Made by a program: the position numbers and the translations under genes
Shown: in pieces, positions 1 to 64,000 of the stretch
Numbering within the stretch: position 1 is the stretch's first letter
Layout: each line of letters starts with the position of its first letter
Virus record (IMG/VR): IMGVR_UViG_3300027708_000063
Location: 1 to 64,000 of that record
Source of the DNA: a virus
Length of the DNA: 64,000 bases
Direction: 5' to 3' (one strand)
Notes under the pieces: model-generated
What the model was told of the DNA's origin: nothing
Databases searched by the model: none
The model's input: the letters and a program-made list of their open reading frames with translations, nothing else

Positions 1-390
1 AGCGGACCAAGTGGCGTAACTGGTGTAACTGGACCACAAGGCCCGACTGGGGCAACTGGACCACAAGGCCCGAGCGGACCAAGTGGCGTAACTGGTGTAA
101 CTGGACCACAAGGACCAAGTGGCGTAACTGGACCACAAGGACCAAGTGGCGCAACTGGACCACAAGGACCTACTGGTGCAACTGGACCACAAGGACCAAG
201 TGGCGTAACTGGACCACAAGGCCCGAGCGGACCAAGTGGCGTAACTGGTGTAACTGGACCACAAGGCCCGAGCGGACCAAGTGGCGTAACTGGTGTAACT
301 GGACCACAAGGACCAAGTGGCGTAACTGGACCACAAGGACCTGCTAGTACTGTACCTGGACCACAAGGACCACAAGGACCTGCTGGTGCA
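1..390 (+). repeat. In-frame tandem repeats encoding Gly-X-Y collagen-like stalk
   Basis: Near-identical 9-36 base units (ggaccacaaggaccaagtgg, ggcgtaactggtgtaact and variants) follow each other without losing frame. They encode [10 protein letters not shown]-type triplets and probably expand or contract by recombination or slippage. Confidence 0.85.
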
Positions 391-738
391 AGTACAACTG
401 CAACTACAAGTACACTGGGCGGTGTCATAGTTGGCAGCAATATGCAAGTCTCAGTCAACGGTACACTTACATTTAATACATCAACTCTAATTGCCAATGC
501 AGTATACGCTACCGGGTTAGGTTCAGGGACCGACAACCCTAGTAGCGGGCAAACTATTGTTTATTCTACCGGTACCAACAGTTGGGAAAAACGTAATAGG
601 ATGTTTGTATCATCTTCAACAGTGGTAAATCCTTCAGCGGGCGATACTTGGCTTGACCCATCATCTGGTATTATATCTATGTATGTAGTTGCTGGTAACG
701 GAGTTATTTCTAGTGGTTGGGTAGAAATTGGAAGATAA
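1..738 (+). CDS. Collagen-like tail fibre protein (5'-truncated by window)
   Basis: The frame is open from base 1, so the gene begins upstream of the window. The first ~130 residues are Gly-X-Y triplets ([12 protein letters not shown]), the collagen-like stalk seen in phage fibres. The last ~100 residues are a globular end: a short [15 protein letters not shown] element, then a NSWEKRNR...[10 protein letters not shown]...GWVEIG segment typical of phage tail accessory domains. The same FNTSTL-ANAV element recurs in the fibre genes at 21035 and 27982, so these are modular relatives. It is probably a virion protein exposed on the tail. The receptor is unknown, and the N-terminal attachment part is not visible. 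Confidence 0.85.
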
Positions 739-759
739 ATCCCCAACAAAATACCATAA

Positions 760-767
760 CATAAATA
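760..767 (+). promoter_or_regulatory. T4-type late promoter-like element CATAAATA
   Basis: CATAAATA lies 30 bases before the ATG at 798 in a 59-base gap between tail genes. It matches the T4 late promoter (TATAAATA) at 7 of 8 positions and recurs before other virion genes in the window. Confidence 0.45.
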
Positions 768-797
768 ATAACAGCAAAAAAATAAAGATTACCAAAA

Positions 798-3700
798 ATG
801 AGCTATGATTTAACTACTGCAACTGCAACAGATGGAACTCTAAGAATACTTGGAGGGAAAAGCTATCAATACAACCTGGCAAAAAATCGATGGAATCGAG
901 TACAATCCGTCAGTGTATCCAGCTCGTCTAGTTTAACTGCTGATATCTCAATCACTTATGACGGATACCCCGGTAACTATGTATGGCCACAATATGCAAC
1001 AGCAGTTGTCAAGTGGAATCAAACAGTTACAAATTTTTCAACTTCTTCAATTATTTTTAATTATGGAGTTACACCAGTAATTTATCAAAATACTGTTACT
1101 CAAGTTTCAGACAGCGGTTATCAATTTTTGTTCAGTTTTAATGGTGCGCTTGGGCAATTTCAAATTACATCTTCCACAGTTCAAACAGCGGCCTATGTGG
1201 CAAATTCTTCAACAATTTATTCGCCCGCCGTTGCAGGTGTTTATAGGCCATACCCGGTACTGTCAGTGGTACCTAGATATACCGCAGTGCCCGTTTACTC
1301 TTTTCCTGATATATTTTTCCCCGGAGCAGTTCGATATTTCTCAACTGCAACTGGATCCACAACAGCAGCAGCCGTTCGAATAAAGACCATTTTAAATAAT
1401 ATAGTCAGTGTAACAACTGCCTCGTATGCTATAGCTGACCTTGTACAAAGTCCATTGGCACAATTTACCTTATTTGGTATGTATAATAGTGCTACGTCAA
1501 CATTCTACTCCACGGCTACTGAGTCAATTCGTTACACTGACTTAACTGTAAGTTCTACAACCACTAATCGAAATACTCGATTTTTAGTTGCTGCTGCTGC
1601 CTATACAGATGGAATAGCAAGCAATGATGCAGGATTGGCTATATATTTTGCAAATCTTCCCAGCACAACAGCAACCTTCACAGTAACCAACATAAAATCA
1701 ACAGTGACAAATGTCACCGGTTTTTCAATAACTTTTGACCACTATCTGACCCTATTAAGAAATGGCTCCTTACCTTCCACTTCAACTGTTGCTGTATCAA
1801 CAGGATCTGTATCTAATCTTCGAGTTGACACTACCTGGAACACTGGAACTCAGATTTTATTAAATTACGCCCCAGCCGTTAGCCCACTTGACTACACTGA
1901 AACTATTACATTTCCTGCAAGTTGGGCAACATTTTCAGGAACCTCAACCAGTATAGTTAAGGATCCAGGTAGCGCAGCAAATCCTTTTAGTCTACGTGTC
2001 ACACCTGCAACTACTATAACATTTAGTGTTTTTCAAAGTATTCCGACTGTAATATCGACAACTGCAACCACAACCGCAACCGCAACCACCAGCAGTTTTG
2101 CAGTAACCTTTAGTAGACCCTTGAGCAAGACTGGTCTAATTGCAACTTATACTGTCTATACGGTGTCAGGCACTGAAACTTTTCTCGGTAACTTTACAAT
2201 ACCTACAGCAACCAATACATCAACGGTGACTTTTCTTAATACCAGTAGCATAACTACACTAACTCAGTATCGTTTGTTAGTCCCTGCAACAGCCTATGGT
2301 GATAGTTACGGGAATCGATTACCGGCTTTTGGTGTTACAAATCATGTTTTTACACTGTACACTAACTACGGTCAGTCAGGCGGCGGCAACACAGTAGCTA
2401 CATATAAACTAGGCAGCGCAATTTCAAGATCTTCAACTTCTACCAGTGTTTCTTCGTCAAATATTACAGTTACCATTGGAACTGTAGGTAATTTCAGAGA
2501 CGACCCAGGGGACGCTAAGGCTTGGTTATTTGATTATACTGCGCCAACAAGTTCTTTCGGCACAGTTAATTTTGTAACTACTGGCACAATAAAATACGAA
2601 TATCCGGCTAGCTCGGGAATTATATACAACTCTATAACTCCGGTTACCACATTTAGTTATGATACCAGACCAATTACTGTGACTAGTACAAACCCTGCGT
2701 CTGGAGATACTAATACTCAACTTACTACTTTTAATGTAACTTTTAGTAAAGCCATAACTGAAAATAATATTGGCTTAGTAACTCTTGTTAAGGGCTCGAG
2801 TTACGAACTTGGCACGCCTGTATCTTTTACAGCCGCGTACACATCCAGTGGAGCAGGTAATGGTATCGATACATTGTCTATAACTCCATCATCCGTATCA
2901 TTAGGAGACCAGTTCTGGGTATCCATAGGCGCAGGAGCCTTTTTCGATGCATTTGGGAACTTAAATTCTGCGTACGGACCGTATACTTTTACTTATACTA
3001 CTAGCCCAGCTGGACAAGCGCTATTTAATACTGCGCCATATAGCGGACAGACTTACACCTGGACATGTCCACAATATGTTACTTTAGTCCACGTAGTGGC
3101 AGTAGGCGCCGGCGGCAATGGCTCCAGTGCTTGCACCGGCATGGGCTATTCCGGCCAAGGTGGTGGATTGTCTTATAAAAATAATATTACAGTTGTTCCC
3201 GGAACAACATATACTGTAAGGGTATCCGCAACAGCAGACGCCGCCACCGTCGGAGGGTACACTTATTTTTCAGATGGAGCAACTATGTTATGTGTAGCGC
3301 AAGGCGGCGGCGGCGCCGGCTTCGGCGGCGGCGACAACGGCGGCAGCGGCGGCGGAACAATACTTGGCGTGCTGCACGATGGCGGCGGCAACGGCGGCCG
3401 CAGCGGCAATGGTGATGGCGCTCATACCACGGGCGGCGGCGGCGCAGGCGGATACTCTGGCAGCGGTGGCGCCGGTGTAGACGCTGCTTTTCAGGACTAT
3501 GTGCCCGGCTATAGTGCTCAACCCGGAAGCGGCGGTGGTGGAGGTGGCGGCAGCAGCAGCTATTACGCCAACAACGGCGGCTACGGCGGCGGCGTGGGAA
3601 TTTTTGGAAAAGGCGCAGACGGTGGCAGCACCGGCGTCAATGGCTTAGCTGGCTCTGGTGGCACCGGCCAAACCCACGGCGGTGGCGCCCCCGGCGATAG

Positions 3701-3806
3701 TTACGGCTCCGGCAACGGCTTTTTAGGCGGCACCGGAGCCGTAAGAATCATTTGGGGCGCGGGGCGTAGCTTCCCCAGTACCAATGTAAGTGGAGCAGTT
3801 AACTAA
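798..3806 (+). CDS. Large tail fibre/adhesin with C-terminal glycine-rich domain
   Basis: 1002 residues. The N-terminus (GGKSYQYNLAKNRWNRVQ) resembles the short nucleus found at the start of many phage tail proteins. The middle is Ser/Thr/Val-rich and beta-sandwich-like, with an Ig-like segment near residues 630-740 (TSTNPASGDTNTQLTTFNVTFSKAI). From about residue 760 to the end, a Cys-containing strand domain (CPQYVTLVHVVAVGAGG) leads into long poly-Gly loops (GGGGAGFGGGDNGGSGGG). This is the glycine-rich fold of phage fibre tips and adhesins, where Gly-rich loops form polyproline-II sandwiches that bind receptors. That role is inferred. Its TAA overlaps the next ATG (TAATG), suggesting translational coupling. 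Confidence 0.8.
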   Translation: MSYDLTTATATDGTLRILGGKSYQYNLAKNRWNRVQSVSVSSSSSLTADISITYDGYPGNYVWPQYATAVVKWNQTVTNFSTSSIIFNYGVTPVIYQNTVTQVSDSGYQFLFSFNGALGQFQITSSTVQTAAYVANSSTIYSPAVAGVYRPYPVLSVVPRYTAVPVYSFPDIFFPGAVRYFSTATGSTTAAAVRIKTILNNIVSVTTASYAIADLVQSPLAQFTLFGMYNSATSTFYSTATESIRYTDLTVSSTTTNRNTRFLVAAAAYTDGIASNDAGLAIYFANLPSTTATFTVTNIKSTVTNVTGFSITFDHYLTLLRNGSLPSTSTVAVSTGSVSNLRVDTTWNTGTQILLNYAPAVSPLDYTETITFPASWATFSGTSTSIVKDPGSAANPFSLRVTPATTITFSVFQSIPTVISTTATTTATATTSSFAVTFSRPLSKTGLIATYTVYTVSGTETFLGNFTIPTATNTSTVTFLNTSSITTLTQYRLLVPATAYGDSYGNRLPAFGVTNHVFTLYTNYGQSGGGNTVATYKLGSAISRSSTSTSVSSSNITVTIGTVGNFRDDPGDAKAWLFDYTAPTSSFGTVNFVTTGTIKYEYPASSGIIYNSITPVTTFSYDTRPITVTSTNPASGDTNTQLTTFNVTFSKAITENNIGLVTLVKGSSYELGTPVSFTAAYTSSGAGNGIDTLSITPSSVSLGDQFWVSIGAGAFFDAFGNLNSAYGPYTFTYTTSPAGQALFNTAPYSGQTYTWTCPQYVTLVHVVAVGAGGNGSSACTGMGYSGQGGGLSYKNNITVVPGTTYTVRVSATADAATVGGYTYFSDGATMLCVAQGGGGAGFGGGDNGGSGGGTILGVLHDGGGNGGRSGNGDGAHTTGGGGAGGYSGSGGAGVDAAFQDYVPGYSAQPGSGGGGGGGSSSYYANNGGYGGGVGIFGKGADGGSTGVNGLAGSGGTGQTHGGGAPGDSYGSGNGFLGGTGAVRIIWGAGRSFPSTNVSGAVN

Positions 3807-4111
3807 TGGAACAAGATCAGATTTTTTATATAAAAATAAAAGATGGAGATCCAGTGGGCTATCCATTTTTATTAGATAACTTAAAACAATGTGGAATTAG
3901 CCCAGAAAACTCTTCAGATTGGTCTCAGTTTTTTCAACTAACTGAGCCTAAACCACAAGTTCAGCAAACTGAGGTTGCAGAAATAATAACTACGTTTGAT
4001 GGAAAAGTGACAAAGCAGTCTTGGTTAGTACGTGCTAAAACTCAAGAAGAAATTGAGTCATCAACAAACCCATTAGACAAAATTCCGGGAAGTGCTCCAA
4101 ATGTTATCTAA
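3806..4111 (+). CDS. Small tail-fibre-associated protein, function unknown
   Basis: 101 residues starting at the ATG that overlaps the stop codon of the glycine-rich fibre gene. Its position directly behind a fibre gene is where tail-fibre assembly chaperones or cap proteins usually sit, but I recognise no such family motif. The sequence is soluble and charged, with no signal peptide or membrane segment. The middle (EIITTFDGKVTKQSWLVRA) suggests a small beta domain. The chaperone idea is positional only. Confidence 0.6.
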   Translation: MEQDQIFYIKIKDGDPVGYPFLLDNLKQCGISPENSSDWSQFFQLTEPKPQVQQTEVAEIITTFDGKVTKQSWLVRAKTQEEIESSTNPLDKIPGSAPNVI

Positions 4112-4394
4112 TAAAATTCAAATTTTGGGCGATTTACGTTTGCAAATATATGACTTTGAGTTTGCTGGAGATGTATTGGGAAAACATATCCATGACGAAA
4201 GAACGGTACACATAACTATTGTTGCCAAAGGCAAGGTGCATGTGTCATCACATGATTGGGAAATAGAAGTTGCTGCCGGTGGAGTAATTGATTTCAAACC
4301 CAATGAACCTCATGAGTTTGTGGCTCTTGAAGACGGCACCCGGATTGTGAATATTCAACGTAATAATTTTAATAATAAAGATGTATGTTTATGA
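4101..4394 (+). CDS. Small single-domain cupin protein
   Basis: 97 residues from the ATG at 4101; an in-frame GTG at 4092 would add three. It shows a cupin_2 fold: motif 1 is GKHIHDERTVHITIVAKGKVHV (HxH metal ligands near residues 29-31) and motif 2 is PNEPHEF. The start overlaps the end of the previous gene by 11 bases. A second short cupin-like protein lies at 38935-39270, also behind tail genes. Cupins bind a metal and often a small sugar or acid. Here the substrate is unknown, and a role in modifying or trimming fibre or host glycans is only a guess. Confidence 0.75.
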   Translation: MLSNKIQILGDLRLQIYDFEFAGDVLGKHIHDERTVHITIVAKGKVHVSSHDWEIEVAAGGVIDFKPNEPHEFVALEDGTRIVNIQRNNFNNKDVCL

Positions 4395-4396
4395 AT

Positions 4397-4425
4397 TTGT
4401 GCCCTTAAAATATCTACTATAGAAT
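4397..4425 (+). promoter_or_regulatory. Weak sigma-70-like promoter
   Basis: TTGTGC (4397-4402), a 17-base spacer, then TAGAAT (4420-4425). Transcription would start near 4432, just ahead of the small gene at 4457 (or at a GTG at 4433). The match is imperfect. Confidence 0.3.
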
Positions 4426-4456
4426 AAATTTAGTGGAAAAACAAGTAAATACACAT

Positions 4457-4681
4457 ATGACCATAAGACAATCAAGAGCAATTACATTTCCGCCCAACCC
4501 TACAATAAGTCAGGAATACTTGGCAGATAATTCTGTATCCTATGTATGGACCGGCAATCGTTGGAGTGCCAAACAGGCCTTGGAAACACGACAAGCACAA
4601 TACGCACTAGATGGATTATATGCAGATTCAGAATATAATCCATTGATAGATATCACCCTAGACGGTGGAACAGCACAATAA
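4457..4681 (+). CDS. Small virion-type protein with VWTGNRW motif
   Basis: 74 residues from the ATG at 4457. An in-frame GTG at 4433 would add eight residues. No Shine-Dalgarno sequence precedes either start. The segment SVSYVWTGNRWSAKQ is the short beta-hairpin nucleus (Y-W-G-W) common to phage tail and baseplate accessory proteins. The gene ends 15 bases before the next fibre gene, which has its own GGAG site, so the two are probably co-transcribed. Exact function unknown. Confidence 0.6.
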   Translation: MTIRQSRAITFPPNPTISQEYLADNSVSYVWTGNRWSAKQALETRQAQYALDGLYADSEYNPLIDITLDGGTAQ

Positions 4682-4696
4682 ACGGAGCACACGCAA

Positions 4697-7600
4697 ATGG
4701 CAACAAGAATTAAACTACGCAGAGATACATCGGCAAATTGGACAACAGCAAATCCAATTTTAGCCGCAGGTGAAACTGGGTTTGAAACAGATACAAGAAT
4801 GATGAAGTTGGGCGATGGCTCAACTCATTGGGCAGACCTAAAATATGCGGTTACAGGTGATATGCGTATCAGTGGAACAACCATTGCCAGCGACACTGAT
4901 ATCAAATTCAGTTCGCATTCTGGAACACGAGAAAATTGGGCATTGACTGTAAATGCTCTAAGTAGTCCAACTGATCCTATTGAAGCATGGACAGATGCTG
5001 TGGCCTATGACAGCATGGGCAATGCCTTTGTTGCTGGTTGGTACCTTGATCAACAACCTACTACTTCAGCCAAATACAGTGGTGCATTCTTAATGAAGGT
5101 TGATCCTACTGGACAGGTATTATGGAACAACTATTACAATGAATACACCACATACGGTTGGGGTGTTAGTGTAGATCACAATGGTGACGCCATATTGATT
5201 CTAAGTGAAATTGATGGTCCAAGCAGTGACATTGTAATGATTAAAGTACATGGTACTACTGGTGTTCCTATGTGGCAGAGATATATTGCCAGCATTGGTG
5301 ACTACGATGACTTTGCTACCAGCATTGATGTTGATGCTAACAATGATATCTTTATCACAGGTTGGAGTGGTGATGATGCAGTCAATGCCGGCGATGACAC
5401 GTTCCTAATAGCCAAGATCAGCGGCATAGATGGTACTTTTAATCATGGCGGCTGGCAGAAAATGCTTCCTCCAACCCAAGGATGTAACACAGAACAAGGT
5501 TGGGGGATTGCTGTAGATCCAGCAGGCGATGTATGTATTGTAGGTAATGATTGGACAGGCGGAGATAGGTTTATTGCTGTGGTTAAACGTAATGGTACAA
5601 CTGGTGGTGTAGCATGGCAAACACGTATTCTTGATCAACTCAGTTACAATGGCAACATCTATACTAATCGGACAATATACGGTACAGATGTAAAATCAGA
5701 CAGCCAGGGTGACTTTTATGTTACATGGTGGGGAGATTGGAATGGAGACGGTCCTGGATTCGAAGGTACATTCTGCGGTGTGACCAAACTCAGCGGCACT
5801 CATGGCACCGCAATGTGGAGTCGTCAAATTGGATTCCCTGACTACCTAAGTGTTTCAGGTTCCGTGATCTGCGACAGCGATGACAACATCTATGTACATA
5901 GCAGTATTGAATCTTATCAAGCCAGAGGCGTTCCAGATAGTGGATTTAATTCTGTTATAGTTAAATTCAACGCACAAGGTACAGCGGTTTGGAAACGTAT
6001 CCTGCATAGAGAACAATACGCTACATTTAGTAGTGTAGTTCCAGCACCATATAGTCCGGTTGGATTACCAGGCGGCCAAACAGTGGCAGTTAATGATGAA
6101 TACTTGTTGATCGGTGGCACACAATTTATTACCGACGATTATGAGGAGGATCAAAATTGGTACAATCAACCATTCTTGGTACAGGTAGATAAAGATGGCA
6201 CAGAGTTTTCCGTAGATGGGTGGCATTTTAAAGATACTCCACATCTTGAAGTTGCTCTTGTAACTCCGGTAATTGATAATCAAAATTTCTTTGATGATGT
6301 AACAGCAGTTCCTGGTACATTGACCAATGAGAATGCCGTTGATGTATTCTATCAACCCAACATGGATACCACTGATCTAAGTTATAGAATCATGGACCGT
6401 GCAGAGACCATGACCTTTGATGGCGGCAAACTGACATTGCCAAAGGGTGGATCAATTGATGTGGCCCGTGAGAAAATTGGATATATCACTAGCGTGGGTA
6501 ATTTTGATGGCACAGAGGGCGGCAACAATGACGGCGATGTGTGGTTCAACGGTGTAGTTAGGGATGCTCAAGGTGGCAGTTATGCTGTTGGTGCTTGGCA
6601 TGATTACAATTCATTTAATGAAGGTCCAAGTGACTATAATATTCCATTAACCGTCAAGTTTGACGATATGGGACAGGTTGTATGGCAAGCCAGTGACACA
6701 TTGGATTACTGGTCTGAGGCTCTTGATGTTATGATTGACCCAGTGACCAATAATCCTGTGGTGCTGAGTGGTGATAATGTTCAAGATGGCAGCGAAGGCT
6801 TCACAGTTAAAACATTAGATGCCAACAGCGGTCTTGTTATAGGTGATGTTACCCATGTACAGGACGCAAGTGGGTTCCAACAATATGTATGGTCTCGTAA
6901 CCTTGCTCTAATGAGCGATGGTACTCCTGTCGTAGTGGGCTATATCAACAACAATACTGATGACTACCTAAATGTAACCAATGGTGGTGCTGGTCTAACT
7001 GGCAGTAACAGCAGTGATACATTGGTTATACCCAAGAGCGTATTCAATCATGGTCGTTATCCAATTACTAATGGACGATGGTATATGAGCAATACAAGTC
7101 CAAGTTTAAACTCATCTATTGTCGGAGTTAATTCCTTTAACAATGATGGATCTGGATTTACTGCTACAAATGTAAGCAGTACTGGATCAGATGCTACATT
7201 TAATATTAATATTGCTCCAGCAACAGGCGTATATGCTATAACAGTGGTCAGTGGCGGAACCAATTATCTCAATGGTGATACACTATCTATTCCTACACTA
7301 CAGTTCCTGGGTGTAGCAGGACAAGGTGATATTGCTGTAACTGTTACTACCAATGGTATGGGAATGGTAACAACTGCTACAACCACTATCACTAGCACTT
7401 GGGCTAATATCCAGTTAATAATTAATAGCCCCTACAATTTTACCACATCCACTAGTACATTAAAAGTCTATGAAAATACCAACAATGACGGATTTATCTG
7501 GACACCAAACTGGAACACGGCCATTGGCGGATCAACTGGTACAGATGGTTTCTACGCATTGGCCATAGACACGGATGATAATGTTATTGTTGGTGGATAC

Positions 7601-8824
7601 TATGAAGATACTGGATTGCCACAAACTGTTCAAGGACCTCCAGCTAATGTGACATGGGATCAGACCAGTATGTTGGTCAAATATTCCAGCACTGGAACAC
7701 AGCAGTGGTCGTTATGTTTAGATGGCACAGAAGGTTATGGAACTGTAACAGGTATTGTAACAGATCCTGACAACAATATCTATGCCATGAAACAAAATAG
7801 CGGTAGTTCTAATTATCTAATGAAATTAGATGCAGGTGGTAATATGTTATGGCAAGTCAATATAGGATATGATCGATATTTCAACGGCGGCGATCACGGC
7901 ATTGCCATAGACAGCGATCGTAATATCTTAATTGGCGGCCAGTACTACGGTGACCTATTGTTTAACGATGAACACAACGGTAATGATGGTATCCTACTCA
8001 ACAAGTTTGACACAGATGGTAACTTGCTATGGACCAGACTAATATATAGTAGAGTTAATGATATTCGCCAGGGCCGAAACGATGAGTATCGCAACACCAT
8101 TGACATCCACGGTGATAGATTCAGTGTAATTGGATACAGCAAGGCGGTGGGCAACGACGGTTATCAAGGTTTCTACGCCGACTTACCATTAGATGGCAGC
8201 GGCACGGGTAACTACAATGACTATATATACGAACAGGTTGAACTGCCAATCGATCGTACCACAACAGGTACAATAGTCACAGCATTTGTAACAGAAACAA
8301 AACCACACGCATTTACAGTAACTAATGAAGCAAATGTATTGACTATCTATGCTGATAGACAGACCAAGACGGAAACTGTTTATGAGGACATGGGTGGTGA
8401 AATTACTTCTGTTAGCAAGATTGTATTTGAAGACGGTACAGAGCAAACATCAAGTGCTCAAGATATTCCTCAAGTGGATATAAGCCGTGTTAATGGTAAC
8501 AGCGATTATATTTTACGAATGGAAGATCGCGGACATCATGTGTACAGTGGTATATACTGGAGTTGGTCATATGTCCGAGTTCCAAGAAACAGTGATGTGC
8601 CATTCCCAATAGGTACTGCTATCACTATTGTAAGCGGTGACTATGATGTGGTAATTGGCCCCCAACACGCCGGCGATACAAGTGTTTATGGTGCCGGACA
8701 AGGCAACGACAATCAAGGATGGTGGATACCTGGTAGATCAATGGCCACATTGATCAAGATTGAACAGGATGTTTGGATGCTGGCAGGTGCCGGACTAGGC
8801 ACTGGAAGATACTGGAGTCCTTAA
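4697..8824 (+). CDS. Tail fibre with Mtd-like N-terminus and SBBP-type beta-propeller
   Basis: 1375 residues, preceded by GGAG. Residues 1-52 (RIKLRRDTSANWTTANPILAAGETGFETDT...LGDGSTHW) match the N-terminal attachment domain of major tropism determinant-type and related fibre proteins. Residues ~90-520 and again ~600-1130 contain blade-like repeats of the pattern A-D--GN-FVAGW...LMKVDPTGQVLW, as in SBBP beta-propellers. The C-terminus (from ~1200) ends in an Asp/Gly/Trp-rich domain (GQGNDNQGWWIPGRSMATLIK...W). It probably trimerises on the tail and presents propellers for host binding. No reverse transcriptase or variable repeat that would suggest a diversity-generating element was seen. Confidence 0.8.
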   Translation: MATRIKLRRDTSANWTTANPILAAGETGFETDTRMMKLGDGSTHWADLKYAVTGDMRISGTTIASDTDIKFSSHSGTRENWALTVNALSSPTDPIEAWTDAVAYDSMGNAFVAGWYLDQQPTTSAKYSGAFLMKVDPTGQVLWNNYYNEYTTYGWGVSVDHNGDAILILSEIDGPSSDIVMIKVHGTTGVPMWQRYIASIGDYDDFATSIDVDANNDIFITGWSGDDAVNAGDDTFLIAKISGIDGTFNHGGWQKMLPPTQGCNTEQGWGIAVDPAGDVCIVGNDWTGGDRFIAVVKRNGTTGGVAWQTRILDQLSYNGNIYTNRTIYGTDVKSDSQGDFYVTWWGDWNGDGPGFEGTFCGVTKLSGTHGTAMWSRQIGFPDYLSVSGSVICDSDDNIYVHSSIESYQARGVPDSGFNSVIVKFNAQGTAVWKRILHREQYATFSSVVPAPYSPVGLPGGQTVAVNDEYLLIGGTQFITDDYEEDQNWYNQPFLVQVDKDGTEFSVDGWHFKDTPHLEVALVTPVIDNQNFFDDVTAVPGTLTNENAVDVFYQPNMDTTDLSYRIMDRAETMTFDGGKLTLPKGGSIDVAREKIGYITSVGNFDGTEGGNNDGDVWFNGVVRDAQGGSYAVGAWHDYNSFNEGPSDYNIPLTVKFDDMGQVVWQASDTLDYWSEALDVMIDPVTNNPVVLSGDNVQDGSEGFTVKTLDANSGLVIGDVTHVQDASGFQQYVWSRNLALMSDGTPVVVGYINNNTDDYLNVTNGGAGLTGSNSSDTLVIPKSVFNHGRYPITNGRWYMSNTSPSLNSSIVGVNSFNNDGSGFTATNVSSTGSDATFNINIAPATGVYAITVVSGGTNYLNGDTLSIPTLQFLGVAGQGDIAVTVTTNGMGMVTTATTTITSTWANIQLIINSPYNFTTSTSTLKVYENTNNDGFIWTPNWNTAIGGSTGTDGFYALAIDTDDNVIVGGYYEDTGLPQTVQGPPANVTWDQTSMLVKYSSTGTQQWSLCLDGTEGYGTVTGIVTDPDNNIYAMKQNSGSSNYLMKLDAGGNMLWQVNIGYDRYFNGGDHGIAIDSDRNILIGGQYYGDLLFNDEHNGNDGILLNKFDTDGNLLWTRLIYSRVNDIRQGRNDEYRNTIDIHGDRFSVIGYSKAVGNDGYQGFYADLPLDGSGTGNYNDYIYEQVELPIDRTTTGTIVTAFVTETKPHAFTVTNEANVLTIYADRQTKTETVYEDMGGEITSVSKIVFEDGTEQTSSAQDIPQVDISRVNGNSDYILRMEDRGHHVYSGIYWSWSYVRVPRNSDVPFPIGTAITIVSGDYDVVIGPQHAGDTSVYGAGQGNDNQGWWIPGRSMATLIKIEQDVWMLAGAGLGTGRYWSP

Positions 8825-8826
8825 AC

Positions 8827-11598
8827 ATGAGTATTATATCAGCGGTCATAGGGGCAGTGTCCAGCAATTCTGTCCCAACTTATACAATAGCACCGGCAAC
8901 AACCAGCACCAACGAAGGTAGTAGTTTGACATTTAATGTCACTGGTACAAACATTGTTAACGGTACATACTATTGGACTATAGAAACTAACAGTGGTGAT
9001 TTTGAAACAACTAGTGGATCATTTGCTATTACAAGTAATGCTGGTACATTTACAGTAACACCAACTGCTGATCATTTGACAGAAGGAGCAGAAACGTTTA
9101 CAGTAGCTCTACGTTCAGTTAGTACTAGTGGCACAATATTAATAACCAGTAGTAATGTTACTATTAATGATACCAGTCTTGCTCCGGAGCCACCGTTTAG
9201 TTTAAACTTCCCAGCAGGCAATCCATATCTACTAGTATCCAACACACAGAGCGATTGGAATCTAGGTACAACCTATACTATTGAGTATTGGAGTAAAGGT
9301 GGTAATGCCAGCACTGGTGCCATACGAACTGTAATGTCACAAACCGCCTCCCCAGGCAGTATAGATCTAGGTTATGCCTACGAAAATTTACTGTGGAATA
9401 ATAGCCAACCAAGCTATGCCGAACCTACACCAGGAACATGGACCCACGTGGCCTGGGTGCGTGAATCCGGCAGTGGCAGTGTCACCTTATACTACAATGG
9501 AGTAAATCAAACAACATTCAATGCAGGTAATCCATTGACTGACGGTGGATCGGATCTATATATTGGTAAACGAGGACCAGGAGTAAGCGGTCAAGGTTTC
9601 TACGGTAAACTGGCCATGGTCAGAATCAGCAACACTGCCAAATATGTGGCCAACTTTAGTCCGTCGCTGTCTTACGGTGTTGAGGCAGACACTCAACTGA
9701 TGTTGGGTAGTGATAATCCCCTAACTGACCTAGCTCTTTATGAATTGAATGGTGTGGTTCCGTCCAACCAAAACGGTAACAATCTCTATTTTTCCAAAGC
9801 AACATATCCTAATCTAAATACTCAAATACAGGCAGGCAACACTGTAGCAGAGCAATCTGGTCTTTTTGGATTCATTTCAACCGTTGTAGCAGTTACCTCA
9901 GCAGATATTTCAAATTGGGGAGTAAACGTTTCACCTTCCCTGCCCTATGTGGCCGCGGTAAACTTCAGCGGTGCTGGAAGACATCCTATTAGCAATGGCG
10001 GAGCAGTGGTCAGCGGTGACTTCCCAAGTTATCAAAGTCTGGTGTTTAATCAGCCAGAGCAAGATTTCCTGTCTACACCAGCCAGTGCTGACTGGAATTT
10101 GGGCACAACCTATACTATAGAGTTCTGGATCAAAGCTAACCATGCTTCCGGCGACAATATTCACATCCCAGGCGGACAATGGGGCTTGATCAATCAAAAT
10201 GGTTGGTATGGCGGTAGTGGCGGGCTAGCCAACAGTATATTGATTGGTTTGTCTGCCAACAAATTGACCATTGCTCAGGACCCTAATAATGACATACAAT
10301 TTGCTGAACCCACAGCAGGGGTATGGACACACGTGGCCTTTGTCAACAACGGCGGCGGCTCTGCACAGAAAGTCTACTACAATGGTGTTGAGCAGACGAA
10401 GGTTTCGGGATCTTATCAATCAAACGGTTGGACCAACACCACAGCCACTCTGTATATCGGACGTCTTGCTCCAGTCTATGGCAGTCACTTTGATGGAAAG
10501 CTGGCCATGGTTAGAATCAGTAATACAGCCAAATATTTGAATACATTTACATCTACCACTTCATATGGCGTTGAAGCAGATACTAAACTGTTCTTGGGCA
10601 AAGTCGATCCAACTGTTGATAGCCTAGCTCACGCTATTACCAATAATGGTGTAGCTTTAATTAGTGATTTTCCTGTACCAGCCAGTATAACAATAACCAA
10701 TGTGTCAATAAGTGGAAATCCTAATCCACCGGTAACTGTTGATTTTACTTCCACTGTGTCGGCAACTACAACTGGAACTATTTTCTTTGCCTGGGGGAAT
10801 GGAACTAGCGGTCCTTACACACTAACAGTCAATCCAGGATCTAATGTATATACTAGCCCTGGACTTTCAAATTTGAATAGTAGTGGTATTGATTTCATTA
10901 CACAAATAACCATTGCTTCCGGACCCAATGCCTGTACCAGTAATATCTTTACCAGTGCTTGGGACGTTGTCTGTCTTGTAGAAGGCACAATGATTACCCT
11001 AGCTGACGGATCACATAAAGCTATCGAAGAAATCAAGTACACTGATTTAATCCGTGTATGGAACTTTGACCTTGGCGAGTTTAGTGAAGCACTTCCTGTA
11101 TTTGTTAAACGAGAAGAAACATACGCTAAACATTATCGATTCACATTCAGTGATGGAACTGTATTACGCACAGTTGGACACCAGGTGTTTAATAAACAAG
11201 CAGGCGAGTTTACCATGTTGATTAGAGACACAACGCCTGTGGGAACTATTACATTTAATGAACAGGGTGAAGAAGTTACATTAATCTCAAAAGAAATTAT
11301 TGAAGAACCTGTAAATTTTTACAATGTATGGACACAGTATCATTTGAATATGTTTGCTGATGGCATATTGACCAGCAATAGATTTAACAACATCTATCCT
11401 ATCCGTGATATGAAGTTTGTCAAAGATGCTAGAGCTTTACGACCATTAGAAGAATTTGCAGACATTGATCCTAAGTATATCTCAGGACTGCGTCTACAAG
11501 AACAGCCTAAACATTATACATCTGAATACATTAAAGATTATGTAGACAATAAGTTAGTAAGGTTAGATGTTGCTAACACATCAAAAGCTCTGTCATAA
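8827..11598 (+). CDS. LamG-domain tail protein carrying a Hint (intein-like) domain
   Basis: 923 residues from the ATG at 8827; upstream in-frame codons fall inside the previous gene. Order: Calx-beta-like domain (~20-115); two concanavalin/LamG domains (~125-275 and ~415-580; repeated motif WTHVA-V...YYNGV-QT...YIGK...KLAMVRISNTAKY); Ig-like spacer; then a Hint domain from Cys716 (CLVEGTMITLADGSHKAIEEI) through the block-B-like TVGHQVF (His785) to the C-terminal strand with His839 and TSN at 849-851. About 72 residues follow. The terminal HN is replaced by SN and the +1 residue is Arg. Clean splicing is therefore unlikely, and self-cleavage (BIL-like) is more plausible. The next gene encodes a cysteine peptidase. 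Confidence 0.8.
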   Translation: MSIISAVIGAVSSNSVPTYTIAPATTSTNEGSSLTFNVTGTNIVNGTYYWTIETNSGDFETTSGSFAITSNAGTFTVTPTADHLTEGAETFTVALRSVSTSGTILITSSNVTINDTSLAPEPPFSLNFPAGNPYLLVSNTQSDWNLGTTYTIEYWSKGGNASTGAIRTVMSQTASPGSIDLGYAYENLLWNNSQPSYAEPTPGTWTHVAWVRESGSGSVTLYYNGVNQTTFNAGNPLTDGGSDLYIGKRGPGVSGQGFYGKLAMVRISNTAKYVANFSPSLSYGVEADTQLMLGSDNPLTDLALYELNGVVPSNQNGNNLYFSKATYPNLNTQIQAGNTVAEQSGLFGFISTVVAVTSADISNWGVNVSPSLPYVAAVNFSGAGRHPISNGGAVVSGDFPSYQSLVFNQPEQDFLSTPASADWNLGTTYTIEFWIKANHASGDNIHIPGGQWGLINQNGWYGGSGGLANSILIGLSANKLTIAQDPNNDIQFAEPTAGVWTHVAFVNNGGGSAQKVYYNGVEQTKVSGSYQSNGWTNTTATLYIGRLAPVYGSHFDGKLAMVRISNTAKYLNTFTSTTSYGVEADTKLFLGKVDPTVDSLAHAITNNGVALISDFPVPASITITNVSISGNPNPPVTVDFTSTVSATTTGTIFFAWGNGTSGPYTLTVNPGSNVYTSPGLSNLNSSGIDFITQITIASGPNACTSNIFTSAWDVVCLVEGTMITLADGSHKAIEEIKYTDLIRVWNFDLGEFSEALPVFVKREETYAKHYRFTFSDGTVLRTVGHQVFNKQAGEFTMLIRDTTPVGTITFNEQGEEVTLISKEIIEEPVNFYNVWTQYHLNMFADGILTSNRFNNIYPIRDMKFVKDARALRPLEEFADIDPKYISGLRLQEQPKHYTSEYIKDYVDNKLVRLDVANTSKALS

Positions 11599-11610
11599 GG
11601 AACATGATCA

Positions 11611-12399
11611 ATGCCACGTCCAACTAAAACATCAATACCCAAGTATCACTGGCGTCCAGATCGTCCTGATGCTAGAGATCATATCTATGATCCTGCCAAG
11701 CTAGGTGCTGCACCTCCTACACTGGCCGCAGCAGTTGATCTAAGACCTAAGTGTAGTGCTATTGAAGATCAAGGTCAGTTAGGCAGTTGTACTGGTAATG
11801 CCATTGCTGGATTGATTGAATACTTGGACCGCAAGGCAAACAAGAATTTAGAAGTCAGCCGTTTGTTTATCTATTATCAAGAAAGACTGTTAGAAGGTAC
11901 AGTGAACTACGATGCTGGAGCATACATTCGCGACGGTATTAAAGCAGTTAATATATACGGAGCACCATTGGAAAGTCTATGGCCCTATACTATTGGTAGA
12001 TTTGCCACACGCCCAACTACTGCGGCATATACAGATGCTGCCAAACGCAAGGCAGGTGCTTACCAACGTGTGACCAACTTTGCCGGAGTTAAGACAGCAT
12101 TGGCACAGGGCTATCCAGTAGTAGTAGGTTTCACTGTGTATGAGAGTTTTGAAGGGAACATTAACAACACAACAGGTATGATGCCTTATCCAAATACTGC
12201 TACTGAACAGGTGTTGGGCGGACATGCTGTGGCCATCGTAGGCTACAATGATAATCTAAATGGTGGACGATTTATCTGCCGTAATAGTTGGAGCACACGG
12301 TGGGGTGATCGTGGATATTTTTACATGCCGTATGATGTAATAAGGAATACTGCCATGAGTAGTGATTTCTGGATTATTACATCTGTCACGAATCCTTAA
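11611..12399 (+). CDS. Papain-like (C1A) cysteine peptidase
   Basis: 262 residues with a good ribosome site (AAGGA). All papain-family catalytic positions are visible: oxyanion Gln54 and nucleophile Cys60 in EDQGQLGSCTGNA, His205 in GGHAVAIVGY, Asn225 in CRNSWSTRWGDRGYF. There is no signal peptide or obvious inhibitory propeptide, so it would act in the cytoplasm or within the virion. It starts 12 bases after the Hint-domain fibre gene. One reading is that it matures tail proteins; another is that it is carried in the particle and attacks host surface proteins. Family assignment is firm, the target unknown. Confidence 0.88.
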   Translation: MPRPTKTSIPKYHWRPDRPDARDHIYDPAKLGAAPPTLAAAVDLRPKCSAIEDQGQLGSCTGNAIAGLIEYLDRKANKNLEVSRLFIYYQERLLEGTVNYDAGAYIRDGIKAVNIYGAPLESLWPYTIGRFATRPTTAAYTDAAKRKAGAYQRVTNFAGVKTALAQGYPVVVGFTVYESFEGNINNTTGMMPYPNTATEQVLGGHAVAIVGYNDNLNGGRFICRNSWSTRWGDRGYFYMPYDVIRNTAMSSDFWIITSVTNP

Positions 12400-12413
12400 A
12401 CAGAGTTATCCCG

Positions 12414-12428
12414 GCAGTTAAATACTGC
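12414..12428 (+). promoter_or_regulatory. Inverted repeat around a TAAATAC element
   Basis: GCAGT-TAAAT-ACTGC is a perfect 5+5 palindrome. Its centre contains the late-promoter core TAAATA (12419-12424), only five bases before the ATG at 12430, which has no Shine-Dalgarno sequence. It could be a late promoter giving an almost leaderless transcript, or chance. Confidence 0.3.
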
Positions 12429-12429
12429 T

Positions 12430-13185
12430 ATGACAACTACACATTGGGCCGCCCGCAGCCTTCATTGGAAAACAATGGGGCCACCATTACAACCAAATCA
12501 AGAAATCGTTGACTGTTTTCACAGCATAATTCCCTGCTCAAAACACATAATGCTAATGGGTGTAACCCCGCAGATTGCCAATGCCTATGCCAATGTTACC
12601 GCAGTGGACCGTGAGCCAGCCATGATTGCCAATGTGTGGCCTGGTGATACAGCAACCAAAAGAGCAATCAATGCCAACTGGCTATCTGTAGATTTACCAG
12701 CAGAATCATTTGACGGGGTAATAGGTGATGGCAGCATTAATATGTTAGACATCAGTGATGTGTCCTTCATGTTCAAACGAGCAATATCAATGCTAAAACC
12801 CGGGGGCGTATTTGCCTGCAGAATGTTCACTCGACCCGACACGCCTGTCAAATTAGATCAACTGTATCAAGAAGCCGTAACTCCCACAGTTAACTTTTCC
12901 GCATATAGAAGACTGTTGCCCATGTATCTAGCAGAAGTTCACGGACCAGTTGTACCAGTTAGTCAAATATCAACTCTGTTTGATCAACTGTGCCCTGACA
13001 GGAGTCAGGTGTCTTGGACTGCTGAACAGTTGTCCAAAATAGATGACTATCGTAATTCAGATACAACTACTTGGTTTCCAACTCGTGATGAGATATTAAA
13101 GTTGTCTCCTAAAGGAAGTAGATTCGTTGATGTGGGCACTTATGACATTGCTGATACCTGTCCTATACTGACTTTTACCAAATGA
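12430..13185 (+). CDS. Class I SAM-dependent methyltransferase
   Basis: 251 residues. Rossmann-type features are visible: an acidic residue after strand 2 (ANVTAVDREPAM), NWLSVDLPAESFDGVIGDGSINML (motifs II/III) and the LKPGGVFACRMF strand typical of class I methyltransferases. The usual GxGxG glycine loop is weak (LMGVTPQIA), so cofactor binding should not be assumed. The stop overlaps the start of the next gene by four bases (ATGA), implying coupled translation with the adenylate-forming enzyme. The substrate may be a small carboxylate or glycan precursor made by its partner; this is inference. Confidence 0.75.
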   Translation: MTTTHWAARSLHWKTMGPPLQPNQEIVDCFHSIIPCSKHIMLMGVTPQIANAYANVTAVDREPAMIANVWPGDTATKRAINANWLSVDLPAESFDGVIGDGSINMLDISDVSFMFKRAISMLKPGGVFACRMFTRPDTPVKLDQLYQEAVTPTVNFSAYRRLLPMYLAEVHGPVVPVSQISTLFDQLCPDRSQVSWTAEQLSKIDDYRNSDTTTWFPTRDEILKLSPKGSRFVDVGTYDIADTCPILTFTK

Positions 13186-14477
13186 AAGAACAATTAGAAC
13201 ATCTTATTGAGCACCTAGATAAGACACAGTGGTGGCCTTTGGCTAAACTGGAATATGCACAAGAGAAAGAACTGGTCAATGTGGTCAAACATCATGCTGC
13301 CCATACTGAACATTTTAAACAGAGATTGCAAGAGCAGGGCCTGACTGCTCTTGATGTTATTACGCTAGGAGGCTTGGCCCAATTAAAGCCCTTTACCAAA
13401 CGCGATATACAAACAGCAGGCGATGCATTTAACTCTGCGGTAGTCCCTCCTTCTCACTTGCCTGTATCAATATCGCAAAGCAGTGGCAGTACTGGACAGC
13501 CGGTAACAGTAAAACGAACCATGATCAGTGAACTGTTTTGGGGAGCATTGGCTGTGCGTGATCATCAATGGTATAATAGGGATTACACGGGCAAGCTGAC
13601 TGCTATCCGTGTGTTACCGGAATATAAACAAGTTGATCAATGGGGGCCTCCTGTGTCCTTGTTGTATGGTAGCGGTGCCGCCCAGGCTATTCCGGTAAGC
13701 ACAGATATAAAACAACAGGTGCAATTGCTAAAAGAATTCCAACCCAACATCATTATAGTTCATGCAGGTGCCTTGGCAGCAATAGTGGAAGAATGGGCTA
13801 GGGATGGATACTCACTGACCAACCTTGAACATATTAAGAATGTAGGGGACACTGTGAGACAGCCACTCCGTGATCGTGTGCGTGAAGTTACAGGGCTAGA
13901 AATAGAAGACAACTACAGCAGCAGTGAAGTAGGATGTATGGCTATACAATGTCCAACAAGCGGCCTATATCATATAATGAGCGAAAGCCTTATAGTAGAA
14001 ATACTTGACCAGAACGGGCAATCCTGTAAAGAGGGTGAAGTCGGCCGTGTGGTAGTTACAGATTTGTACAATGCGGCCAGTCCTATTATACGCTATGACT
14101 TGGGTGATCACGCAGAAGTTGGCAGCACCTGTACATGTGGTAGGCATTTACCTACTATCAAAAGAGTATTAGGTAGAGATCGCAATTTGCTAACACGTCC
14201 GGACGGAACCCGCTTTTGGCCACCTGGTGGTAGAAAAACATTGGAAAAATACAATGTTACTCAATGGCAAGTCGTACAATATGCTGTTGATGATTTGGAA
14301 TATCGAATTGTTAGGGATGAACCTCTTACCAAAGAACAACACACACAACTGACCGCGGAAGTTAACAGTATGTTAAAATTCCCGGGCACTATTAGATTGG
14401 TAGAAATGACTGAAATACCGTTAGGTAAGAGCGGAAAGTATGAAGAAAGTATATGTTTAATCAAGGAAACACAATGA
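13182..14477 (+). CDS. PaaK/CapK-like adenylate-forming (acyl-CoA ligase superfamily) enzyme
   Basis: 431 residues. ANL-superfamily motifs are in order: A3 P-loop QSSGSTGQPVTVKRT (~98-111), A5 DNYSSSEVG (~243-251), A7 RYDLGDH (~303), A8 region RVLGRDRNLL, and the A10 lysine loop PLGKSGKYE (~416-424). Length and the CTCGRHLP segment fit the phenylacetate-CoA ligase/CapK branch. It should activate a carboxylate with ATP. Whether CoA or another acceptor follows is unknown. It is translationally coupled to the upstream methyltransferase and overlaps the membrane-protein gene downstream, so the three look like one unit. This is unusual in a phage tail region. Confidence 0.82.
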   Translation: MKEQLEHLIEHLDKTQWWPLAKLEYAQEKELVNVVKHHAAHTEHFKQRLQEQGLTALDVITLGGLAQLKPFTKRDIQTAGDAFNSAVVPPSHLPVSISQSSGSTGQPVTVKRTMISELFWGALAVRDHQWYNRDYTGKLTAIRVLPEYKQVDQWGPPVSLLYGSGAAQAIPVSTDIKQQVQLLKEFQPNIIIVHAGALAAIVEEWARDGYSLTNLEHIKNVGDTVRQPLRDRVREVTGLEIEDNYSSSEVGCMAIQCPTSGLYHIMSESLIVEILDQNGQSCKEGEVGRVVVTDLYNAASPIIRYDLGDHAEVGSTCTCGRHLPTIKRVLGRDRNLLTRPDGTRFWPPGGRKTLEKYNVTQWQVVQYAVDDLEYRIVRDEPLTKEQHTQLTAEVNSMLKFPGTIRLVEMTEIPLGKSGKYEESICLIKETQ

Positions 14478-14935
14478 CAGTAATAACAAAAGAAACACAC
14501 CTGCGCACAGTTGCTAAAACTGTCATATATAGGATTTTATCCATAATAGTTACAATGGCGTTGACATTGGTATTTGGGGGTAGTCCTCTACAAGCTGTGC
14601 AGTTTGGCCTAGTATCGCTGATCATCGGTTCGAGTCACTATTATATCTATGATAGAATTTGGCAGTTTATATCTTGGCAAAGATCTGCTGATGGCCGCGA
14701 CACTAAATTTCGTAGTGTAGTCAAAGCTGTAGTATATAGGATCACAGTGATATTAGTGATCATGGTCACAGCCCGTATGATATTTGCAGACAATAATCTA
14801 ACAGCATTTTTAGTAGCTACTACAAAGTTTGCTATAAACACTGCTACCTATTATGTATTAGAACGCATCTTTAACCGTACCAATTGGGGATTAGCTAACA
14901 AACCTGCAGACACCGGGCTAAATACAGAATCATAA
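14474..14935 (+). CDS. DUF2061-type tandem-repeat membrane protein
   Basis: 153 residues from the ATG at 14474 (AAGGA eight bases upstream; an ATG at 14453 lies inside the previous gene). Two DUF2061-like halves are visible: TVAKTVIYRILSIIVTMALT...YYIYDRIW (~11-68) and SVVKAVVYRITVILVIMVTA...YYVLERIFNRTNWG (~84-140). Each has a YR motif and two hydrophobic helices, about four membrane segments in total, so it should sit in the inner membrane. DUF2061 has no well-defined biochemical function. It is probably co-expressed with the adenylating enzyme and may localise or transport its product; that link is inferred. Confidence 0.78.
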   Translation: MTVITKETHLRTVAKTVIYRILSIIVTMALTLVFGGSPLQAVQFGLVSLIIGSSHYYIYDRIWQFISWQRSADGRDTKFRSVVKAVVYRITVILVIMVTARMIFADNNLTAFLVATTKFAINTATYYVLERIFNRTNWGLANKPADTGLNTES

Positions 14936-14949
14936 TCGAGGATTAACTC

Positions 14950-15270
14950 ATGTCAGTAATTTATAGAAAAGGTGCCTACTACCCAGGTACCACCCAGAAT
15001 CAAACTACAACCAGCACCAGTGCAATTTCAGCAGCATTTGGCTCTAGCACCAGTATTATTCGTATTGCTGTACAGAATGATACATATATAAAGCCCACTG
15101 CCAGCACTGGTACTACAGCTACTACTAGCCATATGATTATTCCAGGTGGCGGCGCAGAATTCCTTGCAGTTGATCCAGGAACTTACCTAGCACATAAACT
15201 AGTATCGTCATCTGGTTGGATTTCTATTACAGAACTGGCCGTATCTACACAAGAACAAAACGGACAATAA
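14950..15270 (+). CDS. Small Thr/Ser-rich virion-type protein
   Basis: 106 residues with AGGA before the ATG. The composition (Thr, Ser, Ala, Gly-rich, beta-prone) and the pattern IIRIAVQNDTYIKPT...MIIPGGGAEFLAVDPGTYLAHKLVSSSGWISITEL resemble small phage head or tail decoration domains. The PGGGAEF-V-PGTYLA segment looks like a jelly-roll turn. Two bases separate it from the next LamG-type gene. No family recognised with certainty. Confidence 0.6.
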   Translation: MSVIYRKGAYYPGTTQNQTTTSTSAISAAFGSSTSIIRIAVQNDTYIKPTASTGTTATTSHMIIPGGGAEFLAVDPGTYLAHKLVSSSGWISITELAVSTQEQNGQ

Positions 15271-15272
15271 GC

Positions 15273-16046
15273 ATGTGGACTAGACCAGGTCGTGTTAAAC
15301 CAGCAGGAAGCGTCCAAACAGGTAAACCTGCGGCTACTGCTATTACAGTTATTACCGGCGGACTAATATTAAACTTAGATGCTCGCAATATTAATAGCTA
15401 TCCGGGATCTGGAACAGTTTGGAAAGATTTAACCAGTAACCGCAGTAACGCTACCTTATATAACGGTGTTAGTTACGGCGCAGGCTACGGTGGAGCACTA
15501 TCATTCAGTGGAGCAGGTACTGCTCCTGCTCCGGGTACAGTTGGCTCTGTCCAATACGGACAAGTAACTACAGGAACTTATTTCTCTGGGGATTTTACAA
15601 TACAAAGTTGGGTATATGTAACAGGAGTTAATCTATGGCAGCGTATTATAGATTTTGGGAATGGTGCCAGTGTACAGAGCATATTACTATCAACTACCTA
15701 TGGCATCTCGGGCGCTCCGGGATTATATATTGAAGGATCGCAATTCCAATCAAGTAAAACACTACAGTTAAATGCGTGGAATCAAGTATGTGCAACATAC
15801 TCTACTTCTACAAGAGTGGGTACTATTTTTGTAAATGGTGTTGCTGCTGGTTCTCAATCAGCAATGCCCATCCCCACAAACACTCCTAGAGCCTATTGTT
15901 ATATTGGCCGTAGCGAGTGGGCCGGAGACGGCATGTTCCAAGGCGGCATTGGGTCACTACAGATATATAACCGTGCATTAACTTCTACTGAAATGTTATC
16001 AAATTACAATACAACCAAGAGTTATTACACTCCGTTGGGTACATAA
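15273..16046 (+). CDS. LamG/concanavalin-like tail protein
   Basis: 257 residues from the ATG at 15273; an upstream in-frame TTG at 15216 falls within the previous gene. The core (LILNLDARNINSYPGSGTVWKDLTSNRSNATLYNG ... FTIQSWVYV ... AWNQVCATYS ... GTIFVNGVAAGSQ ... YIGRSEWAGDGMFQGGIGSLQIYNRALTSTEML) is the LamG jelly-roll pattern common in phage fibres, ending with the typical IYNRALT-EM--NY helix. It is probably a carbohydrate-contacting virion protein. The same signature forms the C-terminal third of the protein at 25957. Confidence 0.75.
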   Translation: MWTRPGRVKPAGSVQTGKPAATAITVITGGLILNLDARNINSYPGSGTVWKDLTSNRSNATLYNGVSYGAGYGGALSFSGAGTAPAPGTVGSVQYGQVTTGTYFSGDFTIQSWVYVTGVNLWQRIIDFGNGASVQSILLSTTYGISGAPGLYIEGSQFQSSKTLQLNAWNQVCATYSTSTRVGTIFVNGVAAGSQSAMPIPTNTPRAYCYIGRSEWAGDGMFQGGIGSLQIYNRALTSTEMLSNYNTTKSYYTPLGT

Positions 16047-16106
16047 ACAATACTGAAGGTAACAACTAGTAATCTGATCAATTAGGTTAGATTTAACTCA
16101 AGAACT

Positions 16107-16134
16107 TTGATTATCAACTCTACCAACGTATAAT
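16107..16134 (+). promoter_or_regulatory. Sigma-70 promoter predicted to give a leaderless transcript
   Basis: TTGATT (16107-16112), 16-base spacer, perfect TATAAT (16129-16134). The ATG of the glycosyltransferase gene begins at 16142, seven bases after the -10 element, so transcription would start at or next to the start codon. No Shine-Dalgarno sequence is present. Confidence 0.6.
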
Positions 16135-16141
16135 TAGTAGC

Positions 16142-18850
16142 ATGAAGCTAGCTATTATTGACATTATTGGTATTCCATATGACGGTACAACCGTTTTTAA
16201 ACAAGGCCTTGGTGGCAGCGAAAGTGCTGTGACACTAATGGGAAAAGAATTAAGTGATTTGGGTTTTGAAGTCACTGTTTTTAACAACTGTATTGATCAT
16301 GCTGCTCCGGGTGTATATGATGGTGTAGCATATAGACACCTAAATGATCTAGCACAAGATCATTACTTCGATATCGTTATAAGCTCTAGAACGGTAATTC
16401 CATTTACTGATCCCGTTGATCTCTCAAAACTAAATGATACTAGGGCTATTCCATTCCAGAATTTAGATCTATACAACAGAATATTAGCCAAAGCCAAAAT
16501 GCGTATCCTATGGATGCACGACACATTTTGTCTAGGTGATAACTTAATTGAAGAACTTGCCCTTGCTGATAGAATCACTGATATCTTTACACTTAGTGAT
16601 TTCCATCTAACTTATGTTGCCAACTGTAATCATGGCAAGAGACGAAATTTCGAAGTTTTAAAACGTAAAATGTTCATAACACGAAATGGTGTAAGAATAT
16701 ATAATAAAAACGTAGATGTTTCCGCCAAAGACAAAAACTTATTTGTCTATAATGCAAGCGTTACCAAGGGAATGATTCCTTTAGTAAAACTAATTTGGCC
16801 ACATGTTAAGTATCACATACCTGAAGCTAAATTAAAAGTCATAGGAGGCTATTATAGATTTAGTATCAATGGCGAACCTGACCAGCAAGAAAAAGATTGG
16901 CGTGAGATGGCTGCTGATCCTCAACTGGCAGCACAAGATATAGAATTCACCGGTGTCATAACACAAAAAGAAATTGCGGATATACTGACTGAAGCTAATT
17001 TCATGTTATATCCAGCGGCATTTCCAGAGACCTACGGCATTTCATCAATGGAAAGTCTATGTTATAACACACCTTTGGTAACTTGTCGATTCGGAGCACT
17101 TGAAGAAATTGCCATTGAGAATGCTTGTTATCTAATCGACTATGCTATAGAACCTAACAATCTATTTCCGGATATCAATGTACACACTCAAATTGAACAG
17201 TTTGTTAGGACTGTGGTAGAGGCATATCGTAATCCCTACTTACATCAGCAAAAACAATACTATTGTAACATTGTTAAAGACACTGCTGGATGGGACAGTG
17301 TAGCTCTACAATGGAAACAGTTAATAGTTAAACGATTGGGCCAATATTTAAAACGTGATGAATATCAAGCTGTATCTAAAATCAATCATAGAATACACAA
17401 AATCTATAACCGTAAATTTCATAACACTGTTGAACTAGAAAACTACAAGACAAATATTGAACAAGAGATCGTTGTTGTCAGTCCATTCTATAACTGTGCT
17501 GAATATATTTCACGTTGTATTGCCAGTGTATCTACACAGGACTACCATAACTACAGACACATACTGATCGACGATTGTTCTACTGATAATTCATTAGATA
17601 TAATAACAGCAGAGTTGTCAGCACTGCCCGAAGATATCATGAAAAAATATACAGTTATTTTAAATAACAACAATTTGGGTGCAGTTAAAAATCAAATAGA
17701 AAACATCAAAGCGTTGGTTAATAATGATCATGCAATCATAATGTTGCTAGATGGTGACGATAGTCTTGTAAATGATAATACAATATTCAGTTATTACAAT
17801 TCATTATATGATGGCTCTACTGAATTTGCCTATGGGTCATGCTGGAGCATGGCCGACAACATTCCTTTGATCAGTCAACCATACCCTGAACATGTAAAAC
17901 AAAATAGAGAGTATAGAAATCATCACTTTAACTGGATACTTCCCTATACACATTTGCGAACATTTAAAAAATCTTTACTGAACAATATTGATGATAGCAT
18001 GTTTAAGGACGACAGCGGCAATTGGTTTAAAGCTGGCGGTGATGGCAGTGTATTCTATGCGCTAATAGAAACTGCTGATCCTAAAAAAGTTAAATGCCTC
18101 CAAGACATAGTATACAACTATAATGATATAAATCCATTGAATGACTACAAGGTCAATGCAGCGGAACAAAATATCAATGCATACACGATTGTTAAAAAAG
18201 CAAACATATTTAAAAAAAAGATACTGATAGCGATTCCAACGGCTCGTAATATTGAGCCGGAGACTTTTAAAAGTATCTATGATTTGATAATCCCTGAAGG
18301 TTACGAAGCTACATTCCAGTACTTCTATGGGTACAATATTGATCAGGTAAGAAACTTAATTGCCGACTGGGTGGTCAACGGATTTGATTACTTGTTTAGT
18401 GTTGATAGCGATATCAGTTTCCCATCTAATACATTGGAAAGATTGTTAGCGCATGATGTAGATGTTGTAAGTGGACTATATGTACAGCGAAAACCTGGAT
18501 TACATATCTTGGAAATCTACGAGCCAACTGAACACGGTGGCGTAACCAATATGCCTTATCCCAAACTCAAAGGACGTCGCCTAGTTGAAGTTGCAGGCTG
18601 CGGATTTGGCTGTGCATTGGTCAAGGCAGCAGTCTTACGTGACATAGGGTATCCGCAATTTAAGTATTACAGTGCTATTGATCATAGAAATACTATATCG
18701 GAAGATGTTGATTTCTGTAAGAAAGCCCGAGACAAAGGGTTTAAAATTTGGGCTGATCCCAACGTGCTATGCAGCCACACTGGCAGTTTTACCTTTAATG
18801 TAGACACTACTATTCCTGCACTAGAAGATGTTAATGCCACTGGTGCATGA
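16142..18850 (+). CDS. Multidomain glycosyltransferase (GT4-like + two GT2-like domains)
   Basis: 902 residues. Residues ~1-400 form a GT4/GT-B domain: GLGGSES near the N-terminus and FPETYGISSMESL with the paired Glu residues of retaining GT4 enzymes. Residues ~441-690 form a GT2/GT-A domain (VVVSPFYNCAEYISRCIASVSTQDY, IDDCSTDNS, DxD-type LLDGDDS). Residues ~692-895 form a second GT-A domain (KILIAIPTARNIE, FSVDSDISFP, SEDVDFCKKARDKGFKIWADP). Three sugar-transfer modules in one phage protein suggest assembly of an oligosaccharide on fibres, DNA or the host envelope. The acceptor is unknown. It has its own leaderless promoter, separating it from the fibre genes. Confidence 0.85.
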   Translation: MKLAIIDIIGIPYDGTTVFKQGLGGSESAVTLMGKELSDLGFEVTVFNNCIDHAAPGVYDGVAYRHLNDLAQDHYFDIVISSRTVIPFTDPVDLSKLNDTRAIPFQNLDLYNRILAKAKMRILWMHDTFCLGDNLIEELALADRITDIFTLSDFHLTYVANCNHGKRRNFEVLKRKMFITRNGVRIYNKNVDVSAKDKNLFVYNASVTKGMIPLVKLIWPHVKYHIPEAKLKVIGGYYRFSINGEPDQQEKDWREMAADPQLAAQDIEFTGVITQKEIADILTEANFMLYPAAFPETYGISSMESLCYNTPLVTCRFGALEEIAIENACYLIDYAIEPNNLFPDINVHTQIEQFVRTVVEAYRNPYLHQQKQYYCNIVKDTAGWDSVALQWKQLIVKRLGQYLKRDEYQAVSKINHRIHKIYNRKFHNTVELENYKTNIEQEIVVVSPFYNCAEYISRCIASVSTQDYHNYRHILIDDCSTDNSLDIITAELSALPEDIMKKYTVILNNNNLGAVKNQIENIKALVNNDHAIIMLLDGDDSLVNDNTIFSYYNSLYDGSTEFAYGSCWSMADNIPLISQPYPEHVKQNREYRNHHFNWILPYTHLRTFKKSLLNNIDDSMFKDDSGNWFKAGGDGSVFYALIETADPKKVKCLQDIVYNYNDINPLNDYKVNAAEQNINAYTIVKKANIFKKKILIAIPTARNIEPETFKSIYDLIIPEGYEATFQYFYGYNIDQVRNLIADWVVNGFDYLFSVDSDISFPSNTLERLLAHDVDVVSGLYVQRKPGLHILEIYEPTEHGGVTNMPYPKLKGRRLVEVAGCGFGCALVKAAVLRDIGYPQFKYYSAIDHRNTISEDVDFCKKARDKGFKIWADPNVLCSHTGSFTFNVDTTIPALEDVNATGA

Positions 18851-18938
18851 TCATTATCTACAAAAACTACTCGAGGTCTAAAACGGATTGAAAGTAGATA
18901 AGGTAAATAATAGTAATTAACTACAAGGTGAACCAAAA

Positions 18939-19655
18939 ATGAAAAAACTCTTTATTACTCTAATACTGACTTTAGCCAGTGTTTCTGGATTTGCACAAAT
19001 CAATCAACAGTGCCCACAATTTACAGTAAACGGCACACCGCAATATCAGGCCCGTCCCGGAGATCAAGAAATTTGTCATATGAATTATGCTGTAATTCAT
19101 CGTTGCGATGTCAAAGCACCTGTGGCAGTATTTGAACATTTAACAGTGGCAACAATGACAGGTCCTGCAAAACGTAAGGACAATTTCCACCCAGATGCAG
19201 CAGTTGCTCCACAGTGTAGTGCCAGTCTAGCAGACTATGCCACAGTGGGTAGTACTCATGATCGTGGTCATATGAGCCCTGCTGGTAATAATACGCTTAA
19301 TGATGCTGTCATGAGCGAAAGTTTTAACCTAAGTAACATGGTAGCGCAAATCGCAAATAACAACAGAGGAATTTGGAAACAGGTTGAGACATATGAAAGA
19401 CAGTGGGCAATGGCCCCTGGTACAGACTTTTATATTATCTCTGGAGGTATCTTTGATCAAGGACATCCTGTAACTGGTAACGGATTAGGAATTCCTACTC
19501 GTTTATACAAAGTTATCATTGAGAAAAATAGTCAAAAAGTACAGGCATATCTAATGCCAAATGCAGCATTACCAGTAAAAGATTTGCCTAACTATCAGGT
19601 GCCGATGGCTGCTATCGAGCAAGCAACAGGCATGAAATTTAATCTAGGTCAATAA
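18939..19655 (+). CDS. Secreted DNA/RNA non-specific endonuclease (DRGH/NUC family)
   Basis: 238 residues with ribosome site AAGGTGA. The N-terminus is a clear Sec signal peptide (KKLFITLILTLASVSGFA, cleavage before QINQQ). The catalytic motif DRGHMSPAGN near residues 109-118 is the signature of the Serratia nuclease family (His general base, Asn metal ligand). Several Cys (C24, C47, C57, C91) could form disulfides in the periplasm. It could degrade host or competing DNA in the periplasm, scavenge nucleotides after lysis, or act against superinfecting phage DNA. Family and export are well supported, the role is not. Confidence 0.9.
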   Translation: MKKLFITLILTLASVSGFAQINQQCPQFTVNGTPQYQARPGDQEICHMNYAVIHRCDVKAPVAVFEHLTVATMTGPAKRKDNFHPDAAVAPQCSASLADYATVGSTHDRGHMSPAGNNTLNDAVMSESFNLSNMVAQIANNNRGIWKQVETYERQWAMAPGTDFYIISGGIFDQGHPVTGNGLGIPTRLYKVIIEKNSQKVQAYLMPNAALPVKDLPNYQVPMAAIEQATGMKFNLGQ

Positions 19656-19673
19656 TTTAAGTCTAGATTTACA

Positions 19674-19811
19674 ATGAATATCCAGAAAATGATAAGTCCA
19701 ACAGTCCTTGTAACTTTTACAGCCCTGTTTGACGACATTGTCAAAGGGCTATCTAGATACGGATTGGGTATGGTTGGAATACCATACCCGGATGATGAGA
19801 TCTCACCTTAG
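19674..19811 (+). CDS. Possible 45-residue peptide
   Basis: ATG at 19674 to TAG at 19809-19811, product beginning MNIQKMISPTVLVTFTALF and ending GIPYPDDEISP. It has a moderately hydrophobic N-terminal stretch and no convincing ribosome site. The stretch codes for something peptide-like but could be non-coding leader sequence. A perfect inverted repeat (GGTATGG / CCATACC) lies inside it. Confidence 0.3.
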   Translation: MNIQKMISPTVLVTFTALFDDIVKGLSRYGLGMVGIPYPDDEISP

Positions 19812-19918
19812 GGACCGTTGTCGTCACGGGTGTGAGCTTGCTCACACAGGCGTCCGCGCAATTGAACTTCCAGGCGTACTTGGAGCCGGATAAAGTCACC
19901 GGCACTAATAAATACACC

Positions 19919-20323
19919 ATGCGAGCAAAACAGTTTATTATTGAAGGCAAACAAGAAAAAGAACGTTTTATTGAAATGTTTAAAGACTTTTTGCCAATGG
20001 CAATGAAAATATTAGGAATCGACAGATTGCCTAAGATGGATTTCGAACCAGCACTACATATAGGACATCAACCTAGTTTTGGTATGTATGTCAATGGTGA
20101 AAAAACCCTACATGTGGGGATTTCGAATAGACACCCTGTTGATATCCTTAGAACCGTTGCTCACGAGCTTGTACACTTTAGACAGGATCTGCGTGGTGAA
20201 TTAAATGACCAAAGCGGTGTAACTGGTAGTCCAGAAGAAAATCAAGCGCACGAAATTGCCGGAGTTATTATGCGGAATTTTAATAAAAAATATCCTAAGT
20301 ATTTGGAAAGTAAACCATTATGA
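19919..20323 (+). CDS. HExxH zinc-metalloprotease-like protein
   Basis: 134 residues from the ATG at 19919. An in-frame GTG at 19832 would add a signal-like leader (VSLLTQASAQ), so the start is not certain. The zinc motif HELVH at residues 82-86 is followed by EENQAHEIA, a possible third-ligand region as in SprT/ImmA-like proteins. The N-terminus MRAKQFIIEG parallels MRAKEF of the next gene and resembles the T4 capsid-targeting peptide (MKTYQEFIAE), so it may be packaged into the prohead. It overlaps the next gene by four bases. Peptidase activity is inferred from the motif only. Confidence 0.7.
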   Translation: MRAKQFIIEGKQEKERFIEMFKDFLPMAMKILGIDRLPKMDFEPALHIGHQPSFGMYVNGEKTLHVGISNRHPVDILRTVAHELVHFRQDLRGELNDQSGVTGSPEENQAHEIAGVIMRNFNKKYPKYLESKPL

Positions 20324-20604
20324 GAGCTAAAGAATTCACCATTAACGTTCCGATTACAATTACCATCAACGGAGATGACGATCCTGTAGTAGATGCTGGT
20401 GATACAGCCCCTGCAGATGACTCTCAGTTACATCAAAACCCTGTAATGGTAAGCCCTCAGCAACAAGAACTCGAATTAGCAAAGGCAGCAGCAGGTAAAG
20501 ACAGTCCAGTAATAGATAAGTTAACAGGGCAAGAAACAGTAGGCGAAGAACCACCCGATCAAAATGATATCATTCAACAATTAAAAGCCCTACTAGCAAG
20601 ATAA
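20320..20604 (+). CDS. Small acidic protein with MRAKEF N-terminus
   Basis: 94 residues, start overlapping the HExxH gene stop (ATGA), so translationally coupled. The N-terminal MRAKEFTINVPITITINGDDD echoes its neighbour's first residues. The rest is acidic, Gln/Pro-rich and probably disordered, with a C-terminal helix (DIIQQLKALLAR). No enzyme motif. The shared N-terminus suggests a common targeting or processing signal, perhaps for the prohead. This is inference. Confidence 0.65.
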   Translation: MRAKEFTINVPITITINGDDDPVVDAGDTAPADDSQLHQNPVMVSPQQQELELAKAAAGKDSPVIDKLTGQETVGEEPPDQNDIIQQLKALLAR

Positions 20605-20610
20605 TCAAAC

Positions 20611-21033
20611 ATGCCTATTCAAAAAATAAAGTCCGGCAGAATTATTACTGTACCAGTAACTGAATATATTGGCCAGTCTGGCACGATTTTTTATGACGAA
20701 GAAATTGGAGAATTGAGATTATCAAATGGAATCACTCCAGGCGGTCGACCAATTTATGCAAATAGCACAGGCACTAATACGGGTACTAATTCTGGAAATG
20801 TTGTTGCCAATGCATTTAAAACACTGGTAGTTTCTGGACAACCTCCTCTAGTTGCAACGGGATCAGATACTTTACAATTGGTAGCTGGCGCAGGCATTAT
20901 ATTAGAAACTTCAGCTAATGCTAGTCCTTACAAACAGTTAACTATTCGATCAAACAATCTTGGAAACTTAGATGGCGGTACACCTGGCACAGTGTATGGT
21001 GGTCTTGATGTAATTGATGGCGGCGGCATATAA
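20611..21033 (+). CDS. Small tail-fibre accessory protein
   Basis: 140 residues. The N-terminal half (SGTIFYDEEIGELRLSNGITPGGRPI) is the short beta motif that opens many phage fibre proteins; the second half (LQLVAGAGIILETSANASPYKQLTIRS) is a beta-rich linker. It sits two bases before the large fibre gene at 21035 and was probably duplicated from a fibre N-terminal domain. Likely virion component; no specific function recognised. Confidence 0.6.
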   Translation: MPIQKIKSGRIITVPVTEYIGQSGTIFYDEEIGELRLSNGITPGGRPIYANSTGTNTGTNSGNVVANAFKTLVVSGQPPLVATGSDTLQLVAGAGIILETSANASPYKQLTIRSNNLGNLDGGTPGTVYGGLDVIDGGGI

Positions 21034-21034
21034 A

Positions 21035-24000
21035 ATGGCAGTAAGAATACAAATTCGTCGAGGTACAGAAACTAATTGGACATCACTGAATCCATTATTG
21101 GCCGAGGGAGAATTAGGTGTTGAATTAGATACCGGCAGATTTAAAATTGGTAATGGATTAAATTACTGGAATCAGATTGAATACGCTAACGCAATAAGTA
21201 AGTTACATAGCTTATTTGATGTTTCAGTTATTGACCCAAATAATAATGACTTATTAATTTATGATTTAGCAACAGACAAGTGGGTTTCACGACCGGCAAT
21301 TTTAGCATCAACGACAGTTTCGGGCACGGTCAAGATTGGGTCAAATATCAGTGTTGCTGACGATGGTACAATATCAGTAACTGCACCGTATTCATTAATC
21401 ACTGCTACTTCAAATATATTAGGCGGAGTTAAGATCGGTAATGGTATTAGTATTACTGACAACGGCACAATATCTTTCAATACATCAACATTAGTTGCCA
21501 ATGCAGTCACTGCCACTACTGCTACCAATGCGGCATATGCCTACTCATTCAATACATCAACATTAGTTGCCAATGCAGTCACTGCCACTACTGCTACCAA
21601 TGCGGCATATGCCTACTCATTCAATACATCAACATTAGTTGCCAATGCCGTAAATGCAGTCACTGCTACCAATGCGGCATATGCCTACTCATTCAATACA
21701 TCAACATTAGTTGCCAATGCCGTAAATGCAGTAAATGCAGTCACTGCCACCAATGCGGCATATGCCTACTCATTCAATACATCAACATTAGTTGCCAATG
21801 CCGTAAATGCAGTAAATGCAGTCACTGCCACCAATGCGGCATATGCATATAGTTTTAATACAAGTACATTAGTTGCCAATGCAATATCAACAATTAATTT
21901 AAATGGCGGAATAGTCACGGCTACTGCTATAATTGTAACCGGCACACAAACAAGCACTAGTTCATTTAGTAGTAATGCATTGTATGTTGTTGGCGGTATT
22001 GGAGGTAATAGTGGATTTAACATTAATGGTGACGGTTACCTGCATGGTAACTTAACTGTTAGTGGTTACATTACTGGTACCAATGTAACGCTGAATATCT
22101 TAAGTGCCAACAGCGCGACCTTCTACGGTGATGCTACAGGGGCCGGAGCATTGTATGCAGGTGTATTAGGATTTACACAATTTCCGCAGACAATGGCGCA
22201 GTTCTCGGGTGATGCTAACAACTACATGGAAGTCAACGTTCAGAACGTTAATGCTGGTAATCAAGCCAGTACAGATATTGTTGCTAGTTCAGATAGCGTT
22301 ACATCTAGCAACGGCTTCATTGATATGGGCATTACCAGCAGTAGTTGGGATGGTACACAACCCGACAGTTTTGGTAATAATCTAGGACCAAACGATGGTT
22401 ATATATTAGTCGGTGCTAATACATCACCAGGATTAGGCGATCTAGCATTGGGTACCCTAGGTGCAGGCACCACCGTTAAGATTATTGTAGCCGGAACTAA
22501 TACTAACTCTTTAACAGCAGTGTTTAATACTGCAACTACACGATCTATCTCAACTACAACAGGCGCATTGGTTGTATATGGTGGAGTCGGTGTCGGCGGG
22601 GCATTATACGCAGGTGGCGGAATTAGTGGAAACTTAATCGGCGGTTCCACTGGTACATTGATATATCAGAGCAGTACTTCTACAACAGCATTTTTAACTG
22701 TGGGCACTGTTGGACAAATTTTATCAGTAATTAATGGCATACCGGCCTGGATCTCAACTGGATCATTAACAGCAGGTCTTGCAACAACTGCCTCATACGC
22801 ACTGTCATTCAATACCGGTACATTGGTTGCCAATGCAGTATCAGCTACAACGGCAAGTTTTGCTACTACCAGTGGATATGCTCTAAGTTTCAATACCAGC
22901 ACATTAGTTGCCAATGCAGTATCAGCTACAACATCAAACTATGCCACTACCAGTGGATATGCTATAAGTTTCAATACCAGCACATTAGTTGCCAATGCAG
23001 TATCAGCTACAACGGCAAGTTTTGCTACTACCAGTGGATACGCACTGTCATTCAATACTGGTACATTGGTTGCCAATGCAGTAAGTGCTGTCACTGCTAC
23101 CACAGCTACAACCGTTGCAGGCGGAACTGCTGGTCAAATTCTGTTTCAAACTGCAACTGGTGCTACGGCATTTATTAGCACAGGTACTGCTGGTAATATA
23201 TTGGTAAGCAACGGAACAAATGCTCCTACATATAATAATACACTGGCACTAACCAGCTTAACCAGTGCCACATCAACTCAAACTGGAGCATTACAAGTTG
23301 TTGGTGGGGTAGGTATTGGTGGCGACTTGTACATTGGCGGAAACAGTTACATTCAAAAGATCAATATCACTGCCAGTTCTGATTCTGTTGCAGCTTGGTT
23401 ATATGACAGTACAGCAACTTATACATCAACTGTCACTAACCAAGACATTTTCTTTAAGCCAGACGGTACTAAAATGTTTGGCGTATCGCCTAACGCTGTT
23501 TTTCAATGGTCATTGAGTACTCCTTGGACTTTAACACCTGCAACAGTTACATCGGGCACAACATATTCAGTAGCAACAGTTGATACTTCAGTTAATGGGC
23601 TTACTTTTAGCCCAGATGGTACCAGTATGGTTCTTATTGGTAACACTGCGGTGGTTAACGCTACTTTTGGTATACTTGCTGGCGAAGATAGGGCTTATTA
23701 TTTTACATTGGCAACCCCGTGGGATCCAACTAGTGCTACCCTGGCAGGAACAATAAGATTTGCCATTAGTGATCAAGGAATTCCAAACACGGAATCCACT
23801 CCTACTGCCTGTGCCTATGATAACACTGGTGGAAATTTTTATGTAATAGGTACTACGGTACGTAGGGTATATCAATATACCTTATCCACACCGTATGTTG
23901 TTAGTACCAGCACTGCGGTATATTCCAAACAATATATCACAGCTGAAGATACCAGCCCGCAAGGTTTAAGTTTCAACTATACCGGCTCAAGAATGTATAT

Positions 24001-25957
24001 TCTGGGAGCAACCAATGACAACGTATACGAATATAGATTAAGTACGCCGTGGGACGTTAGTACTGCGGTATATTACGACAAATATTTTATTGGTATACAG
24101 AACGGGTCCATGTTGGGTCTTTATCTAAACACTACTGCAACCAATTATGTGTTTATGGCCGGCAGCGCGGCCATTTATCGTTACCGTACTGACACACAGG
24201 CATTATACATTAATCCAGAAACAACTAGTAGTGATATTATTTTAGGCGGTAATATTAGAATTAAAGGCTCCGCTAACAGTGGTATATTGGTTGTTGATTC
24301 AACCGTTTTCTCATTCGGTACTAGCGGATTTGTTTCATACAACAATGTGCTTGCTGCTGGTCAAAGTGGTGTTACTGGCGGTGTTTTTACTGGTATAAGC
24401 ACTGGTGGCCTAAACATTTATACCGGCCAATCGTCGGGTGCGTTGGTAGTTGGTGGTACAGCAGCCACCGGTAACATAACAATTGGCCAGTCAACTGCTG
24501 CCCAAGCAGTGGGTATTGCTTCTGGTGCTACTGCCTCAGCCTCTACTAAAACTGTCAACATTGGCACTGGTGGTACTGCTGGATCCACTACCAACATAAA
24601 CATTGGCCCGGTGCTTGGTTCAGGAACCACAACAGTTAACAACGGATTGTCATTTGCCGGTTCGTCAAACACTCCCTTATATATGGGAGCTAGTTATACT
24701 GCTAACGTACCGTCATTCATTAACGCAGTTGGTACATTGGTTGGCACAACAACTACCAATAACATCTATGCGTTCAACTATCAGCATAACCTAGCACCAA
24801 TTAGCACTGCCACTATTGCCAATTACTATGGTCAGTTGTTCATACCAACATTAAGCAATACTGCAACCTACGCCAATCTGTACGGAGTATATGCCCGTAT
24901 TGATATGAGTGCTGCTTCAACTAGCGGTAGTGTTTCTCAGTGGATTGGTTTTAGTAGTGAAAATCCTAGTAGAAACGCCGCCGCTGATGTGAGATTTACC
25001 AGCCATATTGGATTTAGGGCCGCTGACCCTAGCGGCATTACTGCCACAAACGTATATGGTTTTTACAGCCAAATTGCTGCCGGCACAAATAGATATAATA
25101 TATATGCTATTGGCAGTGCATTTAATTATTTCCAAGGTAACGTTGGAATAGGATCAGGCGCAGCCGGTGGAGCATACAAACTTGATATTGGTAGTGGTGG
25201 TGCAATTAGATTCCAGTCTACTGCAACAGTTACTGATACGACTAATGCTACATCAACTTTTACAGGTGCATTGACCGTAGTTGGTGGTGTTGGTATTGGC
25301 GGCGATTTATATGGAGGTGGAACCATACAGGCGCCCAAACATGTAGTGAGCGGATCATACAGTGCTAACGATTGGGGCAGCACAGGTACAGGATTAGTTG
25401 TGGCAGCATCAACCTATACAAACTTGACCAGTAGCGGCACTGTTGCAACAAGTTATATAAACGCATTTGGAATCCCCACAATAGTGTCTACAACTGCTAC
25501 TACCATTACTGGTGCTGCTACTGTATATATAGCAGGTGTACCAATTGCTGGAACTAACACTACTATTAGCAATGCCTATTCCCTACGTGTACAAGGTGGA
25601 ACGGCAAACTTTGGAGCCGCAGTTCAAGCGGCCAACTTTACCATTCAAGGTACTGGCGGTCTAGGAACCTCTAACCAACTAGTGGTCCCCATTGTCAATA
25701 CATATGCTACAACCGTAAACTTTGCCGGCAGTGCCACCACTGTTACTGTTGGAGCAACAACTGGCACAACTACTTTCAACTCAACTACAACTTCAATAAG
25801 TACCACTACCGGCGCTGTACAAATACGTGGCGGTGTTGGTGTTGCAGACAGTGTCTATGTTGGCAACAGAGTGGGGTTTGTTAATACAAGTAATGTTAGT
25901 GTAGTTTATCAATACTATAACGCTACAACCAATAGTTTAGATACGGTGTTTGGTTAA
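21035..25957 (+). CDS. Very large repeat-built tail fibre protein
   Basis: 1640 residues from the ATG at 21035; an upstream TTG at 21014 is inside the previous gene. It opens with an Mtd-like attachment motif (VRIQIRRGTETNWTSLNPLLAEGELGVELDT). Two repeat classes follow: 24-26-residue FNTSTLVANAVTATTATNAAYAYS shaft units, and the STTTGALVV-GGVGIGGDLYVGG cassette at least four times. A beta-propeller-like region (~790-1050: FSPDGTSMVLIG..., FNYTGSRMYILG, YEYRLSTPWDVSTAVYY) may be the receptor-contact part. The stop overlaps the next ATG by one base. Probably a long trimeric tail fibre. Confidence 0.82.
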   Translation: MAVRIQIRRGTETNWTSLNPLLAEGELGVELDTGRFKIGNGLNYWNQIEYANAISKLHSLFDVSVIDPNNNDLLIYDLATDKWVSRPAILASTTVSGTVKIGSNISVADDGTISVTAPYSLITATSNILGGVKIGNGISITDNGTISFNTSTLVANAVTATTATNAAYAYSFNTSTLVANAVTATTATNAAYAYSFNTSTLVANAVNAVTATNAAYAYSFNTSTLVANAVNAVNAVTATNAAYAYSFNTSTLVANAVNAVNAVTATNAAYAYSFNTSTLVANAISTINLNGGIVTATAIIVTGTQTSTSSFSSNALYVVGGIGGNSGFNINGDGYLHGNLTVSGYITGTNVTLNILSANSATFYGDATGAGALYAGVLGFTQFPQTMAQFSGDANNYMEVNVQNVNAGNQASTDIVASSDSVTSSNGFIDMGITSSSWDGTQPDSFGNNLGPNDGYILVGANTSPGLGDLALGTLGAGTTVKIIVAGTNTNSLTAVFNTATTRSISTTTGALVVYGGVGVGGALYAGGGISGNLIGGSTGTLIYQSSTSTTAFLTVGTVGQILSVINGIPAWISTGSLTAGLATTASYALSFNTGTLVANAVSATTASFATTSGYALSFNTSTLVANAVSATTSNYATTSGYAISFNTSTLVANAVSATTASFATTSGYALSFNTGTLVANAVSAVTATTATTVAGGTAGQILFQTATGATAFISTGTAGNILVSNGTNAPTYNNTLALTSLTSATSTQTGALQVVGGVGIGGDLYIGGNSYIQKINITASSDSVAAWLYDSTATYTSTVTNQDIFFKPDGTKMFGVSPNAVFQWSLSTPWTLTPATVTSGTTYSVATVDTSVNGLTFSPDGTSMVLIGNTAVVNATFGILAGEDRAYYFTLATPWDPTSATLAGTIRFAISDQGIPNTESTPTACAYDNTGGNFYVIGTTVRRVYQYTLSTPYVVSTSTAVYSKQYITAEDTSPQGLSFNYTGSRMYILGATNDNVYEYRLSTPWDVSTAVYYDKYFIGIQNGSMLGLYLNTTATNYVFMAGSAAIYRYRTDTQALYINPETTSSDIILGGNIRIKGSANSGILVVDSTVFSFGTSGFVSYNNVLAAGQSGVTGGVFTGISTGGLNIYTGQSSGALVVGGTAATGNITIGQSTAAQAVGIASGATASASTKTVNIGTGGTAGSTTNINIGPVLGSGTTTVNNGLSFAGSSNTPLYMGASYTANVPSFINAVGTLVGTTTTNNIYAFNYQHNLAPISTATIANYYGQLFIPTLSNTATYANLYGVYARIDMSAASTSGSVSQWIGFSSENPSRNAAADVRFTSHIGFRAADPSGITATNVYGFYSQIAAGTNRYNIYAIGSAFNYFQGNVGIGSGAAGGAYKLDIGSGGAIRFQSTATVTDTTNATSTFTGALTVVGGVGIGGDLYGGGTIQAPKHVVSGSYSANDWGSTGTGLVVAASTYTNLTSSGTVATSYINAFGIPTIVSTTATTITGAATVYIAGVPIAGTNTTISNAYSLRVQGGTANFGAAVQAANFTIQGTGGLGTSNQLVVPIVNTYATTVNFAGSATTVTVGATTGTTTFNSTTTSISTTTGAVQIRGGVGVADSVYVGNRVGFVNTSNVSVVYQYYNATTNSLDTVFG
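21476..21895 (+). repeat. Tandem ~63-72-base in-frame shaft repeats
   Basis: Five near-identical copies (ttcaatacatcaacattagt...gcggcatatgcctac) plus one diverged copy, varying by insertion of the codon pair AAT-GCA-GTA. They encode FNTSTLVANAV-ATNAAYAYS. The nucleotide identity suggests recent duplication or ongoing recombination. Confidence 0.85.
22803..23090 (+). repeat. In-frame shaft repeats shared with other fibre genes
   Basis: Four ~72-base units (agtttcaataccagcacatt...gccactaccagtggatatgc) encoding FNTSTLVANAVSATT-FATTSGYALS. Closely related DNA occurs at 28196-28490 and 29522-29805 in a different gene, giving homology for exchange. Confidence 0.8.
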
Positions 25958-27948
25958 TGGCAACAACTATAACTAGATTATTATCTACTGGAATACTTCA
26001 AACAAATGTTGTGTTGGATGAAGTGACACAGTTTACGATTAAAAATTTGTTAATATACACTGATCAATTTAACAATGTGGTGTGGGGTAAACAGCGATCA
26101 AGCATAGGTGCAATTGATACAATTGCTGCACCAAATGGTACATTTACTGCTGAAAAACTCATCGAAGATACTTCAACAACATCAACCCATTATATAAACA
26201 GTACCTACGCATCGTCAGTTGGTTTGCCAACTGGATCGATATATGTCAAAGCGGGCGAGAGGACATTCTGTGAATTACGAATAATTCTTAATGGTGGCGG
26301 AGGTTTTGCCTCAAATTCATTAGTTGTAAATTTATCAACTGGAGCAATTACAACGGGCGTGGGAACAGTTACTGATGCAGGTAACGGATGGTATCGAATA
26401 TCAGCAACTGCAACAACTAGCGGCACCAACTACGCTATTAGATTGGGAATATTTCAATCAAGCAGCGTATTTTTATACACTGGGGACGGAGCAAGTGGAT
26501 TATACATATGGGGTGCTCAACTTGAAGATACTTCTTCAGTAACTCTATATCAGGGCATCGGCACAACTGGTACAATAGTTACTCCTAATTATTCAGTTAG
26601 GGCGACTACTTCTAGTGTCTACGCTGTGCAGTTTGACGAAGTCACGCAGCAACCTATTAAAAATTTATTAACATACACTGAAGAATTTAATAATTCCATA
26701 TGGTCAAAGGCGGGTCCGCCCTCAATAATAGCAAACTCTATAGCTGCGCCTACCGGAACACTAACAGCAGACAAATTTAATTTATCAACAGTTACAAATT
26801 CATTTTATATAAGCCAGGATACTTCTGTAACATCTGGAACTACCTACACGCAGTCAATTTACGCCAAAGCTGGCGAACAAACAATATTGCAAATTACACC
26901 GTCAAGCGGTTTTACTTATGGAACAAACTATGTTAACTTTGATCTAAGTAGCGGGACAATCCAAACGCAAGTTGGTAATGATGCAGTATCAATAACATCT
27001 GCAGGCAATGGATGGTATCGTTGTAGATATACACAATCTGCTACAACTTCATACTCTGGCGGTCGTATGTTATTTGTGTTAACTAATGGTAATGCTGGTA
27101 GACTACCCACATTTACTGGAACCACAGGATCGGGGATTTACCTCTGGGGCGCACAACTTGAACCAACCACACAAGCAACTCCGTATCAAGGAATAAGTTC
27201 TACTGGTACAATAATAACTCCAGACTTCGCTGATCGTAAAACCAGTACTGGAACATATCTAGTCAGTGGATATTTTGATGAATTTACTGGCGCGCCGGTT
27301 GTAGATTCGAGTTTAGTATTATGGTTAGATCCTGTACAATCTGCAAGCTATTCTGGAACTGGCACAGTATGGTCTGACCTAAGCACAACTCGTAATAGTT
27401 CTACGCTAACCAATGCAACTTTTAATACTTTAGTTGCAGGTGGCAGTTTTAATTTCAGCGGAACTGCATATGCCACACTGGCATCTAAAATGTCAGACAC
27501 TGGGTCAAGAACAGTGGTGATTGTATTTAGAACAACCACCACTGCTACTAGGACGGGTCTTATTTCAACTAGAGATACTCTTGGCGGCTGGTTTATAGCG
27601 CTGAATCGATCAGGTGCAGGTGGAATTGACTATTGCCATAATAACGTTGCTCTTGGAGCAACAACATCAACGGGTGTAATTTCGTCTAACACGTGGTATA
27701 TTGCCACATCTAGATATGATACAGCAACAGGATTTGCTGATATATATTTAAATACTACTTTGGTATCTGGACCAACTTTGATGAGTTCAGTCATAGCTTC
27801 CACAGGCACTAGTTATGTGGCAAGGGAGATCAATAGTCCAACAACACACCAGGGAGGTATTGGTGCTGTCATGGTGTATAATCGAGCACTGGCGTCTGAT
27901 GAAATTGCCGCTAATTTTAGTGCCCTGCGTCAAAGATACGGTTTATAA
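25957..27948 (+). CDS. Tail protein with two carbohydrate-binding-like domains and a LamG domain
   Basis: 663 residues, ATG overlapping the previous stop. Two homologous ~190-residue modules are visible (IKNLLIYTDQFNNVVWGKQ ... APNGTFTAEKLIE ... GWYRISATAT ... GLYIWGAQLEDT and IKNLLTYTEEFNNSIWSKA ... GIYLWGAQLEPT), the pattern of phage proteins with carbohydrate-binding jelly rolls. A C-terminal LamG-like domain follows (LVLWLDPVQSASYSGTGTVWSDLS ... YNRALASDEIAANFSALRQRYGL). Probably a sugar-binding tip or side protein on the fibres. No catalytic motif seen. Confidence 0.75.
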   Translation: MATTITRLLSTGILQTNVVLDEVTQFTIKNLLIYTDQFNNVVWGKQRSSIGAIDTIAAPNGTFTAEKLIEDTSTTSTHYINSTYASSVGLPTGSIYVKAGERTFCELRIILNGGGGFASNSLVVNLSTGAITTGVGTVTDAGNGWYRISATATTSGTNYAIRLGIFQSSSVFLYTGDGASGLYIWGAQLEDTSSVTLYQGIGTTGTIVTPNYSVRATTSSVYAVQFDEVTQQPIKNLLTYTEEFNNSIWSKAGPPSIIANSIAAPTGTLTADKFNLSTVTNSFYISQDTSVTSGTTYTQSIYAKAGEQTILQITPSSGFTYGTNYVNFDLSSGTIQTQVGNDAVSITSAGNGWYRCRYTQSATTSYSGGRMLFVLTNGNAGRLPTFTGTTGSGIYLWGAQLEPTTQATPYQGISSTGTIITPDFADRKTSTGTYLVSGYFDEFTGAPVVDSSLVLWLDPVQSASYSGTGTVWSDLSTTRNSSTLTNATFNTLVAGGSFNFSGTAYATLASKMSDTGSRTVVIVFRTTTTATRTGLISTRDTLGGWFIALNRSGAGGIDYCHNNVALGATTSTGVISSNTWYIATSRYDTATGFADIYLNTTLVSGPTLMSSVIASTGTSYVAREINSPTTHQGGIGAVMVYNRALASDEIAANFSALRQRYGL

Positions 27949-27981
27949 TCCAACTTAAAAATAAAAAATAAATAAAAAATC

Positions 27982-30900
27982 ATGGCAAAACTTTTATCTG
28001 GCACAAGAATATATGGCACCGCAACTATTGACACACAGTTAATTGTTAGCGGTACTGCTGCGTCCACATCAACTACTACTGGTGCGTTAACCGTTTCTGG
28101 GGGTGTGGGCATTGCCGGCGGCGTGTATGTTGGCGGCACTATTACTGCAACATTATTTGTTGGGTCTTTAACTGGAATTGCCACCACAAGTGGATATGCC
28201 CTAAGTTTCAACACTGGTACATTGGTGGCCAATGCAGTAAGTGCAACTACTAGTTCATTTGCCACCACTGCTTCATATGCACTGGCATTCAACACTGGTA
28301 CATTGGTGGCCAATGCAGTAAGTGCAACTACTAGTTCATTTGCCACCACTGCTTCATATGCCCTAAGTTTCAACACTGGTACATTGGTGACACAGGCAGT
28401 AAGTGCAACTACTAGTTCATTTGCCACCACTGCTTCATATGCACTGGCATTCAACACTGGTACATTGGTGGCCAATGCAGTAAGTGCCACATCGTTAGTA
28501 TCTGGCACTTGGACATTTATTGTCAGTTCAACTGGGTCCGTAACATTAAATGGCACACCATTTGTCAGTGGCAGCACTGGGGCTAGTGGTACAGGAACTA
28601 CCACAACGTTTGTAATATCAAACGTCACAGCAAGTACTGGAACAAATTCAGGTGCATTACAAGTAGCGGGCGGCGTTGGCATTGGTGGAAACTTAAACGT
28701 AGGTGACACAACTACCGTATTAAGTACATTGGCCAGTACCAGTAGTGTTCAAAGTAACGCATTATATGTTGCTGGGGGATTAGGAGTTGGCTCGTCTCTA
28801 TATGTTACTGGTCCTGCTGTGTTCAATAACAATGTTACATTTGCTGGCACTACTACGTATGTATACAGTACTAATACAGTTTACACTGACAACTTGATTG
28901 AATTGCATAGTCCTGGACAATCTACGTCTACCTGGGCAGTAAACGACGGCAAAGATATTGGATTCAAATTCCATTATTATAATGGAGGTGATCAAAACGC
29001 AGCACTGGTCTTGGCCAATGACACCAAATACTTAGAATGGTATAACACTGGTGTTGAATCCACCGGGACTGCTTCAACATTTATCAGTGAAACTTACGGC
29101 ACATTCAAATTGGGCAGTATCATTCTGGCTAACACCACGGTATCTAATTCAACCACAACGGGTGCATTAGTTGTTACAGGTGGTGTGGGCATTGGTGGCG
29201 ACTTATATGTTGGTGGGGCTGTAACTGCAACCTCCATAACTGTTAGTGCATTATCCGCTTTTAATGCTCCTGCTACTGGTAGAATATCGTTTGGTACAGT
29301 TAGCCCAACGACCATCTACGCAGATCCTCTTCAAATACTATTACAACCAGGTAACGCTGGAAATGCCTTAACGATTAATCCTGCAGGAAGAGTTTCTACA
29401 TCAACTTTGACAGGAGCATTAGTAGTAAATGGCGGAGTCGGTATCAGTGGTGATTTAAATGTCGGCGGCACCGTTACTGCTACTAATATCTATGTAAATG
29501 AGTATGCTGTTAGTACTACCACATTCAACACCAGCACATTGGTAGCACAGGCAGTATCAGCTACAACATCAAACTATGCCACTACCAGTGGATATGCTCT
29601 AAGTTTCAATACATCAACATTGGTAGCACAGGCAGTATCAGCTACCACTAGTTCATTTGCCACTACCAGTGGATATGCTCTAAGTTTCAATACATCAACA
29701 TTGGTAGCACAGGCAGTATCAGCTACCACTAGTTCATTTGCCACTACCAGTGGATATGCTCTAAGTTTCAATACATCAACATTGGTAGCACAGGCAGTCA
29801 GTGCAACCTCTTTAGTAGTTGGCACTTATACTTTTGCATTGAGTTCAACTGGATCAGTGACATTAAATGGCGCTCCGTTTGTCAGTGGTAGCGGTTCTAC
29901 AGCAGCCAGCGGCACTGGAACTACCACAACTTTTGTCATATCTAATGCCACAGCAAGTACTGGAACAAATTCAGGTGCCCTACAAGTGGTTGGTGGTGTA
30001 GGCATTGGCGGTAACTTGAACGTGGGCGGCACCGTAACAGGTGGTGGTGTAAGAACCACAACTACCAGTACAAATCCCTCAAATCCCACAGTGGGGGATA
30101 TATGGTACAACACCGCCAACGATGTCATATATAGCTATACTTACGATGGTACCAATTCATATTGGATTGATGTTAATGGACCCTATAATAACGACAATGT
30201 ATTTTTTGGATTGATTGCAGGTGCAGATATTAATGTTGACTATTTAACTATTTCAAATAGTAGTACATTGCAATCAGTTACTGGGCGGGGAGCGTCAACC
30301 ACAGCGGCCGTGAAGTTTAACAACGCAACTCAAACGATTGGAACAGATTCGGGTGCAGTAATTGTAGCAGGTGGTGTGGGTGTTAATGGTGGTATATATG
30401 TTGGCGGAAATTTATATGCCGCTGGTACAATTACAGCAACCAACGCAGTTAGCATTACAAATACTAAAGCATCAACCAGTACCACTACAGGTGCGCTAAC
30501 TGTCACAGGAGGCGTGGGCATCGGCGGTGCCTTATATGTGTCCAATACCAGTTATATAGCGGGAGCACAGATATTAACTACAGTTACAGGTGTTGCTGCT
30601 CTTGTTGCTGGTACTGATACTGCGATATCTTCTTCTACTGGAGTTGTAACTTTTTGGAGTAATGGAACACTTCAGACTGTGACTGGCCGTGGCGCAACAA
30701 CTAATAATGCTATCTTAATTAACAATGCTACTGCAAGCACAGGGGTTGGCACAGGTGCATTACAAGTTACTGGAGGTGTCGGTGTTGCCGGCAACTTAGC
30801 TGTCGGCGGAACAACAATTTTACAGCAGGCTCAAGAGGTCATGGTGCCAGTATCCAGTCCAGGTACAAATGCAACATTAAATTTTACCAACGGTGCTATA

Positions 30901-31185
30901 TTTTACGTTACAGGTATGACCAGCAATTTTACAGCAACATTCATTAATGTACCTACTAGTGCCAACTATGTGTACGCTACCAGTTTGATATTAGTGCAAA
31001 ATACAACCACTGCCTACAGTATAGCCAGTGTGGTCAGTATCAATGGTACAACTAGTACTGTACGTTGGGCCGGTGGATCTACTGCTACAGTTACTACCAG
31101 CCGAACAGATATAATCAGTATTACTCTTATAGCCACTGGCACTAATGCCTATACTGTGCTGGCCAGCGGCGGAGAATACTACTAA
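27982..31185 (+). CDS. Repeat-built tail fibre protein (GGVGIGG cassettes)
   Basis: 1067 residues; the leader is AT-rich without a clear ribosome site. At least nine copies of the STxTGAL-V-GGVGIGG-LYVGG cassette alternate with FNTGTLVANAVSATTSSFATTASYA shaft repeats and two copies of a SLVSGTWTFIVSSTGSVTLNGTPFVSG module. It lacks the Mtd-like N-terminus of the protein at 21035, so it may be a distal fibre half or attach through another protein. The C-terminus (TLNFTNGAIFYVTGMTSNFTATFINVPT...) resembles a small beta domain found in other phage structural proteins. Virion role inferred from repeats and context. Confidence 0.8.
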   Translation: MAKLLSGTRIYGTATIDTQLIVSGTAASTSTTTGALTVSGGVGIAGGVYVGGTITATLFVGSLTGIATTSGYALSFNTGTLVANAVSATTSSFATTASYALAFNTGTLVANAVSATTSSFATTASYALSFNTGTLVTQAVSATTSSFATTASYALAFNTGTLVANAVSATSLVSGTWTFIVSSTGSVTLNGTPFVSGSTGASGTGTTTTFVISNVTASTGTNSGALQVAGGVGIGGNLNVGDTTTVLSTLASTSSVQSNALYVAGGLGVGSSLYVTGPAVFNNNVTFAGTTTYVYSTNTVYTDNLIELHSPGQSTSTWAVNDGKDIGFKFHYYNGGDQNAALVLANDTKYLEWYNTGVESTGTASTFISETYGTFKLGSIILANTTVSNSTTTGALVVTGGVGIGGDLYVGGAVTATSITVSALSAFNAPATGRISFGTVSPTTIYADPLQILLQPGNAGNALTINPAGRVSTSTLTGALVVNGGVGISGDLNVGGTVTATNIYVNEYAVSTTTFNTSTLVAQAVSATTSNYATTSGYALSFNTSTLVAQAVSATTSSFATTSGYALSFNTSTLVAQAVSATTSSFATTSGYALSFNTSTLVAQAVSATSLVVGTYTFALSSTGSVTLNGAPFVSGSGSTAASGTGTTTTFVISNATASTGTNSGALQVVGGVGIGGNLNVGGTVTGGGVRTTTTSTNPSNPTVGDIWYNTANDVIYSYTYDGTNSYWIDVNGPYNNDNVFFGLIAGADINVDYLTISNSSTLQSVTGRGASTTAAVKFNNATQTIGTDSGAVIVAGGVGVNGGIYVGGNLYAAGTITATNAVSITNTKASTSTTTGALTVTGGVGIGGALYVSNTSYIAGAQILTTVTGVAALVAGTDTAISSSTGVVTFWSNGTLQTVTGRGATTNNAILINNATASTGVGTGALQVTGGVGVAGNLAVGGTTILQQAQEVMVPVSSPGTNATLNFTNGAIFYVTGMTSNFTATFINVPTSANYVYATSLILVQNTTTAYSIASVVSINGTTSTVRWAGGSTATVTTSRTDIISITLIATGTNAYTVLASGGEYY
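28196..28490 (+). repeat. In-frame fibre shaft repeats
   Basis: Four units of ~72 bases (ttcaacactggtacattggt...agttcatttgccaccactgc) encoding FNTGTLVANAVSATTSSFATTASYAL. They are related at DNA level to the repeats near 22803 and 29522. Confidence 0.8.
29522..29805 (+). repeat. In-frame fibre shaft repeats
   Basis: Four units (aatacatcaacattggtagc...ccactaccagtggatatgct) encoding FNTSTLVAQAVSATTSSFATTSGYALS, in the same gene as the 28196 array but closer to the 22803 array in sequence. Confidence 0.8.
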
Positions 31186-31195
31186 GTTTTAGATC

Positions 31196-31906
31196 ATGCC
31201 TAGATTCAGCAGTTTACCTGATCAGCTACTTACAGGGAGAAATTTTCGCCCCACAGTTGCGGCACCAGCCGGATACTCCATACTAAGTGGAACAAAAGCG
31301 CCACCGTTGGGATCGGGAGCTCAATCAGTATTTCCAGCAAGTGGGTGGACCTCTTTGTATAACGGCACCGTCGATGATGCTTATGCTACCGTACCCCTAC
31401 CGTTCACTTTTCGATTCAATACTGGTAGTTATACTCAGTTTTTTGGAGGTTCAAATGCCTATATTACATTTGGTACTGGGTCAACTGCTTACAGCGGTCT
31501 AGGAACAAGTAATCCCCCATATGATAAAATCATGATCGCTGCGGCTGACAATTCTTATCAAAGAGTGAGCTACATCACGGACACTAGTAATCGATGGGTT
31601 AGATATAGACAGGAGGGCACTGCTACTACAAGCGGAAGTGCAGGTTCACCAAATATGGTTTATGAAGTTACTTTTTTCAATCCCACATTTAGCGGGGGAA
31701 ATTCACTAATTGAATTATTAGTAGGCCAACAAGCCAGATCCGGCGGTTTAAGCGGAATTTACAGCGCAAGTGCATTATTAACTGGAGGTACTATCGCTTC
31801 TAATACTGGTGTTGCTGCAAATCAAAGTTATGTGTTATTGGGGAACTCTACCGGCTTAACTTGGACTGTTTACACAGGATATTATGTGGGCGGTACTAAT
31901 TATTAA
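31196..31906 (+). CDS. Tail-region beta protein, possibly nidogen-like
   Basis: 236 residues. The central part (VPLPFTFRFNTGSYTQFFGGSNAYITFGTGS ... RWVRYRQEG ... MVYEVTFFNP...NSLIELLVGQ) resembles nidogen-like or related extracellular beta domains, where a P-F-F-F--GS-NG-ITFG core is typical. The match is loose. It follows a fibre gene by ten bases and ends before a promoter, so it closes the transcription unit. Probably a virion surface protein. Confidence 0.55.
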   Translation: MPRFSSLPDQLLTGRNFRPTVAAPAGYSILSGTKAPPLGSGAQSVFPASGWTSLYNGTVDDAYATVPLPFTFRFNTGSYTQFFGGSNAYITFGTGSTAYSGLGTSNPPYDKIMIAAADNSYQRVSYITDTSNRWVRYRQEGTATTSGSAGSPNMVYEVTFFNPTFSGGNSLIELLVGQQARSGGLSGIYSASALLTGGTIASNTGVAANQSYVLLGNSTGLTWTVYTGYYVGGTNY

Positions 31907-31937
31907 CCAACCATTGTATGTAATTCTACCTATTATC

Positions 31938-31968
31938 TAGGTCTACTACTGCATAAATACTAGACCTA
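31938..31968 (+). promoter_or_regulatory. Late promoter CATAAATA inside a perfect inverted repeat
   Basis: TAGGTCTA (31938-31945) and TAGACCTA (31961-31968) are perfect 8-base arms. The 15-base centre contains CATAAATA (31952-31959), 27 bases before the ATG at 31986. This suggests a late promoter combined with an RNA hairpin or a protein-binding palindrome. Confidence 0.5.
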
Positions 31969-31985
31969 CAACAAGCAAATAACCC

Positions 31986-32777
31986 ATGTCATTCCCTAGT
32001 TCTCCCATAGATCGCCAGCAGGCAACGGTCAACAATATCAAATACTTCTATAGCACCTCTGCGCAGGCGTGGACTAGAGTTGCTATGCAGAGTATGAGTA
32101 TTGCCGGTACTACCAGCACCTTTATAGTATCAAATTCTTCTCAATCTACCTCATCAAATTCGGGAGCACTACAGGTAACTGGTGGTGCAGGCATCGGTGG
32201 ATCTTTATATGTGGCCAATACCAGTTACATTGCTGGCGCAGAAGTTATTACCACAGCTAGTATTAGTAATTATGCAGCGGCCAATGTTGTTTCAACAGGC
32301 ACCACTGGCACATTTTTAATATCGAATGTTGCCGCTAGTAATAGTACCAATACAGGAGCATTACAAATCGTAGGAGGCGTCGGCATTGGCGGCAATTTAT
32401 ATGTTGGCGGCAACGTTTATGCAGCCAATTTGACAGATCCGATTGTAGTTAATGACATCAGTACACAGTTTAATGGAGTCAACACTGTATTTGCGCTCAA
32501 GCAGGATCAGACCAGTATAAATACCATAGTTGATTCTAAAGACTTAGAAGTGGTAATTAACGGTGCAAGACTAACACCATATGTTAAAACTTTAACGTAT
32601 CCTTGGTTAACACCATATGATTCGTTCAAGGGATTTAGAGTAAGTGGCAATAATTTAATTATATACAATGCACCTGCGATAGGAGACAGTGCAGCAGTAA
32701 TAGTAAGAAGTATTTCTACATCAATACAAACAAGGAAGTATCCATATTCGGCGACCACAATCGCATTCGGAGATTAA
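31986..32777 (+). CDS. Tail structural protein with GGVGIGG cassettes
   Basis: 263 residues, first gene after a late-type promoter. It starts with PSSPIDRQQATVNNIKYFYSTSAQAWTRV (the same Y-W nucleus as other tail proteins here), has two STSSNSGALQVTGGAGIGGSLYVAN cassettes, and ends with a C-terminal domain (DPIVVNDISTQFNGVNTVFALKQDQTSIN...) of the kind found in baseplate or fibre-connector proteins of T4-like marine phages. Six bases separate it from the next gene. Probably links the fibres to the tail. Confidence 0.65.
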   Translation: MSFPSSPIDRQQATVNNIKYFYSTSAQAWTRVAMQSMSIAGTTSTFIVSNSSQSTSSNSGALQVTGGAGIGGSLYVANTSYIAGAEVITTASISNYAAANVVSTGTTGTFLISNVAASNSTNTGALQIVGGVGIGGNLYVGGNVYAANLTDPIVVNDISTQFNGVNTVFALKQDQTSINTIVDSKDLEVVINGARLTPYVKTLTYPWLTPYDSFKGFRVSGNNLIIYNAPAIGDSAAVIVRSISTSIQTRKYPYSATTIAFGD

Positions 32778-32783
32778 TTAAAA

Positions 32784-35678
32784 ATGGCAAAACACGTAAT
32801 ATTAGAAGCGTATACTTTTAACAGAGATACAAAAACAATCACCGTAACTGGTAAAAACATCAGAAAAGAACAATTATTGTTGATCACTAATGTGACTTCA
32901 AACGCAGTAATTTATAATTTTTCAGATCCTACATTAGGTGGCACAGTGTCCAATGCAGTCAGCTCGACTACTGGTCAAGAAACTACTACTATTATTTTAA
33001 CTTATAACACTGCTGGAATGAATTCAGCAGACAAGTTGGCTATTATGGTTGAGGAAACTTATCAGGAAATAATAGCAGCAGAAACTATGCGTGATCCAGT
33101 TGACAAATTACGTGTTTCAACTCCGCAGGCCCTGATTGACACTGACTTTGAATATGGCATGCAACCCACCAAATGGGAAAGTGTGGTATTGCTCAACAAC
33201 AGACCTAGTGCTTTCTATGACTTTACTCAAGGTATCAACTATAATTCATATGCCGCCAGTTTTGTGGGACGCGGTAACGTGGAATCCAGTGGAAACTATT
33301 CTGTAACCAACGTCACTGCTAGTTCAAAAGTGGTTACTGTGAGTGTGCCCAATACCACAGGTATCACTGTTGGGACTCCAATCTATGTTCAGGGCACATT
33401 GGATGATGCCAATGCTGGCGGTTGGTGGATTGTTGAAACAGTCTCTGGTAATAATAACTTTACCTATACCTGTACAAATACTCCTGCAACAAGTTTATAC
33501 GATGCAAATAAAACATACATTTTTATGGCCTATTTCTTCACAGGTTCTGCTATTCCTGTGTCAGCATCAGCTGGACTAGCAATCAGTTTGAGCGGTACAG
33601 TTGGCACAGTAACCACCACAAATGATCACGGTTTTCGAGTAGGAGATGCTTTTTATATTGTTGGTACAACTGGTGCAACCGGCACGTTAAATTCCAGTTG
33701 GATAGTGGCTACAACACCTACTAATACTACATTTACATTTGCATGTACAGCGACTGGTACCATCACTGCCTCAGCAGGTGCAACAGCTACTTTGTATCCA
33801 AGAGCGCTGGGATATATACAACACAGGGCATATGACGGTGGAGTACAGTTTACCAACTTAGTTCCTTATCATGGATATCAAGTTATTCGTCAAACACGTA
33901 GGCAATTCCGTTATCAATCTGGTAAAGGTATTCAATTTTCAACAGGCAGTATTCTTAAACCAACGTTACAAGTTGAAACAATTACCGGTAGCGGTACCGT
34001 TGCCACAGTAACTAGCAAACAGCCGCATGGATTGCTCCCAGGTGCATTTGCGATTGTGAGCGGATGTAATGAATCCAATTTCAACGGAATCGTTCAGGTT
34101 CAAACTGCTCCTAATTCGTTGCAATTTACATATAACATTGTGTCATACACAGGCACTGCTACGGGTAACCCGGTAGTGGGTCCGAACAGTTGGTATGGCG
34201 CTTCCAACCGTGTGGGTATGTTTGATAATCAAAACGGATTCTATTTTGAATTTGACGGTCAAACAATTTATGCTGTAAAAAGATCCAGTACATTTCAAAT
34301 TAGTGGCAATATTGCTGTTAACAGCGGAACACAGACTATTGTTGGAACTAATACCAAATTTAGTCAACAATTGGTTCCGGGAGATTATGTTGTAATTCGC
34401 GGAAAAAGTTATCTAGTTCAACAAGTCAACAGTGACGCAGCTATGACCATTTACCCTGAATACAGAGGCAGTTCAAACAGTACCAACACTGTGGTAAGTA
34501 AAACTATTAACCTCCGTTACCCGCAAAGTTCTTGGAACATTGACAAGATGGACGGCACCGGCGCCAGTTTAATGAATTTGGATCTGACCAAGATGCAGAT
34601 GTTTTATGCGGACTATACTTGGTACGGTGCTGGTGCAATTAGATTTGGATTTAAAAATAATCGCGGCGAAGTTGTATACTGCCATAGAATTCCCAACAAT
34701 AACATAAATACTGAAGCGTATATGCGTTCTGGTAACTTGGTTGCTCGATATGAAGTCAATCACTTTTCATACTACACATATCTAACCGCAAACTTATCAA
34801 ACTTGGCCACAACCGGTGCTAGTATTTCAGTAGGTGATACTACAGGGTGGCCCAGTACAGGGACAGTGGTATTGACCAGTTCTAGTGCAACTAATGCATC
34901 AATTGAATATATTTCATACAGCGCAAAAACAGCAAATTCATTAACTATCGCTAATCGTGCCCTAACTGGCGGAACTAGCACAAGTGTAACATTTAATTTG
35001 GCTGGTGTAACAACGGGTAGCCCCGGTGGAACCGCTATGGTCAAAGCAGAACTGTACAGTCCACAGGCCGCTAGTGTTATCAGTCATTGGGGTAGTTCTG
35101 TTATTATGGACGGACGTTACGATGATGATAAATCTTTGGTGTTCAACGCGGGCTCATTGACTGCGATGGCCAACTTAGCTCAGAACACTCGTCAGCCTAT
35201 CTTAAGTATTCGAATCGCTCCTAGTGTGGATAACGGTATTACTGGTCTCATAGGCGTTCGAGAAATTATTAACCGTATGCAATTGACCCTGCGTCAAATG
35301 GACGTTTATACCAGCGGTACTGCATTCAAGATGGAAATTTTCTTGAATGGTAGATTAAGTGGTGGTACATTTGCTCCACTTGGTGGATCAAGTTTAGCAC
35401 AGGTAGCTTATCATTCAGTTGGACAAACTATTTCAGGCGGCGAGGCTATATTTGGATTCTTTACCAGCAATAGCGGCAGTGTTACGCAAGATTTGTCAAT
35501 TGTTCGAGATATTGGCGCAAGTATTTTGAGCGGCGGAAACACTTTTACGGTGCCTAATACTCCGGCAAACTTATATCCAGATGGTCCTGATGTTATTACA
35601 ATTTGCTGTACTAATATTACTAATCAAACGTCAAACTCAATCAACAGTCGTTTGAGCTGGACAGAAGCACAGGCTTAA
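32784..35678 (+). CDS. Large conserved virion structural protein
   Basis: 964 residues. The N-terminal part (AAETMRDPVDKLRVSTPQALIDTDFEYGMQPTKWESVVLLNNRPSAFYD) looks like a segment conserved in large structural proteins of T4-like marine myoviruses. After it come repeated ~60-residue modules for transitions (SSGNYSVTNVTASSKVVTVSVPNTTGITVGTPIYVQGT; SGTVGTVTTTNDHGFRVGDAFYIVGT; GSGTVATVTSKQPHGLLPGAFAIVSG) that look like stacked beta domains. It is likely a baseplate-proximal or tail-fibre-base protein. The recognition is from memory and unverified. Confidence 0.7.
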   Translation: MAKHVILEAYTFNRDTKTITVTGKNIRKEQLLLITNVTSNAVIYNFSDPTLGGTVSNAVSSTTGQETTTIILTYNTAGMNSADKLAIMVEETYQEIIAAETMRDPVDKLRVSTPQALIDTDFEYGMQPTKWESVVLLNNRPSAFYDFTQGINYNSYAASFVGRGNVESSGNYSVTNVTASSKVVTVSVPNTTGITVGTPIYVQGTLDDANAGGWWIVETVSGNNNFTYTCTNTPATSLYDANKTYIFMAYFFTGSAIPVSASAGLAISLSGTVGTVTTTNDHGFRVGDAFYIVGTTGATGTLNSSWIVATTPTNTTFTFACTATGTITASAGATATLYPRALGYIQHRAYDGGVQFTNLVPYHGYQVIRQTRRQFRYQSGKGIQFSTGSILKPTLQVETITGSGTVATVTSKQPHGLLPGAFAIVSGCNESNFNGIVQVQTAPNSLQFTYNIVSYTGTATGNPVVGPNSWYGASNRVGMFDNQNGFYFEFDGQTIYAVKRSSTFQISGNIAVNSGTQTIVGTNTKFSQQLVPGDYVVIRGKSYLVQQVNSDAAMTIYPEYRGSSNSTNTVVSKTINLRYPQSSWNIDKMDGTGASLMNLDLTKMQMFYADYTWYGAGAIRFGFKNNRGEVVYCHRIPNNNINTEAYMRSGNLVARYEVNHFSYYTYLTANLSNLATTGASISVGDTTGWPSTGTVVLTSSSATNASIEYISYSAKTANSLTIANRALTGGTSTSVTFNLAGVTTGSPGGTAMVKAELYSPQAASVISHWGSSVIMDGRYDDDKSLVFNAGSLTAMANLAQNTRQPILSIRIAPSVDNGITGLIGVREIINRMQLTLRQMDVYTSGTAFKMEIFLNGRLSGGTFAPLGGSSLAQVAYHSVGQTISGGEAIFGFFTSNSGSVTQDLSIVRDIGASILSGGNTFTVPNTPANLYPDGPDVITICCTNITNQTSNSINSRLSWTEAQA

Positions 35679-35693
35679 TTATAGGAAATTATA

Positions 35694-36239
35694 ATGTCAT
35701 CAAGAGTAGCTATTCAGCAAACAGTTTCAACTTATGCACCCACGGGTGCAGCACTGGGTGATGAATGGCTCAACCCTAGTACTGGTGTTTTATCAAAACG
35801 AACACTAGTAAACGGAGTTGTGAATTGGATAACTTTAATTACTAGCACTTACACAGCACCTACTGGAGCAATTGTCGGTACTAGCGATACTCAAACCCTA
35901 ACTAACAAGCGTATTAATACCAGAATTATTGGACCAATTAGCTCTACAAATTACACAGTAAACAGCGATACAGCAGATACCATTATTGTTACGCCACCGG
36001 CAGGAGGTATTGTGATTGGTGCTGACACTGGAACTCCTACCGATGGGCAAAAGTTGCTGTTTCGTATGTATTCGGTTAATTCAGTTAATTTAACTTTTAT
36101 TTCTGGAATACAGGGCTTTAGGCCTCTGGGAGTTATAGTTCCAGGTACGACAGTTGCAGGAAAAGTGATGTACATTGGATGCATGTATAATTTAGCTGAT
36201 GCAATCTGGGATATTGTTGCTTATAGTGTACAAGCATAA
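35694..36239 (+). CDS. Small tail protein with SDTQTLTNKR motif
   Basis: 181 residues, ribosome site AGGAAATTATA. It contains GALGDEWLNPSTGVLSKRTLVNGVVNW and TSDTQTLTNKRI, both recurrent building blocks of phage tail proteins, and a C-terminal beta domain (GQKLLFRMYSVNSVNLTFISGIQGFRPLG). It lies ten bases before the next gene and is probably co-transcribed from the 31952 promoter. Likely virion component; function not assigned. Confidence 0.6.
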   Translation: MSSRVAIQQTVSTYAPTGAALGDEWLNPSTGVLSKRTLVNGVVNWITLITSTYTAPTGAIVGTSDTQTLTNKRINTRIIGPISSTNYTVNSDTADTIIVTPPAGGIVIGADTGTPTDGQKLLFRMYSVNSVNLTFISGIQGFRPLGVIVPGTTVAGKVMYIGCMYNLADAIWDIVAYSVQA

Positions 36240-36248
36240 AGGAAAACA

Positions 36249-38759
36249 ATGGCAACAAAATATTGGGTAGGTGGTACTGGAAATTGGTCAACTGCAGGGC
36301 GTTGGTCAACACAAACAGGACAAGCCAGTTTTGTTGCAACAAGACCAAGTGGTACTAATGCTACACTTACCGTAACACAAGTATACAGTGGAACTATTAC
36401 TAGTGGAGATGCGCTATATGATGGTGCAGGTACAGCTCGTGGTGTTATTAACCAACAGTTAACCCCTTTATTAGGAGGCGAAACGTCAGGTGGTGTAGGA
36501 AGATATTCTACAACCGCTGCTAGTGCAGCAATTAGTACAAATAATCAATGCTATACTATAGTAAATAGTAGTAATACTACAGTACCTGCAAGTGCCAACA
36601 CCGATGAAATTATTTTTGACGGTAACAGTGGTTTTAATTTCACAGTTACTATATCAGGAACGTCTTATGCTGGTGGTTTGTATATAGGCAGTGTTGGTAC
36701 AACTCCTGTTAATAATGTGGTAACCACTGCACTCAGCGGTACAATGACATTGGCTGGTGCCAGTACACTAAACTTATACGGAGACCTTAAACTACCCTCA
36801 ACTGGATTAACTTGGACGCGTACAGGAGGTATTACAGCTAGTGGAACTGCTAACCGCATATGGTCTTGCAATGGGGTCGTAATTCCTGAAGCTATAACAA
36901 TTACTGCCAGTGGTAGTATATCCTTAGCAAATGCTTTTACTTGTAGTAGTACTATTACTAGTAATGCTAATTATACAGTATTTGATCTTACCAATAGTGG
37001 TGCCTCAACTGGAGTATATTTAACTTGTAGCTCTATGCTTGGGAACACAGGCAGATATATTACTTCAGGTACTACCGGCAAATTAGTATTTACAGGTACT
37101 GGCACACTTTTAAATGGTTCCATCAGTTTTAATGGTGGTTCAGTTAGTAATCCTGGTATAGTATTACTTAGTAATACGGCTGACACTGCTTTAAGATATA
37201 TTGTTCTTCCCCTTGGCAGTTCTAATAACTTTTCAATAGAAGTTCCCAGTGGAGGAGCTGCTGTACAGTGCAATATTACAGGCCAAACTTACGCTACTAT
37301 TGCAATACCTTCGCTAAATTCACCAAACTGGACAGGTTCATTTACTTATGCTATGGCAGCTAGTTATAGTTCATGTAGTTTAACTAGTCCTTCTTTTATA
37401 GCTCCAAATGTTACTGTATACTGGACTAATACACCACTAGCAGATTCAATAACATATACAGGTAATAATCAATTTGGCCCATACTCACAGTATATATGGA
37501 GTGTTGCAAAACGTGTATTTTTTGGAGCTAATAATACTTTTAATAATACTGCAATTGTTGCAAAGTACATGAGTGCATCAAATATAGATTTGGGCGCAAG
37601 CGGTTATATTACTATAACCGGTGCAGCAACGACTAGCGACCCTGGTGGAATTAATCTATTTGGTACATATGCAGGTAATAAAACAATATATTTAAATGCT
37701 CCGTATCTTGCAGGAAACACAGCCTATCAAAATAATTGCTATGTGGGTTTTAGTGATAGTACCAAACTTGATATAGTTGTAAATGGTAATGGAAATATAG
37801 TATTTGGTCCTCCTATAATTGGTTATGGTTGTTGCTGCACGGCAATTTATGGAGTACAAACTCCATTAAATAGCTTAGATTTAACAACTAATGCTTATAC
37901 TGGTAGACTAAAAGGTAGTTTATTACTTGCCGGTGATTTAAATATTCCAAGCGCAGTAACCCTTGCTACTTATAATGGTAGTTATTATGAAAATAGTTGT
38001 GACATTACTTTAGTAAATACCACACCTATTAATGTTAATGTAGGCCCTACTGTTATACCCAGAATTAATATTTCAGGAACTAGCACTGTTAATTTAACAG
38101 CACCACTAATTGGTGCTAATTACTCCCTTAGTGTAAATTCAGGAACATTTAATACTAATAATTATACCCTTGGTAGTCATAGTACATTTCAAAATTATAC
38201 AAATCTTGAATGCAATGGCGGAACTGTAAATTTAGGTTCAAGTAGTATTTACGGCAGTATTAAGTGTCCCACAGATGCAAGTAAATTAAATGCCGGTACT
38301 AGTATACTTTATATGAAAGGTGCACAATACGCGCCAGGTACTTATCTAGTTGGTAATACATTACCAAAAGTAGTTATAGTTGGTGGAGGTGGATCTTATT
38401 CACCCACTATATATGGTTCAGGTGGAACAATTACTGATTTCAGTATAACTGGAACAATTAACACTATATATGATGGAGTAGTATTTGCAGGCGGTACAAC
38501 CAATCTAAAAAGTTTTACCAACAACGCTGGTGGTTCATACAAAGCATATGTTGGCGCTCAGAGTTCTGCTATAATAAATAATTCAAGTGGTGTGCGTTTT
38601 AATCCAAATAACTTACTTATAGCAAACTCCTCGGCTACACCTGCTAATCAGTGGTATGCCTCTAATTCAACTGATAATGGTGGCAATACTGGATGGATAT
38701 TTGGCGATGCGCCACCAATTGTGGTAAACAATAGTTGTAAATTTCTTGCTCTTTTCTAA
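36249..38759 (+). CDS. Large beta-solenoid-like tail protein
   Basis: 836 residues with ribosome site AAAGGAAAA. It begins ATKYWVGGTGNWSTAGRWST, a motif seen at the start of phage and bacterial surface proteins with long beta-structure repeats. The body is a low-charge Ser/Thr/Asn/Gly ladder with periodic hydrophobic strands (MTLAGASTLNLYGDLKLPS, ITITASGSISLANAFTCSSTITSNANYTVFDL), suggesting a right-handed beta-helix or similar solenoid. It ends GNTGWIFGDAPP plus a short tail. Base composition is more AT-rich than the upstream fibres, so it may have been acquired separately. Receptor or depolymerase role unknown. Confidence 0.65.
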   Translation: MATKYWVGGTGNWSTAGRWSTQTGQASFVATRPSGTNATLTVTQVYSGTITSGDALYDGAGTARGVINQQLTPLLGGETSGGVGRYSTTAASAAISTNNQCYTIVNSSNTTVPASANTDEIIFDGNSGFNFTVTISGTSYAGGLYIGSVGTTPVNNVVTTALSGTMTLAGASTLNLYGDLKLPSTGLTWTRTGGITASGTANRIWSCNGVVIPEAITITASGSISLANAFTCSSTITSNANYTVFDLTNSGASTGVYLTCSSMLGNTGRYITSGTTGKLVFTGTGTLLNGSISFNGGSVSNPGIVLLSNTADTALRYIVLPLGSSNNFSIEVPSGGAAVQCNITGQTYATIAIPSLNSPNWTGSFTYAMAASYSSCSLTSPSFIAPNVTVYWTNTPLADSITYTGNNQFGPYSQYIWSVAKRVFFGANNTFNNTAIVAKYMSASNIDLGASGYITITGAATTSDPGGINLFGTYAGNKTIYLNAPYLAGNTAYQNNCYVGFSDSTKLDIVVNGNGNIVFGPPIIGYGCCCTAIYGVQTPLNSLDLTTNAYTGRLKGSLLLAGDLNIPSAVTLATYNGSYYENSCDITLVNTTPINVNVGPTVIPRINISGTSTVNLTAPLIGANYSLSVNSGTFNTNNYTLGSHSTFQNYTNLECNGGTVNLGSSSIYGSIKCPTDASKLNAGTSILYMKGAQYAPGTYLVGNTLPKVVIVGGGGSYSPTIYGSGGTITDFSITGTINTIYDGVVFAGGTTNLKSFTNNAGGSYKAYVGAQSSAIINNSSGVRFNPNNLLIANSSATPANQWYASNSTDNGGNTGWIFGDAPPIVVNNSCKFLALF

Positions 38760-38760
38760 T

Positions 38761-38928
38761 ATGATTTACTTACAATACGAAAAATCAAATGAAACACATT
38801 CATTTGTTGATGTGCTGACTTTAGAGGATGATCATGGTTTGTCTGATGAAGAATTAGAAGCACTAAAAGAAACCAGATTTCAAAATTGGTTAAATGCCAT
38901 AAGTCAACCTAGTATAACTACAATATGA
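38761..38928 (+). CDS. Small acidic protein, unknown
   Basis: 55 residues from the ATG at 38761, one base after the previous stop; an in-frame TTG at 38746 lies inside the previous gene. Helical and acidic (TLEDDHGLSDEELEALKETRFQNWLNAI). It sits between a solenoid tail protein and a cupin, perhaps as an assembly factor. No family recognised. Confidence 0.55.
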   Translation: MIYLQYEKSNETHSFVDVLTLEDDHGLSDEELEALKETRFQNWLNAISQPSITTI

Positions 38929-38934
38929 AATCGT

Positions 38935-39270
38935 ATGATACAAAATATTAGTGTATTACACACTTATACATTAAATGGATGTACTTTGAATTTTTATTCT
39001 GGTACAACTGGTGAGGGATTACCAAAGCATGAACATATCTTTGATCATTTAACTTACTGTTCTTCTGGTAGTGCAATGCTGCGAACTGCAAGATATGAAC
39101 AAATTATAACTAAAGATACTCGACCTATTAACTTGCCCGCAAATCAGTGGCATGAAATAGAAATACTGGAACCTAATACTGCATTTATTAACGTATTCCA
39201 AAATGATTATAACGATCCACAAAGTGATGTGACAATAGTCAACGGAATTCCAATGCGATTTGGACTATAA
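38935..39270 (+). CDS. Second cupin-like protein
   Basis: 111 residues. GEGLPKHEHIFDHLTYCSSGSAML has the HxH of cupin motif 1 (residues ~33-35), and ANQWHEIEIL matches motif 2 with a further His. Low similarity to the cupin at 4101 but comparable length and the same position behind a tail-protein gene. This suggests each cupin accompanies a fibre module. Substrate unknown. Confidence 0.65.
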   Translation: MIQNISVLHTYTLNGCTLNFYSGTTGEGLPKHEHIFDHLTYCSSGSAMLRTARYEQIITKDTRPINLPANQWHEIEILEPNTAFINVFQNDYNDPQSDVTIVNGIPMRFGL

Positions 39271-39391
39271 AAATATAATACAACACCTGATTCCCAGTAA
39301 TAGAAATGTTGCCAAGTGGGCAGATACTAGAGCAAAATTAATAAATGATAATCTTATAAGATTTCATCAGGATAATATGCAACAAGATTGA
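39260..39391 (+). CDS. Possible small peptide (weak)
   Basis: Open frame from TTG 39260 to TGA 39389-39391 (43 residues, e.g. HLIPSNRNVAKWADTRAKLI). It overlaps the end of the cupin gene and has no ATG or ribosome site. The residue pattern looks protein-like, but the start is doubtful and it may be a remnant. Confidence 0.25.
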   Translation: MDYKNIIQHLIPSNRNVAKWADTRAKLINDNLIRFHQDNMQQD

Positions 39392-39399
39392 TTAAAAAG

Positions 39400-39422
39400 A
39401 AAAGCGCCCAGAGGTGCTTTTC
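39400..39422. terminator. Bidirectional terminator between converging genes
   Basis: AAAAGCGCC / GGTGCTTTT stem (one G-U pair) with a CAGA loop. The leftward transcript ends in TTTTCTTTTT, so it best serves the minus-strand operon, and it has TTTT on the plus side too. Confidence 0.65.
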
Positions 39423-39473
39423 ATGTTTACTATATTATTATGGGCTATGCCCTAATATTATTATTTTAATAAA

Positions 39474-39752
39474 TTATTTCTTAGTACCGGCATTGACAAA
39501 TGCGTACATTTTTTCTGCTGTTTCTAACACTTTATCAAGACCTGGAAACTCTGGCATCTTAACTGTACTAACGATTTGACCAGTCTTCTCATCACGAGTA
39601 GCAGTCATTTCCCATCCTTGGAATTTGGATTGAAAGTCGTCTTGTACTAGGCTTTTTGCCATTCCCAAGATATCTGTTCTCAGTTCATATCCATTTTTAG
39701 ATTGATTAACTTTGAACTCGGGCAATTTTGGTGTATTGAATGTATTTGACAT
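39474..39752 (-). CDS. Conserved-type phage protein, unknown function
   Basis: 92 residues, leftward, with an excellent ribosome site (AGGAGAATAAT before ATG). Composition is amphipathic: a TDILGMAKSLVQDDFQSKFQGWEMTATRD core and a C-terminal helix (GLDKVLETAEKMYAFVNAG). No catalytic motif, signal or membrane segment. It has its own promoter with a palindromic operator-like site, so it may be expressed separately from the upstream GNAT gene. Function not recognised. Confidence 0.7.
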   Translation of the reverse strand: MSNTFNTPKLPEFKVNQSKNGYELRTDILGMAKSLVQDDFQSKFQGWEMTATRDEKTGQIVSTVKMPEFPGLDKVLETAEKMYAFVNAGTKK

Positions 39753-39783
39753 ATTATTCTCCTTATGTGTGTATGTCTGTTAA

Positions 39784-39803
39784 ACAACAATTAATTTTGT
39801 TGT
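39784..39803. promoter_or_regulatory. Palindrome in leader of the 39752 gene
   Basis: ACAACAA-TTAATT-TTGTTGT is a perfect 7+7 inverted repeat just downstream of the predicted transcription start of the minus-strand gene. It could be an operator or a leader hairpin. Confidence 0.4.
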
Positions 39804-39813
39804 CTAAGTATTT

Positions 39814-39842
39814 ATTATACACAGACTATCTGTGTAAAACAA
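39814..39842 (-). promoter_or_regulatory. Leftward sigma-70 promoter with operator-like palindrome
   Basis: On the minus strand: TTGTTT (39842-39837), 17-base spacer, TATAAT (39819-39814). The spacer is nearly filled by the perfect palindrome ACACAGA-CTA-TCTGTGT (39819-39835), an ideal place for a repressor dimer. A late-type AATAAATAC overlaps the -10 region. Confidence 0.5.
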
Positions 39843-39845
39843 TTT

Positions 39846-40403
39846 TTACGATAAAAATAGTGAGTTTTTATTTGCCCTCTTAGTAATGTAATCCAGAGCA
39901 GACAAATTGTTGTCTATGGTTTCGCTGATGTAGGTATTGATGCTGGCCGGGGCTAGTTGAATTTTTGCAAGGCTTTCGCCATGATCATTCTCCACAGTAA
40001 TCTCATTTTTCCTGCATAGGTGTCGAATGGCAGCGTTGGTACTCAAACATACCATGCAACCTTTAAGTATATTACGTGTACGGCAATACTGTATGCAACG
40101 TTTCATCAATAGATTACCAAAGCCACGTCCTCGATGTTTCTCTAACACACTAAATGCCAGTTCCATCCCACCGTCTAATGCAATATGTCCTATAGCAATA
40201 AATTCTAATTTACGATTCTCTATGGCAAACAATATGTGTTTGCTGGGATCCGCTTCGAACTTATCGCATAGTTGATCAATTACACCGTCAGTGATATGAG
40301 ATCCAAATCTAAGTGTTTTAGATTCTGCATCCAGGGCTTTGAGATGTGATCTATATTTGGGATATTCGTGCGCTAGCACCCGTCTAACTGTAGCGTGGGC
40401 CAT
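39846..40403 (-). CDS. GNAT family N-acetyltransferase
   Basis: 185 residues, leftward. The acetyl-CoA pyrophosphate loop EKHRGRGFGNLLMKRCIQYCR (around residues 87-107) is the GNAT motif A (Q/R-x-x-G-x-G/A). Preceding strands (ILFAIENRKLEFIAIGHIALDGGMELAFSVLE) fit the fold. The C-terminal ~40 residues are extra. It starts two bases after a tiny membrane-peptide gene and is the fourth gene of a leftward operon. Substrate unknown; phage GNATs can modify host proteins or small molecules. Confidence 0.8.
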   Translation of the reverse strand: MAHATVRRVLAHEYPKYRSHLKALDAESKTLRFGSHITDGVIDQLCDKFEADPSKHILFAIENRKLEFIAIGHIALDGGMELAFSVLEKHRGRGFGNLLMKRCIQYCRTRNILKGCMVCLSTNAAIRHLCRKNEITVENDHGESLAKIQLAPASINTYISETIDNNLSALDYITKRANKNSLFLS

Positions 40404-40404
40404 T

Positions 40405-40479
40405 TTATATGGCTAATACAAGCATACCAAAAAGCAATAACATAATACCAACAGAAAATAAAGAACAATCTTTACTCAT
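40405..40479 (-). CDS. 24-residue membrane peptide
   Basis: ATG at 40479 to TAA at 40405: MSKDCSLFSVG followed by the hydrophobic run IMLLLFGMLVLAI. One predicted membrane helix. It is packed tightly between the upstream small gene and the GNAT gene (1-2 base gaps), which supports it as a real micro-gene. Role unknown. Confidence 0.5.
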   Translation of the reverse strand: MSKDCSLFSVGIMLLLFGMLVLAI

Positions 40480-40480
40480 A

Positions 40481-40582
40481 TCAATACCAGGCCTTGTAAC
40501 CCTGCATCTTATATACACGTTCACGGTATTCGCTGATATCAATCAAAAAGTCCCAAATAGCGTTTAGAATTTTTTTAATCAT
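40481..40582 (-). CDS. 33-residue small protein
   Basis: ATG at 40582 overlapping the TGA of the upstream gene (ATGA), stop at 40483-40481. The product MIKKILNAIWDFLIDISEY... is an amphipathic helix followed by a basic/aromatic end (YKMQGYKAWY). Tight coupling with both neighbours argues for translation. Possibly membrane-active; not recognised. Confidence 0.5.
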   Translation of the reverse strand: MIKKILNAIWDFLIDISEYRERVYKMQGYKAWY

Positions 40583-40767
40583 AGTGGCCACCCTGACAGT
40601 GTACGGTTTAAATTTTTCTGTTCAAACTCTCGAGTTAATCTATCAACATCGCAACCATCTTGCGGATTGTTTTGGACAATGTAATATTCTAGTGCTGAGC
40701 CATAGGTTGTTGGCTTTTCAAATTCGCTAAACATCTTGTGGAAGTAAGCGGCTAATTCATTTAACAT
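40579..40767 (-). CDS. Small protein at head of leftward operon
   Basis: 62 residues, ribosome site CAGGAGAAAAT. Soluble, mixed charge (MFSEFEKPTTYGSALEYYIVQNNPQDGCDVDRLTREFEQKNLNRTL). First gene of the leftward operon, with an exact T4-type late promoter 48-55 bases upstream. No family recognised. Confidence 0.65.
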   Translation of the reverse strand: MLNELAAYFHKMFSEFEKPTTYGSALEYYIVQNNPQDGCDVDRLTREFEQKNLNRTLSGWPL

Positions 40768-40814
40768 ATTTTCTCCTGTGTGTTAAGTGTAGATACCTAG
40801 CGTTTCTACGTAAG

Positions 40815-40822
40815 TATTTATA
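40815..40822 (-). promoter_or_regulatory. Exact T4-type late promoter TATAAATA (leftward)
   Basis: The minus strand reads TATAAATACTTA, a perfect match to the T4 late consensus, 48 bases upstream of the ATG at 40767. The 39752 leader has a related AATAAATACTTA, so the downstream CTTA is shared too. Confidence 0.6.
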
Positions 40823-40856
40823 CTAGTATATATGGCAATGCAGCAATTTGCAAGAA

Positions 40857-40885
40857 TTTACTTTACCAAACTTCTATGCTATACT
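40857..40885 (+). promoter_or_regulatory. Sigma-70 promoter
   Basis: TTTACT (40857-40862), 17-base spacer, TATACT (40880-40885), followed by AAGGA and a TTG start at 40914. Five of six -10 bases match. Confidence 0.5.
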
Positions 40886-40913
40886 AAAGCTAAATACCAA
40901 AAGGAATAATACT

Positions 40914-41213
40914 TTGAAACGAGCCACCCGAAGCCTGTTAGAAGAACTTAACTCTATTTCACTACAAAAACACAGTGAAGCAGTAGTTGAGTCTAGAGCC
41001 ACTCATGTTATTGACAGTGCTATCAATTTGCTAACACTGATCAAAGAAAATTTTCCACCAGAACAGGCATACGAGCTAGAAAGACGCTTTATCAATAGTA
41101 TAAAAGCAGGCGATCCTAGCAAATTTACTCGTGGTATACGCAAACTACGCGATAATAAAGAAATTGCCAAAGGTCTTAAGATAATAGAAGGCGATCTAAA
41201 AGACGAAGATTAA
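40914..41213 (+). CDS. Small helical phage protein (TTG start)
   Basis: 99 residues. I chose the TTG at 40914 because AAGGA lies nine bases upstream and a sigma-70-like promoter sits just before it; the longer frame from 40848 would overlap that promoter. The product is all-helical (SEAVVESRATHVIDSAINLLTLIKENFPPEQAYELERRFINSI...FTRGIRKLRDNKEIAKGLKII), with no catalytic motif. Resembles small regulatory or assembly proteins of T4-like phages but not a family I can name. Confidence 0.65.
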   Translation: MKRATRSLLEELNSISLQKHSEAVVESRATHVIDSAINLLTLIKENFPPEQAYELERRFINSIKAGDPSKFTRGIRKLRDNKEIAKGLKIIEGDLKDED

Positions 41214-41243
41214 AGTCCATTCGAATAAATTTTTTTCAAATCT

Positions 41244-41279
41244 GATAAATAAAAACATACAAGTTCCAAGGGGGAACTT
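41244..41279 (+). promoter_or_regulatory. Late promoter GATAAATA plus 5'-leader hairpin
   Basis: GATAAATA (41244-41251) is followed by a stable hairpin AAGTTCC-AAGGG-GGAACTT (41261-41279) at the start of the predicted transcript, then AAGGAGA before the ATG at 41313. Terminal 5' hairpins like this stabilise T4-type late mRNAs. Confidence 0.55.
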
Positions 41280-41312
41280 AAAAACGATTAATAAAATCAA
41301 GGAGATTTTAAA

Positions 41313-41714
41313 ATGGCAACTTTAATTAAAAAGAACGAAAAGGTCGTAGCACCTTTTTACAAGAACGGCGTTACACTACAGTTCATCACTTTAACATTCC
41401 CAGGATCTGTAGCTGGTCTAGAAACAGCAACTGCCGCTGGCGTTAAGAGCCCAATTGCACAAGCTCTAGAAGCAATTGCACAAGTGGCTAGTATCGAGTT
41501 GATCGGTACAGTTTCTACAACAACTCTACCATTGGCTGTTGCAGCTCTAGGTGGTGCTTTTGGTACTGAAATGTATGACGGCACAAACAGCCAGACTTTT
41601 GTCCAGTACTGCCAGTCATTGATCCAGGCAGCTGGTACAACTACTGGTAGCCTACAAGGTGTTGCTAACGCTTCTACTACTGTAGCTGCTGGTGTTCGTG
41701 GTAACGCATTCTAA
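41313..41714 (+). CDS. Small, probably abundant virion-type protein
   Basis: 133 residues, Ala/Thr/Gly-rich, almost Cys-free, with beta strands (NGVTLQFITLTFPGSVAG) and Ala-rich helices (SPIAQALEAIAQVASIELIG). It stands alone between its own late promoter with a stabilising leader hairpin, a strong ribosome site (AAGGAGATTTTAAA) and a strong intrinsic terminator. That arrangement is expected for a highly expressed structural protein, such as a small capsid-decoration or tail protein. No homology recognised, so the virion role is inferred from the expression signals. Confidence 0.7.
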   Translation: MATLIKKNEKVVAPFYKNGVTLQFITLTFPGSVAGLETATAAGVKSPIAQALEAIAQVASIELIGTVSTTTLPLAVAALGGAFGTEMYDGTNSQTFVQYCQSLIQAAGTTTGSLQGVANASTTVAAGVRGNAF

Positions 41715-41735
41715 TCTAAAAAGTTAGAAACAAAG

Positions 41736-41760
41736 AAGGTACTTTTTAAGTACCTTTTTT
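41736..41760 (+). terminator. Strong intrinsic terminator
   Basis: AAGGTACTT-TTT-AAGTACCTT perfect 9-base stem followed by a T run, directly behind the 41313 gene. Confidence 0.85.
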
Positions 41761-41765
41761 TACGG

Positions 41766-41773
41766 CATAAATA
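41766..41773 (+). promoter_or_regulatory. Late promoter CATAAATA
   Basis: CATAAATA begins six bases after the terminator and 25 bases before the ATG at 41791, starting the next transcription unit. Confidence 0.55.
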
Positions 41774-41790
41774 TATTATATAGGTATATT

Positions 41791-42216
41791 ATGCAGATCA
41801 TCGAAATTCAAACTCTAATAGACATTACTGATACAAAGGTAGTGAGATTAAATCAAGGTACTCAACTCGAGCACGATCAATATAGAAATTTTGTCACATT
41901 AAAACAATGTGTAGAAATTAGATCGATTATCAGTTATGATACCGGTCCAGTGATGGAAGTTAAGGATATCAAGGACATGGGCTTTGGTACCAAATACAAA
42001 GGCAAACATGCAGTATGGACATTCCGTTTTAGTCCTGACCGTACTGGAGTATACAGTGAAAATGGCAACGATGTCTATGCTTTGCTAGAGGATGTCAACG
42101 GCGTTCCAGTTATCCAAAAATTAAAAGAAACTATAAATATAGAACAAGCAATCTTTGAATTGCAGAATCCGTCAACTAAAAACACAATCATCAAGGCACT
42201 CAAAGGCGCATTTTAA
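41791..42216 (+). CDS. Conserved-type phage protein, unknown
   Basis: 141 residues, first gene after a late promoter. Mixed alpha/beta (MQIIEIQTLIDITDTKVVRLNQGTQLEHDQYRNFVTLKQCVEIRSIISY, then GTKYKGKHAVWTFRFSPDRTGVY). The style fits the small accessory proteins near head or tail genes in T4-like marine phages, but no catalytic or binding motif is evident. It leads a run of small genes up to the core-like protein at 43662. Confidence 0.65.
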   Translation: MQIIEIQTLIDITDTKVVRLNQGTQLEHDQYRNFVTLKQCVEIRSIISYDTGPVMEVKDIKDMGFGTKYKGKHAVWTFRFSPDRTGVYSENGNDVYALLEDVNGVPVIQKLKETINIEQAIFELQNPSTKNTIIKALKGAF

Positions 42217-42256
42217 TTTAGCGTAGTGGTAGTTAATTTTTACTAAAAAGGAGCCT

Positions 42257-42547
42257 ATGATGGCAGTATTACAAGAACGAGTTGGTATACTCGAAACTAA
42301 GGTTGACGGTCTAAACGAGAAGATTGACGACATTAAAATTGATGTGAGAACAAATCACGAAGATATCAAATTCCAATTAAAAAACATGTATGATGCGAGC
42401 TGTACACAACATGCCGAATTGGGTAAGAAAATGAAGGAACTAGAAAATTTTAAAGATAAGTGGATATACATTGGCATGGGTGGCATTGCAGTTGCAGGAT
42501 GGGTTACTGGGCATCTAGACACTATTTTAAAGTTCCTCGGAAAATGA
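42257..42547 (+). CDS. XhlA-like coiled-coil/membrane protein (possible holin partner)
   Basis: 96 residues, ribosome site AAGGAG. Residues ~3-72 form a heptad coiled coil (LQERVGILETKVDGLNEKIDDIKIDV...LGKKMKELENFKDKW); a single C-terminal membrane segment follows (IYIGMGGIAVAGWVTGHL). This layout matches haemolysin XhlA-type proteins, which sit with lysis genes in other phages. No endolysin is adjacent here; the closest wall hydrolase candidate is the CHAP protein at 54865. Lysis role possible but unproven; a membrane-anchored assembly factor is an alternative. Confidence 0.55.
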   Translation: MMAVLQERVGILETKVDGLNEKIDDIKIDVRTNHEDIKFQLKNMYDASCTQHAELGKKMKELENFKDKWIYIGMGGIAVAGWVTGHLDTILKFLGK

Positions 42548-42548
42548 T

Positions 42549-42971
42549 ATGAGAATATTTGAATTGATTCGTGAACAACAGGCAATAGGGACTACTGGGT
42601 CATCTACAATGCCTACGAATCAACCAGTTGGTTCTGTATCGCAAACACCTGCACCTGGTGCAACACAACAACAAAAACAACCTCAGGATGCTAACAGCAC
42701 TCAATTGGGAAACCTTCTCAAACAGAATCAAATTAATGTTAATAGTGTAGATGATTTTCTCAGCGCCTACACAGCAATACAACAAAAACAACAATTAAAT
42801 CCAGATCAGGAAAAAACTTTAGGTGCATTTACCAAAGCAGTGGTTGCCAAACCTGGCCTAACTACACAGATTGCTGGACTGATGAAAACAATGTCAGCAA
42901 ATAAGCCAGTTGGACAAACTACTCCTCAGCCCACTTCCGGTACACCGCCACAGCCTACTCCGGGAGTCTAA
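42549..42971 (+). CDS. Gln/Pro-rich protein with MRIFELIREQ N-terminus
   Basis: 140 residues, one base after the previous stop. The N-terminal MRIFELIREQQ resembles the T4 capsid-targeting peptide (M-basic-x-F/Y-x-E-F/L-I). A disordered Gln/Pro/Thr linker, a helical middle (NVNSVDDFLSAYTAIQQKQQLNPDQEKTLGAFTKAVVA) and a Pro-rich tail follow. Could be an internal head or core protein. No enzyme motif. Confidence 0.6.
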   Translation: MRIFELIREQQAIGTTGSSTMPTNQPVGSVSQTPAPGATQQQKQPQDANSTQLGNLLKQNQINVNSVDDFLSAYTAIQQKQQLNPDQEKTLGAFTKAVVAKPGLTTQIAGLMKTMSANKPVGQTTPQPTSGTPPQPTPGV

Positions 42972-42972
42972 T

Positions 42973-43164
42973 ATGAAAATTGCACATCTATTATCTGGCA
43001 TGGGTGTTATTCTTACTAATCAAGAACAGGCATTTGTAGAATCTCATAAGACCAACGTTACTATTGAAAATTTGAGCAAACACGATCAGTGGCTCGCTCA
43101 GAACCTTGTCAGGAAAGGCATTTACTCAATAAGTAAAGATAGTCGCATTCTGATTAAAAAATAA
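42973..43164 (+). CDS. Small protein, unknown
   Basis: 63 residues from the ATG at 42973, which follows the previous stop by one base; the longer frame overlaps the preceding gene. Compact helical protein (NQEQAFVESHKTNVTIENLSKHDQWLAQNLVRKGIYSISKDSRILIKK), possibly winged-helix-like, but not recognised. The next gene begins with no gap. Confidence 0.6.
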   Translation: MKIAHLLSGMGVILTNQEQAFVESHKTNVTIENLSKHDQWLAQNLVRKGIYSISKDSRILIKK

Positions 43165-43632
43165 ATGAAACAAATCCCCGATGATATCTATCAAAAAGTA
43201 AAACAAATTGGCCTAAATGTTAAGGAACAATTAAAAAGCCAAGGTATTGCTATACCAACAAAAACTGAAGATGGTGCAATAAGAGTAGGACACTTTACAA
43301 TTAAAAAATCTAAAGGATTTTATAAGGTGTTAAACTATAGAAATGATGTAGTAGTTGATAATATCAACTTACCACAGACCGCTGCAATACAGGCAAACCG
43401 TCTAGCCCTTGGCAAATGGGCAGATGATAATCTATCAGCAGCTGATACGAGCTATGGACACGCACTATTCGAAGAAGAACTTCATACCCAACTGGCTGAA
43501 AAAAGTTTAAAATTAAACAACTTAGACAGAGCGGATGTTATGTTTACAAAACGCAACATAGCCAAATATAAGAAAGAACAGCACAAGAAGACCATCGTTC
43601 ATGGCTTTGAGAAACTAATGCGTTTTAGATAA
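43165..43632 (+). CDS. Small basic phage protein, unknown
   Basis: 155 residues, ATG immediately after the preceding TAA. The segment IRVGHFTIKKSKGFYKVLNYRNDVVVDNINLPQTAAIQANRLALGKW is a beta-hairpin plus helix, and the C-terminal half is Lys-rich and helical (FTKRNIAKYKKEQHKKTIVHGFEKLMRFR). This style is common in T4-like marine phages near the prohead genes. Function not recognised. The late promoter for the next gene overlaps its stop codon. Confidence 0.6.
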   Translation: MKQIPDDIYQKVKQIGLNVKEQLKSQGIAIPTKTEDGAIRVGHFTIKKSKGFYKVLNYRNDVVVDNINLPQTAAIQANRLALGKWADDNLSAADTSYGHALFEEELHTQLAEKSLKLNNLDRADVMFTKRNIAKYKKEQHKKTIVHGFEKLMRFR

Positions 43633-43635
43633 ATA
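43628..43635 (+). promoter_or_regulatory. Late promoter GATAAATA
   Basis: GATAAATA overlaps the stop codon of the 43165 gene and lies 27 bases before the ATG at 43662. Confidence 0.5.
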
Positions 43636-43661
43636 AATTTAATCATTCTTTTGGAACAAAT

Positions 43662-45656
43662 ATGAAGACAAGCGATTTCAGAACTAAGGCAACAAGTGCA
43701 AAGCTCAAAGAGGGTATGAGTAAAATGTTTGGCGTAAATGTCAACTTTGATAAGTATTCTAGAGAGCAATTAGAAGATATGAGAAATAAACTTCGCACTC
43801 GTGTTTTCCAACAAGAAGGTAAGGCAGGTATTAATGACCTGTTAACTAACGAGACGTATCAAAAAGACAAGGCAATGTTGGCCTTGCTAAACACAAGGAT
43901 TAAAGAAATGCTAGGCGAACAAATGCAACAATTACGTGACAAAATGACACAACTAAGTGAAGCCAAAAAAGGCGTGCGCGACATCAAACATTCCGCAAAA
44001 GCCAAAGGTGCAAAGCCAGACTTTTTAGACATGGACAAAGATGGCGATAAGAAAGAGCCTATGAAGAAAGCTGTCGCTGACAAGAAAGCAGCTCCTAAGA
44101 AAGGTGTTAATCCATTTGCCAAAGTTAAAGAAGGTGCAAAGCCAGACTTCTTAGACATGGACAAAGACGGCAACAAGAAAGAGCCAATGAAGAAAGCAGT
44201 TGCTGACAAGAAAATTAAAGAAGCCGCAAAGTGGCGCGATGCTGAACACAAGGGAAAATTGTACACACAAGAACCAGATGACGGTGAAGGTGATCGTCAT
44301 GATTATTATCGTGACAGCAGACCAGAAAACGATCCAGGCGAAAAACGTTCTACCTTTAATAGAAGCAAAGATACAGACAAACTGCACTACTATTACGGAG
44401 ATTACCAAGTAGGTCAAAAGGCTCGAGTGGGCGACCGTGCTAAAAAAGGATTGCTAACAAAAAATGCTATTGCCGTAGTAAAAAATAGAATTAAAGGAAC
44501 ACACGGCGATCATCCAACACCAAATCTACCAGAAGGTTTCCCAACTGTTGACTATGATAAAGTTTTAAATGCTATCGCGGCATTATATGGTGATGACATG
44601 TGGGACAATGATGCAATGCAAGATCTAGCCAACGACTTGGAACAAGCCGGACCAACTGACCGAGAGTTAGATTTTATTATTGCTAGGGGCAAGTTGCCAA
44701 AGAGATTGGCTGGTATACAATTCTCAGCAGGTGATGATGTGCAGTTTAATGAAGGTTTCCCAACTGTTGCTGATGCTAAGAAAGCACACGCCGAAAAAGG
44801 AACAGCCAGTATGAAAGTTGGCGACAAACAAAAGTCTAGCACTGGTGGAGAGGTCACTAAAACTGCTACAGGCCTAAAGCACACAGCTGGTAAGAACTAT
44901 GGCGGCCAAGATGCTCCTAAGACTCCCGACAGCGATAAGAAAACTAAGAAAGAATCTGTTGCTTATGAAGGCAAAGATGAAGGCAAGCCAGGTAAGAACT
45001 TTGCCAAGATTGCCAAGTCTGCAGGTAAGCAATATGGTAGCAAAGCGGCTGGTGAACGTGTAGCAGGTGCTGTACGTAATAAGTTGGCTAAGCAAGGTAA
45101 ACTACAAGAAGCTAATGCTAGATTCAAACACAATGTACGTTTTGTTAACGAAAGTCTTGGTTATCTTCTAAATGAAGACGAAGAAGGTAAAGCCAAAGCT
45201 ATTACCAGTGCAGGCGATATGGTCAATGACTTTACCAGCTGGATGCAACGTGTCGGTCAGTACCAAACAAAGACAATGATCGAATTAGCTGATGCTATCA
45301 AAGCGGACTTCGGAGCTGCTGAAGCTGAGGCATTTAAGCAAGCAGTTGGCCCAGCACTAAGCGCCACACTAGAAACACTAACACAACAACGTGAAGCCGT
45401 AAGTGGTGCTGTTGCTGCTCTAGCAGGCGAAGCTACTCCGGATGTAGGCATGGGCATGAACCCAATGGCCGGCGGAATGGAACCAGGTATGGATGCAACA
45501 GCACCCGATGCAATGAATCCAGCGCCAGCAGGTGATGAGTTCGGTGCTAGTGATGCTGCCGCAGGCATGGGAACTACTGGTCGTGAAATGCGTGAAAGCA
45601 GGTTTGCTCGCAAACTGGCCGAAAGCCACTCTATCCTAGCTAAACTGGCTAAATGA
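43662..45656 (+). CDS. Large charged core/scaffold-like protein with DxDxDG repeats
   Basis: 664 residues. The N-terminal ~100 residues are helical (SREQLEDMRNKLRTRVFQQE...MLGEQMQQLRDKMTQL). Two copies of AKPDFLDMDKDG(D/N)KKEPMKKAVADKK follow (~118-185), each holding a D-x-D-x-D-G loop like EF-hand/dockerin calcium sites. The middle is Lys/Asp-rich and low complexity. The C-terminal ~130 residues are helical, then Met/Ala/Pro-rich with a basic end. Composition and position fit a prohead core/scaffold or internal protein of T4-like phages, but this is inferred. It overlaps the next gene by four bases. Confidence 0.65.
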   Translation: MKTSDFRTKATSAKLKEGMSKMFGVNVNFDKYSREQLEDMRNKLRTRVFQQEGKAGINDLLTNETYQKDKAMLALLNTRIKEMLGEQMQQLRDKMTQLSEAKKGVRDIKHSAKAKGAKPDFLDMDKDGDKKEPMKKAVADKKAAPKKGVNPFAKVKEGAKPDFLDMDKDGNKKEPMKKAVADKKIKEAAKWRDAEHKGKLYTQEPDDGEGDRHDYYRDSRPENDPGEKRSTFNRSKDTDKLHYYYGDYQVGQKARVGDRAKKGLLTKNAIAVVKNRIKGTHGDHPTPNLPEGFPTVDYDKVLNAIAALYGDDMWDNDAMQDLANDLEQAGPTDRELDFIIARGKLPKRLAGIQFSAGDDVQFNEGFPTVADAKKAHAEKGTASMKVGDKQKSSTGGEVTKTATGLKHTAGKNYGGQDAPKTPDSDKKTKKESVAYEGKDEGKPGKNFAKIAKSAGKQYGSKAAGERVAGAVRNKLAKQGKLQEANARFKHNVRFVNESLGYLLNEDEEGKAKAITSAGDMVNDFTSWMQRVGQYQTKTMIELADAIKADFGAAEAEAFKQAVGPALSATLETLTQQREAVSGAVAALAGEATPDVGMGMNPMAGGMEPGMDATAPDAMNPAPAGDEFGASDAAAGMGTTGREMRESRFARKLAESHSILAKLAK

Positions 45657-45994
45657 GATTATTCGAAGTTGATTTAGGATCTGCTAGAGATGTTCTAGCA
45701 GTTCTCCAAGGGCAGGCCAATAGAGAACATCAAAGCTCTACCCTGCCTTTTCCAGTTGTAATGAAATTATTACAACCGTATGGATTAGGTATTAACACCC
45801 CCGACGGATTGATTGCACTTAAAAATGAAGTTGATCCAGCTGGTGATGTTATACAGGACATTGACGATCAAGGTAATATTACTTTGAAAACGCATGAACA
45901 AAATCCAAATCAACAACCTGCCGAACCTAAAGGCAGTCCAGAACTAAATGCAATGGCATCACGCAATGCCAAGAAATTAACTCCAGATATTTGA
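45653..45994 (+). CDS. Small protein with MRLFEV N-terminus
   Basis: 113 residues; ATG overlaps the previous stop (ATGA). N-terminal MRLFEVDLGSARDVL resembles MRIFELIRE of the protein at 42549. The middle (FPVVMKLLQPYGLGINTPDGLIALKNEVDPAGDVIQDIDDQGNITL) is a small alpha/beta domain; the tail is Pro/Gln-rich. Likely works with the preceding core-like protein. Unknown family. Confidence 0.6.
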   Translation: MRLFEVDLGSARDVLAVLQGQANREHQSSTLPFPVVMKLLQPYGLGINTPDGLIALKNEVDPAGDVIQDIDDQGNITLKTHEQNPNQQPAEPKGSPELNAMASRNAKKLTPDI

Positions 45995-46019
45995 CATTTA
46001 GATAATAGGTTGCTATAAT
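45991..46019 (+). promoter_or_regulatory. Perfect sigma-70 promoter giving a leaderless transcript
   Basis: TTGACA (45991-45996), 17-base spacer, TATAAT (46014-46019): a full consensus match. The ATG of the nuclease gene starts at 46027, seven bases after the -10 element, leaving no room for a leader or ribosome site. Confidence 0.8.
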
Positions 46020-46026
46020 TAAGTTT

Positions 46027-46752
46027 ATGACAACTTATACTCCACCTCCGTTCGTTGAACGATTCCAATATAAAAATTGTATACAGGTTAATGATCCTGT
46101 TACTAGAAAACGAGTTTATCAAACTCCGGACGGAGAAAGCCTTCCTAGTGTGACTACCATCCTTAGTGCTACCAAGGACATGACTCATTTAAACGAATGG
46201 AAAAAACGTATTGGTGTAGAGAAGGCACAACAAATTACCACAGAAGCTGCTGGCGTAGGTACTGCTATGCATGCCAATTTAGAGCGTTTCCTAATTGGTG
46301 AGCAACGACAGCCAGGCAATAATCCAGTACATGTGCAGGCTAATAAAATGGCTGACATTATTATTGAAAATGGTCTAAACAAAATGGACGAAGTATGGGC
46401 CATGGAACAGAGCTTATACTTTCCGGGACTGTATAGCGGTACCACTGATCTTGTTGGTGTATTTGAAGGACAGCCGTGTATTGCCGACCACAAGCAAACT
46501 AACAAGCCTAAAAAAGCAGAATGGGTTGAAGATTACTACCTACAACTAATGGCCTATATCTTAGCACATAATGAAGTGTATGGCACGGACATGAAGCGGG
46601 GAGTTATCTTTATGTGTAGCAGGGACTTCCAATATCAACAGTTTGACCTATTACCTGAAAACTTTAACAAGTATCAAGATATGTGGTTATCCAAAGTAGA
46701 AGAATATTACACACTAGGTATGCGTGGATTGAAACCTCTCTTAACAGCATAA
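46027..46752 (+). CDS. PD-(D/E)XK exonuclease (MGME1/RecB-like)
   Basis: 241 residues. The PD-(D/E)XK core is visible: GTAMH (His82), Glu127 in WAMEQSL, Asp141 in GTTDLVGVF, then Asp154-x-Lys156 (IADHKQTNK), and the helix motif QLMAY (Gln173, Tyr177) typical of RecB/MGME1-like nucleases. Such proteins of T4-like marine phages are thought to be ssDNA exonucleases in replication, recombination or host DNA breakdown. It is transcribed from a consensus early-type promoter within late genes. Catalysis is inferred from motifs. Confidence 0.85.
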   Translation: MTTYTPPPFVERFQYKNCIQVNDPVTRKRVYQTPDGESLPSVTTILSATKDMTHLNEWKKRIGVEKAQQITTEAAGVGTAMHANLERFLIGEQRQPGNNPVHVQANKMADIIIENGLNKMDEVWAMEQSLYFPGLYSGTTDLVGVFEGQPCIADHKQTNKPKKAEWVEDYYLQLMAYILAHNEVYGTDMKRGVIFMCSRDFQYQQFDLLPENFNKYQDMWLSKVEEYYTLGMRGLKPLLTA

Positions 46753-46776
46753 ATATCCCATAACGGGGATATTTAT
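46748..46776. promoter_or_regulatory. Late promoter CATAAATA in an 11-base palindrome
   Basis: ATAAATATCCC (46749-46759) and GGGATATTTAT (46766-46776) form a perfect inverted repeat. The plus strand has CATAAATA (46748-46755); the minus strand has an exact TATAAATA from the other arm. The GGGG that could serve as ribosome site for the ATG at 46777 lies in the stem. Confidence 0.55.
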
Positions 46777-48501
46777 ATGCCAATTTTGGAAATTGCAAAA
46801 ATACAAGTCCGAAGAGGACAAGAACAACAAACGGGAATGCCACAACTTGCTGGCGGCGAATTTGGGTGGGCTGAAGATACTGAAAATCTATATATTGGTT
46901 TAAAGAGAGAAGATGGCGGAGCTCGTGATGCAAACATAAGAATTCTAACAGAAAACGATGCCCGTCTTTTTAATAGTTTTATTAGTGAAGGTGGTGTTAA
47001 CACTGGCACCCGATATGTATGGAACATAGATGACACTAGAACTATTACCTCGTCAACATATTCGGGATCATTTCCTACCGGTAATGATAAGGTTTCGAGA
47101 ACCTTACAAAACAAGCTAGATGATCATGTTAGTGTTGCCGATTTTGGTGTAGTTACATCTACCGCAACAGATGCAATAGATTGCACAACCGCTATACAAA
47201 CAGCAGTTGATCACTTATTTTTAGACTTCGACGTGTACAATGGTACAACATATGATACCGATGGTTCTTTAAAATATAATAAAAAATTATTATTCCCTGC
47301 AGGTATCTATAGAGTAGGTGGAACTATTTTTATTCCCAAAGGTACAGTTATTGTAGGTGAAGGTATTGACAAAACTATTATTGAAAACATCACTACAGGT
47401 TCTGGAGTATTCCAAACAGTGGATTACAATAATAGAAGAACTGATCCTACTCTAGGAAAGTTTGATCCTGGCACCAGCAGCAGTCCTACTAGTATTACTG
47501 GGCCCGGCCAGCCTTCCAATATTCATATCGAAGGGATGACCATTAGATACAGTCAGTCCACTGACCTAACTCCCCATTTAAGTTTACTAAGTTTAGACTG
47601 TGTTGACAATGCTACTATTAGACAGGTTAAATTCCAAGGTCACCATTCTGTAAACACACAGGCTAATGCTGGATACACCGGTATTGACATTAGAGGCTAC
47701 AGCGAAATTACATCAGAAAATATTACTATTGACGATTGTGAATTCACAGGCTTATACTATGATATTAAATCCGATTATGACACCAATCACATTGTTATTC
47801 AAAATAACAGTTTTAAATATTCCAAGTACGGTGTGGCATTTAGTGCAGCTACCAACTTACTGGCCAACACAGGTCCCAAATATGCAAGACTGATTAATAA
47901 TAAATTTGAAGAAATTGAAAATCAAGGATTCTATGTAGGTAAGAATACCACAAGAGAAGCCACTAACCATGTCAGTGAAAACAACTCTTATGTTAGAGTA
48001 GGCAATTACGGATATAATGAAACCGCTAATACCGGTACCAGCGTAATTAAATTTGAAACTAATGGTAATGCCAGCGTTAATGATTATTTTGATAGACAGC
48101 GTTGGCAAGATCAACATTTTGGCGGAAACTATACATACTTTCCGTTAATTGAAGGTAGAGCTACCATTGATTTAAATTCCGTCAATACCTCTACATTAAG
48201 CGCAAGTACAACATCTACAATTATGCGTCTACCTATTACTGGAGCTTCACAGTATCTAAATATCAAATATATTTGTAGCGGAGGTGTTATTCAAAAATCT
48301 GGAGAACTACATGTCTATATTAGACCAGGAACAACACCGTCTGATGTTAGATTAGTTGACGAATATAATGCATCCGGATCGGATGGCGGACTATACTGGG
48401 GAATCACTGTTGAACCAGCCTACAATTATTTTGAACTAAAGGGTATTAACCCATCTGTCACCGATGTTCAAGTGGAACTTCAAACCAAATTAATGTTGTA
48501 A
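46777..48501 (+). CDS. Tailspike/pectate-lyase-fold protein
   Basis: 574 residues. The N-terminal attachment motif IAKIQVRRGQEQQTGMPQLAGGEFGWAEDTENLYIGL is followed by the tailspike hallmark RTLQNKLDDHVSVADFGV and a right-handed beta-helix (LLFPAGIYRVGGTIFIPKGTVIVGEGIDKTII ... IDDCEFTGLYYDIKSDYDTNHIVIQNNSFKYSKYGVAF), matching the pectate-lyase-3 fold. A C-terminal beta domain follows. These proteins often bind or cleave host polysaccharide. Catalytic residues cannot be assigned. It is separated from the main fibre cluster and has its own late promoter. Confidence 0.82.
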   Translation: MPILEIAKIQVRRGQEQQTGMPQLAGGEFGWAEDTENLYIGLKREDGGARDANIRILTENDARLFNSFISEGGVNTGTRYVWNIDDTRTITSSTYSGSFPTGNDKVSRTLQNKLDDHVSVADFGVVTSTATDAIDCTTAIQTAVDHLFLDFDVYNGTTYDTDGSLKYNKKLLFPAGIYRVGGTIFIPKGTVIVGEGIDKTIIENITTGSGVFQTVDYNNRRTDPTLGKFDPGTSSSPTSITGPGQPSNIHIEGMTIRYSQSTDLTPHLSLLSLDCVDNATIRQVKFQGHHSVNTQANAGYTGIDIRGYSEITSENITIDDCEFTGLYYDIKSDYDTNHIVIQNNSFKYSKYGVAFSAATNLLANTGPKYARLINNKFEEIENQGFYVGKNTTREATNHVSENNSYVRVGNYGYNETANTGTSVIKFETNGNASVNDYFDRQRWQDQHFGGNYTYFPLIEGRATIDLNSVNTSTLSASTTSTIMRLPITGASQYLNIKYICSGGVIQKSGELHVYIRPGTTPSDVRLVDEYNASGSDGGLYWGITVEPAYNYFELKGINPSVTDVQVELQTKLML

Positions 48502-48509
48502 GGAAATCA

Positions 48510-48944
48510 ATGTTTAACCAGCCTGTAGATAGTAGATTAACAGAGTGGGCAAATCATAGAAAGAAGTTAGACGAGGCCGAAGACCCATTACAAGAAGTAT
48601 GGGAATTTTGGCACCGGGCCCCTTTCACGCCACATAATAGAAATGTAGATCCGTATTACCAGCAAAGCTGGCCGAGTCCTTGGGAAATCATAGCAGAGAA
48701 TACCTATGATGATTTTACCAAAGCTCTAATGATAGGTTGGACTTTGAAATTGACGAAAAAGTTTCAAGATAGTAGGATTGAACTACGCACATTAGTAGAC
48801 AACAACAGGACAAGGCAGTATAATCTAATATACGTCGATGACGAATGGATTATAAACTACAGTGATAATGGTCCTATTCCGAGTCCAGAATTAATTGGAT
48901 CATTTAGACTAGAAAATTTGGTTGAAGTTACCACCCCAAGGTAA
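48510..48944 (+). CDS. Conserved-type phage protein, unknown
   Basis: 144 residues, ribosome site AAGGAAATCA. Aromatic-rich (LQEVWEFWHRAPFTPHNRNVDPYYQQSWPSPWEIIAENTYDDFTKALMIGWTLKLT...IYVDDEWIINYSDNGPIPSPELI), with a YDDFTKALMIG helix and a C-terminal beta-hairpin. I recall similar small proteins in T4-like cyanophages without a known role. It precedes nrdA by 33 bases. Confidence 0.65.
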   Translation: MFNQPVDSRLTEWANHRKKLDEAEDPLQEVWEFWHRAPFTPHNRNVDPYYQQSWPSPWEIIAENTYDDFTKALMIGWTLKLTKKFQDSRIELRTLVDNNRTRQYNLIYVDDEWIINYSDNGPIPSPELIGSFRLENLVEVTTPR

Positions 48945-48977
48945 ATATCTTCCTAGAACAATAAAAGAGGGTACTTA

Positions 48978-51323
48978 ATGATCACAGTGGTCAAGCGTAA
49001 TGGGCATCGAGTCTCGTTAGATATCGCAAAAATACAGAGACAGGTAGCACATGCTTGCAAAGGCATAGATGGTGTTAGCCCTAGCATGATAGAAATTAAA
49101 GCTCAGTTAGAGCTGCATGATGGGATGAGCACAGAAACTATAGATGAGCTACTGCTCAACGCTATGGTCAATTTGATAGATGAATCTGAAAACCCGGAAA
49201 TCAATAATGTTAATTATCAATACGTAGCAGGTCGCCAACGTGTCAGTATGCTACGTAAGGAAGTCTATGGAGAATACGATCCACCTAAACTCTATAGTAT
49301 TGTAAAAAAGAATACAGAAGCGGGTATGTACACTAGCGAACTGTTAGACTGGTACACAGAAGATGAGTGGAACATTATTGATCTGTTTATTGATCATGAC
49401 AAAGATGAAACCTATACCTATGCTGCTATTGCACAGCTAACTGAAAAATATCTTGTACAGAATCGTGCTACAGGACAGGTATATGAAACCCCGCAAGTGC
49501 GTTACGCCATTGCAGCCGCAACAGCTTTCCATAATGAACCAAAAGAAACAAGATTAAAACTGGTAAAAGAATATTATGAGTGTGCTAGTGATGGACACTT
49601 CACCCTGGCAACTCCTGTGTTAGCTGGCCTAGGCACTACAACAAAGCAGTTTAGTTCGTGTGTATTGATCAGCAGTGATGACACTTTAGATTCTATCTTC
49701 GCTAGCGGCGAAATGATGGCCAAATATGCGTCAAAGCGAGCTGGAATTGGCCTAGAAATAGGCAGAATCAGACCGTTAGGCGCCCCAATTCGCAATGGTG
49801 AGATCAAACATACGGGTATGATACCATTCTTGAAGAAATGGTTCGCAGATTTGAGATCATGCAGTCAAGGTGGTATACGCAACGCTAGTTGCACCGTGAC
49901 ATTCCCTATTTGGCATGCACAGTTTGAAGACCTTATTGTCCTAAAGAATAACCAGGGTACTGAAGAAACTCGTGTCCGCCAAATGGACTATAGCGTAGTG
50001 GTCAACAAGATGTTTTGGAATCGCTATAAGAATGGCGAAATGATGAGCTTATTTGATCCACACGAAGTTCCGGACCTGTACGAAGCCTACTATAGAGACA
50101 GTAAAGAATTTGAAAGGTTGTACCTACAATATGAGCAGGACAAGAAAATTAAAAAGAAAGTTGTATCGGCAGATGCGATATTCAAAGCTGGCATCCTTAA
50201 AGAACGTACTGATACTGGGCGCATTTATCTTGTCAACATCGACAACGTTATCAACCAGGGGCCGTTTGATACACAGCTTGACCCGATTTATCAATCAAAC
50301 TTATGCCAAGAAATACTTTTACCCACCCGCCCTTTCCAGAGAATTGAAGATCCAGAGGGACGAATTGCTCTTTGCACTCTTGGGTCAATCAACTGGGGAG
50401 CCTTCCGCAACCCACAGGAGATGAGAAAAGCCTGTCGTGTACTAGTACGTAGCCTGAGTAACTTGTTGAACTATCAAGACTTCTTGAGTATCCAAAGTAA
50501 AATGGCCAATACAGATTTTGAACCTCTCGGCGTTGGCATTACTAATCTAGCCTATTGGCATGCTCGTAAAAGTTTTAAATACGGTACACCCGAAGCACTA
50601 GCCGAAGTCAAGCGTTGGATGGAACATCAAGCCTACTACCTTACCGAAGCCAGTGTCGAGCTTGCCCAAGATAGAGGGCCATGCGGACGTAGCGAATACA
50701 CTTACTACGGTAAGGGAGTATTCCCTTGGGAGCGTAGAGCACCTGGTGTAAATGAACTAACAGACTTCACCCCTAGTATGGATTGGGAACCATTGCGTGA
50801 ACGCATGAAAAAATATGGTATCCGTAATGCTACATTGATGGCAGTTGCTCCCGTAGAATCTAGCTCAGTTGTTTTAAATAGTACCAATGGAATTGAAATG
50901 CCTATGGAATTGATCAGTGTTAAGGAATCCAAAGCTGGATCATTTGTACAGGTAGTACCAGAGTACAAACGTCTAAAGAATCGTTATCAATTGATGTGGG
51001 ATCAAAAGGACTGTGTTGAGTATTTGAAGACTGCGGCAGTACTAGCTGTCTACATTGATCAGTCGTTATCCACTAACACATTCTATAATCCTGCACACTT
51101 TACCAGTAATGATACGCAACAGGATCGTAAAGTTCCAGGTACACTGATTGCCAAGAATTTAATGTTGGCCTATAAGTGGGGTTTGAAGACCATTTATTAT
51201 AGCCTTGTGAATAAACTCGGCGCAAAGGCACCGGGTACTGGAACCAATACGTCTCCGTTAATATCTGCTACTCCGATAGCAATCTATGAAGATGAAGATT
51301 CTTGCGAGGCCTGCAAGTTGTGA
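48978..51323 (+). CDS. nrdA: Class Ia ribonucleotide reductase large subunit
   Basis: 781 residues, ribosome site GAGGG. It reduces ribonucleoside diphosphates to deoxy forms for phage DNA synthesis. An ATP-cone-like N-terminus ([20 protein letters not shown]) is present. Active-site cysteines are visible: Cys228 (FSSCVLI), radical Cys443 with Glu445 (NLCQEI) and Cys466 ([10 protein letters not shown]), matching E. coli C225/C439/C462. The C-terminal CEACKL is the redox pair that shuttles electrons from glutaredoxin, and a glutaredoxin gene closes the operon. Full-length and probably active. Its stop overlaps the GTG of the next gene. Confidence 0.97.
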
Positions 51324-51646
51324 TCTCAATGACAGAACGTGCTGCTAAAAAAGTAGCACAGGTTATTGAAAAACGCGGCAAGGGATTGGGCATAAGAGTA
51401 GGCGTTAAAACTACCGGTTGCTCTGGCCTTGCCTATGTGTTAGAATATGTAGATAGTGTTCCTGTTACACGTGATCAATTTGTTTATGAAAGCTACGGAG
51501 TTAAAGTTTGGGTGGATGGTAGATCATCCCCATATGTTAATGGTGTTGAAGTAGACTATGTAAGAAATGGATTGAACGAAGGATTTGAATTTAAAAATCC
51601 CAACGAGCGTGACCGTTGTGGATGTGGTGAAAGTTTTAGAGTATAA
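51320..51646 (+). CDS. iscA: A-type Fe-S cluster carrier (IscA-like)
   Basis: 108 residues. I chose the GTG at 51320, which overlaps the nrdA stop and aligns with the usual IscA N-terminus (I-S-M-T-E-R-A-A against S-I-T-L-S-D-S-A-A); an ATG at 51329 is the alternative. The three conserved ligands are present: Cys34 ([13 protein letters not shown]), Cys100 and Cys102 (CGCGESF). A-type carriers deliver iron or Fe-S clusters. Inside an nrdA-nrdB operon it may help supply iron to the NrdB di-iron site, or support host iron metabolism during infection. The supply idea is inference. Confidence 0.92.
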
Positions 51647-51648
51647 AA

Positions 51649-52299
51649 ATGTTAGAAACAATTTGTGAAGTATTAGAAGACGCATACAAGCGTAATTGGA
51701 TTACAAGCCGTGATGGCAATGTAAGCATTCGTCACCACGACCGTGATCACTTTTACATTACACCTAGTGGTGTTCGTAAACAAACACTACAACCTGATCA
51801 GTTCAAGAAGATTAAATTAGTCAATCATATTAATCCTTCCCCTCCATTTTTAACAAAGTCGTGGGAAGAAGAGTTTTATACCAACATCAGTTCTAACTTG
51901 GAACCTAGCGGAGAGATTCCTTTACACTTTGGACTACAACGAGAAATGGGGCAACATAGTGGCGATGTTCGTGTAGTTGTGCATGTGCATCCGACATACT
52001 GTATTGCTGCTATGCATGCCGGTATTGATTTGAGTACCATCAGCGATGCGTTCCCAGAATTGAATCGTTACACTCGAGTGGCACCTAATGTGGGTGATGT
52101 TCCTCCGATCAGTCAAGAGCTTGCTGATCGCTGTCATGAAAAGTTACAGTTAGATGACCGCGGCAATATTGCCTACGATATTGTAGGTATCAAAGGTCAC
52201 GGAGTAGTTGCTATCGATACAAGTCCGTGGCGTGCGTATGAACATATTGAGCGTCTCGAGCATATTTGCAAGGTAGTGCTTGCGTCAGGAAAATATTAA
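51649..52299 (+). CDS. Class II aldolase/adducin-family protein
   Basis: 216 residues, two bases after the iscA stop. Family motifs: RDGNVSIR, YITPSG, catalytic Glu in EPSGEIPLH, zinc ligands VHVHP and a C-terminal histidine region (KGHGVVAI...HIERLEHI). Members cleave or epimerise small phosphosugars (fuculose- or ribulose-phosphate type). Its place between iscA and nrdB, with a TAATG overlap into nrdB, implies co-regulation with dNTP synthesis. It might feed ribose- or triose-phosphate metabolism, but the substrate is unknown. Confidence 0.88.
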   Translation: MLETICEVLEDAYKRNWITSRDGNVSIRHHDRDHFYITPSGVRKQTLQPDQFKKIKLVNHINPSPPFLTKSWEEEFYTNISSNLEPSGEIPLHFGLQREMGQHSGDVRVVVHVHPTYCIAAMHAGIDLSTISDAFPELNRYTRVAPNVGDVPPISQELADRCHEKLQLDDRGNIAYDIVGIKGHGVVAIDTSPWRAYEHIERLEHICKVVLASGKY

Positions 52300-53399
52300 T
52301 GTCAAAAGAACAATACAACTTATCAAAACAAACAAATTATCTAAAGCGTACAATGTTTTTGGATCCAGCAGGTCCAGTCACAGTACAACGCTTTGAAGAA
52401 GTCAAATATCCTCGAATCGCCAAATATGAAGAAACTGCTCGTGGCTTCTTCTGGGTTCCTGAAGAGATCAGTCTTACCAAAGACAAAATGGATCACAAGG
52501 ATGCTAGCGATGCAATCAAGCATATCTTTACCAGCAACCTACTGCGTCAAACTGCTCTAGACAGTATCCAAGGTCGTGCCCCTAATCAAGTGTTCAGCCC
52601 TGTTATCAGCATCCCTGAACTAGAAGCACTGGTGAGCAATTGGAGTTTCTTTGAGACAAATATTCACAGTAAAAGTTACAGCCACATTATCCGTAATGTC
52701 TATGGTGTGCCTAAAGAAGAGTTTAACAAGATTCACGATACGAGCGAGATTGTTAGTATGGCTGCTAACATTGGTCGCTACTATGAAAGCCTACATCAAT
52801 TAAACTGTTTCAAAGAAACAGGAACCGATGTTGCCGAAAGTCATCACATCAAGGCAATCTGGATGGCACTTAACGCTAGTTATGCCCTAGAAGCTTTCCG
52901 TTTTATGGTTTCATTTGCTACCTCATTAGCCATGGTTGAGAATAAGATTTATATCGGTAACGGCAATATCATCAGCCTGATCCTACAGGATGAAATACTA
53001 CACGCAGAGTGGACTGCCTGGTTGATTAACAATGTGACTAAAGATGACGAAAGATTTATCAAAGCTAAAGAAGAATGTGAAGCTGAAGTATATCAAATGT
53101 ATATGGATGTAATTGCTGAAGAAAAATCTTGGGCCGAGTACCTATTTAAACTAGGACCAGTCATTGGACTTAATGCTGCCATCTTGAGTGACTTTGTTGA
53201 CTATACTGCATTTACTCGTCTCAAAGAAATTGGTATTAAGTATCAAGGCGAGCATCCTAAGTCTAGTCCCATCCCTTGGTTTAACAAGCACGTTAATATC
53301 GGCAAAAAACAAAGTGCCCTGCAGGAAACAGAATCTACAAATTATGTTATCGGTGTCATGTCTGATTCAGTAACATACGATGATCTACCAGATCTATAA
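52299..53399 (+). CDS. nrdB: Class Ia ribonucleotide reductase small subunit
   Basis: 366 residues from the ATG at 52299 that overlaps the aldolase stop; upstream in-frame codons lie inside the aldolase gene. Di-iron ligands: Asp88 (ALDSIQGRAPN), Glu119 and His123 (ETNIHSKSY), Glu198, Glu232 and His235 (QDEILHAEW). The radical tyrosine is Tyr127. Compared with E. coli NrdB (ExxH), there is one extra residue between Glu119 and His123 (E-T-N-I-H), a possible lineage feature of helix B. Spacings elsewhere fit (D88-E119 = 31, E198-E232 = 34). It works with NrdA. Confidence 0.96.
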   Translation: MSKEQYNLSKQTNYLKRTMFLDPAGPVTVQRFEEVKYPRIAKYEETARGFFWVPEEISLTKDKMDHKDASDAIKHIFTSNLLRQTALDSIQGRAPNQVFSPVISIPELEALVSNWSFFETNIHSKSYSHIIRNVYGVPKEEFNKIHDTSEIVSMAANIGRYYESLHQLNCFKETGTDVAESHHIKAIWMALNASYALEAFRFMVSFATSLAMVENKIYIGNGNIISLILQDEILHAEWTAWLINNVTKDDERFIKAKEECEAEVYQMYMDVIAEEKSWAEYLFKLGPVIGLNAAILSDFVDYTAFTRLKEIGIKYQGEHPKSSPIPWFNKHVNIGKKQSALQETESTNYVIGVMSDSVTYDDLPDL

Positions 53400-53411
53400 A
53401 GGAAAATAAAA

Positions 53412-53636
53412 ATGAAAGTTATTGTATGGAGCAAATACAATTGTCCCCACTGTGATCAAGCTAAAACATTGTTAGGTCAGCGTGATATTAAATTTGAAGA
53501 ACGTAAAATTGGTGACGGATATACTCGAGAAGAATTGTTAGAAGAGATTCCGTCTGCTCGGTCAGTGCCGCAGATCGTTATCGACGATCTAGTAATTGGG
53601 GGCTTTACTGAATTGAAGGCATACCTAAATGGCTAA
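53412..53636 (+). CDS. grx: Glutaredoxin
   Basis: 74 residues, ribosome site AAAGGAAAA. Classic small glutaredoxin: redox motif CPHC at residues 11-14, cis-proline SVPQIVI and the IGGFTEL glutathione-binding turn. It closes the nrd operon and should re-reduce the NrdA C-terminal cysteines, as NrdC does in T4. The last eight bases overlap the next gene. Confidence 0.93.
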   Translation: MKVIVWSKYNCPHCDQAKTLLGQRDIKFEERKIGDGYTREELLEEIPSARSVPQIVIDDLVIGGFTELKAYLNG

Positions 53637-54117
53637 TGGGTTTGACGAAATTAAAGAAGCTCTGGCCAATATTAAATCGGAAGACTTTAAATGGAAAGAC
53701 GAGTCAGATAACACGGGCATTATTGCACAGGAGACTGGCGATGTATTAAACGATACTATTACCCTTGATTCGTCGTTATGGAGCTCAAGCTCCTTTAAAA
53801 TATCCACTATAGGTAGTGGAGGATCATATCTATATAATGGAATGAATGGGACCACTTGGTCTACTGCTCCTAGCGTAACATCATCATCTAATCCTTCATC
53901 ATTGAGTGTTAAGGGCGATGCAGATTTTGAGGGTGATGTTAAAATCAAAGGTGTTAGTATTGCTAAGACACTTGAAGATATACAGGGTCGCCTTGCTATC
54001 CTAGTACCAGATCCTGCAAAGTTAGAACACTTTGAGGCACTGAAGAAAGCCTATAACCATTATAAAATGTTAGAGTCACTATGCGAGTTGCCGTCGAAAG
54101 ACCAAAAAGAATCTTAA
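53629..54117 (+). CDS. Conserved-type phage structural protein, unknown
   Basis: 162 residues, starting inside the grx gene. The C-terminal segment (DADFEGDVKIKGVSIAKTLEDIQGRLAILVPDPAKLEHFEALKKAYNHYKML) is a phrase I associate with T4-like marine phage proteins; a Ser-rich linker links it to a helical N-terminus. Possibly a virion or assembly protein. The gene overlaps the next by 37 bases, an unusually long overlap. Function unassigned. Confidence 0.65.
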   Translation: MANGFDEIKEALANIKSEDFKWKDESDNTGIIAQETGDVLNDTITLDSSLWSSSSFKISTIGSGGSYLYNGMNGTTWSTAPSVTSSSNPSSLSVKGDADFEGDVKIKGVSIAKTLEDIQGRLAILVPDPAKLEHFEALKKAYNHYKMLESLCELPSKDQKES

Positions 54118-54548
54118 TTATGGGTTTACCTGGTGCAGGTAAAACTTATCTAGCACAGCATATTTTAGACCACCTACAGGCAGATAAAAAACGTGTAGGT
54201 TGGTTAAATGCTGATGATGTTCGAGAAAAATTTAATGATTGGGATTTTAGCATCGATGGCCGTATTCGTCAAAGTCTGCGTATGCGAGATCTAGCAGATG
54301 CAATGACAGACATGGATTATGTCATTTGTGATTTTGTTGCACCTCTAGTAGAGATGCGAAAAAACTTTGATGCTGATTGGACTGTATGGGTTGATACTAT
54401 ACAGGAAGGTAGATATTCTGATACAAACGTTATGTTTGTTAAACCCGATATATATGATTTTCATATTACAGAACAGCACGGGGAAAAATGGGGCGAGTTC
54501 GTTGCCGCACATATACTAGACAGTCGTCTAAAAAATTTAAAGGAATAA
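54081..54548 (+). CDS. APS-kinase-like P-loop kinase
   Basis: 155 residues. Walker A GLPGAGKT at ~15-22, then NADDVREKFNDWDFSIDGRIRQSLRMRDLAD, the pattern of adenylylsulfate kinase/CysC-type small-molecule kinases, and VICDFVAPLVEMRKNFDADWTVWVDT. The ATG at 54081 is preferred over 54120 because the strand before the P-loop (KRILIM) would otherwise be lost; this makes a 37-base overlap upstream. It could phosphorylate APS or another nucleotide- or sugar-like substrate. The exact substrate cannot be told from sequence. Confidence 0.78.
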   Translation: MRVAVERPKRILIMGLPGAGKTYLAQHILDHLQADKKRVGWLNADDVREKFNDWDFSIDGRIRQSLRMRDLADAMTDMDYVICDFVAPLVEMRKNFDADWTVWVDTIQEGRYSDTNVMFVKPDIYDFHITEQHGEKWGEFVAAHILDSRLKNLKE

Positions 54549-54549
54549 A

Positions 54550-54843
54550 ATGTTAATAAACGTAAGTAAGAATTTCTCCGTAGGAGATGTAGTAAGCATC
54601 AAACTAATCAATGGTGATGAAATTATTGCTAGATTTGAAAAGGAAGATACTGAGACTATTACAATTAGTCGTCCACTAGCATTGACTATGAATGGTCAAG
54701 GCCTTGGAATGATTCCTTGGGTTTTTCTGGGCAAAGATGGTTCTATTACTATTAGTAAAGCCAACACATTTTTTGTTGTAGAAAGCAAAGGCGAAGCTGC
54801 TACACAGTATATTGAAGGTACTACTGGTATTGCCCTTCGTTAA
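54550..54843 (+). CDS. Small Sm-like beta-barrel protein
   Basis: 97 residues, starting one base after the kinase stop with AAGGA upstream. The first half (FSVGDVVSIKLINGDEIIARFEKEDTETITISRPLAL) has the Sm1-like pattern (V-L-NG--I-G----D---I) of Lsm/Hfq folds, followed by further strands. Similar small proteins occur in T4-like cyanophages. RNA binding is possible but not shown; it could also be structural. Confidence 0.6.
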   Translation: MLINVSKNFSVGDVVSIKLINGDEIIARFEKEDTETITISRPLALTMNGQGLGMIPWVFLGKDGSITISKANTFFVVESKGEAATQYIEGTTGIALR

Positions 54844-54864
54844 ATACAGTACTAGGAGAAAAGT

Positions 54865-55704
54865 ATGGCAGGATATATTCCGGGAAATAATAAACTATCA
54901 GACGTTTATCAAAGTTCTAATGTCTTTGTAAATAACGTACCGGTAGTGACCTACGGAGCTCCTGGCGCTAGCGGATCATTTGGCAGCATCAGCGTCAGTG
55001 TATCAGTTAGTTTAGATCCAGCAGTTGAAGAAGCAGCAGCGGCTCAGGTCAATACCTACGTTGCTGCACAGAATGGACAACCTAATCAATATTATCAAGC
55101 TGCGGCAGCTGCTGATGGTGTCAAAGGCAACTATGCAGGAACAGTTGATGATGGAGCAGTGGCTTCCACAGCAACATCTACGATTGCCACTGATGCCAGC
55201 TTCAGTGATATATCAGCATTTCTAACACAATGCCTAAACGAAGCTGCCCAAGGTAAGTGGCGTGAGACAGGACAGGGTGGTAAACCTAGCAACCCCACCA
55301 TTACTGGAATTTGGCAGAACTTGGGATATAAGAATAATAGTCCTTGGAATACTGACCAAACAGCTTGGTGCATGGGATTTGTAAATTATGCACTAAAAAG
55401 CTCGGGCTATAGATATTTCCAAACTGCTAGTGCAGCCGCTATTACTACTAACCCAGAAAAGTGGGGTGCTGTGCAAGTTCCAAAAGATCAAGCAAAGCCC
55501 GGCGACATTGCATTTTGGAGCTATCGACATGTTAACTTTGTATATACTGCACAAGATGGAAAGTATACTTTTGTTGGTGGAAACCAAACTCCGAGCGGTG
55601 GCAAGAACAATCCAGACGATGGGGATATAACCAAATCTTATCCAGGCGGAACACCTGCAAGCAATGCAAATTGGGTAAGTTGCTGGCGTCCAACTAAGTC
55701 ATAA
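54865..55704 (+). CDS. CHAP/NlpC-P60-like peptidoglycan hydrolase
   Basis: 279 residues, ribosome site AGGAG. The first ~110 residues are Ala/Ser/Gln-rich and virion-like (SGSFGSISVSVSVSLDPAVEEAAAAQVNTYVA). The C-terminal ~165 residues form a CHAP-type cysteine amidase/endopeptidase: Cys169 in TAWCMGFVNYALKSSG, AKPGDIAFW, and His222 in YRHVNFVY, followed by FVGGNQ. No signal peptide. It could be a tail-associated lysin or the endolysin. The Ala-rich N-terminus favours a virion-carried enzyme, but this is open. Confidence 0.8.
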   Translation: MAGYIPGNNKLSDVYQSSNVFVNNVPVVTYGAPGASGSFGSISVSVSVSLDPAVEEAAAAQVNTYVAAQNGQPNQYYQAAAAADGVKGNYAGTVDDGAVASTATSTIATDASFSDISAFLTQCLNEAAQGKWRETGQGGKPSNPTITGIWQNLGYKNNSPWNTDQTAWCMGFVNYALKSSGYRYFQTASAAAITTNPEKWGAVQVPKDQAKPGDIAFWSYRHVNFVYTAQDGKYTFVGGNQTPSGGKNNPDDGDITKSYPGGTPASNANWVSCWRPTKS

Positions 55705-55707
55705 TGG

Positions 55708-55736
55708 TTGACACGCTGGTAAAATCATAGTATAAT
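55708..55736 (+). promoter_or_regulatory. Perfect sigma-70 promoter
   Basis: TTGACA (55708-55713), 17-base spacer, TATAAT (55731-55736), upstream of the cold-shock gene. Confidence 0.8.
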
Positions 55737-55756
55737 AATAACAAGAGGAAGCAGTA

Positions 55757-55969
55757 ATGCAACAGGGAAAAGTAAAATGGTTCAATAATTCTAAAGGTTT
55801 TGGATTTATTGTATCAGATGCAGGTGGAGAGGATATCTTTGCCCATTTTAGCCAAATCCAAATGGAAGGCTATAAAACTTTAAAACCGGACCAGTTGGTC
55901 CAATTTGAAGTAGTAGAAGGTAAAAACGGTAAACAGGCTCAAAACATTCAACCAGTTCAGAAAGTTTAA
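55757..55969 (+). CDS. csp: Cold-shock domain protein (CspA-like)
   Basis: 70 residues, ribosome site AAGAGGAAG, under a consensus sigma-70 promoter. It binds single-stranded nucleic acid and melts RNA structure: RNP1 is KGFGFI (residues 13-18) and RNP2 is DIFAHF (26-31). Length and the N-terminal [16 protein letters not shown] fit bacterial Csp proteins closely. An early phage-made RNA chaperone fits with the tmRNA, ClpX and bS21 genes that follow. Confidence 0.95.
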
Positions 55970-55970
55970 A

Positions 55971-56117
55971 ATGTATACATATGAAATTTGGATTCGTCTT
56001 AACCAATATCAAACTGCCCACGTGCGTTTGCAAGCAGATGACGACCTTCGAGCCAAAATGATTGCCGAAGCCCAATACGGTGCAGGTAATGTCCTTAACT
56101 ACACTCGGGTAAGTTAA
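55971..56117 (+). CDS. 48-residue small protein behind the cold-shock gene
   Basis: ATG at 55971 immediately after the csp stop. The product MYTYEIWIRLNQYQTAHVRLQADDDLRAKMIAEAQYG... is a neat beta-beta-alpha pattern resembling small conserved phage proteins that follow csp-like genes. It is translationally close-coupled to csp. The structured RNA begins eight bases downstream. Function unknown. Confidence 0.65.
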   Translation: MYTYEIWIRLNQYQTAHVRLQADDDLRAKMIAEAQYGAGNVLNYTRVS

Positions 56118-56124
56118 ATAATAT

Positions 56125-56215
56125 ATGTCCCGTGGGGGTAAACCTGCGTAGCAAGTTGCCAAGGTGAGAGACCTTGTAAGTTAGGCGGAGACTCCACAAG
56201 CCCCAGGGATTCCGT
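56125..56215 (+). ncRNA. Structured leader RNA of unknown family
   Basis: TCCC (56128-56131) pairs with GGGA (56206-56209), and GGGG (56134-56137) with CCCC (56201-56204), closing a ~63-base interior. This contains a hairpin CAAGGT-GAGAG-ACCTTG (56160-56176) and a small GGA-GAC-TCC hairpin. It lies in the leader of the secreted-protein gene at 56234. It did not fit riboswitch, ribozyme or tRNA consensus sequences I could recall. It may be a cis-regulatory element or a separate small RNA. Confidence 0.5.
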
Positions 56216-56233
56216 CATTTTTTGGAGACAATT

Positions 56234-56575
56234 ATGAAACGAGTTCTAGCAGTTTTAGTATTAACATTGGTCACCTTGCCCGCAATGGCACAATGGCATC
56301 ATCATGGATACGGTGGTTATCGTGGTGGCTATTATGGAGGTGGTGGCTGGGGCTGGGTAGCACCTGCTATTATCGGCGGTGCTGTAGTGTATGCTGCAAC
56401 TAGACCGGATCCAGTGATTGTACAGCAACCACCTATTATTGTACAGCAACCGCAGATTCCACAGGCTGGCCAGGTTATCCAATGCCCACAAGGTACTATG
56501 CCGTTTGAGCAACATGGTTGGGTTAGGAACCAGTACGGACAGTATGTACAAACTACCTACGTAGAGTGTAAGTAA
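56234..56575 (+). CDS. Secreted Gly/His-rich small protein
   Basis: 113 residues from the ATG at 56234 (GGAG upstream); a TTG at 56222 overlaps that ribosome site and is rejected. Signal peptide KRVLAVLVLTLVTLPAMA is followed by QWHHHGYGGYRGGYYGGGGWGWVAPAIIGGAVVYAA, a Gly-rich stretch with a possible membrane or glycine-zipper segment. A QQP-rich linker and a C-terminal region bounded by two cysteines (CPQGTMPFEQHGWVRNQYG...VEC) complete it. Looks like a bacterial periplasmic or outer-membrane-associated protein, so it may be host-derived. It likely modifies the host envelope. Confidence 0.75.
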   Translation: MKRVLAVLVLTLVTLPAMAQWHHHGYGGYRGGYYGGGGWGWVAPAIIGGAVVYAATRPDPVIVQQPPIIVQQPQIPQAGQVIQCPQGTMPFEQHGWVRNQYGQYVQTTYVECK

Positions 56576-56576
56576 G

Positions 56577-56714
56577 ATGGTTAATTTATTATTATTAGTA
56601 ATAGTATTTGGTTTAATCGTAATGTGGGCACGAGCAGTTGCTACATACGATTGGACAAAGTTTGAGGAAGATTCTAAGGGTGACGATTTTTTGAAACCCC
56701 ATGATGATGTATGA
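56577..56714 (+). CDS. 45-residue single-span membrane peptide
   Basis: ATG at 56577, one base after the previous stop. MVNLLLLVIVFGLIVMWARAV is one hydrophobic helix, followed by an acidic tail (YDWTKFEEDSKGDDFLKPHDDV). It ends immediately before the tmRNA. Possibly co-expressed with the secreted protein upstream; role unknown. Confidence 0.5.
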   Translation: MVNLLLLVIVFGLIVMWARAVATYDWTKFEEDSKGDDFLKPHDDV

Positions 56715-57016
56715 TGGTATGAAGTAGATTGAAACGGATTCAAGACCCGGGGGCAGTGCCCGGCATCTCCACCTAAGTGTATAATGTATATTTAGGTGGG
56801 GATGACACAGGATCGATTGGGTCAAGAGTAATGAAATGGACTGTCCGGCAATGTAGAAGCCGTTAGGATTGGAGGCATGATCTGAAGCAAGCTAGTCTTG
56901 ACAGTAGGATTTTCCGGTCGAAGAAGCAAAAAACCTAAATGCAAACGATGCATACTTTGGAGAAGACCGCCTAGCAGCGTGATCTCCACGAGGTAGTTAT
57001 ACCTTGTAATCAAAAA
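56715..57016 (+). ncRNA. ssrA: Circularly permuted (two-piece) tmRNA
   Basis: The acceptor piece comes first: ...GGATTCAAGACCCGG..., a T-arm CCGGG-GGCAGTG-CCCGG (56748-56763) and acceptor strand CATCTCC with ACC (56764-56773). A 24-base spacer follows, then the coding piece begins with GGGGATG (56798-56804). CATCTCC pairs with GGGGATG, and the pairing continues as CACCTAA/TTAGGTG through the spacer base. CTGTC/GACAG and CCGGC/GCCG helices occur in the coding piece. The tag reading frame at 56941-56982 encodes ANDAYFGEDRLAA then TGA, ending in the LAA degron. The T-loop is not TTCRA. Exact ends (5' ~56715, 3' ~57010) are uncertain. An intrinsic terminator follows. tmRNA rescues stalled ribosomes and tags nascent proteins for ClpXP. 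Confidence 0.93.
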
Positions 57017-57021
57017 TAGCA

Positions 57022-57050
57022 AAAAATGGCTATATTTTATAGCCATTTTT
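57022..57050 (+). terminator. Intrinsic terminator after tmRNA
   Basis: AAAAATGGCTATA-TTT-TATAGCCATTTTT, a perfect 13-base stem ending in a T run, just behind the tmRNA. Confidence 0.88.
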
Positions 57051-57051
57051 C

Positions 57052-57080
57052 TTGACACACTCATTAAAAGAGTAAATAAT
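57052..57080 (+). promoter_or_regulatory. Sigma-70 promoter of the outer-membrane protein gene
   Basis: TTGACA (57052-57057), 17-base spacer, AATAAT (57075-57080). An ATGATC...GATCAT hairpin lies in the leader before AAAGGAAA and the ATG at 57125. Confidence 0.65.
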
Positions 57081-57124
57081 AGCTTATGATCATTTAAGAT
57101 CATTCTTTAAAGGAAATTTCATAT

Positions 57125-57679
57125 ATGAAGAAAATCGCAATCGCAACAGCCATCGCTCTAGCAGCTGGCCTAGCTTCTGCCGCTGATTACGTATCTGTTG
57201 ATGTTGATGCAGTCACAGGTCTTAAGGGCGGAAAAGACAGCACAGCACAATATGTTCGTGCAGGTAAGAGCTTCGGTGACTATCAATTGGGTTTACAGTC
57301 TCGCACTGCTAACTTCAAAACTGGTGGTTTGGTAAACAGCACAGAAGTAACTGCCGCTAACAACAAAGTTGCATTTGCTGGTGTTACTCCATTCGTTGGC
57401 ATTGGACATGACAATGGCTTCAACGGTGTCAAGGGTTCTCCTTACACATACGGACTTGTTGGCGCTACTGCTGGCTTGCCAGTCGGCCCTGGCTTTGCAC
57501 TAGCTGGTGTTAAGACTCGTGTAGGCAGTGATGAAGGCACCCGTACTAAACAAACAGTTGCATTTGCTACTTACAGCATTCCTGTTGCTAAGAACGTTTC
57601 AATTAACTTGAACGCAAGCAAGAGCTATCAAGACATCCGTGAAAACGCATTGGGCTTAGGTCTATCGGTTAATTTCTAA
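57125..57679 (+). CDS. Phage-encoded outer-membrane beta-barrel protein
   Basis: 184 residues. Signal peptide KKIAIATAIALAAGLASA, mature ADYVSVDVDAVTG... The mature chain alternates polar and hydrophobic residues in short strands (YVRAGKSFGDYQLGLQSRTA, VAFAGVTPFVGIGHDNG, YTYGLVGATAGLPVGPG, VSINLNASKSYQDI) and ends LGLGLSVNF. The C-terminal Phe is the BAM recognition signal of outer-membrane barrels. It is a stand-alone unit with its own promoter and UUCG terminator, so strong expression is expected. Possible uses: change permeability, mask receptors against superinfection, or act as a decoy. Eight to ten strands are likely. The family is unnamed. Confidence 0.82.
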   Translation: MKKIAIATAIALAAGLASAADYVSVDVDAVTGLKGGKDSTAQYVRAGKSFGDYQLGLQSRTANFKTGGLVNSTEVTAANNKVAFAGVTPFVGIGHDNGFNGVKGSPYTYGLVGATAGLPVGPGFALAGVKTRVGSDEGTRTKQTVAFATYSIPVAKNVSINLNASKSYQDIRENALGLGLSVNF

Positions 57680-57697
57680 TATTTTAGAAAACTAATT

Positions 57698-57722
57698 AAA
57701 CCCGCTTCGGCGGGTTTTCTTT
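57698..57722 (+). terminator. Intrinsic terminator with TTCG tetraloop
   Basis: AACCCGC-TTCG-GCGGGTT stem followed by TTCTTTT, closing the outer-membrane protein unit. Confidence 0.9.
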
Positions 57723-57737
57723 TGGTAAAAATTCCGG

Positions 57738-57766
57738 TTGCACTGATACTGGATTTACCGTATAAT
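57738..57766 (+). promoter_or_regulatory. Sigma-70 promoter
   Basis: TTGCAC (57738-57743), 17-base spacer, TATAAT (57761-57766), upstream of AGGAG and the ATG at 57798. Confidence 0.65.
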
Positions 57767-57797
57767 ATTAATATAGACATACACATTAGGAGATTCT

Positions 57798-58127
57798 ATG
57801 AACGCTGAAAACACATTGATCAAAGTTAAACAACATTGCCTAGCCGATAGTGGTGATGAGCAGATTTGGACCAACAAAGGCACCACCTATCATTGGAATC
57901 GCGGCAAGGATACTGCAAGTGGTTTAATCAATGGTGTAGTACGAAAGTTAGCTGGCATTGATGCTAATGGTGCAAAGATTTGGGTAGTAGCTGGAAGTAT
58001 TAAGATTGCACCAAATGGTGTGATCCAACGCTGGACAGGTTTGCCACGCAAGATTCAGTTGACATTTGAGCCACATTCATCTAATACAACTAACCCTATT
58101 GACTTTCCTCAACTAGAAACTGTTTAA
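57798..58127 (+). CDS. Small phage protein, unknown
   Basis: 109 residues, strong ribosome site (AGGAG) and its own promoter. Mixed beta protein (IWTNKGTTYHWNRGKDTASGLINGVVRKLAGIDANGAKIWVVAGSIKIAPNGVIQRWTGLPRK) of the sort common among early phage proteins. The next gene begins one base after its stop. No family recognised. Confidence 0.65.
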   Translation: MNAENTLIKVKQHCLADSGDEQIWTNKGTTYHWNRGKDTASGLINGVVRKLAGIDANGAKIWVVAGSIKIAPNGVIQRWTGLPRKIQLTFEPHSSNTTNPIDFPQLETV

Positions 58128-58128
58128 T

Positions 58129-58509
58129 ATGACAATGCATCTCGAAGGACCTTGGCTTAGTACTGTTGGTAAGAAACGTGGCAAGATCAAGTTTCGTAAT
58201 GCTGAAGAGGCAAAGAAGGCCCGCGAACTCGATGAGTCGTGGAAACAGCTACAGAAGAAATGGGTTGTAGAAGCCGAAGACAAGAAACGCAAGCGAGCCA
58301 TGTCAGCTGAACCGTTGGTCTATACATTGTCAGGCCGTGAGACTACTCGTATGCCCAGCCGAGGCGATGGAACAGGTGTTGCTTCTCTTAAACCTGTACA
58401 AATGTATACGGGTGAGGAAATGTTGGGGATTGGCCAATTACACAAGAGTAATGCCATACCAATTTTTCGACAACAAGACGCAGAAGATCTATCTAAGATG
58501 CGCCGATAA
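58129..58509 (+). CDS. Small basic phage protein, unknown
   Basis: 126 residues. The N-terminal half is Lys/Arg/Glu-rich and helical (GKKRGKIKFRNAEEAKKARELDESWKQLQKKWVVEAEDKKRKRA). The C-terminal half carries LVYTLSGRETTRMPSRGDGTGVASLKPVQMYTGEEMLGIGQLHKSNAIPIF, which looks like a phage-conserved peptide block. Possibly nucleic-acid binding by charge. A late promoter overlaps its stop. Confidence 0.65.
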   Translation: MTMHLEGPWLSTVGKKRGKIKFRNAEEAKKARELDESWKQLQKKWVVEAEDKKRKRAMSAEPLVYTLSGRETTRMPSRGDGTGVASLKPVQMYTGEEMLGIGQLHKSNAIPIFRQQDAEDLSKMRR

Positions 58510-58511
58510 AT
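58504..58511 (+). promoter_or_regulatory. Late promoter-like GATAAATA
   Basis: GATAAATA overlaps the stop of the 58129 gene and ends six bases before the ATG at 58518, so any transcript would be leaderless or start downstream. Weak evidence. Confidence 0.3.
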
Positions 58512-58517
58512 ATTCTT

Positions 58518-59903
58518 ATGAAACCAACATTAAATGAAAAGTTCCTTGCATACCTAGCACTGTTCAGCGGACTGTTCCTATCATTGGTCGCAGAGTACTA
58601 CAGTATTCTCGGCCTTACCGCCATTTTCTCTGCCGCAGTTATCCCTGTGATCATCATGGGTATTGCACTCGGCCTAGGTAAAGTCACTGCTACACTATGG
58701 CTCAAACAAAATTGGAGTATTGCTCCATGGACCATGCGTGGCTATCTATTTGCCGCTATCATAGTTCTTATGATGGTTACCAGTATGGGTATCTTTGGCT
58801 TCTTGAGCAAAGCACACAGTGACCAAAGCCTAGTCAGTGGTGATGTACAGGCTAAAATCAGTGTGTATGATGAAAAAATTAAAACAGCAAAGGACAATAT
58901 AGATGCAAACCGTAAGGCGCTTAAACAGCTCGATGAGGCTGTGGATCAAGTCATGGGTCGCAGTAACGACGAAAAGGGTGCCGAAAAGTCGGTTGCTATT
59001 CGGAGGTCCCAACAGAAAGAGCGTACTCGCTTACAAGAGGAAATCGCCGCCTACCAGAAAACAGTTAGTAGCCTTAATGAAGAGCGTGCGCCAATCGCGG
59101 CGGAAGTCCGTAAAGTAGAAGCCGAAGTAGGACCAATCAAATACATAGCAGCCTTTGTCTATGGTGAGACCAATGAAGGCATATTAGAGAAGGCAGTGAC
59201 CTGGGTTATCATTACACTGATTGTAGTGTTCGATCCTATGGCTGTTATCCTATTGTTGTCTAGTCAAATCAGTTTCCAAAACTTCCGAGAGCGTGAAAAA
59301 GAAGATAAGTTTGCAGAATGGACTGAAGATGACTTTGACCAGATTGCAGAAGATAATTTATCGCTGTATGAATTTGAGGAGGGTAACAGCCCACTAGGGC
59401 CGGTTGTTGATGTAGTCTCCCCGGAACCCACTGTCACACAATCTAATCCACACCCTATAGGTTGGATGTTTAATGAAATACCTGTGCCATATCCTAGCAC
59501 AGAATCAGAAGTTGAAGAAGTTATAGAAGCGTTAACTTCTGTAAAAGAACAATCTATTTTAGAACAACATCCCTATCTAACTAAGAAGTTTGAACACTTT
59601 GAAAATCTCAAGCCTTTAGTAATGCAAATTGAAAAGTTTGACGAGCCAGTTATTAACGACACTTATCTAGATGAGCCGCTGTTCGTTCAGAATGAAGAAC
59701 AACGTGAAAGTGATCTTTGGTCATCAACGATTGAGTCAATCACCAAAGAGGAATACCAAGAAGCTGCTGCTATTAATTTAGATCCTCATAATGATGCACC
59801 TCATCCAGAAATTGCTGAATATATTGATCTCGTAAAATCTAAAAGAATGGCATTAAAAGATGTGCCCGAAGAATACCTATTGGCCGTTAAGGCAAGGATG
59901 TAA
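58518..59903 (+). CDS. Membrane protein with coiled-coil and acidic cytoplasmic tail
   Basis: 461 residues. Three N-terminal hydrophobic helices (~12-55 two segments; ~74-96), a long charged coiled coil (~105-195: AKISVYDEKIKTAKDNIDANRKALKQLDEAVDQV...RLQEEIAAYQKTVSSLNEERAPI), one further membrane helix (WVIITLIVVFDPMAVILLLSS, ~228-249), then an acidic tail of ~200 residues. The layout suggests an inner-membrane scaffold with a periplasmic coiled coil. Similar proteins occur in T4-like marine phages, role unknown. Its stop overlaps the next ATG. Confidence 0.7.
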   Translation: MKPTLNEKFLAYLALFSGLFLSLVAEYYSILGLTAIFSAAVIPVIIMGIALGLGKVTATLWLKQNWSIAPWTMRGYLFAAIIVLMMVTSMGIFGFLSKAHSDQSLVSGDVQAKISVYDEKIKTAKDNIDANRKALKQLDEAVDQVMGRSNDEKGAEKSVAIRRSQQKERTRLQEEIAAYQKTVSSLNEERAPIAAEVRKVEAEVGPIKYIAAFVYGETNEGILEKAVTWVIITLIVVFDPMAVILLLSSQISFQNFREREKEDKFAEWTEDDFDQIAEDNLSLYEFEEGNSPLGPVVDVVSPEPTVTQSNPHPIGWMFNEIPVPYPSTESEVEEVIEALTSVKEQSILEQHPYLTKKFEHFENLKPLVMQIEKFDEPVINDTYLDEPLFVQNEEQRESDLWSSTIESITKEEYQEAAAINLDPHNDAPHPEIAEYIDLVKSKRMALKDVPEEYLLAVKARM

Positions 59904-60304
59904 TGGATAATAGAATAACACTGATCACGCCACCTGATATTTTTGAGAATGAATCTTACAGTATCCTTTTTATACATCTTAGTGAAAAAGACCAGACTAC
60001 TGTAAGTAAATGGCTAGCCGACGCTAACCTTACTGAACACATTAATATATATTTTTATGATCATGATATAGACATCAGCTGGCTTTTTTATGCAATGGCT
60101 AGATGTGAATATAAGTACATAGACTTAAACGGTCTTAACTATGCAACTACTGCTCTAAGCGGGTATATCGTAGGCAAGAAAAATACCTGTTATAGATGCA
60201 GTGATGAAAATGCTTCGGCAGTTTATCACTATATCAATCAAAACAGGATAACTACTGTTGAACAATTTTTAGAAAGAGCATTACATGACAAAATCGGACG
60301 TTAA
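59903..60304 (+). CDS. Small phage protein, unknown
   Basis: 133 residues, TAATG-type overlap with the membrane-protein gene. Alternating strands and helices (ITLITPPDIFENESYSILFIHLSEKDQTTVSKWLADANLTEHINIYFYDHDIDISWLFYAMARCEYKYIDLNG), possibly a flavodoxin- or receiver-like alpha/beta fold without catalytic residues. It overlaps clpX by 20 bases, so the two are likely co-translated. Function not recognised; adaptor for ClpX is a possibility from position only. Confidence 0.65.
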   Translation: MDNRITLITPPDIFENESYSILFIHLSEKDQTTVSKWLADANLTEHINIYFYDHDIDISWLFYAMARCEYKYIDLNGLNYATTALSGYIVGKKNTCYRCSDENASAVYHYINQNRITTVEQFLERALHDKIGR

Positions 60305-61517
60305 ACATAAGTGCGATTTTTGCGACAAGAGCAAAGAAGAAGTTGAAAAGCTCATTGTAGGCGACCATGCCTCAATTTGTAATGATTGTATTGAGCTATG
60401 TATTGATATACTTAACGATGAAAAAGTAAAAACTTTTCCCAATATCAATAAACTTTTAAATCCTGTATTAATCAAAGATTTCTTAGACGAGTATGTCATA
60501 GGTCAAGACGATGCTAAGATTAGTCTAAGTGTAGCAGTTAGCCAACATTTTAAACGTGTCAATAATCCCAATAAAGATATTGAATTAGAAAAGACCAATG
60601 TATTGTTGCTGGGGCCTACGGGCTGTGGCAAAACAATGATGGCACGTAAGATTGCACAGTATCTAGACTTGCCATTTGCCATATGTGATGCTACTGGTAT
60701 TACAGAAGCAGGGTATGTAGGTGATGACGTTGAAAGTATTCTTACACGATTGATCAATGAAGCTGACGGCGATATTGAAAAGGCAACTCGCGGAATTGTA
60801 TATATTGACGAGATCGACAAGATCAGTCGCAAGGGAGAGAGCGCCAGCATTACACGTGATGTCAGTGGAGAAGGTGTGCAACAAGCACTGCTGAAAATGA
60901 TTGAAGGTAGTATCATGCGTATCCCCAGCACGGGCAAACGCAAACATCCTGGTACAGACATGCAAGAAATTGATACACGCAGTATATTGTTTATATGTGG
61001 GGGGGCCTTTGTAGGCATTGAAAAAATTATCAAACAACGTACAGGTGCTAGAAGTGTAGGCTTTCATGCTAACGTGGAAAACTTGGACAAGGATGATAAT
61101 GTTTATAAAGATGTGACTACTAAGGACTTGATTAAGTTTGGACTCATTCCTGAGTTCGTGGGACGTTTTGGACTTATTACACACGTTGATGAGCTAGACG
61201 AGACACAATTGGTTAATATTTTAAAAGAAACTAAGAATAGTCCGATCAAACAATATCAGTATATGTTTGAGCTAGACGGAATTAAATTACAATTTGACAA
61301 TACTGCCCTACTGGAAATTGCACACAGAGCCAAAGAACTCAAAACCAATGCTCGTGGGTTGAAAAATATTATTGAAAAAGTATTGTTGCCTTATCAATTT
61401 GATGCTGTAAATCTTGTAGAGCGAGGTTTAACAGGAATTCGGATAACTAAAGATACTATCGATGGCATACCAGCCATAATGATTTTTGATAAAAAGAAAA
61501 ATGAGCAAAAACAATAA
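60285..61517 (+). CDS. clpX: ClpX AAA+ unfoldase
   Basis: 410 residues, close to the bacterial length. N-terminal zinc-binding domain with Cys10, Cys13, Cys32, Cys35. Walker A GPTGCGKT at 110-117; Walker B YIDEID with Asp175-Glu176; sensor and box VII segment LIKFGLIPEFVGRFG. The ClpP-contacting IGF loop is present as V258-G259-F260 (SVGFHA), so docking to host ClpP is plausible. The zinc domain and pore region are intact, unlike pared-down phage homologues. It would unfold LAA-tagged proteins such as those marked by the phage tmRNA. It overlaps the bS21 gene by 17 bases. Confidence 0.95.
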   Translation: MTKSDVKHKCDFCDKSKEEVEKLIVGDHASICNDCIELCIDILNDEKVKTFPNINKLLNPVLIKDFLDEYVIGQDDAKISLSVAVSQHFKRVNNPNKDIELEKTNVLLLGPTGCGKTMMARKIAQYLDLPFAICDATGITEAGYVGDDVESILTRLINEADGDIEKATRGIVYIDEIDKISRKGESASITRDVSGEGVQQALLKMIEGSIMRIPSTGKRKHPGTDMQEIDTRSILFICGGAFVGIEKIIKQRTGARSVGFHANVENLDKDDNVYKDVTTKDLIKFGLIPEFVGRFGLITHVDELDETQLVNILKETKNSPIKQYQYMFELDGIKLQFDNTALLEIAHRAKELKTNARGLKNIIEKVLLPYQFDAVNLVERGLTGIRITKDTIDGIPAIMIFDKKKNEQKQ

Positions 61518-61737
61518 ACCCTTAATGGGCAATAAGGTTATCGTTGGCGACATGCCCTTAAACGTAGCACTTAGAAAATTTAAACAGAAAGTGGATGACT
61601 CTGGCATTTTGGAAACAGTTAGAGCTAACATGTTCTACGAAAAACCAACCACTACCAAAAAGCGTAAAAAAGGCGCTGCTCGTGCCCGTTGGCTTAAAAA
61701 GATCAACGATCAATCGTTGCCCAAGAAAAACTATTGA
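61501..61737 (+). CDS. rpsU: Ribosomal protein bS21 homologue
   Basis: 78 residues from the ATG at 61501, which lies inside the end of clpX. Core MPLNVALRKFKQKVDDSGILETVRANMFYEKPTTTKKRKKGAARARWLKKI matches bS21, including the FYEKPT signature and Lys/Arg-rich tail. Phage bS21 can replace the host copy near the anti-Shine-Dalgarno end of 16S rRNA and may favour phage messages. The presence of several apparently leaderless or SD-less phage genes makes this notable. Ribosome incorporation is inferred from homology. Confidence 0.95.
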   Translation: MSKNNKPLMGNKVIVGDMPLNVALRKFKQKVDDSGILETVRANMFYEKPTTTKKRKKGAARARWLKKINDQSLPKKNY

Positions 61738-61762
61738 CAAACTCCTATTTTCCTGCTATAAT
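61734..61762 (+). promoter_or_regulatory. Perfect sigma-70 promoter giving a leaderless transcript
   Basis: TTGACA (61734-61739), 17-base spacer, TATAAT (61757-61762). The ATG of the next gene is at 61769, six bases after the -10 element, with no ribosome site. TTGACA overlaps the bS21 stop. Confidence 0.8.
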
Positions 61763-61768
61763 TAAAGC

Positions 61769-62002
61769 ATGGAAAATACAAAACCCAAAATTACTTTTGC
61801 CCCTGGTTGCTTTGATACATTTGAAGGAACACAGGACGAACTCGACGAGTTGATTGCTGATATTACAAAACAGATCGAATCTGGAGAGATTGAACCCATT
61901 CCTATCGATATCGACGAATTGATGGAAGAAGATCCAATATATGCAGAAAAGATTTTGCGTAGTCTACGAGAAGATGCAACTGCAACTAGGGTCTTGCAAT
62001 AA
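61769..62002 (+). CDS. Small acidic phage protein, unknown
   Basis: 77 residues, probably translated from a leaderless mRNA. Very acidic with a long helix (FEGTQDELDELIADITKQIESGEIEPIPIDIDELMEEDPIYAEKILRSL). Charge and size resemble small inhibitors or DNA mimics, but also simply conserved phage proteins. It overlaps the exonuclease gene by one base (TAATG). Not recognised. Confidence 0.7.
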   Translation: MENTKPKITFAPGCFDTFEGTQDELDELIADITKQIESGEIEPIPIDIDELMEEDPIYAEKILRSLREDATATRVLQ

Positions 62003-62532
62003 TGGCAAAACATTTAATGATTGATATGGAGACCATGGCAGTCTCTCCAAACGCTGTAGTCCTATCATTGGGAGCAGTACATTTTAATCCTTGGGGAAAT
62101 GGATATGGTGAAAAGATCTATTTTAAAATTGATCTCGATGACCAAGACAAGCTAGGTCGCGAAATTGATCCTAACACACTTGAATGGTGGAGTCGGCAGG
62201 ATCCTGCTATTATGGAAGAAGCATTCAGTGAAGAAGGACGTATTCCTTTAGCGGATGCTATGAATCAGTTCCATAAGTTTGCTTGGGGATGTGATGCATT
62301 TTGGAGTCACGGTGCTACATTCGATTTGGTTATTATCGAAAACATCTATCGTCAGTTGGGCAAGGGTTTACCGTGGCAATACTGGCAACTGCGAGATACT
62401 CGAACACTGTTTGATTTGGGATACGATCCAGACATGCCTAAAGGTGGTCTTCACGATGCCCTACAGGATGCTATCCGACAATCAGTCGGTGTCCAAAATA
62501 TCTATGCTAAAATGAAAATTCGTCCAAAGTAA
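62002..62532 (+). CDS. DEDDh 3'-5' exonuclease
   Basis: 176 residues. Catalytic acids: Asp8 and Glu10 (MIDMETM), Asp108 (HGATFDLVIIE), His151 and Asp156 (GGLHDALQDAIRQ), the DEDDh set. The overall layout resembles T4 DexA and RNase-T-like exonucleases. Probably trims 3' ends of DNA or RNA during infection; substrate preference is not readable from sequence. It follows the leaderless small gene with a TAATG overlap. Confidence 0.9.
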   Translation: MAKHLMIDMETMAVSPNAVVLSLGAVHFNPWGNGYGEKIYFKIDLDDQDKLGREIDPNTLEWWSRQDPAIMEEAFSEEGRIPLADAMNQFHKFAWGCDAFWSHGATFDLVIIENIYRQLGKGLPWQYWQLRDTRTLFDLGYDPDMPKGGLHDALQDAIRQSVGVQNIYAKMKIRPK

Positions 62533-62533
62533 G

Positions 62534-62562
62534 TTGACAGGATCTAAGAATCCTGTTATAAT
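62534..62562 (+). promoter_or_regulatory. Perfect sigma-70 promoter
   Basis: TTGACA (62534-62539), 17-base spacer, TATAAT (62557-62562). A ~75-base leader follows, ending AAAGGAAATATA before the ATG at 62642. This promoter gives a normal leader, unlike that at 61734. Confidence 0.85.
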
Positions 62563-62641
62563 TAATATAGGTTGAAATAGAAGTAAACCGAAACATAGTT
62601 TATTAACCGCTGAAATCTTAAGTAAGCATAAAGGAAATATA

Positions 62642-63823
62642 ATGAAAACTCACACAACTAAGGTTAAGCCTTATAACAAAAAAGAATCAATTAATGCATT
62701 TGTAAAATCTTACAAAGTGCCGTTTGAAATGAAGGATGATGCAGTTGATCTCCGTGAGATGGCTAAAAATTATCCAAATGATATCATTCCCTTGGAAGAT
62801 ATCCAAAAAGCAATCACTACCGTTATCGGACCACGATACAATATTCTTAAGACTCCATATGATCCTAGCGGCGGAGCAACTATTCATTATCCCAACCCAG
62901 CTACAAGTCCAAGATTTGGTTATGTCGACTGGGAGGACCTTTACCTCTGGCCTATTTTTCAGCGTGACGTTGCTCCTAATCATGTAGAAAAAATTTACAA
63001 AGATTTTGATCATACTGCTGTAATTGTACCGTGTGCTATTAAACTTACACTAAAAAACGGAAAGACTATTTACTGTATCTGGGACGGACATCATACTACA
63101 CAGGTTTGTCGCTTAGAAGGATATTCTAAGTTTCCAGTATGGTATATTGACATTGACCATATTTCTAACGAAACATTAGAAGAAGCAGGATTTGGAATTA
63201 CTGACGACGAGCGTATCAAGTATGGTGCATTTATTGCAGGTACTAACATGCGTCGAATTAACGGTAAGAACAAGCGTCCGTTAAGCGCATATGATGATTT
63301 CTTGATCGGTGTTGAAACCAAAGACAAACAGTATGTTAGCATGATGAATATTTTGACTAAACACACCTGTGTTCCAAAACGTCATGCTACAATGGCAGGT
63401 GCATTTACACAAATTAAGTCTGGCATCGAATGTTACGAACTTGCTGACGACAACGGTACTAAAGGTACATTCTGGGATCGTGCTCTAAAGTTTCACCGAA
63501 CTAACTGGCCCGCAGCACCCCTGACATTAGAAGTATTTCGACCAATGAGTTATCTGTATCATCGTTCGGCATTAGAAGGGTTTAACCTCACTCCTGCGTT
63601 TGATAAAGAACTAGCCTCTATGTTGATTAACAAATGGGGCGATGCAGACAGCATACAAGAAGGTATCAAGGAAAGCTATTGGAAAGCCTATACCTCTACT
63701 AAAGTTAAAGGTGACATTCCTGAGCATGACAAAGACCGTGTTCTTAATGGATTGATCAATTTCTATACACAAAGTGGCGGCAAGACATTATTGCCTAGTC
63801 CAACATGCCAGTGGAAGGTTTAA
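62642..63823 (+). CDS. ParB-like (ParB/Srx fold) protein
   Basis: 393 residues. The ParB/Srx nucleotide-binding core is visible: LWPIFQRDVAPNHVEKIYKDFDHTAVIVPCAIKLTLKNGKTIYCIWDGHHTTQVCRLEG (~100-160), with the D-G-H-H motif of this family. The remaining ~230 residues are helical and lack an obvious HTH. Similar proteins in T4-like marine phages are annotated as ParB-like nucleases; modern ParB is a CTPase, so the activity could be DNA- or nucleotide-related. It has its own strong promoter and full leader. Confidence 0.8.
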   Translation: MKTHTTKVKPYNKKESINAFVKSYKVPFEMKDDAVDLREMAKNYPNDIIPLEDIQKAITTVIGPRYNILKTPYDPSGGATIHYPNPATSPRFGYVDWEDLYLWPIFQRDVAPNHVEKIYKDFDHTAVIVPCAIKLTLKNGKTIYCIWDGHHTTQVCRLEGYSKFPVWYIDIDHISNETLEEAGFGITDDERIKYGAFIAGTNMRRINGKNKRPLSAYDDFLIGVETKDKQYVSMMNILTKHTCVPKRHATMAGAFTQIKSGIECYELADDNGTKGTFWDRALKFHRTNWPAAPLTLEVFRPMSYLYHRSALEGFNLTPAFDKELASMLINKWGDADSIQEGIKESYWKAYTSTKVKGDIPEHDKDRVLNGLINFYTQSGGKTLLPSPTCQWKV

Positions 63824-63824
63824 T

Positions 63825-64000
63825 ATGTTAATTGATATTTCTAAAGTTTCGACACATACTATTGATCTTTGTAATTTTTTGAAACCGTATGATATTGTAA
63901 AATACATGAAGAAGAATAATATTATTTCTTATGTATATGCTTTTATCTACCATAAAACTATTATGAAGTACGGCGTTCATTACGATCTTGCAAAAGGTGT
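63825..64000 (+). CDS. Partial gene, possibly GIY-YIG-like (3'-truncated by window)
   Basis: ATG at 63825, one base after the previous stop; open to the window end (58 residues visible). The segment IISYVYAFIYHKTIMKYGVHYDL has the alternating strand pattern and K-YG of GIY-YIG-type nuclease N-termini. The family call is a guess because the catalytic part lies outside the window. Confidence 0.45.
   Translation, partial: MLIDISKVSTHTIDLCNFLKPYDIVKYMKKNNIISYVYAFIYHKTIMKYGVHYDLAKG

Follow-up and report, generated by a model that had tools for sequence, protein, structure and literature searches.

The DNA analysed here is a stretch of 64,000 nucleotides (hereafter the window), part of a 71,221-base virus record, IMG/VR IMGVR_UViG_3300027708_000063. 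At positions 12430-14935 it carries three ORFs with no internal stops, which encode a methyltransferase (MT), a PaaK-like adenylate-forming ligase (ACS) and a DUF2061 membrane protein (Table 1). A first-pass annotation had described these genes as a trio with overlapping junctions in a tail region, and both the junctions and the location hold up: an ATGA lies between the first two genes and an internal ATG at 14453 precedes the third, while the surroundings are tail/adhesin-like, with Mtd_N fibres and LamG proteins. Major tropism determinant N-terminal domains occur in two large fibre-like proteins, encoded at 4697-8824 and 21014-25957, and a structural gene elsewhere in the record (32784-35678) has ~40% identity to cyanomyovirus virion proteins.

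Table 1. Features of the cassette and its immediate neighbours (window coordinates)
Feature	Position	Strand	Basis and remarks
Papain-like C1 peptidase	11611..12399	+	Pfam Peptidase_C1; directly upstream of MT
MT, class I SAM-dependent methyltransferase, 251 aa	12430..13185	+	Pfam Methyltransf_11
MT SAM-binding motif I region, residues 40-53, IMLMGVTPQIANAY	12547..12588	+	Position and predicted strand 39-43
ATGA overlap, MT stop/ACS start	13182..13185	+	4-nt overlap also in 10/11 distinct viral relatives
ACS, PaaK-like adenylate-forming ligase (ANL superfamily), 431 aa	13182..14477	+	Pfam AMP-binding
ACS P-loop, residues 101-107, SGSTGQP	13482..13502	+	S101, G102, G105, P107 invariant and S103, T104 nearly so (phage and cellular alignment)
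ACS A5-type motif, residues 243-251, DNYSSSEVG	13908..13934	+	D243, Y245, S246, E249, G251 invariant
ACS A7-type motif, residues 305-309, YDLGD	14094..14108	+	Y305, D306, G308, D309 invariant
ACS CxCGR motif, residues 317-321, CTCGR	14130..14144	+	C317, C319, G320, R321 invariant
ACS C-terminal catalytic-lysine position K419, in GKYEE	14436..14438	+	G418-K419, E421-E422 invariant
ACS 3' end/slot-3 gene overlap	14453..14477	+	Candidate ATGs at 14453 and 14474
Tandem DUF2061 membrane protein	14453 (or 14474)..14935	+	Pfam DUF2061, two matched stretches
Three-domain glycosyltransferase	16142-18850		Pfam; 1.2 kb downstream of the cassette, two other ORFs between

MT scores 30.1 bits against Methyltransf_11 (cut-off 21.2) and also passes the Methyltransf_25 cut-off. 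It has a variant motif I (LMGVTPQIA), a GDGS motif and a C-terminal YDIA.TCPILTF, and the residues invariant across 20 MT sequences include P19, L42, W84, G99-D100-G101 and R131 along with G44 and T46 of the motif I region. Its AlphaFold model (pLDDT 92) matches many class I methyltransferases with E values of about 1e-9 to 1e-7, so by Pfam domain and predicted Rossmann-type fold MT belongs to the class I SAM-dependent methyltransferases. The fold matches include guanidine N-methyltransferases (CysG/BelI), Coq5 and phosphoethanolamine methyltransferases, all at 11-18% identity, and no single substrate is indicated by them.

ACS passes the Pfam AMP-binding cut-off (35.0 bits vs 29.9), and its structural-database matches are PaaK-like ligases in the PDB. 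Judged by its motifs, i.e., the P-loop, YxxxE, (Y)DxGD and a C-terminal GK lysine, it is a member of the PaaK-like branch of the ANL superfamily. With PaaK and PaaK-like ligases (e.g., PDB 4r1l, 2y27 and 6siw) it has in common the fold-defining ANL motifs, the CxCGR motif and its size, but it is remote from PaaK itself, with about 26% identity to one PaaK found. The NCBIfam DVU1553/FlxY/PaaK models give 68-109 bits, every one below its equivalog cut-off, and ACS was rejected as a PaaK equivalog (68.1 bits against TIGR02155, cut-off 646.3). Unlike PaaK-family ligases, the phage ACS is always paired with a methyltransferase.

In IMG/VR, MT is directly followed by ACS in 11 distinct viral contigs besides the window (L001, L008, L009, L012, L013, L014, L015, L016, L091, L092 and L094; L095 repeats the L094 locus). 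All are metagenomic contigs, many of them short, and the collections were scanned with short peptide patterns, so these counts are lower bounds and an absence in such a scan is no proof. The viral homologues are 35-73% (MT) and 48-57% (ACS) identical to those of the window, and the two genes are adjacent in every viral contig showing both. The dN/dS ratios (NG86) of related phage MT, ACS and TctC copies, the last described below, are about 0.04-0.17, which points to strong purifying selection on the pair. Because the homologues are always adjacent and these ratios are so low, the MT-ACS arrangement is not a chance one.

What occupies the position behind ACS (slot 3) varies. In the window, L013 and L094/L095 it is DUF2061, and a further homologue in L096 sits at a cut contig end; in the other nine relatives it is a TctC-type solute-binding protein (PF03401). 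The proposal that the trio forms one unit therefore stands in part: the trio recurs in three lineages with the ACS motifs intact and nothing degraded, but the fixed unit is the MT-ACS pair, and slot 3 is exchangeable between two unrelated envelope proteins.

The window's DUF2061 protein matches PF09834 with 52.7 bits (cut-off 23.1) and so belongs to that family. Its model has four long helices at moderate confidence, and a structural search with it matched no solved fold. PACE efflux transporters are similar in length (about 150 aa), in having four predicted helices in two repeats and in a weak profile match; however, the protein fails the PACE cut-off (18.0 bits vs 80 for NF033664) and is assigned to DUF2061 instead. 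In the literature, DUF2061 is listed only in iron-limitation, Fur-regulon and polymyxin-resistance data, with no function given.

The phage TctC copies carry PF03401, an N-terminal signal sequence evident by eye and a PFxxGGxxD signature, which has been described for TTT solute-binding proteins (PMC8556258). By these features the slot-3 TctC of the relatives is a TTT-type solute-binding protein, like TctC, Bug and TphC. It differs from TTT systems in that no TctA or TctB is evident alongside, and the window itself has no TctC. IMG/VR yielded eight close TctC matches, every one of them behind MT-ACS, and two remote ones (25% identity) outside that context. Viral contig L140 (4254-6915) lacks MT-ACS but encodes a remotely TctC-like protein that has a signal sequence; the start of a nearby gene is similar to that of a TRAP-type solute-binding protein.

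The gene junctions are conserved with some precision. The MT/ACS overlap is replaced by a 1-nt gap in one relative only (L092). In 11/11 relatives one and the same ATG opens the slot-3 gene; it lies within the ACS codons for E-E-(S/T)-I-C-L (or equivalent) and gives a 16-nt overlap with ACS, whichever of the two unrelated proteins is encoded. The window's ACS is three codons longer than those of its relatives and retains the buried ATG at 14453, which is the positional homologue of the slot-3 start in every relative. The ATG at 14474 has a better Shine-Dalgarno sequence (AAGGA) and forms a second ATGA overlap, with the ACS stop. We consider 14474 (153 aa) the more plausible start of the DUF2061 gene and 14453 (160 aa) the alternative. 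The ACS YEE codons (GARGAR) look like a Shine-Dalgarno sequence for the slot-3 gene. Overlapping frames of this kind would couple translation of MT to that of ACS, and of ACS to that of the slot-3 gene.

Maximum-likelihood trees (midpoint-rooted) place the phage MTs in one monophyletic group (support 100/99) and the phage ACSs in another (100/100), and each phage clade is sister to a chromosomal Aestuariivirgaceae MT-ACS pair (100/99 in both). The congruence of the two trees makes a single joint transfer of both genes, followed by co-inheritance, most likely. We infer the direction, from bacterium to phage, because the phage clade sits inside a wider bacterial diversity; a wider ACS tree was built in addition. 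The most likely history is thus a single acquisition of the pair from a bacterial chromosome, the nearest known chromosomal copies being those of Aestuariivirgaceae (Rhizobiales). Within the phages, a careful ACS tree gives poor resolution of how the slot-3 types branch from one another. By these signs, together with the dN/dS ratios and the virion gene on the record, the cassette would qualify as auxiliary metabolic genes, i.e., genes that appear to be cell-derived, intact and under selection in a genuine viral genome.

MT is conserved in bacterial chromosomes as well as in the 11 viral contigs. A first scan of genome contigs with the MT alignment gave no match, and the bacterial relatives came from the ACS scan. 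Chromosomal MT-ACS pairs occur in Rhizobiales and Betaproteobacteria (L017, L018, L083, L019, L020 and others), with the same families in the same order and the genes usually close or overlapping; they are direct relatives of the phage pair. In contrast to the latter, neither DUF2061 nor TctC follows them immediately in the loci examined. Among genomes sampled from two proteobacterial orders, MT was detected in 7 of 297 and in 10 of 300, the centre genomes included; it was not found in plasmids. The bacterial copies lie in varied neighbourhoods, with no pathway common to the loci examined.

Twelve further bacterial MT loci fall into two sets: six have ACS as the partner of MT, and the other six an unrelated protein of ~285 aa (ITHEFD...DANKTPG, replacing ACS beside MT in L122, L123, L124, L125, L127 and L133). 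The latter ends in FDYGKFDFV.H.G.A.LLDANKTPG, a C-terminal motif that looks ATP-grasp-like by eye, and it may possibly represent an undescribed ATP-grasp-like family; Pfam and PDB profile searches gave no confirmation of this. If the alternative partner is truly an ATP-grasp enzyme, MT would always pair with a carboxylate-activating enzyme.

The explanation we consider best, with a probability of roughly 45%, is that the cassette is an auxiliary module in which a small carboxylic acid is activated and methylated, coupled to an envelope protein. ACS would adenylate the acid and transfer the acyl group to a thiol or amine acceptor, MT would methylate the same substrate or the conjugate, and the slot-3 protein would move or capture the acid, or the product, across the host envelope during infection. 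The first-pass annotation had also suggested activation and methylation of a carboxylate, which fits both enzyme families, with the membrane protein possibly transporting or anchoring the product. We propose a carboxylate because of the ACS family, the carboxylate-binding family to which TctC belongs and, weakly, the alternative bacterial partner. Several points count against this explanation: the closest characterised relatives of both enzymes are remote, with all specific NCBIfam cut-offs missed, the bacterial copies have no shared pathway around them, DUF2061 has neither an assigned function nor a matching solved fold, and the ATP-grasp reading of the alternative partner gained no support from the profile searches. 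A more specific version is unlikely, namely a phage-borne small-molecule pathway whose own envelope protein captures or exports the carboxylic acid, whose MT-ACS pair turns it into a helpful methylated acyl conjugate (e.g., a surface modification, signal or inhibitor) and whose envelope part is swapped according to substrate.

A less probable alternative to the carboxylate module is surface or virion modification, with ACS and MT making an activated, methylated acyl group for a glycan or for the neighbouring tail adhesins. The cassette adjoins tail/adhesin genes wherever these are visible, a few bacterial copies (L019, L027, L023 and L034) adjoin glycosyltransferase-like or surface-protein genes, and the window has its own glycosyltransferase 1.2 kb downstream, from which the first-pass annotation had drawn a link to surface modification. 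That link is not sustained: no relative of the glycosyltransferase was detected in the carrier loci compared, so this gene is no evidence for a glycan pathway. In addition, a periplasmic solute-binding protein in slot 3 would be unexpected for such a pathway, and the neighbourhoods of the bacterial copies vary.

A homologue of the C1 peptidase precedes MT in L001, L009, L013, L014 (where it is a portion of a longer ORF), L092 and L094, and is absent in L015 between the tail gene and MT. In most relatives the peptidase is 68-76% identical and thus better conserved than either enzyme of the pair; a protein from a 595-kb uncultured phage (LR756511) shares 51% identity with it. Behind the glycosyltransferase lies a DNA/RNA non-specific endonuclease (phage family phrog_14168; window 18939-19655), with a 35% identical homologue also downstream in L094. 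Slot 3 is often followed by a gene for a small, outer-membrane-barrel-like protein whose signal sequence was recognised by eye (absent in the window, L094 and L015), usually so where slot 3 holds TctC, and in one carrier phage a fatty acid desaturase gene lies behind the barrel gene (L009 7086-7793).

It is also possible, though we think it rather unlikely, that slots 3-4 (TctC or DUF2061 and the barrel protein) act independently of the pair, e.g., in superinfection exclusion or nutrient capture, and owe their position to a recombination site in the tail region. Comparison of L009 3527-7023 with L016 15-3509 reveals a recombination breakpoint inside ACS: MT DNA is about 81% identical, TctC and the barrel gene 94-95%, and dS for TctC is 0.16 vs 0.80-0.90. 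Slots 3-4 thus recombine as a block, and the link of slot 3 to the pair may be due to hitch-hiking on such a segment instead of to a common pathway. However, the buried start and the overlap with ACS are precisely retained in both slot-3 types, and close TctC and DUF2061 homologues in IMG/VR were found only behind the pair, except in L096, where the contig ends. Finally, it is very improbable that ACS is a genuine phenylacetate-CoA ligase (PaaK), an auxiliary gene feeding aromatic catabolism: its closest profiles and structures are PaaK-like ligases, but its PaaK-model score is far below the cut-off, no other paa genes were recognised near the pair in the phage and bacterial loci examined and, to our knowledge, a methyltransferase partner is no part of the paa pathway.

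Neither MT nor DUF2061 has a match in 50,697 phage records, and ACS has only remote ones, including two bacterial operons that had been entered as phage. The sole annotated phage matches to ACS, from ‘Acinetobacter phage MD-2021a’, were rejected as a bacterial paa operon beside uvrB; these records (CAKLQH020000001.1 and CAKLQF020000001.1; L134) look like misfiled bacterial chromosome. A search of phage databases for the trio, as the first-pass annotation had advised, therefore yields no isolated phage in the collection searched, and besides the window the trio was found only in the IMG/VR relatives L013 and L094/L095. The same annotation knew of no characterised phage pathway of this composition, and we likewise found no published description of MT-ACS with an envelope protein in phages in full-text searches of an open-licence library. 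The nearest published item is a tctA-like domain on a SUP05 viral contig (PMC4164917). Like the cassette, it is a case of metabolic or transport genes of cellular origin carried by viral contigs; it differs in being a membrane subunit, known from a domain match only, with no enzyme pair reported alongside.

Every component of the cassette comes from a known family, and what is new is the combination: a two-enzyme core with an exchangeable envelope partner. Phages are known to borrow single metabolic genes. Here a pair has been co-inherited with its frames overlapping into an exchangeable envelope gene, which suggests that the phage runs a chemical step on a dedicated substrate. The pair also draws attention to a two-enzyme system of bacteria that is so far uncharacterised; its phage copies are a ready expression unit and offer a clue in the form of a carboxylate-binding partner.
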